A DNA stretch of 32,575 nucleotides from Promethearchaeota archaeon. GTDB lineage: Archaea; Asgardarchaeota; Lokiarchaeia; Sigyniarchaeales; SOKP01. Shown one piece after another: positions 1 through 32,575 of the stretch. The position numbers and the translations under genes are program-made. The notes under the pieces are model-generated. The model saw only the letters and a program-made list of their open reading frames with translations, was not told the origin of the DNA and made no database searches. The stretch lies in assembly GCA_030610785.1 (NCBI GenBank), contig JAUWRB010000004.1, positions 1-32,575 of the forward strand. The letters run 5' to 3'. Within the stretch, counting starts at the first letter, position 1; each line of letters begins with the position of its first letter.

Positions 1-234
1 AAATTATAATTTGATTTGGATTTTTTAATTATTTAAATTAATTTTTTTTCTCCTTATCTTATAAAAATCTTTATTCAACCATTATCTTAAGATATTCAAG
101 TTATTTTATTGTATTTATTTTTGATTCAATACAAAAGTATATTAGTTTTTTTTTAATATTGTGAAAATATTTTGTTAAATAGTTAATTGTATTAATATAA
201 ATTAATTATAAAAAAAATTAGAGAAGGTATAAAA

Positions 235-2016
235 ATGAGCGAAGAGATACCAGAACCATGGTTAGATTATTGGCCTGAAGGTGTGCCTCGTCATATTGAT
301 TATGAGGAAAGATCATTAGGTCAAATTTTGCGAAATACGGCTAAAGTGTTCCCAAATTCCCAGGCAATTTATTTTATGGGATGGAGAACAACTTATAAGG
401 AATTAGATACAATGGTAGATAAATTTGCAACTGGACTTTCGAAAATGGGGATTAAAAAAGGAGATGTGGTAGCAATAGATGTGCCTAATGTGCCACAATT
501 CATTATTGCATTCTATGCGATCTGTAGAATTGGTGCGATTGCAAATCCAATCATTCCTTTACATAAATTTGTAGAAATTGCTTATCAAATTAACGATTCA
601 AATAGTAAAGCCATGATTATTTTAGATGCCCTTTATCAAGGTTATTTACATGGTAAGGACCTTTCTAAAATGCCAACCTTAAAGAATGTAATATTAACTG
701 GAATAGCAGAATATTTACCAAAGATTAAAGCAGTATTGGGAACAGCTTTAGGAAAAGTGCCTCAAATGAAAAAGAAATTATGGCCCACTCAAGTAGGAGA
801 CATAAAGTTCAACTCGTTTCAAGATGTTTTACAGAGTGGTGTTCCGATTAATCTGCCGGATGTTAAAATAAATCCTAAGGAAGATACTTCCACATTAATT
901 TACACTGGTGGGACCACAGGAGTACCAAAAGGAGTACAATTATCGCATTATAATTTATCTGTGAATGCTGAACAAGCACTTGCGTGGATTGAGGGTCAAT
1001 TACCAGAAATAAAAAAATCCCGCGGAAAAGGTGGCGTGGGTTGCTTGATTCCTTTCGGTCATGTCTTCGGAATTTCAACAGGGATGAACCTTGGAATTGC
1101 ATCAGGTTACAAACTTATACTCTTTGTTTCGCCTCCGGAAAAAAAATCAGATGTAATAAAGTATTTAATGAAAGAAGACGCTGTATACATCCCGGCAGTG
1201 CCTACGCTCTATAATCAAATAAATCAAGACCCTGATTCAACAAAATACAAGGGAAAATTAACCTCATTAGCCGCTTGTTTGAGTGGTGGTTCTGCCTTAC
1301 CTGCGGAAGTAAAAAGAAAATTTGAAGATATAACAGGAGCACTTATAATTGAGGGGTATGGCGCGAGCGAAACGTCCCCTATTGTAACTGGAGGTCCTTT
1401 CCATAGATATAAAATAAATTCTACAGGTTTACCAATGTCTGATACCTTAATAAAAATTGTAGACGCCGATGAGGGTAATAAACTTTTACCTATATGTCCT
1501 AATGAAAATTGCGATAAATGTGGAGAAGAAGAAGCAGAAAAATATATTGGAGAATTGTGTATAAATGGGCCTCAAATAATGCTAGGATATTTAAATAAAC
1601 CAGAAGATACTAAATATGCGTTAAGGAAAGATTCGAAAGGGCGGATTTGGTATTACTCCTCTGATATTGCGTGTATAGACCGTGAAGGCTATTTACATAT
1701 TAAGGATAGAAAGCGTGATATGATTAAATATAAGGGTCACGGTGTTTTCCCCGCAGAAGTTGAGAATCTAATATATCAAAACGAGGCGGTAAATGAAGTG
1801 GGCGTTATTGGCGTTCCGCATCCAGATGGTGTTGGACAGACTATTAAAGCTTATGTTTCAATTAAAGACGAATACAAAGGCAAGATCACGGAAGAAGACT
1901 TGATGGAATGGTGTAAAGATAACATAAGCCCTTATAAATATCCAAGAATAATAGAATTTTTAGAAGAATTGCCAAAAACTCTTATTGGAAAAATTATAAG
2001 ACGTGAATTAAGGTAG
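235..2016 (+). CDS. AMP-forming acyl-CoA ligase/synthetase (ANL superfamily, long-chain fatty acid-CoA ligase-like)
   Basis: 593 aa; motifs LIYTGGTTGVPKGVQLSH, GYGASETSPIV, YYSSDIACIDREGYLHIKDRKRDMIKYKGHGVFPAEVE, C-terminal LPKTLIGKIIRREL. Confidence 0.93.
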   Translation: MSEEIPEPWLDYWPEGVPRHIDYEERSLGQILRNTAKVFPNSQAIYFMGWRTTYKELDTMVDKFATGLSKMGIKKGDVVAIDVPNVPQFIIAFYAICRIGAIANPIIPLHKFVEIAYQINDSNSKAMIILDALYQGYLHGKDLSKMPTLKNVILTGIAEYLPKIKAVLGTALGKVPQMKKKLWPTQVGDIKFNSFQDVLQSGVPINLPDVKINPKEDTSTLIYTGGTTGVPKGVQLSHYNLSVNAEQALAWIEGQLPEIKKSRGKGGVGCLIPFGHVFGISTGMNLGIASGYKLILFVSPPEKKSDVIKYLMKEDAVYIPAVPTLYNQINQDPDSTKYKGKLTSLAACLSGGSALPAEVKRKFEDITGALIIEGYGASETSPIVTGGPFHRYKINSTGLPMSDTLIKIVDADEGNKLLPICPNENCDKCGEEEAEKYIGELCINGPQIMLGYLNKPEDTKYALRKDSKGRIWYYSSDIACIDREGYLHIKDRKRDMIKYKGHGVFPAEVENLIYQNEAVNEVGVIGVPHPDGVGQTIKAYVSIKDEYKGKITEEDLMEWCKDNISPYKYPRIIEFLEELPKTLIGKIIRRELR

Positions 2017-2059
2017 AATTAAATATTTCTTTTTTTTTTTATATATTTTTATTTTTAAA

Positions 2060-2171
2060 TCACATAATATGGGATCGAACCCTTTACTCATAATTTACGA
2101 ATTATAGTTCAATCAATTTTGATCAATAAAATAAAAAATCTTATGAGTGGATGACTAACTTTGTCCTGTGA
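2060..2171 (-). other. tRNA-like folded element or tRNA remnant (T-arm-like GGGTTCGATCCC)
   Basis: Minus strand: terminal tcaca/tgtga, actcataa/ttatgagt 8-bp stem with large loop, T-arm-like gggttcgatccc; no convincing D-arm. Confidence 0.2.
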
Positions 2172-2377
2172 GATTTTTTTTACTTTTTTTTAACTATTGA
2201 TAAAAAGAAAATAATTTGTAATTAAAGAAGAAATAAATAAATTCCATGAAAAAAAAATTCCTTTAATTTATTATATTTTAATTGAATACCATTTTAAGTT
2301 TTTTTTCATAATATTATTTTAAGAATTTTAATTTATTTCAAAAAATTAAATAAAAAACGCGAAAAAAGAGGATAAAA

Positions 2378-3610
2378 TTGAGAAAAGTAGCAATAATAGG
2401 CGTAGGAATAACTCCCTTCCTATCACGTTATTTGGACAAAACTTATTTTGAACTTGCTTATGACGCCACAAAATTGGCTTTAAATGATTGCAATAAGCAG
2501 GGTATAGAAATAACACACAAAGACCTTGAATCTACAGTATATGGTATATATAATGAATTATTTGAACGTCAGTTCATGCCAGATATTTTTATAAATAGTT
2601 ATATCGGAATGAATGACAAACCTGGAACTAGAATTGCAAGCGGAGGCGCTACAGGTGGTTATACCGTAAGAATGGCATATGCCGAAGTAGCTTCGGGGTT
2701 ATCTGATTTATGTTTATGTCTTGGTGTAGAAAAATGTAATGATTGTTACGACGAAAAAACAGGAGCAACTACACCACAAGTGCTAAATGCGATAGCATAC
2801 TCTGCGGATATGACCTATGAATATCCTATGGGCATGATGGCGGCAAGTTCATATGTTTCAATGGTAAACGCACACTTCGAAGAGTTCGGAAGTCCTTCGG
2901 AAGAACAGATGGCCCTTGTATCAGTTAAAAATCATGGAAACGCAATAAATAATCCAATAGCTCAATCCCCCATGAAAATCACTGTGGAGGATGTAATGAA
3001 TTCAAGAATTATTTGTTATCCGTTTAAAATGCTGGATTGCTGTTTGTATTCAGAAGCATCTGCATGTTTAATATTAGCAAGTGAGCAAAAAGTTAAAGAA
3101 TTAGGAGTAGAAAACCCTATTTGGATAACTGGAGTAGGTGCCGCTAATACTGATTGTTTTATAGGAAATCGTGAAAGCATCGGAAGATTATATTCTAATA
3201 TTAATGCGGCAAAAGCAGCTTACAAAATGGCGGGTCTGGATTATGACAATATCAAGAATCAAATCGATGTTGCAGAGCTTCACGATGCCTTTAGTGGACA
3301 AGAAGTAATTTCTTACGAAGAGTTAGGGTTTGTTCCTTTTGGAGAAGGTGGAAAGTGGATTGAATCGGGTGGACCTGAAATAGGTGGTGAACTACCTTGC
3401 TGTCCAAGTGGAGGCTTAATAGGGTGTGGGCACGCAGTAGGTGCCACTGGCATTATGTCCACAGGTGAAGCAGCTCTTCAATTAAGAGGTGATGCGGATA
3501 AACATCAAGTAACAATTGAAAAAGGGCGGGCTCTTGCTCATTCAATTGGGGGACCTGGAGCTGCGTATGCGGCTATTATTATAATGGAAAACGAGGAGGC
3601 GAAAAAATAA
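2378..3610 (+). CDS. Thiolase-fold protein (SCP-x/lipid-transfer/acetyl-CoA acetyltransferase-like); TTG start
   Basis: 410 aa; MRKVAIIGVGITPF N-terminus, ASGLSDLCLCLGVEKC, VAELHDAFSGQE, GGLIGCGHAVGATG; starts at ttg. Confidence 0.9.
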   Translation: MRKVAIIGVGITPFLSRYLDKTYFELAYDATKLALNDCNKQGIEITHKDLESTVYGIYNELFERQFMPDIFINSYIGMNDKPGTRIASGGATGGYTVRMAYAEVASGLSDLCLCLGVEKCNDCYDEKTGATTPQVLNAIAYSADMTYEYPMGMMAASSYVSMVNAHFEEFGSPSEEQMALVSVKNHGNAINNPIAQSPMKITVEDVMNSRIICYPFKMLDCCLYSEASACLILASEQKVKELGVENPIWITGVGAANTDCFIGNRESIGRLYSNINAAKAAYKMAGLDYDNIKNQIDVAELHDAFSGQEVISYEELGFVPFGEGGKWIESGGPEIGGELPCCPSGGLIGCGHAVGATGIMSTGEAALQLRGDADKHQVTIEKGRALAHSIGGPGAAYAAIIIMENEEAKK

Positions 3611-3612
3611 AA

Positions 3613-4107
3613 ATGGTGTTTCAAGAGCATCAAATACGGGATAAAATTTTAATTGAATATAAATATACTATGGGCGGGCAATCAAAATTCTTCATAGAAT
3701 TGATGAATAATAAAAAGATATTAGGTACCAAATGCCGGAAGTGCAAAAAGGTTTGGTTACCTCCAAGAATTAATTGTTCGGAATGTTATGAAGATACTGA
3801 TTGGATTGAGCTTCCACATACAGGTACCATACAAGTAAGCACGATCGTTTGGTATGGTGCCGCTGCATTTATTCAGAACGTCCCTTATGGCTGTGCCTTC
3901 ATCAAATTAGATAAAGCAGATACCGCAATGTTTCAAGGCGTATTTTCAGAAAATTTGGTTCCTTCTAAACTCAAAAAAGGACAACGAGTTAAAGCAGTAT
4001 TTAAAAAGAAGGAGAATCGAGAAGGAAAAATGACAGACTTCTTTTTTGTCCCTGAGGATGAATGGGAAAGATGGATTAATAAACCAGAATATGAGGGAGG
4101 GGATTAA
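3613..4107 (+). CDS. DUF35 Zn-ribbon/OB-fold acyl-CoA-associated protein
   Basis: 164 aa; CRKCKKVWLPPRINCSEC rubredoxin-like Zn ribbon followed by OB-fold-like C-terminus; 2 nt after the thiolase stop. Confidence 0.9.
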   Translation: MVFQEHQIRDKILIEYKYTMGGQSKFFIELMNNKKILGTKCRKCKKVWLPPRINCSECYEDTDWIELPHTGTIQVSTIVWYGAAAFIQNVPYGCAFIKLDKADTAMFQGVFSENLVPSKLKKGQRVKAVFKKKENREGKMTDFFFVPEDEWERWINKPEYEGGD

Positions 4108-4109
4108 AA

Positions 4110-4481
4110 ATGGGCGTAGCAAGTGAAAACTTAAAACCAATTGTTGAAAAAATGAACACCATAGATAAAGTCAATGCGGTTTTTTATACAAATATTGCAG
4201 GAAATGATGTGAACTGGGACATGACTTTCCAATTTAATTTAAATAACGAAGAACCCTTTTATATTCAAGTAAAAGATCGTAAAGCCAGTCTACTCTCTGG
4301 AACGGCAAGCGATCCTGATATCATATTGACAGGAGATAACAATGCTATTGTGAAAATATGCAATGGTAAAGGTGATTTTACGCATGCAATAAGTCGTGAA
4401 GCGGTAACTGTAACTAAAGGACGGGTTATCGAAGTAATCAGATTAACAAGAGCTATTAACATTGTATTGGGGAAAAAATAA
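4110..4481 (+). CDS. SCP2 sterol-binding/sterol-carrier domain protein
   Basis: 123 aa; WDMTFQFNLNNEEPFYIQVKDRKASLLSGTASDPDIILTGD... SCP2-like pattern; adjacent to DUF35 gene. Confidence 0.85.
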   Translation: MGVASENLKPIVEKMNTIDKVNAVFYTNIAGNDVNWDMTFQFNLNNEEPFYIQVKDRKASLLSGTASDPDIILTGDNNAIVKICNGKGDFTHAISREAVTVTKGRVIEVIRLTRAINIVLGKK

Positions 4482-4733
4482 ATTTTCTAATAAAATCTAA
4501 TCATTTTTTATTTTTATTTTATCTTTTTTTTATTATTTTTTTAAAAACAAAAGCCCTTATTCGTTAACTAATTAATCAATAACATATATCGTTATATTTG
4601 GGTCTTTTTTTTTATGATTTTAAGATTCCAATAATGTTATAATTTTAAATAAAAGTAAATCATTATTAAATTTCAACAGATCATAAGAAATCAATTAAAT
4701 TAAAAACAGTAAATATAAATATAAAAAGAGTGA

Positions 4734-5210
4734 ATGAATGAAATGCTTGAAGAAGACCAAGAGATTTTTATAACGAAAGGTATGGTTCGCGCAGATTTCG
4801 ATTTTTGGGTTGGATTAGTAATGGATAAATTTTACGATGGTCTGCAAGAAAAGAAATTTATTGGTACTAAATGTTCTAAATGCGGAAAAGTTTTCTTGCC
4901 GCCTAGAAATAGATGTGGAGATTGTTTTGTTAAGGCGGAAGAATTTGTAGATTTACCTGAAACAGGGATTTTAAAAAATTTTACTGTTACTACTTATAAA
5001 ATAACCGAGCGAAAAATTAGAAAGGTAAAAAAGGATATTATGGTTGGCTTAGTTCAAGTTGATGGGGCAGATACTGCTATGTTAGTTCCAATAGTAAATA
5101 CAAATCCAGATAATTTAAAAGAAGGAATGAAAGTTAGTGTAGTATGGGCAAAAAAACTAAAAGGTGACCCCCAAGATATTGCGGGTTTTGAGCCTGTTGG
5201 AGATGGTTAA
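4734..5210 (+). CDS. DUF35 Zn-ribbon/OB-fold protein
   Basis: 158 aa; CSKCGKVFLPPRNRCGDC. Confidence 0.9.
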   Translation: MNEMLEEDQEIFITKGMVRADFDFWVGLVMDKFYDGLQEKKFIGTKCSKCGKVFLPPRNRCGDCFVKAEEFVDLPETGILKNFTVTTYKITERKIRKVKKDIMVGLVQVDGADTAMLVPIVNTNPDNLKEGMKVSVVWAKKLKGDPQDIAGFEPVGDG

Positions 5211-5211
5211 A

Positions 5212-6345
5212 ATGGACAAAGTAGGAATAGTCGGATATTACCAAGTTAAACCGGGTTTAGATATAATGATGAGCCCTTATGAAATGATTTTTGAAGCCGT
5301 GAGGGGAGCTTTAGATTACGCTGACCTTAAAAGAAAAGACTTAACAACCGTTATTTCCGCAACTAACGATTATTACGACGGAAAAACCATTTCTAATTGC
5401 TTTAAAGTAGAAGCAGGAGGGGCATACATGAAAGACGAGAGTAAAGTAGAAATGGACGGTGCACATGCAGCAATGTATGGTCTATTTAGAATATTAAGCG
5501 GTAATCATAAGCTTGCAATGATATATGGTATTAGCACGCCCTCTTGTTATCAATATGAATCTGTCCGCGTGTTAGAAAATGATCCCACGTTTGATAGACC
5601 AATTAATCTATTGAATTCCTATACTTCCGGAGGAATGCAAATGAGAGCTTATATGAAGGCATTTGGAATTTCAGAAGAAGATATTGCTAAAGTTGCCGTT
5701 TATAACTTAAAAAACGCTGCTAAAAATCCTCTGGCTTTACCAGAAGCTAAGAAAGCCGATATCACGATTGATGAAGTTTTAAAGTCGGATATATTAAGCA
5801 CACCATTAAGGGAATTAATGTATCCAATGAAATGTGATGGTGCTACTGCGATGATTCTCGCTCCAGAAAGACAAGCTTTAAAAATAACAGATAATCCTGT
5901 ATGGATTATTGGTGTCGGAAATGTCAATGAAACATATTATTTAGGAGATCGAGATTTAAGCGTTAGTTTATCTATGGAAATGGCTGCTGGAAAAGCGTAT
6001 GAAATGGCGGGAATAAAAGATCCTAAAAGTGAAATTGATGTTGCAGAGGTTTTTGGACATACTGCTTGCGAGGATCTAATTATAGCCGAAGCTGCTGGTT
6101 TAACTGATAAGGGGAAAGGTATATCCATGGTTGATAGAGGAAACCTTAATCCATCGGGAGGCACAATGGCGGGATATACTCCGTGTGCAAATGGTCTAAC
6201 AAGGATAGTAGAAGCGGCTAAACAACTCCGTAATGAAGCAGAAGGCCATCAAATAAATGGCGCTAAGATGGCTATTGCTACCGGGCAAGTTGGTTTTTGT
6301 GCCCAGAATAATGTAATATATGTATTGGAGAGAGGTGGAAATTAA
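5212..6345 (+). CDS. Thiolase-fold protein lacking canonical catalytic residues (lipid-transfer/aldolase-like)
   Basis: ORF opens at 5164; internal ATG at 5212 (MDKVGIVGYYQVK) fits the family N-terminus and abuts the DUF35 stop. Confidence 0.85.
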   Translation: MDKVGIVGYYQVKPGLDIMMSPYEMIFEAVRGALDYADLKRKDLTTVISATNDYYDGKTISNCFKVEAGGAYMKDESKVEMDGAHAAMYGLFRILSGNHKLAMIYGISTPSCYQYESVRVLENDPTFDRPINLLNSYTSGGMQMRAYMKAFGISEEDIAKVAVYNLKNAAKNPLALPEAKKADITIDEVLKSDILSTPLRELMYPMKCDGATAMILAPERQALKITDNPVWIIGVGNVNETYYLGDRDLSVSLSMEMAAGKAYEMAGIKDPKSEIDVAEVFGHTACEDLIIAEAAGLTDKGKGISMVDRGNLNPSGGTMAGYTPCANGLTRIVEAAKQLRNEAEGHQINGAKMAIATGQVGFCAQNNVIYVLERGGN

Positions 6346-6346
6346 T

Positions 6347-7591
6347 ATGGCGAAAGTACAACCAGCAATAATAAGTTGCGGTTTTTGTGAACATGCTTCT
6401 AAACGTTCTGATGTGAACATGGCAGAACTGGTTAATGAAGCTGTTGAAGATTGCTTGAAAAAAGCAGGGTCCATAGAGTGGAAAGATATTGATTGTGTTA
6501 TAAATGGTAACATGCCTGCTTTTGAAGGGGCTAACATGCCAGAATTATGGATGACTGACCATATGGCCGCTAAAAATAAACCCCTATTAAGAGTAACCAC
6601 GGGAGGAACCACCGGCGGTTCCGTTTGTATCGCGGGATATTATGCTGTAGCATCCGGATTATATGATACTGTTTTGGCTGTAGCATTCGAACAACAATCG
6701 TGCGGTAATACGACGGTGGGCTTATCATCAGTAGCTTTAGGAGAGATTTCTATTTTTCCTGCTTTAGGATACGATTACGACAGGCTAAAAAGAAATCTAG
6801 GGGCTGGCGCGGCAATTGGGATTGCCTCATATCAAGCAATGAATTACATGAGAAGAAGTAAAGCGACAGAAGAAGATTTAGCGCGTGTTGTCGTCCAAAA
6901 TCGAAGGAATGCTGCAAAGAATTGGTGGACTCATTTAAAAATGCCTACTATAACAATTGATGACGTGTTAGACACTCCTTATATATCATATCCTTTAAGA
7001 TTTGGTATGGTCTGTCCTGCATCAGATGGCGCTTGTGCAATGCTCTTTACAACGGAGGAGAAAGCAAAGCAAATTGCTGATATCCCCGTATATGTAAATG
7101 GTGTTGCAAGCTATAGTAATGAAACTGCTATTGTAGGAATTGACTGTGCAGGTGCTGGTCAAGTTGATCCTTGTGAACAATTAGGCGCCGTGAAATCAGC
7201 TGAAATTGCATATGGGCAAGCGGGTATATCTTTTCCAAATAAAGAAATTGATTACGCCGAAGTATATTCTCCTTTCCCGAATCAAGAATTAATGTGGGTG
7301 GAAAGAGTTGGACTTTTTGAAGAAAATAAAGCTCCTGAAGCGTATAGAAATGGAGTATCGGCTTTTAATGGTGAATTACCAATAAATTGTTCTGGTGGTG
7401 TAAATTCTACGAATGCCATTGGAGCATCGGCAATGGAAAGACCTGCTGAAGCAGCGCTACAAATCATGGGAAAAGCGGGAAATCAAGTTCCTAAAACAGT
7501 ACATACCGCATTAGGACATGGATGGGGTGGCGCAATTAATTTTATAACACATGTGGTAATGTCTGACGAACCACAACGAAAATGGAGGTGA
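6347..7591 (+). CDS. Thiolase-fold protein lacking canonical catalytic residues
   Basis: ORF opens at 6320; likely start ATG 6347 (MAKVQPAIISCGF) after purine-rich gagaggtggaa; GGTTGGSVCIAGYYAVASGLYDTVLAVAFEQ, EIDYAEVYSPF. Confidence 0.87.
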   Translation: MAKVQPAIISCGFCEHASKRSDVNMAELVNEAVEDCLKKAGSIEWKDIDCVINGNMPAFEGANMPELWMTDHMAAKNKPLLRVTTGGTTGGSVCIAGYYAVASGLYDTVLAVAFEQQSCGNTTVGLSSVALGEISIFPALGYDYDRLKRNLGAGAAIGIASYQAMNYMRRSKATEEDLARVVVQNRRNAAKNWWTHLKMPTITIDDVLDTPYISYPLRFGMVCPASDGACAMLFTTEEKAKQIADIPVYVNGVASYSNETAIVGIDCAGAGQVDPCEQLGAVKSAEIAYGQAGISFPNKEIDYAEVYSPFPNQELMWVERVGLFEENKAPEAYRNGVSAFNGELPINCSGGVNSTNAIGASAMERPAEAALQIMGKAGNQVPKTVHTALGHGWGGAINFITHVVMSDEPQRKWR

Positions 7592-7600
7592 AAATATAAA

Positions 7601-8116
7601 ATGCCTTTACCAGATTATGAGAAAAAATCTTATAAAAGAACTAGAACAATGCATGGAAATTGGTATTTAGCAAGTTATCGATATAAGTTTAATTTATCAA
7701 GAACCAAAGTATTTTTAAAAGGACTTGCGAAAGGACATATCTTAGGATTAAAATGTAGGTCCTGTAACACCGTGTCTTTTCCTCCTCGATTAATTTGTGG
7801 ACGATGTTTAGTAAAACCCGATCAATGGGTTCGATTACCTGAAACAGCCAGTGTTTCTACATTTTCAGCTAATTACGATGCAGACGATAAAAATAGAGAG
7901 AGACCATATCCGATTGTAGCAGTACAACAAGATGGTACCGACACTGTTTGGGTTCATAATCTTACGGATAAATTCGATTTTCATGATGTCTATGTCGGCA
8001 TGCCTTTAAAAGCTGTATGGGCTGAAGAGCGAAAAGGTATATGGATGGATATAGACCATTACGAGCCCATTGAAGATCCGGCAATTGAGCTTAACAAAAA
8101 AGAAGAAGAAATGTGA
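7601..8116 (+). CDS. DUF35 Zn-ribbon/OB-fold protein
   Basis: 171 aa; CRSCNTVSFPPRLICGRC. Confidence 0.9.
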   Translation: MPLPDYEKKSYKRTRTMHGNWYLASYRYKFNLSRTKVFLKGLAKGHILGLKCRSCNTVSFPPRLICGRCLVKPDQWVRLPETASVSTFSANYDADDKNRERPYPIVAVQQDGTDTVWVHNLTDKFDFHDVYVGMPLKAVWAEERKGIWMDIDHYEPIEDPAIELNKKEEEM

Positions 8117-8234
8117 AATGGGTTAAAATCAGTTTTGAAAAATTGTTATAAATTTTTTTTTTTCTTTATTTATTTTTAAAAGAAATTTTATTCATAGTAT
8201 TTATTAATTTTTATTCAATTTGTTTTAATATATT

Positions 8235-9788
8235 ATGGAACAAAAAAAAATTAATGAAAACGATGTGATTTCAACCTATCCTATTATTGTTATTGGTGCA
8301 GGTCTCGGAGGACTCGGAGCGGCGTGCCAACTCGGTCTCCTAGGAAAAAAAGTATTGTTACTCGAGAAAAATAACGTGCCGGGAGGGTTTGCGACATCTT
8401 TTGTTCGAGGTAGATTCGAATTTGAAGGAGCATTACACGAATTAAGTGATATTGGTACAGAAGATAATAAAGGGACTCTTTATAGATTTTTTGAGAAAAT
8501 AGGAGTAATTCCTGATAAATTAAAGTTTAAACAAGTTCCGGAATTTTATCGAAGCGTTTTTTTAGATGGATACGATGTCACGATGCCTCTTGGCTTTGAA
8601 TCATATACTAATAAATTAATCGAGTTGTTTCCTGCCGAACAAAAGGGAATAGAAGAATTCATGAAAATGTGCAAAGCAGTGCTAGAAGGAATTAAATTTA
8701 TTGCTTCTAAAGGAGGGAAATATTCGCCCGCAGAAGTCCTAAAAGAACATCCGTGGGTAGCGCGCATCTCTGGTCTAACGCTCTCAGAAGTGTTTGAGAA
8801 ATTTTTTAAAGACAAAAAATTAATGGCAATTATAGGTCAATTATGGGGTTATGTAGGGTTGCCCCCAGCCAGAATAAATGCTTATGCCTTTATTGCCATG
8901 TTAATATTTTATTTAAATTGGGGTGCTGTTTTTCCAATTGGACGGTCTCACGCATTAACAAGCTCAATGCTGAAAGCTTTTCAAGATTTAGGCGGTGAAG
9001 TAAGGTTTAATGCTTTAGTGGATCGTATCCTCGTGGAAAATAACAGAGCGTGCGGAGTTAAACTTCTTAACGGCGATATTTATCGTTGCGAGGCGGTTTT
9101 TTCAAACGTGAATCCTATATGCACGGTAATGAAAATGCTTCCACGTGAAGTTGTACCGGATAGCTATAAAAAAAGCGTTTATTCTCCACAAATTGGTCCC
9201 TCAGCCTTTTCAGTATATTTGGGAATTAATGCTTCTCATAAAAAATTAGGATTAAATGCTCATGAAACTTTTATCAACGCAACATGGGATGTAGATGATG
9301 CTTTTGAATCTTTTATGAAATTAGAACCACCAAAATATATGGTCGCAGCGTGTTATAATCATGTGTATGAAAATATATCTCCCCCGGGAACAACTCAACT
9401 TGTTCTCACTACGCTCCAAATGGGCAAGCTTTGGCAAAGTATCTCTCCCGATCAATACAACCGAGTGAAGGATGAAATTGCAGGGAAGATGATTGATCTG
9501 GTAGAACAGACAATAAGCCCGAATATTCGCGATTACTTGGAGGTTGCAGTTGTAGCAACACCGCTCACATATTATCGCTACTCGAAAAACATGGAAGGAG
9601 CAATATATGGTTATACACAAGATATCTTAAACGGGCCATTACTTAGATTAAAAAGCAGGGGAGCAATACCTGGACTATATCAAGTGGGTGCATGGACAAA
9701 TTTCGGAGGAGGCTTCTCAACATCGATTCTAGGTGGGAGAATCGCCGCAGGCATGTATTTAAGAGATAAAAAACAAGGGAGATGGTAA
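8235..9788 (+). CDS. CrtI/phytoene desaturase-like FAD-dependent oxidoreductase
   Basis: 517 aa; Rossmann PIIVIGAGLGGLGAACQLGLLGKKVLLLEKNNVPGGFATSF; C-terminal GLYQVGAWTNFGGGFSTSILGGRIAAG. Confidence 0.9.
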   Translation: MEQKKINENDVISTYPIIVIGAGLGGLGAACQLGLLGKKVLLLEKNNVPGGFATSFVRGRFEFEGALHELSDIGTEDNKGTLYRFFEKIGVIPDKLKFKQVPEFYRSVFLDGYDVTMPLGFESYTNKLIELFPAEQKGIEEFMKMCKAVLEGIKFIASKGGKYSPAEVLKEHPWVARISGLTLSEVFEKFFKDKKLMAIIGQLWGYVGLPPARINAYAFIAMLIFYLNWGAVFPIGRSHALTSSMLKAFQDLGGEVRFNALVDRILVENNRACGVKLLNGDIYRCEAVFSNVNPICTVMKMLPREVVPDSYKKSVYSPQIGPSAFSVYLGINASHKKLGLNAHETFINATWDVDDAFESFMKLEPPKYMVAACYNHVYENISPPGTTQLVLTTLQMGKLWQSISPDQYNRVKDEIAGKMIDLVEQTISPNIRDYLEVAVVATPLTYYRYSKNMEGAIYGYTQDILNGPLLRLKSRGAIPGLYQVGAWTNFGGGFSTSILGGRIAAGMYLRDKKQGRW

Positions 9789-9791
9789 AAA

Positions 9792-11003
9792 ATGGAAAAA
9801 GATGTAATGAAAGATATAATGAATGATGTAAAAAAATATCAAAAAGCTGAAAAATTGAAAAAATGGCGCGATGAGGTTGAACCAATACCTTGGTATTTCG
9901 ATGGATTGGAAAATCTTTGCGATAGAATCCATCCCGGAAAACTTTTTCTACAAGTATCGGATGTGAAACAACTTTCTTTGGACACAAAACTGTTCCGATT
10001 CATTTCTGCAAAGCCTAAAAAATTATTGGCACCATTCCGCTCAGGACAATACATCGGTCTCACGGTTGAAATTAACAACATAAAAACATCTCGCCCTTAC
10101 TCGCTCGCATCGTCTCCTAATCAGCTTGCGTATTATGAATTGGGTATAAAAAAGAAAGAAGGTGGCTTCGTAAGTCCCTATTTGTTTGAAAATTTAAAAG
10201 TCGGTGACATTTTAGAATCTACTGAACCCATGGGAAATTTTTATCATAACCCCATTTTTCACGGGAATGATTTAGTTTTCATAGCAGGTGGAAGCGGTAT
10301 TACTCCCTTCGTTTCAATACTAAGGGACATTTCTGAGCGAGTTTTACCTTTAAATGTCTGGCTATTTTTTGGTTGTTTAACAGAAAAAGATATTTTATTT
10401 CGAGATGAATTAGATGAAATTCAGGAGCGACGCCCTAACATCAAAATTAAATATATTCTTTCGGAACCCAAACCAGAATGGACTGGAGCCCGTGGTTTTA
10501 TCTCAAAAGAGGAGATTTTAAATAAAATTGGCTCGATCAAAGGTAAGTTCTTTTATATTGTTGGAAATCGAGCAATGTATCAATTCATACAAGCAGAATT
10601 ACAGGCATTGGAAATTTCAAGACATAGAATTATTTACGAGGCATATGGTGTACCTGACGATGTTACCAAAATTATGGGATGGCCTGAGGAGATTGACGCG
10701 TCTAAAAAAATTCATATTACTGTTGATTTAATTCGAAAAGGCAAAAAAGAAACAGCAATCATCGAGGCGTCGTGTGTTGAACCACTTTTGAATAGTCTCG
10801 AACGAGCAAGGATACTGGGATATCAACTCGATAATGGCTGTCGTTCGGGTGAATGCGCTCTTTGCAGAACTAAAATGCGATCAGGCAAGATCTTTGTCCC
10901 TCCAGAAGTAATAATTCGAGAAAGCGATCAAGAATTTGGTTTTATACACCCGTGCGTATCTTACCCAATTTCTGATGTACATATTGATTTATCTTTAACT
11001 TAA
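9792..11003 (+). CDS. Ferredoxin-NAD(P) reductase-type oxidoreductase with C-terminal plant-type [2Fe-2S] domain
   Basis: 403 aa; SRPYSLASSP, FIAGGSGITPFVSILRD, C-terminal CRSGECALCRTK...HPCVSYP. Confidence 0.92.
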   Translation: MEKDVMKDIMNDVKKYQKAEKLKKWRDEVEPIPWYFDGLENLCDRIHPGKLFLQVSDVKQLSLDTKLFRFISAKPKKLLAPFRSGQYIGLTVEINNIKTSRPYSLASSPNQLAYYELGIKKKEGGFVSPYLFENLKVGDILESTEPMGNFYHNPIFHGNDLVFIAGGSGITPFVSILRDISERVLPLNVWLFFGCLTEKDILFRDELDEIQERRPNIKIKYILSEPKPEWTGARGFISKEEILNKIGSIKGKFFYIVGNRAMYQFIQAELQALEISRHRIIYEAYGVPDDVTKIMGWPEEIDASKKIHITVDLIRKGKKETAIIEASCVEPLLNSLERARILGYQLDNGCRSGECALCRTKMRSGKIFVPPEVIIRESDQEFGFIHPCVSYPISDVHIDLSLT

Positions 11004-11135
11004 TTTTTTTTTTAACTCTTTTTTTGAGAGAATTTTAAATTTAATAAGAAAAACGAAATACTTAAACTAATTTTTCCTGGCAAAGATTTCTTTTTTAAAA
11101 TAAGATAAACGAAAAAAACAGCTTAAATATTAACA

Positions 11136-12233
11136 TTAATTACTTGTCACGATTGGAGCTGGTATGAAAACCCTCCTTAGTCCTGTTCTTTCAAATTTAA
11201 TGGCATTTTGAGGACAAAGATGAGCACAAACGCCACATCCGATACATTTTTGTTCGTTTATAACTGCTATATCACTAATTAAATCAATAATCTCTAAGGG
11301 ACATGCTTCAACGCAAGTTCCGCAGCCTACGCATTCATCCTCGTTCACTTTCGATATATAGGATGTAATAGTTGAAATCGGTGATGCTCCTCTATAATAA
11401 TTTCCGAAATTTCCACAACAACATTTGCAGCAATTACAAATAGCTATTTCCTCCAATTCTGGATTTCCACGCACGTGAAACGCTTTATGAACAAGCCCTA
11501 AATCTTCAGCTTCTTTTAAAATCCTTAATGCCTCTTCTTTTGAAATTTGCTTGGCGAAATCATGTTCTATAATATATTGAGCAGTTCTACCAAAACTCAA
11601 GCAATTTTGTCTTGGAGCATTAATTTTACAAGGATCACCGAGAAGATCTTTTTTATGTCGACAATAACAATAAGAAACACCAATAATATCAAATTTTTCA
11701 ACTATTTTTTTTATTTCTTCTTGTGGAAGCACGATCTCTTCTTGTACCTCAATTTCTTCTTCAACAGGAACAACTCTATCAATTGCAGGAGCGTTTTTAT
11801 AAGCAGCCATTACTATATCGTAATTTTTTTGAGTAACATGGCTCATATCGTTAAATAATTTTTCCCACAATTCTGCTAATTTTTTCTGTTTCGCACCTCT
11901 CTCCCCGCGCATTAGCGTCATTTCTAATAAGCCCGGCAAAAAAGGCACCAAGCGATATATTAAAATGCCAGTACTCCTACTTGGAATTGCTGTTATTAAT
12001 CCGATGTGCATTAACTCGTTCAGTATTTTATTTAACGATTCCTCGTCAAAATCTGATTTTCCCTTGATCTGTTCTAAAGTAAGAGAGGATTTTGAAAAAA
12101 TTTGAAGGAATTTCAAGTGTTTTTCTGTAATTAAAGTTTTTAATATTTCAATAAGTGTGGCGTTAATTGGTACCGGTATTCCTCCGGCTTTTATAATCTT
12201 CCTTGCAACTTTATACCATTGTTTTTCAGACAT
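11136..12233 (-). CDS. wHTH-like N-terminus plus Cys-rich domain plus C-terminal 2x[4Fe-4S] ferredoxin protein
   Basis: 365 aa; LEQIKGKSDFDEESLNKILNELMHIGLI helix-turn-helix-like, SYCYCRHKKDLLGDPC, CNCCKCCCGN, CVGCGTCVEACP and CIGCGVCAHLCP. Confidence 0.85.
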   Translation of the reverse strand: MSEKQWYKVARKIIKAGGIPVPINATLIEILKTLITEKHLKFLQIFSKSSLTLEQIKGKSDFDEESLNKILNELMHIGLITAIPSRSTGILIYRLVPFLPGLLEMTLMRGERGAKQKKLAELWEKLFNDMSHVTQKNYDIVMAAYKNAPAIDRVVPVEEEIEVQEEIVLPQEEIKKIVEKFDIIGVSYCYCRHKKDLLGDPCKINAPRQNCLSFGRTAQYIIEHDFAKQISKEEALRILKEAEDLGLVHKAFHVRGNPELEEIAICNCCKCCCGNFGNYYRGASPISTITSYISKVNEDECVGCGTCVEACPLEIIDLISDIAVINEQKCIGCGVCAHLCPQNAIKFERTGLRRVFIPAPIVTSN

Positions 12234-12439
12234 TTTTTTAGTTATTATTTATCTATATTGTTTCAACTGTTGGTTAAAAAGTTATAAAGAATTATAAATT
12301 TTTATAAAAATCCAAAAAATCAGACCACTCCTTGAGTTTAAATAGGTTTTTGAGAAGTTAATCTTAAGATAAGAATTATTTAAACTGGTGATAATTAAAA
12401 AGGCAATGTAAAAACAATTAGAAATGCTCATTAGACTGA

Positions 12440-12780
12440 TTAATCCATTTACGCTCACTTGATTTGCATCATGGGCACTAATTTACTCAAGTGATTACTT
12501 GAAAAGATTGCAAATTCATGTATGTTGTTCCAGCTCCTTGCAAGCGGTTGTTCTCATGAGTCGGGGATTCTGAGCCCCGTTCAAAACAGGGCAGTCCCAA
12601 CGGCGAGGAGAGGTGAATGCGCGATTGATTCAAGTACTGCGGGATAACTTCCTTCAAGACTTCGGAGATGTGCGAAAAGATACGATCGATGAGGAATGTG
12701 TTGAACCCGGCGATGGGCGCACAGCTGGATAACCTTAGGGCTGGTCTTTCTGCTCCAAGAAAAATTGATGACTAGAATAA
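12440..12780. other. GC-enriched intergenic element with multiple hairpins; candidate structured ncRNA or decayed gene
   Basis: Stems: atttgca 12462-12468/tgcaaat 12509-12515; tcaagt-gatt-acttga 12487-12502; gcggttg 12544-12550/caacggc 12598-12604 (one mismatch); cgggg 12562-12566/ccccg 12575-12579; gtgcg 12670-12674/cgcac 12718-12722. Visibly more G+C than flanks. Confidence 0.4.
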
Positions 12781-12942
12781 AAATTGTGAATTTTATAGAA
12801 ATTTATAAATTTTTATAAATAGTAATAAGGTTGTCAATCATCTTGAATTATGAATTTAAATGAACTTTAAAGCGATTCATATTTATTATACATATATGGG
12901 GAAAAGTTTCCCATTGTAATTATTAGTTAAAGTGGATATAAA

Positions 12943-14283
12943 ATGGAATATAACTATTTCGATGAGAAGCGTGAAAAAACTCCTTGGGCTGATTTAGAAA
13001 CAAAATTTATCAAGAACGGAAAAATTATTCTTCAAAATTTGTATAATAATGTTCATGCTTTAAAAAAAAGGTATCAAGAAGCGGGAATTACGCCGGACGA
13101 TATCAAATCTGTGGAAGACTTTAAAAAAGTTCCATTCATGAATAAGAGCGATTTTTTAGACAGCTTCCCAAATAAATTAGTATGTGTTCCCATGGATCAG
13201 ATTGTTCGCATGCACGCAACAAGCGGGACTTCAGGACATCGACCTACTTGTGGATATTATACTCAAAATGATTTAGATAATTGGAGTTATTTATGTGCTC
13301 GGAACTTAGGTGCCATTGGCATGACAAAGAAAGATGTTTTTCAAAATACAACGTCTGCGGGGTTATTTACAGGTGGTTTTGGCTATGCTCAAGGATGTAC
13401 TTTAGTAGGGGCAATGTTAATTCCATTCGGCCCAGGAAAAACCGCAAGGCAGCTTGAATTTTTTCAGACGTTTAAAGTTACCGCGTTTCATGCGATTCCT
13501 TCTTTTGGATTAAGAATTGCAGAAGTAATGGAAGAAGAAGGAATTAAGAAAGAAGATTTATTTCTTAAATACGCTATTGTCGGCGCTGAGGGATGGGCAG
13601 AATCAACACGAAAGACTATTGAAGGCCGTTTAGGGGTAAAAGCTTACGACAATTATGGCTTAACAGAGGCATGCGGTCCTGGAGTTTCTGTAGAATGCCA
13701 GGAACAAAACGGTTTACATTTATGGACCGATTTTTTTTATCCTGAAATAATAGATCCAAAAACAGGAGAAGTCTTAGGAGAAGGAGAAACTGGCGAATTA
13801 GTTTTAACAAGTCTTTGGAAGGAAGCTTTACCAATTTTTAGATACCGAACTGGAGATATAACATCATTAAGAAAAAGCGAGTGTCCTTGTGGAAGAACGG
13901 GTTATATTATGGAGCGTATTAAAGGACGGAAGGACGATATGCACGTGTTAAAAGGTGTAAATATTTATCCCAGCATGCTTGAAGAAGAAATTTTTAATTT
14001 ATCAAACTATTTTACTGACGTGTATTTAATTGTATATCACACGATAGGTGTTTACGATGAAGTAACGATTAATGTTGAAGTTAAACCAGGAGTAGATAAG
14101 GTTAAAGCAAAAGCAGAATTAGAAAAGAATTTACTTGAGGCCACGATGATTAGAATAAATGTTACAGTATTCGATCCTAATACTCTTCCTCGTCAAGAAG
14201 GAAAAGCTATTCGCACTAAAGACATTCGAGATCGTCCAGATGGATATAAAGGATGGTTAAAAATGATGAACCACGAAAAATGA
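12943..14283 (+). CDS. Phenylacetate-CoA ligase-like (PaaK family) AMP-forming ligase
   Basis: 446 aa; HATSGTSGHRPTCGYYT, YDNYGLTEACGPG, YRTGDIT, CPCGRTGYIMERIKGRKDDMHVLKGVNIYPS, LPRQEGKAIR. Confidence 0.9.
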   Translation: MEYNYFDEKREKTPWADLETKFIKNGKIILQNLYNNVHALKKRYQEAGITPDDIKSVEDFKKVPFMNKSDFLDSFPNKLVCVPMDQIVRMHATSGTSGHRPTCGYYTQNDLDNWSYLCARNLGAIGMTKKDVFQNTTSAGLFTGGFGYAQGCTLVGAMLIPFGPGKTARQLEFFQTFKVTAFHAIPSFGLRIAEVMEEEGIKKEDLFLKYAIVGAEGWAESTRKTIEGRLGVKAYDNYGLTEACGPGVSVECQEQNGLHLWTDFFYPEIIDPKTGEVLGEGETGELVLTSLWKEALPIFRYRTGDITSLRKSECPCGRTGYIMERIKGRKDDMHVLKGVNIYPSMLEEEIFNLSNYFTDVYLIVYHTIGVYDEVTINVEVKPGVDKVKAKAELEKNLLEATMIRINVTVFDPNTLPRQEGKAIRTKDIRDRPDGYKGWLKMMNHEK

Positions 14284-14315
14284 GGATTATTTCTTATCTT
14301 AAAAAAAAAAAAAAA

Positions 14316-14765
14316 TTATAAATACATGTCATCTTTACCATGTTTACCATGTTTATCCTTTTTTTCTATCTCTTCTTTTTCTTTATAAAATTCTTTTAAT
14401 AATGTTGAACCAGTCTCGTCTCGTTTCAAAACTATCTGAGTCAACATGTTTTGTTTTCTTTGAACCTCAAGTAACGCATTTGCGATGTGATTTATCAGCT
14501 GAAATTGAAGATCACACATGTGTACCCTCTCTTCATCGCTGCATTCATCACAATGATCTGCACAAGCCCTCCAATCTTCAAAAAACAATTCAATGTTAAT
14601 ATCATCAACAGTTAAATAATTCTTTTCGCATTCCGCACAATTTTTATCCGCTTTTATTTGAAGGGCTTCTATTTTTTTCTTTAAAATCTCAACGAAATTC
14701 CATTTATCTTTTTCAAGTAATTCTTTAAATTCTTTTTCGGATAAATAATCAATATCTTCTGCCAT
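14316..14765 (-). CDS. Hypothetical Cys-rich small protein
   Basis: 149 aa; CAECEKNY...CADHCDECSDEERVHMC, C-terminal KKDKHGKHGKDD. Confidence 0.65.
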   Translation of the reverse strand: MAEDIDYLSEKEFKELLEKDKWNFVEILKKKIEALQIKADKNCAECEKNYLTVDDINIELFFEDWRACADHCDECSDEERVHMCDLQFQLINHIANALLEVQRKQNMLTQIVLKRDETGSTLLKEFYKEKEEIEKKDKHGKHGKDDMYL

Positions 14766-14953
14766 TATTAATCAATCAAAAATTAAAAATTTATCATGTG
14801 TAATTTGATAACATGAATATTAATGTAATTTAAATAAAAATTCATGAATATAAATAAATTTAAAACTTTTTTAAAAAAAATATGATTGAATAATAAAGAA
14901 ATAAGATAAGAAAAAAAAAATTTTAATTTTTAATTATTTGCCTATTAATGTTA

Positions 14954-16600
14954 TTACTTCTTTGGCTCTGTTGATACTAGATCTTTCCGTCTCATTACTG
15001 AAAAGATTTCTTTTAGGAATTCGTCTGATGGTTTAGAATCTTTTGTCAATAAAGAAATCAGTGGAAACGCGATAATGGCAACAATTTGACTTACAATAAA
15101 CTCATGGATTGAACCAATTGTTATCGTCATTAAATCTGTAGATGATAATACAATGGCAGAAATTGGCGCCATGATGTCTGCATATGCGGCGGAGGCTCCA
15201 ACCATTGCCCAAAGCGAGGCACCTCTGAATAATATTTTCCACGAGATTGCTACTATAAAAGAAGCAAGTCCGCTATATATTGCTGCCTTTGCAGTACCAC
15301 CTTTCCAAAATAATCCGAAAACATATGGTACCAAAATTACTGCTGCCATGGCTGACCAAGCAAACATGCAAAGTGCCAAAACGGCATCTGGCTTAAGAAT
15401 CGCGAGAATGACGGCCACTACAACTATTACTGTCGTTGTTAATTTTGTGACTTTTAATGTTTTATCGTCAGAACATCCTGTTTTTTTTTGATACACATCA
15501 ATAGAAAAGCTACTCGCCGCAATCATGATGACTTTTTCGCCTGTTGTTAACGAAGCTGCTGTAACGGCCGCTAAAAACAAACCCGCAAGTATAGGGGGTA
15601 ATACTGCTATCATTAACATTGGAACGCTATTTGCTGCATTTACAGTTCCATCAGCTATCATGCTAGGATTTGTCATAGTATAATAGACTCTTGAAATTGC
15701 TCCGCTAAACCAGGCAAAGATGGCGACACCAAAAGCCCAAACACACGAAATTACTAATCCCCATCGAATAGATTTTTGTTTTTCTGCCGTATAAAATCGA
15801 GCTATGAGCTGCGGCATGCCCCATACGCCAAAACTCGTCACTAAAATATAACCAATTAGTCCCATGCCTCCTACTCCCGGAAAGGTTCTTAACCCTCCAT
15901 CCGGCATTCCAGCACTAGCCTCTATACCTGCTAAACCATTAAGAAGCCCCTCGAATCCTCCAACAGCCATTATACCTGCAAAAAATATAACTATAACCCC
16001 TAATAACATTATCAAACTTTCTGCAGCATCAGTATAAATTGCACCATGGCTTCCTCCTACATTAAGGTAAATGATCGTAATTATTCCGCATAGAACTACT
16101 GCAATAATATATGCGTATGGATCATTAGGCATGATTACGGACAATAATATGCTTAATCCCATGTAGATGGAGACCAGATAAATGGTTTCAAAAAATAGAA
16201 TTATTACCGAAGTGAATGTTTGCACTTTTGGTTCGTTATACCTTTTGGAAAGAAATTGCGGAACTGTCATTGATTCGAAATGTTTTCCTAATTCTTTTGT
16301 CCTATTACCGAAGAGTACAAAGACAATGAAAACTCCAACCAAAACATCAATGGAGGCTATCCAGACTACGCCTATCCCCCAAAGCCAAGATTGGAGTCCA
16401 CCACCTACAATCATTACAGCAGAAAAGTAGGTCACTCCGAAAGATAACCCTAACAAGAGGGGGCCTATTTTTCTCCCTGCTACCATGTAGTCTTCTAAAG
16501 TTTTTGTCTTTTTTTTTGAATAAAATCCAGCTACCGCCAAAAACAAAAGATATACAATAAATACTACCCAATAGATGATTGTTGATCCTATATCCGCCAT
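14954..16600 (-). CDS. Sodium:solute symporter (SSS family)
   Basis: 548 aa, multi-TM; GFYSKKKTKTLEDYMVAGRKIGPLLLGLSFGVTYFSAVMIVGG. Confidence 0.93.
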   Translation of the reverse strand: MADIGSTIIYWVVFIVYLLFLAVAGFYSKKKTKTLEDYMVAGRKIGPLLLGLSFGVTYFSAVMIVGGGLQSWLWGIGVVWIASIDVLVGVFIVFVLFGNRTKELGKHFESMTVPQFLSKRYNEPKVQTFTSVIILFFETIYLVSIYMGLSILLSVIMPNDPYAYIIAVVLCGIITIIYLNVGGSHGAIYTDAAESLIMLLGVIVIFFAGIMAVGGFEGLLNGLAGIEASAGMPDGGLRTFPGVGGMGLIGYILVTSFGVWGMPQLIARFYTAEKQKSIRWGLVISCVWAFGVAIFAWFSGAISRVYYTMTNPSMIADGTVNAANSVPMLMIAVLPPILAGLFLAAVTAASLTTGEKVIMIAASSFSIDVYQKKTGCSDDKTLKVTKLTTTVIVVVAVILAILKPDAVLALCMFAWSAMAAVILVPYVFGLFWKGGTAKAAIYSGLASFIVAISWKILFRGASLWAMVGASAAYADIMAPISAIVLSSTDLMTITIGSIHEFIVSQIVAIIAFPLISLLTKDSKPSDEFLKEIFSVMRRKDLVSTEPKK

Positions 16601-16601
16601 T

Positions 16602-16700
16602 TTAGGACTCCTCCTTCCTTAATTTCCAATAAGTGAAAACAAAGGACGCTATAACAGTTATAATTCCAATCCAAATTCCTAAACTAATCGTCCAGTCCAT
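16602..16700 (-). CDS. 32-aa single-TM microprotein upstream of SSS symporter (putative small accessory subunit)
   Basis: Hand translation MDWTISLGIWIGIITVIASFVFTYWKLRKEES*; stop overlaps the aaggagg-containing leader of the symporter start; absent from the ORF track because of length. Confidence 0.7.
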   Translation of the reverse strand: MDWTISLGIWIGIITVIASFVFTYWKLRKEES

Positions 16701-17063
16701 TTTTTTTCAATTTTTTTTAATTTTTTTTTTAAAATGGGAAATATTTCCCACTCATTTTTTAAATTTAATGAAATAATTTATATTTAAAATTATAAAAACC
16801 TTTTTGTTTTTTAGGGTTAAACGGTGTTTCAAATTTCAATTATTGATTATAAATTAATAAAAAACCATATTTTTTTAATTCTTAAGAAACGAAAGGACTT
16901 TTTTAATTTTAATTTACACCCGAATTATTTTATATAATTAATGATTCATTCCTATCATGGGTTAGTGAAAATATCCCTTAAAAATGAAAAAATTTTAATA
17001 GTGAAATATGTTAATTTTTTTCATAAATCGTTAAAAGAAAAATTCATTAAGAGATGCTTAAAA

Positions 17064-18371
17064 ATGACAATTTATTGGAATGAAAAAGCTGAATGCATGC
17101 CTCAAGAAGAGTTAAAAAAATTACAAGGGGAGAAATTAAAAAAATTTGCCCATTATGTCTATAATAATGTTGATTTTTATCACAAAAAGTTTGACGAACT
17201 TAGAATTAAACCCGAAGATATAAAAAGCGTTAACGATATAACAAAACTTCCTCTTACTTATAAAACCGATTTAAGAGACAATTATCCGTTTAATTTAAAC
17301 GCTGTTCCCATGGGAGAAATAATCAGAATTCACGCTTCGTCAGGCACGACTGGTAAACCTACGGTTGTATCATACACTCGAAAGGACATCAGTGACTGGA
17401 CCGAGATCATGGCAAGAACCGTAATGGCTTCCGGAATAACTCATGAGGATGTTGTTCAAAATGCGTATGGTTATGGTTTATTTACTGGTGGACTTGGTTT
17501 TCATTATGGTGCTGAAAAAGTTGGTTGTTCTGTAATTCCTATTTCGGGAGGTAACACTCAACGACAATTAATGATAATGCAAGATTTTAAATCGACTGTT
17601 CTAACATGTACTCCTAGTTATGCGTTATATATTGCAGAATATGCCAAGAAAGAGGGTATTGATGTTTCAAAATTAGCTCTTAAAAAAGCAATCTGCGGGG
17701 CAGAGCCATGGAGTGATAATTTGAGGAAAACTATTGAAGCGGAATTAGAGATCGATGCGTACGATATTTATGGTCTAAGTGAGATTTATGGACCAGGAGT
17801 ATCTATAGAGTGTGAAGAAAAAAACGGAATGCATGTATGGGAGGACTTTTTTATTGTTGAAGTGTTAGATAGAAAGACTCATGAGCCTGTTGAGCCCGGA
17901 GAAGAGGGAGTTCTCGCCTTTACGACTCTAGAAAAAACAGGCATGCCTTTATTACGTTATATCACTTATGATATAGCAACAATCAACAAAGAAAAATGTT
18001 CCTGCGGGAGAACTTGTTGCCGAATGAGCAAGGTAACTGGTCGAGCTGACGACATGTTAATAGTTAGAGGTATTAACGTGTTTCCTTCCCAGGTAGAAGC
18101 GGCCTTAATGACCATACCTGGTGTAGCCGGTTATTATCAAATTATAATAGATCGAGATATAATAGATTCTCTCTCAGTTCAAGTTGAATTGACTGCTGAC
18201 ACATTTTCAGACGAGATGAAAGTACTGGAGAACTTCAAAAGAGATATTGAATTAAAACTATATAACATTCTTCAAGTAAGAGCGAGCGTAGAATTAGTTG
18301 CTCCAGGAACTCTTCCGCGAACTGAGGGAAAAGCCAAGCATGTTATTGATAAAAGAACCAAAAATATATAG
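17064..18371 (+). CDS. Phenylacetate-CoA ligase-like (PaaK family)
   Basis: ORF opens at 16941; family N-terminus MTIYWNEKAECMP at 17064; HASSGTTGKPTVVSYT, YDIYGLSEIYGPG, CSCGRTCCRMSKVTGRADDMLIVRGINVFPSQ, LPRTEGKAKH. Confidence 0.92.
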   Translation: MTIYWNEKAECMPQEELKKLQGEKLKKFAHYVYNNVDFYHKKFDELRIKPEDIKSVNDITKLPLTYKTDLRDNYPFNLNAVPMGEIIRIHASSGTTGKPTVVSYTRKDISDWTEIMARTVMASGITHEDVVQNAYGYGLFTGGLGFHYGAEKVGCSVIPISGGNTQRQLMIMQDFKSTVLTCTPSYALYIAEYAKKEGIDVSKLALKKAICGAEPWSDNLRKTIEAELEIDAYDIYGLSEIYGPGVSIECEEKNGMHVWEDFFIVEVLDRKTHEPVEPGEEGVLAFTTLEKTGMPLLRYITYDIATINKEKCSCGRTCCRMSKVTGRADDMLIVRGINVFPSQVEAALMTIPGVAGYYQIIIDRDIIDSLSVQVELTADTFSDEMKVLENFKRDIELKLYNILQVRASVELVAPGTLPRTEGKAKHVIDKRTKNI

Positions 18372-18382
18372 GAGGTTAAAAA

Positions 18383-18802
18383 ATGTTAAAACAAATTTCT
18401 GTATTTTTACCAAATCAAGTAGGCACGCTTTTTAAATTGACTCAAATATTAATGGATAATGATATTAACATGAGGGCAATAAGCGTAGCAGAAACGGCAG
18501 ATTTTGGTATTTTAAGGGTTTTGGTTGATCAAAACAAGACAGAAGAGTGCGTGAAAGTATTAAAAGCAGAAAATTATTTATCTTTAATTACAGAGGTGAT
18601 TGCTGTAGATGTCCCTGATAAACCGGGAGCGCTTCATGACATTACAAGGATCTTGGCGGAAGAGCGTGTTAATATTGAGTATTTATATTCGACTCTTGTA
18701 AAAGAAAAGGCCATAATCGTTATACGAGTTGATGATATTGATAAAGCTGTAAATATACTTAAAAAAAAAGGAGTAAAACTAATAGAATCTAAAGAATTTT
18801 AA
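18383..18802 (+). CDS. Tandem ACT-domain protein
   Basis: 139 aa; KQISVFLPNQVGTLFKLTQILMDNDINMRAISVAET and a second ACT repeat VPDKPGALHDITRILAEERVNIEYLYS. Confidence 0.88.
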   Translation: MLKQISVFLPNQVGTLFKLTQILMDNDINMRAISVAETADFGILRVLVDQNKTEECVKVLKAENYLSLITEVIAVDVPDKPGALHDITRILAEERVNIEYLYSTLVKEKAIIVIRVDDIDKAVNILKKKGVKLIESKEF

Positions 18803-18924
18803 CTTTTTTTTTAAATTTTTTTCTTAATTATTTTCCTAGTTTTTATATAAAAAGAGAACAAAATTAATAATTATTTAGAATAAATTTTTCTTATAAAAAT
18901 AATAATTAGAATACTTGATTAAAA

Positions 18925-19332
18925 ATGTTAACTCAACTCAGCGTGTATCTCCCTAACTCTCCGGGAGTTTTAGCAAGTTTTATTGAGCTTTTAATGAAAA
19001 ATAATATAAATATAAGATCCATGACAGTTGCTGAAACAAAAGAATATGGCTTGCTTTTACTTTTAGTTGATAAACCCCTTGATTGTGTGGCACTATTAGA
19101 TGAAAAAGATTATACGGTGTCAATTACGAAAGTTATAGCAATTAAGTTATCTGATAATATTAAAGGTCTTTACAAAATTGCGAAAATTTTTGGTGAAAAA
19201 AACATTAATATTGAATATCTTTACTCAACGATGGTAAATGATGAATCGTTAATTGTTTTACGCGTGAACGATGATAATAAAGCCATGAAAATTCTCAAAA
19301 ATCAAGGATTTAATATAATACACGAGAATTAA
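18925..19332 (+). CDS. Tandem ACT-domain protein (paralogue of 18383-18802)
   Basis: 135 aa; TQLSVYLPNSPGVLASFIELLMKNNINIRSMTVAETKEYG; NINIEYLYSTMV repeat. Confidence 0.87.
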   Translation: MLTQLSVYLPNSPGVLASFIELLMKNNINIRSMTVAETKEYGLLLLLVDKPLDCVALLDEKDYTVSITKVIAIKLSDNIKGLYKIAKIFGEKNINIEYLYSTMVNDESLIVLRVNDDNKAMKILKNQGFNIIHEN

Positions 19333-19510
19333 ATGTGATTCTTTTCATTATTAAATTTCTTACTATTCGTAAGAAGTAATATTAAAAATTATTGTTAATT
19401 TTTTTATTAAACAACATGTTCAGATTATTTAATAAAAAGCGTATTCATTTTATTTAAAAAAATAATTTACTTGATAATTAATGGGACTGCAGCTCAGCCG
19501 TAAAACTAAC

Positions 19511-20371
19511 ATGAAGAGTGAAAATAAATTTTTCGAAAAAGATAATTATAACGCGTTATGTGTGGGAATTGGCGGCACAGGAGTAATTAGTGCATCCATA
19601 ATTTTAGGCTGGGCAGCGCTTCAAGAGGGGTTTAAAGTAAGAACTGCTGAAACTCACGGCATGAGTCAGAGGGGCGGTTCAGTTTCGTCTTATTTAAGAT
19701 TTGGAAAGAATTTAGAAAGTCCTTTCATGGTAGAGGGCGATTTGGACGTTCTTTTAGCGTTTGAAATTTCTGAAGGTTTAAGAAGCCTACGCTTTACAAA
19801 CAAAAATACTTTTATTATCGCATCGAAAAATACCGTAATTCCTCCATCTGTTTTAACCCATAAATCTTTGAAAATTGATGGAAATAAATGCGTTGGTTGT
19901 GGGAATTGTGTAGCGCACTGTCTCCCGAATCAAATTTATAACGAAAAGGGTGAAAAAAACTATTACACGTTAATGAAAGGGCCAACTCGAAAGGTTATTA
20001 ACGGATATTCAACAGTTTTAGAATCTTGTACAGGATGCGTTCAATGTGTCATTGATAATGTTTGTCCTTTTGGAGCAATAGAAGCATTTAATGAATGGGA
20101 ATATCCAGATGTTAAATTAATTGAAGAAGATATTAAATCTGTGTCTAACAATGTAATACTATTAGATGCTAATTCAATAGCAATAAAAGTTGGTAATATT
20201 TTAACCGCAAATGTAATACTTTTAGGGATTTTAGCAGGCGTACAGAAAATTCCACTTTCTCCAAATATTTTAAGAGAAACTGTAAAAAAATTTGTCCCGA
20301 AAAAAGCCTTGGATGTTAATGTTAAAGCTTTTGATATCGGTTTTGACATTGGTATAAATAATAAAAAATAA
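19511..20371 (+). CDS. iorB: Indolepyruvate:ferredoxin oxidoreductase beta subunit with internal 2x[4Fe-4S] insertion
   Basis: GIGGTGVISASIILGWAALQEGFKVRTAETHGMSQRGGSVSSYLRFG; internal CVGCGNCVAHC and CTGCVQCVIDNVCP; ILLDANSIAIKVGNILTANVILLGILAG. Alternative start 19481. Confidence 0.87.
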   Translation: MKSENKFFEKDNYNALCVGIGGTGVISASIILGWAALQEGFKVRTAETHGMSQRGGSVSSYLRFGKNLESPFMVEGDLDVLLAFEISEGLRSLRFTNKNTFIIASKNTVIPPSVLTHKSLKIDGNKCVGCGNCVAHCLPNQIYNEKGEKNYYTLMKGPTRKVINGYSTVLESCTGCVQCVIDNVCPFGAIEAFNEWEYPDVKLIEEDIKSVSNNVILLDANSIAIKVGNILTANVILLGILAGVQKIPLSPNILRETVKKFVPKKALDVNVKAFDIGFDIGINNKK

Positions 20372-20393
20372 TTATATGAAGTGGTATTAAACA

Positions 20394-22268
20394 ATGAGCC
20401 GTCCATTTTACGCATTAGATAAACCCGGAGAAAAAGGCGTTGTTTTAGGTAATGACGCATTAGCAAGAGGTATTTTTGAAGCTGGTGTTATTGTTGCTGC
20501 GGGTTATCCCGGTACGCCATCAACCGAAATAATGGAAACTCTCGCAAGAATTCACAAATTTTATCCTTATTTTGAAATTGAATGGTCTACTAATGAAGCT
20601 GTAGGATTTCAAGTAGCATTAGGGGCATCAATGTGCAATGCTAGGGCATTTGCGTGCATGAAACATGTAGGATTAAATGTTGCTGCTGATACATTCATGA
20701 CTGCAACTTATGCTGGTGCTCATGGGGGTTTTGTAGTACTTTCTGCTGACGACCCAAATTGTTATTCGAGTCAAAACGAACAAGATAATCGTTATTACGG
20801 ATTACACGCGTTATGTCCGGTTTTTGAAGCAATTAATATTCAAGAAGCAAAAGACGTGATAAAGTATGCGTTTGATTTTTCTGAAGAATTCCAATCGTTA
20901 GTAATGATGAGAACAACTACGAGATTAAATCACGCTAGGGGTGATTTAATATTAGGTGAAATAAACAAAATTGAAGATCGGAAATATAATTTCGATAAGG
21001 ATAGAGAAAGATGGACTTTTTTGCCTTCGAACGCCCGAGTACAAAGAGTTAAACAATTAGAAAGATACGAAAAATTAAGGACTTTTTCTGATAATTTCCC
21101 GTTCACAAAATTAAACATGAAAGATGGTGCCAAAATCGGTCTAATATCTTCTGGTATTCCATATTCGTACGCAAACGATGCCCTCTTAAAGTTAAATTTA
21201 ACAGAGAAAATATCAACTCTGAAATTAGGAATGGTTTTTCCCCAACCAGAAAAACTAATGGAAAAATTATTTGAAAATTCGGAAAGGGTCGTAATTGTAG
21301 AAGAACTCGAGCCATTCTTAGAGGATTTTGCGAAAAAATTAGCCTTTGAACTTGATATTAAATTAGAAATCGCAGGAAAGAAATATTTTCGGCGTAATAG
21401 CGAATTAAATCTTAACGAAGTTATTAAAGGACTCACGAAATTTTTAAACATTTCAAACCCTTTCGTTGATTTACCCGTTGATATCAGGAATTTACATAAA
21501 GCATCGCCACGACCTCCCGTTTTATGCCCCGGATGTTCCCATAGAAGTACTTTCTATGCGTTAAAACTAATGGAGCAAAAACTTGGAAAAAATTTTGTTT
21601 ATTCTTCTGATATTGGATGCTATACGCTCGGATTTTATAAACCCATTGAAGCAATTGATGCTTGTATCTGCATGGGCGCTTCAATTGGCATGGCAAATGG
21701 AATTTCTAAACTTCACGATGGTCCTGTTTTAGCTATTATAGGTGATTCCACCTTTTTTCACACAGGTATTCCTGGTTTAATAGACGCGGTTTACAACCAA
21801 AACGATGTGTTTGTAATTATCATGGACAACAGCATTACAGCAATGACAGGGTTTCAACCTCATCCAGGTACGGGTGTCAAGATAACAGGTCAACCCGGGA
21901 CGAAAATTCCCTTAGAATCTATAATACGAGGGGCAGGAATAACAGAAGATCGTCTATGGATTGTCGACTCAAACGATTTAGAGCAAACAACAAGGGCTAT
22001 TGAGGAAGCTATAAGTGTAAAAGGTCCTAGAGTTCTAATTTCCCGACATCCATGTGTTTTATTCGAAAAGAGTATTTATAGAGATAAAATAATAATCCCC
22101 GTTCAAATTGATCCTGAAAAATGTAATAATTGCATGATTTGTATAAAGAATTTTGGCTGTCCTGCATTGACTTTATACGATGGAAAAGTTACCGTGGATG
22201 GACAATGCACCGGATGCGGCGTTTGTATCAAAATATGCCCATTTGAAGCAATTAGTTTAAAAGAATAA
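20394..22268 (+). CDS. iorA: Indolepyruvate:ferredoxin oxidoreductase alpha subunit
   Basis: 624 aa; GNDALARGIFEAGVIVAAGYPGTPSTEIMETLA, ThPP region IGDSTFFHTGIPGLIDAVYN, PGCSHRSTFYAL, C-terminal CNNCMICIKNFGCP and CTGCGVCIKICP. Confidence 0.95.
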   Translation: MSRPFYALDKPGEKGVVLGNDALARGIFEAGVIVAAGYPGTPSTEIMETLARIHKFYPYFEIEWSTNEAVGFQVALGASMCNARAFACMKHVGLNVAADTFMTATYAGAHGGFVVLSADDPNCYSSQNEQDNRYYGLHALCPVFEAINIQEAKDVIKYAFDFSEEFQSLVMMRTTTRLNHARGDLILGEINKIEDRKYNFDKDRERWTFLPSNARVQRVKQLERYEKLRTFSDNFPFTKLNMKDGAKIGLISSGIPYSYANDALLKLNLTEKISTLKLGMVFPQPEKLMEKLFENSERVVIVEELEPFLEDFAKKLAFELDIKLEIAGKKYFRRNSELNLNEVIKGLTKFLNISNPFVDLPVDIRNLHKASPRPPVLCPGCSHRSTFYALKLMEQKLGKNFVYSSDIGCYTLGFYKPIEAIDACICMGASIGMANGISKLHDGPVLAIIGDSTFFHTGIPGLIDAVYNQNDVFVIIMDNSITAMTGFQPHPGTGVKITGQPGTKIPLESIIRGAGITEDRLWIVDSNDLEQTTRAIEEAISVKGPRVLISRHPCVLFEKSIYRDKIIIPVQIDPEKCNNCMICIKNFGCPALTLYDGKVTVDGQCTGCGVCIKICPFEAISLKE

Positions 22269-22348
22269 AATTGCTTTTTCTATTAACTTTAATATTGATA
22301 TCTTTTAATCAGGATTATCGTTTTATTTCTGAAACATTGGATTCATTC

Positions 22349-22383
22349 ATGTTAATTGAAATGCTTCCATGTGTTTCTTTTAA
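22349..22383 (+). repeat. 35-bp direct repeat copy A
   Basis: atgttaattgaaatgcttccatgtgtttcttttaa; 33/35 identical to copy B. Confidence 0.85.
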
Positions 22384-22456
22384 AATGAAGAAAGAAATGA
22401 ATGTCCTTTCTTTAAGCTTCTTTTAAGATTAAAAATGAGGGAAAATAACTATTATT

Positions 22457-24274
22457 TTATTTCGGGATAATAGGCAAATCAATGAAAGAGGCGTGATTTT
22501 TATTTCTTTCAATAGTAATTGTGGGAACTCCTTCTTTTGGATATCGTGAGAAAGAGTCCTTGTCGGCTCCTGCAATTGCAACGCGTAATCTTGCTCCTTT
22601 AGGTATTAGAATTGAAGTTGGGAAAAATCCAAAGGTTAATTCTACAATTTCGCCCGGCACATATGGGAGAACGTCATTTCGTTTATAAGAATGATATGGC
22701 CCAAATATTTTATACGGAGGCTCCTCATTGGAGATCTTTCTACAAATTATTCTAAGGTATCCTTCTGTAACGTGTTTCACATTTCCTTCAGTATCTATAA
22801 ATTCTAAGTATCCAATTATAGCTCCATCTTCATGAGTTGAGCTCATGTGTAACGTAATGATCGGGTGTCCCGTGATTTCCATTTCTCTTTCGAGGGGGGC
22901 GCTGGTATAACATAGCAACTTTTTATCTTCCTCGGCTCTATTTGAATAATCTACAGGTAGACTTAAGAGAGTATACCAGCGATTTCTTATTCCCGTTGTT
23001 GCATTATAATTGATTTTATAATCATCTTTTCCAGACTCGTACTCTGGTTCGTTACAACCTAAAGTTCCATTTTCTCTAAAGAACCATTTTTGATAAGTTT
23101 GATTTTCTGGAGGCCATGTGGTGGTTTTTTTCCATTTTTCTTCGCCCATCGTGTAGTAATACAGAATTTTTTCTGAGCTCGGATTATCGTTCAAACATTC
23201 CTCAAAAAAGGTAATCCAATCCTTAATTTGATCCGTGTAAACGGGATTGGCTTTATCTTTAGGAGAAAAAAATGGACTTGCCCGTCTTTTATCAATATGG
23301 TCGAAATCACTGATTATTGCTCTTTGAGGATTATTAAACGTAAGAAATCGACTAATCACGACATCTGCAGAAGCAGAATCTTGCCATGAACCCCAGCAAT
23401 AAAAAGGAAGATTACTTTTTTCAATTTTTTCTTTAAATGGGAATATACTTATTGTGGCTAATGTAGTACCTTTCTCATCCATGGCGTCATCTCTAAAATC
23501 AATAATATCTTTATAATCTATAATATATTTATTAGCTTTATGTGTTTTAAGCGCTTCTTTAAAAATTTTTAAATTTTCATCTGTCTGTACAGGTTTACTT
23601 GTTTTGACAGCGAAGCTTCCTAATTCTGCTAAAAATCCTATTAATGGCTTAAAAGCCAAAAGCGCTTTCCCCGGGTTTTGATCTTGACCACGCCCCAATT
23701 TAGCCCAATAGCTCACAAATCCTTCGTTAAAAACACCTCCTGGATATCCTATATGACTATATGGGTCCCAAGCATCATGCTTCGTAATAATTCCTTTAAC
23801 AGCGGGGTGGTTATGAATTGCTACAAATTCGGCGGTTTGGCCAGTATAAGAATTTCCATATGTGACTACCTTTCCATTAGACCATTGTTGAGAAATAATC
23901 CAATCAATAACTTCCTTTCCATCTTTCACTTCTTCTTCAGAGAATGGATAAAATCTAGTGCCTTGAGAGGCTCCACACCCTCTCACATCCACGCATACAA
24001 CAGCATAACCATGACTCGTCATAATTTTGACAGATTTTGGGTCAAATGGTTCCTTTCTAAACCAGCTAAAAGGTTTCCGTATGGTTATTGCTCTCCAATA
24101 TCGAGTCTGTACAAACATCGTAGGAATTTTTTTATTAGCAGGCAAATTTTTGGGGAGCCACACCTCAGTAGCAATTTTAATGTTATCTCTCATCGAAATA
24201 TAAAGAGAAAAGTTCGTATAGCCCCTATATAATGGTTTTTTCTTATATATTCTAAATGGAATAATTTCACTCAT
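22457..24274 (-). CDS. CocE/NonD family hydrolase (X-Pro dipeptidyl-peptidase S15-like)
   Basis: 605 aa; MRDNIKIATEVWLPK, VVCVDVRGCGASQG, VTYGNSYTGQTAEFVA nucleophile elbow, C-terminal jelly-roll-like region (GHPIITLHMSSTHEDGAIIGYLEF). Confidence 0.9.
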   Translation of the reverse strand: MSEIIPFRIYKKKPLYRGYTNFSLYISMRDNIKIATEVWLPKNLPANKKIPTMFVQTRYWRAITIRKPFSWFRKEPFDPKSVKIMTSHGYAVVCVDVRGCGASQGTRFYPFSEEEVKDGKEVIDWIISQQWSNGKVVTYGNSYTGQTAEFVAIHNHPAVKGIITKHDAWDPYSHIGYPGGVFNEGFVSYWAKLGRGQDQNPGKALLAFKPLIGFLAELGSFAVKTSKPVQTDENLKIFKEALKTHKANKYIIDYKDIIDFRDDAMDEKGTTLATISIFPFKEKIEKSNLPFYCWGSWQDSASADVVISRFLTFNNPQRAIISDFDHIDKRRASPFFSPKDKANPVYTDQIKDWITFFEECLNDNPSSEKILYYYTMGEEKWKKTTTWPPENQTYQKWFFRENGTLGCNEPEYESGKDDYKINYNATTGIRNRWYTLLSLPVDYSNRAEEDKKLLCYTSAPLEREMEITGHPIITLHMSSTHEDGAIIGYLEFIDTEGNVKHVTEGYLRIICRKISNEEPPYKIFGPYHSYKRNDVLPYVPGEIVELTFGFFPTSILIPKGARLRVAIAGADKDSFSRYPKEGVPTITIERNKNHASFIDLPIIPK

Positions 24275-24325
24275 TTAATATACTCTCAATACTATAATTA
24301 GTTTTTAATATTCTATAATGGATTA

Positions 24326-24360
24326 ATGTTAATTAAAATGCTTCCATGTATTTCTTTTAA
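24326..24360 (+). repeat. 35-bp direct repeat copy B
   Basis: atgttaattaaaatgcttccatgtatttcttttaa; 33/35 identical to copy A. Confidence 0.85.
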
Positions 24361-24380
24361 TAGAAAAAAAAAAAAATATT

Positions 24381-24860
24381 TTAAGTACTTCTACTAGTAA
24401 TAAAGAATCCAATGAAATAACAAATCAAAATTATGACGAAAGCTACTAAGCCACAAACGTAAAACCAAGTACCTCCCCGTCCCATTGAATCCATTATTAT
24501 AATTTTTAAAAGCCACATTACAAGCCCGCCAATGCAAACAAATATTATGTCCCAAAGTGCGTTCCAAATTGAATCTTGTCTATTTTCAAATTTTGCCCCA
24601 ACTAAATATAAAACCGTATTCTCAAATAGCTCCCAAGCTATAGCGAATAATAATACAAATATAATAATGTGCCACCAATTAAAAATAGATGGTCCAATTA
24701 ATGCTTCCGTTATAGTGATCATTAACGATAAAAGCAGAAAGGACGCAATTCCCATATCAATGTGTCCCCAGCTATAAAAGTCCCAAGGAGAACGACCAAC
24801 ATATTCCTCAACACTTCCTACAAAAGGGATGTGTTTATCATCGGATTTATCCTTGCCCAT
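24381..24860 (-). CDS. Integral membrane protein (about 4 TM), possibly VanZ/YjdF-like
   Basis: 159 aa; hydrophobic segments; AWELFENTVLYLVG...DSIWNALWDIIFVCIGG pattern. Confidence 0.7.
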   Translation of the reverse strand: MGKDKSDDKHIPFVGSVEEYVGRSPWDFYSWGHIDMGIASFLLLSLMITITEALIGPSIFNWWHIIIFVLLFAIAWELFENTVLYLVGAKFENRQDSIWNALWDIIFVCIGGLVMWLLKIIIMDSMGRGGTWFYVCGLVAFVIILICYFIGFFITSRST

Positions 24861-25052
24861 ATCATCTTCACTTCTTTATAAATACTTTTTATTTAAAATT
24901 TAAAACAATAATACAAATAAATTAAAATTAAGATATTTTATGCGAATTTAAAATTAATGGAATTTAGAATAGTAAAAGAATAAAAATCTACTTCGTGTTT
25001 TCCATGACCCTTAATTAATTTTTTGAGAATGAGTGGTAAATTCTCATCAATT

Positions 25053-25313
25053 TTAAATTTCACTTTCTTGACCCGAATTAGATAACAGGGGGATAAATTC
25101 ATCTCTAGCTAGTATTGCTGCATATTGTAGCGCTACATGAATATCATCTCTTTTTAGAGAAGGATACTCCTTTAAAATGTCCTCGATACTTATATCTTCT
25201 GCAAGATTATCCAATATAACTGAAACCTGTACTCTCGTTCCTTTTATATGTGCTTCACCATGACATGTATTTGGATCAATAGAAATTTTTTCCTTCCAAT
25301 TCATTTTTCTCAC
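25053..25313 (-). CDS. DUF433 domain protein (antitoxin-like)
   Basis: 86 aa; SIDPNTCHGEAHIKGTRVQVSVILDNLAEDISIEDILKEYPSLKRDDIHVALQYAA. Confidence 0.9.
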   Translation of the reverse strand: MRKMNWKEKISIDPNTCHGEAHIKGTRVQVSVILDNLAEDISIEDILKEYPSLKRDDIHVALQYAAILARDEFIPLLSNSGQESEI

Positions 25314-25441
25314 TGAGTAGAAATTTTCCTATTTTAATTTATACAAATAATTTGAAGTGGTGCGTTATAAATAAAAACACTTAAAATGAATACTCTCTTC
25401 TAAAGAGCATTATTAAAAAAAAGAGATGTTCATGAAAAGAC

Positions 25442-26609
25442 ATGTTAAATACTAATAAACTAAAAGTAGGAGTCATTGGATGCGGAGTTGTAGCAAAAAA
25501 TGGTCATTTACCGTGGTATCATCGATCTCCTCTTGTTGATATTAAAGCTATTGCTGATCCGGACATTTCGCGTTTAAATAGCATTCAGAAGCTATATCAT
25601 GTCGAAAAACAGTATGAGAATCCAGAAGACTTAATTGATGATCCAGAAATCGACGCTATCAGCATATGTTCTCCTCATTGGGTTCATATGGAGCAAGTAA
25701 TTAGAGCGGCAAAAAATGGAAAGCATATTTTGTGCGAAAAACCGATAGGAATTGATTTGAAAGAAGTAGATGACATGATCAGTAGTAGAGCATAATGATG
25801 TTATCTTTCAAACTGCTACGCAGAAAAGGTTTGATCAAGGCTTTCAAATGATAAAGGAAAACCTCATGAAAGAAAAGCTAGGTATGGTTTTTCACGCTTC
25901 AATTTATTGGTATCATTTCACTCCGGATTTAGAATCGAAATGGGTTCGAAGAGGATTAGATTTCTTTAAAAAATTAGGTATAGATATGGAAAAAGATCAA
26001 GGAGCATGGAGGCTAACTGATAAACGATGTGGAGGCGGCGACTTCTTGGATCATGGTCCACATTATATTGATTTATTGCGATGGTGGTTTGGTAATATTG
26101 ATACAATAAGTGCCCATGTGAGGAGAACCCATAAAAGCAGAGTATTTGAGGACCATTCTGCTGCCTTGTTTTCATTCAAGCAAAATGATATTATTGCCGT
26201 ATTCGAGCGATCTTCAAACATTATTGGACGTTTAAACGGCCAAGAACTAGGACGAATACACGGAACCAAGGGGTCTTATTATTTTTCTTTGCCTCACGAA
26301 ATTAAATTAGCACCAATGACATTAAAAAAATATACTTGGAAAAATATTCTTAGAGATAAACCTAAAATAATTAAAACGAAATTTCCTAAAGATCCTTGGG
26401 ATTTATCTTATGCAAGAGAAGTTCGGAGTTTTATAAATCAAGTGTTGGGACGCTCAAATGAGGATGTGAATTTTCCGGAAGAATGAATCCCAACTATTCA
26501 CGATGGGAGAGCTGCTTTAGAGGCAGTTCTGTCTGTTTATGAATCTTCAAGGCTTCAGCAAACCGTTAAATTACCATTAAAAAGTTACACTCCTATTGAT
26601 TTGTCTTGA
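25442..26609 (+). pseudogene. Gfo/Idh/MocA-family oxidoreductase, frameshifted and with an in-frame stop
   Basis: 25442-25795 (KVGVIGCGVVAKNGHLPWYHRSPLVDIKAIADPD; HILCEKPIG) continues at +1 (NDVIFQTATQKRFDQGFQMIKE) in 25848-26486, then TGA 26484-26486, then in-frame IPTIHDGRAALEAVLSVYESSRLQQTVKLPLKSYTPIDLS*. Confidence 0.85.
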
Positions 26610-26740
26610 ACTTATCTTTTAACATCAATATTAAGAAAAAAGGGATATTTATGAAAAGACTTGTCAAAATCTCTAAGTATAACAAAAAAAATAAAAAATA
26701 AAATTAAAATAAAAGATTTAAAAAGCGACACACTATCAAA

Positions 26741-27592
26741 TTAATCAATAGTGTATTGTAGTTCTTCCGTTATTCCCATTCTTTTGGCTTGATTTAGCAT
26801 GAATTTTATTCTTTTTTCTCTGAGTAAATCATTGATAATTAATGTGGGTATCATTGCAAGAGTACCATACAATGGAAGTGGTAAAACAATTAGTAATAAC
26901 ATGATCAGTCCACTAATATTTGCTCCATAAGTCTCTGCCGCTGAATTTATAAACACCGAAATTAATTCATAGAAAGAAAATATCACTCCAATTCCAGCGT
27001 AACCTTTTAGAAATTGGTGAAACCACCCTCCCACGCTCCTGAATTCAATAAATTCACCCGTGTCTCTTACTTTTTCTTTATTTGAATAACCTATACCAGC
27101 GTCATTAAGAAACCAGGCTCCTGAAAAAAGGCCAGCTGAAGGAGCCGCTGTAAATATGCATAAAATAGCGAAAGTTAAGAAATAAACTTGGCCTGGTCTA
27201 TTTATAAACACGGATTCTAAAAGGATTACCTCTTGTAAGTAAGGAGTAAAAATTAAGGCAAAATTTAATGTAGCCAATGTGGGAAAAACTCCTCGCATTA
27301 TCACTTTAGATTTTTTAGGCACATCTCTTTCTATTATGCCGTAAATCATTTTCCGACCTATAAAGCGCTTATGGAGAAAAAGATATGCTATAGCAAATAC
27401 AACTCCTAACAGAGCGCTAAAAATGAGGGGAAGAATGGATATCAAAAGGAATATAAAAAACACTTGTGTCCCGGCTGTAGCTCCTGGTAAAATTTTCGCA
27501 AAAGCAGAATCTTCTTGTTGTAGAGCTAATAAAGGTACGGAGCAAAAGATAAAATATATTATTATGCAAATGAGTTCTTTTTTGTACTTCAT
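26741..27592 (-). CDS. Integral membrane protein, unknown function
   Basis: 283 aa, several hydrophobic segments; no recognised motif. Confidence 0.7.
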   Translation of the reverse strand: MKYKKELICIIIYFIFCSVPLLALQQEDSAFAKILPGATAGTQVFFIFLLISILPLIFSALLGVVFAIAYLFLHKRFIGRKMIYGIIERDVPKKSKVIMRGVFPTLATLNFALIFTPYLQEVILLESVFINRPGQVYFLTFAILCIFTAAPSAGLFSGAWFLNDAGIGYSNKEKVRDTGEFIEFRSVGGWFHQFLKGYAGIGVIFSFYELISVFINSAAETYGANISGLIMLLLIVLPLPLYGTLAMIPTLIINDLLREKRIKFMLNQAKRMGITEELQYTID

Positions 27593-27787
27593 TTTTTATA
27601 CCATTATATTATTTTTATTATTTAGAAATTGATAATAATCTATTATAAATATAACATAATTTGTTTTAAAATGTTAACAATTAACAAATAATATTACTTT
27701 CAATAAAATATATTTACTCCATAATTATTTTTTTTATTCCCCGCACTAATGAAAAATTAATTAATTCTATTACTTTCTATACATATA

Positions 27788-28719
27788 ATGCCAGTTGAAG
27801 TAAATTTTATTAAAGTTATACTCTACTTAATTAAAGAACGGTTAAAGCATCCCTTTTCTTTTAAAAAAAGAATGTTTGAGTATTCAGAGCCTAATATAAT
27901 ATATGGATATACTGATCATCCATTGGACGAATTTGGAGGACCTCTTCTAGACACTTATAATTTTTTTAAGAAATATTTAAGCAAAAAAGCTTTTGTCATC
28001 AGAGAAGCGAAATTTAACAAAAGACGCAATAATATTTTTGATTTTGATTGTAATGGTTATAACATTTACATGTTTCGCCCAATACCAAAAGAAGTAGAAG
28101 ACGAATTTCCCTATCCTAAATTGGGAAGAAAGCCCAAAAAAATGACTTTAAGAATTATCTTTTTGCAACCCGGGATATATAGAGTATTATGCGTTATTGG
28201 AGACGAAATTCCTCAACATGATACTGAAATGATTAATAAAGATATTACAAATGATACCTTTTCAGTAGAATTTCTGGAGGAAAAAAAATATTTTTGGCTT
28301 AAAACTTCCAAATTAACCTTAAAACTTTATAAAAATGATTTTAAGATCAAAATTTTAGATAAGAACGAAAAACTCATCACCGAATCTTCCGGTAAATCCA
28401 AGAACGATTTTGCTTCAACTTTGGATTCGTTCCCTTTAGGTTTTATTAGAGTTAAGAAACTTAAAAGGTTCTATGGGACGGAGTCGTTTGTTCTTTATCC
28501 CGGAGAAGCCGTATATGGTTTAGGAGAGCAATTTTCTTCTTTTAACAAAATAGGAATACCACGCTAAACATTACAATTTCAAAAGTTTTTGATAATATTA
28601 AAGTTCAAATACCCGAAATTTTCGGTATAAGCGATATAAAAGTTAACGACAAGATTTTATCGATTAACAAGGAAAATAATCGGATTATAGCAATTTTAAA
28701 AAAAAAAAATTTTAAATAA
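27788..28719 (+). pseudogene. GH31-family alpha-glycosidase remnant: N-terminal domain joined to C-terminal tail, catalytic barrel absent
   Basis: 27788-28567 ends ...ESFVLYPGEAVYGLGEQFSSFNKIGIPR*; 28567-28719 in another frame reads NITISKVFDNIKVQIPEIFGISDIKVNDKILSINKENNRIIAILKKKNFK*. Confidence 0.65.
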
Positions 28720-28776
28720 TTATTTCCCATTTATATTTTTTTTGTGTTAATCTTTTTTATAACTTATAAAACAATT

Positions 28777-29583
28777 CTAAATGATAAAATACTGATCAAT
28801 AGTATTTTCAAATTTATTAAATAAAGATATTTGACCTTTAAAATTTTTTATATAGTCCTTGAATTCGTCTAAAAAATCGTTAGCTATTAAATGCATGTAT
28901 CTTTTTCTCAATGAATTTTTCTTTTTAAGCAAATAAGCAAATATAACATTATCTTTCGTGATGGTGTATAATCTTTCGTTTCCAAAAATTATTTCTTTGA
29001 GCGTTGTTCCAGGTTCTTGATTTAGAAATTCTTGTGAAAATGAAAACAAAGCAGAAATAAATCCTGCAATATGAGTTTCATTCTCAATGATTTTTTTCCT
29101 ATTTTTTTTTATTCTTGAAAAATAACATGATCCTGAAGTGCCTAGAATAAAAATTGCCTCTATTCCCCTTGCACGGGGTATTATTATATTAACCTCACAT
29201 AAAGATACAATATCTGAATTTGGAGTACTAGAACCGAAGGCATCAAATAATTTTTTTGAAAAGAAAAATAAATCTTTAAAACTCGTTGGATTATCTTTTT
29301 CGTCTAAATAAATAACTATTAATATATTCCCTCGTTGATTTTCGTTGAAATAAATGGATATCCTATAATTTTTTAAATTAATGAACGAATAAATACCATT
29401 TTTTTTTTTAACGATTTTTTTCATATATTTTTTCATTACATTTTTAATAAGAGAAGTATCAATTCCTTTACGAAAGATTTCTTTAAATTGCGTATTATTA
29501 TTTATTTCTGACATCTTTATTAGTCCAATACCAAGAATTCGTAAGAGATCTAAATCTAATTTAGGGTTTTGATAATCTTCCAT
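28777..29583 (-). CDS. Longin/roadblock-like (profilin-like fold) two-domain protein of Asgard type
   Basis: 268 aa; NYRISIYFNENQRGNILIVIYLDEKD and IEAIFILGTSGSCYFSRI...ETHIAGFISALFSFSQEFL...LKEIIFGNERLYTITKDNVIFAYLL. Confidence 0.6.
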   Translation of the reverse strand: MEDYQNPKLDLDLLRILGIGLIKMSEINNNTQFKEIFRKGIDTSLIKNVMKKYMKKIVKKKNGIYSFINLKNYRISIYFNENQRGNILIVIYLDEKDNPTSFKDLFFFSKKLFDAFGSSTPNSDIVSLCEVNIIIPRARGIEAIFILGTSGSCYFSRIKKNRKKIIENETHIAGFISALFSFSQEFLNQEPGTTLKEIIFGNERLYTITKDNVIFAYLLKKKNSLRKRYMHLIANDFLDEFKDYIKNFKGQISLFNKFENTIDQYFII

Positions 29584-29710
29584 AATAATCTTCTTAAGGG
29601 GTTGTTCGAAAATAACATCCCTTTTTATAAATAACTTAAGTTTTGTATTTTTTTACAAAGAATAATAAATATCTTGTTTTTATTCTTTTAAAGTTTTATT
29701 ATCTTTAAAA

Positions 29711-29981
29711 TTAATGCTGGTTTAACATATAAACACGCCCCCTTTTTAACGATAACTTTATACAATTATTAATAAATTGAAAGTTTTCTCTACATCGAAC
29801 GCATTCCTTACAGCGAAAATGATCGATCAAATCACCTAAAGTTTTGTCATATGAATATTATTGATGGTCGGTCCAGGTTAAAAACCTTTCAAACACCAAT
29901 TCCTGATAAGCATTTACTTGTTTTCCTTTGGTAGATAAATCGAGTTCGCGTCCAAAACATTGAATTGCTTGTGATCAAAAA
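29711..29981 (-). pseudogene. Degenerate ORF with one in-frame stop and a Cys cluster (CKECVRC)
   Basis: Minus-strand hand translation QAIQCFGRELDLSTKGKQVNAYQELVFERFLTWTDHQ*YSYDKTLGDLIDHFRCKECVRCRENFQFINNCIKLSLKRGRVYMLNQH*. Confidence 0.35.
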
Positions 29982-30280
29982 GAATTATTAATTGAATTTT
30001 TTCCATACAAAAGATTTTTTTTTTACAAATTCTCTGAGTAGGTAGGAGACTCCTTGAATTAGCGATTTCCAAAATTTTTTTTGGAACTTAAGTACTAAAT
30101 GCGAGCTTTTATTAAAGAAATAAAAAAAGATTATAGTCGAATACAATTAGATCCAATTCGAATAAACAACTTGCGAAAAATAATTGTAAGCAAAAATATG
30201 AAAAAATTATTTATAGTTTATCAATTAGATTAATTTTAATAGGAACTATAAAAACCAAAAAAAAAAGAAAATAAGAAAAA

Positions 30281-31804
30281 ATGAAAGTCAGTATAATAGG
30301 TTCTGGTTTGGCAGGTCTTACGGCGGCAGCTTATTTAGTTCGGGAAGGGCATCAAGTAACGGTTTATGAACAGTTTTCTGAAATCGGTGGTGTCACTGCT
30401 ACCATGTCTCAAGATGGATTTTCATGGGATCTTGGTCCCTTACTTATTGGAGGAATAGGACCTCACGAAACGATTGGTAAAGTCCTGACAGAACTGGGAT
30501 TAGCTGATAAAATACAATTAATTTTCGAAGATCGGGGGCAAGCATTTCCAGATTTCGAATTTTGGAGCCCTGACAAATATGAAGGCCCATATTGGCGCCG
30601 AGAAATGCTTAAACAGCTCTTTCCTGCTGAAAAAGAAGGATTGGACCGATATTATAAATTTTACGATCGGATGATGAGTCTAATGGCCATGGGCTCGAGA
30701 TTAGAATGGGAAAAAGGTTTAAAAACTTTATTGCTTAAATTTAGAATGCTTTCAAGCTTTATCCGGATTAAGAAAAAAGTTAATTGGAATGCCAAACAAA
30801 TAATGGATTATTTTTTTAAAGAACCTAAAATTAAAGCAATATACACATCTATACTGGCAGATTTTGTAATAAAGCCCAGTGAATTTATTGGGCTCGGCAT
30901 TCCGGCTGTGAATGTAGAAAATGCCTTTGACAAACGAATTCCGGTTAAAATTAAAGGCGGAAAAACACCGATGTACCATTTTATAAAAGGAGGCTGCGGA
31001 CAGTTGGTAAAAATATTAGCAGACTTCATACAAGCCAATGGAGGTGTTATTCATGCTAATATGTTAGTAAAAAAGATTGTAATTGAAAACAAAAAAGTTT
31101 CAGGAGTAAAGTTAGAAAACGGAGAATTTAAACCTGCTGACACAGTTTTAGTTAGTGGTGGAGCTCAAGATATTTGTTTCGATTTAGTAGGACGAGAACA
31201 CTTACCCTCTGATTTAATAGAAAAAGTTGAAAAATTAGTTCACATGGAATCAGTATTGATGGTGCATGTAGGTATTGATTTTGACCCCACTCCTTACCAA
31301 AGGAAAGCTTTGTGTTATTATTATGGCACTTATGATATTGAGGGGGGCGTAGATCATTGTAGATCAGGTGATTTCCACGAAGGAAAAGAAGGTTTTTTAA
31401 TATATATTCCATCAATGCATTCACCAGAAATGGCACCAAAAGGTAAACATGCGGTAACCGTTTATACAATTGCGCCACATCAATTAAACAAAGGAACTTG
31501 GAATAAACGAAGAGAAGAACTTGCAGAAAAAGTGCTTATTGAGGCAGAAAAAATCATACCCGACCTTCGAAAAAGAGCTTTAGTGAAAATTATTCTCACA
31601 CCTGACGATTTCAAAAAGCGTATAAATGTAAAACGCCATAGTTTTGGTGGATTGGCACCAATAATGGGACAACAAGGAATCCCCCATCGTACAACCGTAC
31701 GAGGATTATGGTTCATCGGAGCTCAGAGCGAATCTAGCGGTGGTTTAGCAGGCGTAGTATCAGGTGCCCGAAAAACTATCAAGATGATACTTAAAGAGAA
31801 ATGA
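30281..31804 (+). CDS. CrtI/phytoene desaturase-like FAD-dependent oxidoreductase (paralogous in type to 8235-9788)
   Basis: 507 aa; MKVSIIGSGLAGLTAAAYLVREGHQVTVYEQFSEIGGVTATM; C-terminal GLWFIGAQSESSGGLAGVVSGARKT. Confidence 0.9.
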   Translation: MKVSIIGSGLAGLTAAAYLVREGHQVTVYEQFSEIGGVTATMSQDGFSWDLGPLLIGGIGPHETIGKVLTELGLADKIQLIFEDRGQAFPDFEFWSPDKYEGPYWRREMLKQLFPAEKEGLDRYYKFYDRMMSLMAMGSRLEWEKGLKTLLLKFRMLSSFIRIKKKVNWNAKQIMDYFFKEPKIKAIYTSILADFVIKPSEFIGLGIPAVNVENAFDKRIPVKIKGGKTPMYHFIKGGCGQLVKILADFIQANGGVIHANMLVKKIVIENKKVSGVKLENGEFKPADTVLVSGGAQDICFDLVGREHLPSDLIEKVEKLVHMESVLMVHVGIDFDPTPYQRKALCYYYGTYDIEGGVDHCRSGDFHEGKEGFLIYIPSMHSPEMAPKGKHAVTVYTIAPHQLNKGTWNKRREELAEKVLIEAEKIIPDLRKRALVKIILTPDDFKKRINVKRHSFGGLAPIMGQQGIPHRTTVRGLWFIGAQSESSGGLAGVVSGARKTIKMILKEK

Positions 31805-32372
31805 AATAAATTTTACAATATAATGGGTTTTTTTTTCCTTTGATTTTTAATTTTTTTAGAATTTAATCGTTTTTAAATAGCATTCAATGGTTATTTTTAT
31901 TTGTATAAAGTTAATCCTTTTATTATTGAGATTATTAAATGTGATTAAAATAAATACATTGGATCTTTCCAAAAAAAAATGGAATACTTACCGTTCTTGA
32001 AAAAATAATTGTTTAATAAATTAAAAATATGTCTTTAACATTCTTATCTTTAAAGATTTAACGCCTAGTTTAATTTTAATGCAATTTTTCCCTTATTAAA
32101 TTCTTAATAAAATTTATATTTCTTTTGATTAATAGCTATAAAATTTAAAATTATTAAAAAAATTCGGATAACATTTTTTATAAAAAATGCAAAATGTTCC
32201 AAGAATTTTACGAAAAGTTTTAATTTTTAATTAAATTCATGAGCTTTTTTAGCTTTTATTTCTAAATTTAAGAAGCATTTAAGAAATCTAAAGTTTAATG
32301 AAATTTAATATGATTATAACAATGTATTTTACTGAATAATTGAATAGAGCTTTCATGAAATTAACGATAGAT

Positions 32373-32422
32373 TTATTAGGAGGAAAAATAATAATAATTA
32401 TTAGGAGGAAAAATAATAATAT
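32373..32422 (+). repeat. Two-copy 25-bp tandem repeat
   Basis: ttattaggaggaaaaataataataa / ttattaggaggaaaaataataatat. Confidence 0.9.
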
Positions 32423-32440
32423 TTTATTTTTCTAAATAGT

Positions 32441-32520
32441 GTAGTGGAATGCTTGTATTAGCCCATAATTTATTCCTCCACTAATAAAGTTTTTGGAGTT
32501 AACTCCAATCATTCCATTAC
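32441..32520. repeat. Nested inverted-repeat element
   Basis: gtagtggaatg 32441-32451 vs cattccattac 32510-32520 (10/11) enclosing perfect palindrome ttggagttaactccaa 32493-32508. Confidence 0.6.
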
Positions 32521-32575
32521 TTTTTTTTTATTTTTTTCTATTAAAAAACATCGAATAAATGATTTTTTACGCTTA

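What the first reader, a model, noticed from the sequence alone, without database searches (positions are those of the whole stretch)
235..11003. Candidate new lipid/acyl-CoA C-C lyase or ligase system: acyl-CoA ligase + 3 Cys-less thiolase folds + 3 DUF35 + SCP2 + CrtI-like + FNR
Seen: one strand, tight spacing (2-14 nt) at several junctions, three thiolase-fold/DUF35 partners, an SCP2 carrier and two redox genes. Hand alignment at the expected nucleophile (consensus CASGGxA...AxxAIxSG): thiolase 1 reads GATGGYTVRMAYAEVASG (Gly at the Cys position), thiolase 2 reads EMDGAHAAMYGLFRILSG, thiolase 3 reads GTTGGSVCIAGYYAVASG; none has the Cys. Known: thiolase-fold/DUF35 complexes include archaeal acetoacetyl-CoA thiolase-HMGCS assemblies, BbsAB of anaerobic toluene degradation, and Ltp2-ChsH2 retro-aldolases. 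Inference: a multi-subunit carbon-carbon bond machine for a hydrophobic acid or isoprenoid, more likely aldolase-like than Claisen-type, perhaps with the CrtI-like/FNR pair supplying redox steps. No acyl-CoA dehydrogenase, enoyl-CoA hydratase or 3-hydroxyacyl-CoA dehydrogenase is visible here, so it is not a self-contained beta-oxidation operon.
Basis: partly seen in the sequence, partly recalled or inferred. Interest (0 to 1): 0.75.

Follow-up and report, generated by a model that had tools for sequence, protein, structure and literature searches.

The report
Cysteine-less thiolase/DUF35 aldolase-like cluster, Lokiarchaeia
A Lokiarchaeal gene cluster encodes three thiolase-shaped enzymes that have lost the thiolase catalytic cysteine; together with their small zinc-finger partners they look like an archaeal relative of the bacterial enzymes that snip branched sterol side chains by retro-aldol cleavage, probably used to take apart branched lipids without oxygen.

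Summary
All ten genes are present, and all three thiolase folds carry Gly where the nucleophilic Cys should be. The cluster consists of separable modules: T1-DUF35-SCP2; DUF35-T2-T3-DUF35; CrtI-FNR; and an acyl-CoA ligase. These modules co-locate in related Lokiarchaeal genomes. In relatives the 'missing' enoyl-CoA hydratase and acyl-CoA dehydrogenase sit inside or beside them, but no 3-hydroxyacyl-CoA dehydrogenase lies within 20 kb. T2/T3 are homologues of actinobacterial Ltp4/Ltp3, the proposed heteromeric aldol-lyase for branched sterol side chains. T3 has an invariant Tyr where Ltp2 and Sal have their catalytic base. Best explanation: a DUF35-clamped T2-T3 retro-aldolase in an aldolytic side-branch of beta-oxidation. 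Substrate and direction are unproven; branched/isoprenoid acids are a guess. T1 keeps His-Asp-Ala-Phe and Gly-His and is a second, different Cys-less enzyme. Verdict: a new variant of a known kind, moderately interesting. Side finding: ~30-nt hairpin inserts that fit bulge-helix-bulge introns interrupt several of these genes in Lokiarchaeal genomes.

The parts
235..2016 (+). long-chain acyl-CoA ligase (AMP-binding), 593 aa
   Evidence: PF00501 E 9.8e-76, PF13193; best NCBIfam long-chain-fatty-acid--CoA ligases, below their cut-offs; a 64% homologue lies in the same neighbourhood in L044
2378..3610 (+). T1: Cys-less thiolase fold, 410 aa, TTG start; G90 at the Cys position, H302-D303-A304-F305 and G351-H352 kept
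   Evidence: AlphaFold model pTM 0.85, thiolase fold
2645..2647 (+). T1 codon 90 (Gly) at the nucleophile position
   Evidence: aligned with the Cys of 7yvy and 6esq
3613..4107 (+). D1: DUF35 (zf-ChsH2 + OB_ChsH2_C), partner of T1
   Evidence: PF01796 and PF12172; next to T1 in the intact Lokiarchaeal relatives
4110..4481 (+). SCP2 sterol-carrier-like protein, 123 aa
   Evidence: PF02036; follows T1-D1 in most Lokiarchaeal relatives
4734..5210 (+). D2: DUF35, first gene of the D2-T2-T3-D3 unit
5212..6345 (+). T2: Cys-less thiolase fold, Ltp4-like, VEMDG motif, probable partner subunit
6347..7591 (+). T3: Cys-less thiolase fold, Ltp3-like, proposed catalytic subunit
   Evidence: model pTM 0.85, fold matches
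6605..6607 (+). T3 Gly86 (counted from codon 6350) at the nucleophile position, invariant
7265..7267 (+). T3 Tyr306 (counted from codon 6350), invariant; column of Ltp2 Tyr294 and Sal Tyr302
   Evidence: PMC12329534
7601..8116 (+). D3: DUF35, last gene of the D2-T2-T3-D3 unit
8235..9788 (+). CrtI/CrtISO-superfamily FAD oxidoreductase, 517 aa
   Evidence: TIGR02734 156 bits and TIGR02730 152 bits, both below cut-off; nearest solved 4dgk phytoene dehydrogenase
9792..11003 (+). NAD(P)H-flavin reductase with C-terminal [2Fe-2S] domain (PaaE/BenC type), 403 aa
   Evidence: PF00970, PF00175, PF00111; TIGR02160 131 bits, below cut-off; follows CrtI in relatives

Best explanation
D2-T2-T3-D3 is a heteromeric, DUF35-clamped, cysteine-independent retro-aldolase of the Ltp3/Ltp4 type. 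It works in an aldolytic variant of beta-oxidation of a hydrophobic, probably branched, acid in an anaerobic Lokiarchaeon. Proposed order: (1) the ligase makes the acyl-CoA (inferred from family). (2) An acyl-CoA dehydrogenase makes the 2-enoyl-CoA (inferred; the gene is adjacent in relatives, elsewhere in this genome). (3) An enoyl-CoA hydratase makes the 3-hydroxyacyl-CoA (inferred; same). (4) T3, paired with T2 and two DUF35 proteins, removes the proton of the 3-OH with Tyr306 while the Gly86 loop binds the substrate; C2-C3 breaks, giving a short acyl-CoA (via its enolate) and an aldehyde or ketone. No acyl-enzyme forms, so no Cys is needed. T1-D1 is a second Cys-less enzyme of different active-site type (His-Asp-Ala-Phe plus Gly-His kept), either for another chain length or another enolate reaction. 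SCP2 may carry the hydrophobic intermediate; CrtI-FNR probably adds or removes C=C electrons. Shown here: gene content, residue changes, kinship, paired inheritance, co-location. Inferred: chemistry, direction, substrate. Retro-aldol cleavage would let a cell get past a beta-methyl branch, which blocks normal thiolysis; this is why isoprenoid or sterol-like acids are plausible.
For: Cys to Gly in all three with fold kept. CtSal also has Gly there, cannot do thiolysis, and cleaves by retro-aldol with a Tyr base (PMC12329534). T3 Tyr306 is invariant in 22 and 24 diverse sequences, the first set including actinobacterial Ltp3, in the column of the HDAF/HDCF His, which in Ltp2 is Tyr294 and in Sal Tyr302. 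T2 groups with Ltp4 (95/90) and T3 with Ltp3 (99/98). NCBIfam: T3 best = PRK08313 (378.9 bits), T2 second best = PRK07937 (175.5); Tsukamurella Ltp3/Ltp4 score above cut-off in the same two models. Tsukamurella and S. clavuligerus carry one gene with two DUF35 OB domains, then Ltp4, then Ltp3, in Tsukamurella next to an AMP ligase and a crotonase and, about 7 kb on, a steroid 3-ketoacyl-CoA thiolase. Ltp3-Ltp4 is described as a heteromeric aldol-lyase for C24-branched sterols (PMC6678751; also PMC6273163). T2 and T3 distances correlate, r = 0.85, 0 of 5000 permutations, with three pairs from this one genome. Relatives place ligase and ECH between D3 and CrtI (L041, L042) and ACAD next to D2 (L107, L110, L111, L116). 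0 of 66 strong 3-hydroxyacyl-CoA dehydrogenase genes lie within 20 kb of the modules, against 15 of 135 ACADs, Fisher p = 0.003. Fe-type alcohol dehydrogenases, usable for an aldehyde, lie nearby in L041, L111 and in this genome's second locus L088.
Against: T3 lacks the Asp of the Y-D-x-F motif (it reads Y-S-P-F), and the general acid is not identified (Ltp2 Tyr344 and Sal Cys304 were not mapped to an acid in T3). T2's column is variable (F/S/Y/H). No enzyme of the Ltp3/Ltp4 group has been assayed in the sources read; that role rests on knock-outs. T2/T3 fall below the curated NCBIfam cut-offs. The ACAD/HAD comparison includes related genomes, so its p value overstates independence. Outside Lokiarchaeia the D-T-T-D unit often has no beta-oxidation neighbours. 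In the window there is no ECH or ACAD. T1's HDAF is thiolase-like, not aldolase-like.
Confidence: 0.57

Rival explanations
1. The same complex runs in the condensing direction: a Cys-independent aldol (or decarboxylative) condensation of an acyl-CoA enolate with an aldehyde or ketone in lipid or isoprenoid biosynthesis, with CrtI-FNR reducing C=C.
For: FNR with [2Fe-2S] usually delivers NAD(P)H electrons (family knowledge), which suits a reductive step; CrtI/CrtISO kinship; aldol reactions are reversible.
Against: Neighbouring acyl-CoA ligase, ACAD and ECH are a catabolic set; the nearest genetically characterised relatives are catabolic.
Confidence: 0.15
2. A carotenoid/isoprenoid modification cluster centred on CrtI-FNR, with the thiolase folds acting on the resulting acids.
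For: CrtI-FNR is paired in relatives and lies within 40 kb of T2 paralogues in 12 of 16 genomes and of T1 in 9 of 15.
Against: CrtI scores below the cut-offs of all characterised carotenoid families; no carotenoid synthesis genes were seen beside it; Lokiarchaeal genomes hold many CrtI-like paralogues.
Confidence: 0.1
3. Ordinary Claisen thiolases with a relocated Cys nucleophile (for T1 the nearly invariant Cys350 next to His352).
For: Cys350 is conserved in more than 90% of T1-like sequences.
Against: No common Cys in T2/T3 at an active-site motif; bacterial T1-like relatives share Gly at the nucleophile position; Cys350 takes the place of Arg or Ala before GH in true thiolases.
Confidence: 0.08
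4. Catalytically dead thiolase folds serving as lipid-binding or scaffold proteins, as the old name 'lipid-transfer protein' implies.
For: T2 has lost both Cys and His and varies at the base position.
Against: T1 and T3 keep invariant polar residues at the active site over great distances; Ltp2 and Sal, also once called lipid-transfer proteins, are active aldolases.
Confidence: 0.07
5. Unrelated neighbours in a metabolic island, without a joint function.
For: Wide gaps separate the blocks, and modules are often apart in other genomes.
Against: Repeated co-location of the modules in several genera, in L041 and L042 all on one strand.
Confidence: 0.03

Closest known systems
Ltp3-Ltp4 with a two-domain DUF35 protein (actinobacterial C24-branched sterol side-chain aldol-lyase)
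   Same: gene order DUF35, Ltp4/T2, Ltp3/T3; two DUF35 domains per T2-T3 pair; VEMDG in T2/Ltp4; Y-x-P-F and Asn for His in T3/Ltp3; ligase and crotonase neighbours
   Different: DUF35 domains on two genes that flank the pair; about 28-40% identity to the window proteins; below curated cut-offs; anaerobic archaeal host; extra T1-DUF35-SCP2 and CrtI-FNR modules
Ltp2-ChsH2 and Sal-Shy steroid retro-aldolases (6ok1, 9myr)
   Same: thiolase fold, Gly for Cys, DUF35 partner, Tyr in the HDCF column (T3)
   Different: homodimeric thiolase part, MaoC hydratase fused to the DUF35, Y-D-[HC]-[FY] instead of Y-S-P-F; much lower profile scores (T3 112 bits for the PRK07855 lipid-transfer model against 379 for PRK08313)
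ST0096 of Sulfolobus tokodaii (4yzo), thiolase-like protein of unknown function
   Same: archaeal, Cys-less (Ser aligned), among the nearest solved structures
   Different: groups beside the true archaeal thiolases, not with T2 or T3; keeps HDMA and GHP
archaeal acetoacetyl-CoA thiolase-DUF35-HMG-CoA synthase (6esq) and BbsAB (7pxp)
   Same: thiolase fold with DUF35 proteins
   Different: both keep the Cys nucleophile in the alignments and do Claisen chemistry
PhlABC acyltransferase (5m3k)
   Same: thiolase fold plus DUF35 in one complex
   Different: works through Cys88 (own knowledge; a C88S entry is listed) and has a third, PhlA subunit, not found here

Membership tests
SCP2-type thiolase (Claisen) | nucleophilic Cys in the CASG motif | tested here: not met
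   Gly in T1, T2, T3
SCP2-type thiolase (Claisen) | HD[AC]F and GH catalytic motifs | tested here: inconclusive
   kept in T1 (HDAF, GH), lost in T2 (FGHT, Gly-Tyr) and T3 (YSPF, Asn)
Ltp2/Sal DUF35-dependent retro-aldolase | Gly in place of the nucleophilic Cys, thiolase fold | tested here: met
   Sal Gly from PMC12329534
Ltp2/Sal DUF35-dependent retro-aldolase | Y-D-[HC]-[FY] motif with Tyr base | tested here: inconclusive
   T3: Tyr invariant but Asp absent (YSPF); T1 has His, T2 Phe
Ltp2/Sal DUF35-dependent retro-aldolase | DUF35 fused to a MaoC hydratase | tested here: not met
   DUF35 proteins of 158-171 aa without MaoC; the hydratase in relatives is ECH_1
Ltp3-Ltp4-DUF35 system | adjacent pair in the Ltp4 and Ltp3 clades | tested here: met
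   clades 95/90 and 99/98
Ltp3-Ltp4-DUF35 system | score above curated NCBIfam cut-off of PRK08313 / PRK07937 | tested here: not met
   378.9 of 514 and 175.5 of 419 bits; Tsukamurella 734 and 593
Ltp3-Ltp4-DUF35 system | two DUF35 domains per pair | tested here: met
   D2 and D3 flank the pair; two OB stretches in the actinobacterial protein
Ltp3-Ltp4-DUF35 system | acyl-CoA ligase and enoyl-CoA hydratase neighbours | tested here: inconclusive
   ligase in window; hydratase only in relatives, e.g. L041, L042, L094
Ltp3-Ltp4-DUF35 system | aldol-lyase activity | not testable with these tools
   needs enzyme assay
CrtI phytoene desaturase / CrtISO | score above curated cut-off | tested here: not met
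   156 of 238 and 152 of 587 bits

The most novel reading that the evidence does not exclude
Lokiarchaeia degrade beta-branched isoprenoid or sterol-like acids anaerobically by a thiolase-free route. In it, ligase, dehydrogenase and hydratase feed two different Cys-less thiolase-fold/DUF35 aldolases (T2-T3 and T1), and CrtI-FNR handles double bonds. This would be a second way, besides thiolysis, to shorten lipids in archaea.
Probability: 0.2. Interest if true: 0.75.

Novelty: new variant of a known kind. Interest (0 to 1): 0.48.

Why it matters
If true, it extends aldolytic side-chain cleavage, known in aerobic steroid degraders, to anaerobic archaea near the eukaryote stem. It suggests how branched (for example isoprenoid) lipids, which stop normal beta-oxidation, could be broken down in anoxic sediment. 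The four-gene D-T-T-D unit and its variants, present also in Methanolliviera, Dehalococcoidia and Deltaproteobacteria, give a compact target for enzymology of the poorly assayed Ltp3/Ltp4 class. The likely introns seen in relatives would, if confirmed, widen known archaeal pre-mRNA splicing and warn that these genes are easily miscalled as broken.

Tried and rejected
In-frame TGA/TAA in thiolase homologues as selenocysteine: rejected for the TGA cases, where the ORF maps show full-length 377-aa ORFs, so the match ran past the normal stop; the TAA cases turned out to be hairpin inserts. Function from bacterial neighbourhoods of D-T-T-D: mostly housekeeping neighbours, uninformative. Asgard + thiolase + DUF35 literature: none in the library. 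Lokiarchaeal isoprenoid degradation papers: no direct hit. A bulge-helix-bulge scan of the window itself gave only low-complexity A/T hits.
Full report
WHAT IS THERE. The window is contig C103 of a 2.97-Mb metagenome-assembled genome. Its closest named relatives, by T2 at 72-82% identity, are Candidatus Lokiarchaeota/Lokiarchaeia MAGs. Ten + strand genes lie at 235-11003: ligase, T1, D1, SCP2, D2, T2, T3, D3, CrtI-like, FNR. Gaps inside the blocks T1-D1-SCP2, D2-T2-T3-D3 and CrtI-FNR are 1-9 nt; between blocks they are 361, 252 and 118 nt.

NO CYSTEINE. Alignments to solved thiolases place Gly at the nucleophile in T1 (G90), T2 (G84) and T3 (G86). In the wider set it is Gly in 19/19 close T1, 33/33 close T2 and all 68 T3-type sequences. 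The three differ otherwise. T1 keeps H302-D303-A304-F305 and G351-H352. T3 has Y306-S-P-F and Asn for the second His; Y306, G86 and N355 are invariant in 22 diverse sequences including actinobacterial Ltp3, and in a second set of 24. T2 has F-G-H-T and Tyr for the second His, variable in its family, but an invariant Asp83 just before Gly84. Models of T3 and T1 are thiolase folds (pTM 0.85 each) and match thiolases, Ltp2 and others (Sal is listed for T1).

KINSHIP. In a tree of 48 sequences T2 falls with Ltp4 (95/90) and T3 with Ltp3 (99/98); T1 is in a separate clade near the true archaeal thiolases. The T2 and T3 trees mirror each other (r = 0.85, 0 of 5000 permutations), with three different pairs from this single genome (window, L088, L089). 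T2 and T3 are thus inherited as pairs. Actinobacterial plasmid records have the same arrangement: a two-OB-domain DUF35 gene, Ltp4, Ltp3, in Tsukamurella beside an AMP ligase and a crotonase, with a cytochrome P450 and a steroid 3-ketoacyl-CoA thiolase about 7 kb further on. A review names Ltp3-Ltp4 as the heteromeric aldol-lyase that cuts C24-C25 of branched sterol side chains (PMC6678751), and another paper cites their essentiality for branched chains only (PMC6273163). The review rests on a 2012 Rhodococcus study that I could not read. That the Tsukamurella and Streptomyces genes are Ltp3/Ltp4 themselves is my assignment from the NCBIfam models and gene order, not from a named record.

CONTEXT. 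In L041 and L042 (the second the same locus as L094) all modules stand on one strand: T1-D1-SCP2 ... D2-T2-T3-D3-ligase-ECH-CrtI-FNR; in L167, L168, L169 and L171 T1-D1-SCP2 is followed by ligase-ECH-CrtI-FNR. The hydratase is PF00378. An ACAD is next to D2 in L107, L110, L111, L116 and L043 and another type near T1 in L166 and L180. This genome itself has 6 ACAD and 17 ECH matches. Over 12 genomes, 0 of 66 strong 3-hydroxyacyl-CoA dehydrogenase (PF02737) genes but 15 of 135 ACAD genes lie within 20 kb of these modules (Fisher p = 0.003). The genomes are related, so this is supporting evidence, not proof. SDR-type dehydrogenases were not counted. Missing ketone-forming dehydrogenase, missing Cys, and present hydratase point the same way: cleavage at the 3-hydroxyacyl-CoA stage.

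MECHANISM. In Ltp2 and Sal a Tyr in the HDCF column takes the proton of the beta-hydroxyl, a Gly replaces the Cys and (in Sal) its backbone amide contacts the hydroxyl, and no thiolysis is possible (PMC12329534). T3 has the Tyr and the Gly. It lacks the motif's Asp, and its general acid is unknown. I therefore propose T3 as the catalytic subunit and T2 as a partner that may supply Asp83 near the dimer interface (inference), with one DUF35 per thiolase fold (inference from the Sal and Ltp2 complexes). T1-D1 is a distinct Cys-less type shared with Chloroflexi and Deltaproteobacteria; its chemistry is open. The CrtI-FNR pair is outside characterised carotenoid families. NAD(P)H-fed reduction of a C=C is more likely than NAD+-linked acyl-CoA desaturation on redox grounds (general knowledge).

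SUBSTRATE. Not determined. A beta-branch blocks ketone formation and favours retro-aldol cleavage, so isoprenoid or sterol-like acids are reasonable, and archaeal lipids are one source in sediment. This is inference only.

SIDE FINDING. While checking 'broken' homologues I found inserts of 29-31 nt with stop codons or frameshifts in otherwise intact genes: T1 of L041/L042/L170, a T3 paralogue in five genomes including this one (L088 4522-4551), ACAD in the conserved KMGE-IYEGTSE motif in three genomes, and a 450-aa gene of L039. Most fit a bulge-helix-bulge intron: the last exon-1 bases before a two-base overhang pair with the intron end, the intron body forms a hairpin, and the cuts implied by intronless homologues fall after the second base of each bulge (definition in PMC6379350 and PMC2738675). 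For two of the three ACAD copies the fit needs the junction moved by one base, which also restores the conserved Glu; that is my reading, not a program result. In the T3 paralogue all 65 pair cells hold over five genomes, with two pairs changed on both sides; slid controls give 31-45%. Site b of T1 in L042 and the insert in L126 do not fit. The genome has two splicing-endonuclease genes, compatible with a hetero-oligomeric enzyme. As of 2009 only cbf5 pre-mRNA splicing was confirmed in archaea; I found no paper on such introns in Asgard archaea in this library, which does not show that none exists.

VERDICT. It is a new variant of the Ltp3/Ltp4-like DUF35 aldolase kind in Lokiarchaeia.

Noticed in passing
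L088 4522-4551 (complement; window's own genome, contig C74), L162 3047-3076, L163 5704-5733 (complement), L207, L213; T1 in L042 3722-3750 and L041 6087-6115, L170 (complement, about 12894-12970); ACAD in L216-L218; L039 16468-16498: 29-31-nt hairpin inserts with stops or frameshifts in otherwise intact genes; most fit bulge-helix-bulge introns with cuts after the second bulge base, and the structure is conserved with two-sided changes in five genomes. The genome has two splicing-endonuclease genes. Possible pre-mRNA introns in Lokiarchaeal metabolic genes; needs RNA evidence.
   Followed up: partly
L042 3907-3936, L126 near 15898: Two further 30-nt inserts with stops (T1 site b; another gene) that do not fit the canonical bulge-helix-bulge rule.
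   Followed up: partly
L069, L070, L071, L074, L081, L083, L084 and others: Chloroflexi, Deltaproteobacteria and Firmicutes carry a T1-like Cys-less enzyme (about 41% identity, HDAF and GH kept) followed by a 330-390-aa protein with a DUF35-type zinc ribbon; ACAD and AMP ligase lie nearby in L084.
   Followed up: partly
L039, L109, L123, L126, L127, L162: A beta-keto acid cleavage enzyme (PF05853), a 473-aa thiolase-like protein and a 200-aa protein without Pfam match recur near the T2/T3 modules or their paralogues in Lokiarchaeal genomes.
   Followed up: no
L048; L045, L047, L051: The T2-T3 pair with DUF35 genes also occurs in Candidatus Methanolliviera hydrocarbonicum, Deltaproteobacteria, an unnamed bacterium and Dehalococcoidia, at 45-49% identity in T2.
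   Followed up: partly
window 25442-26486: An oxidoreductase-like gene is split into 117 + 212 aa by what looks like a simple frameshift, not a hairpin insert.
   Followed up: partly
window 27788-28567: A glycoside-hydrolase-like ORF ends early, with no continuation in the next few hundred bases.
   Followed up: no
window 12943-14283, 16941-18371, 19481-22268, 30281-31804: Downstream: two phenylacetate-CoA-ligase-type genes, what look like an indolepyruvate ferredoxin oxidoreductase pair and two ACT-like proteins, and a second CrtI-like oxidoreductase, suggesting amino-acid fermentation beside the cluster.
   Followed up: no
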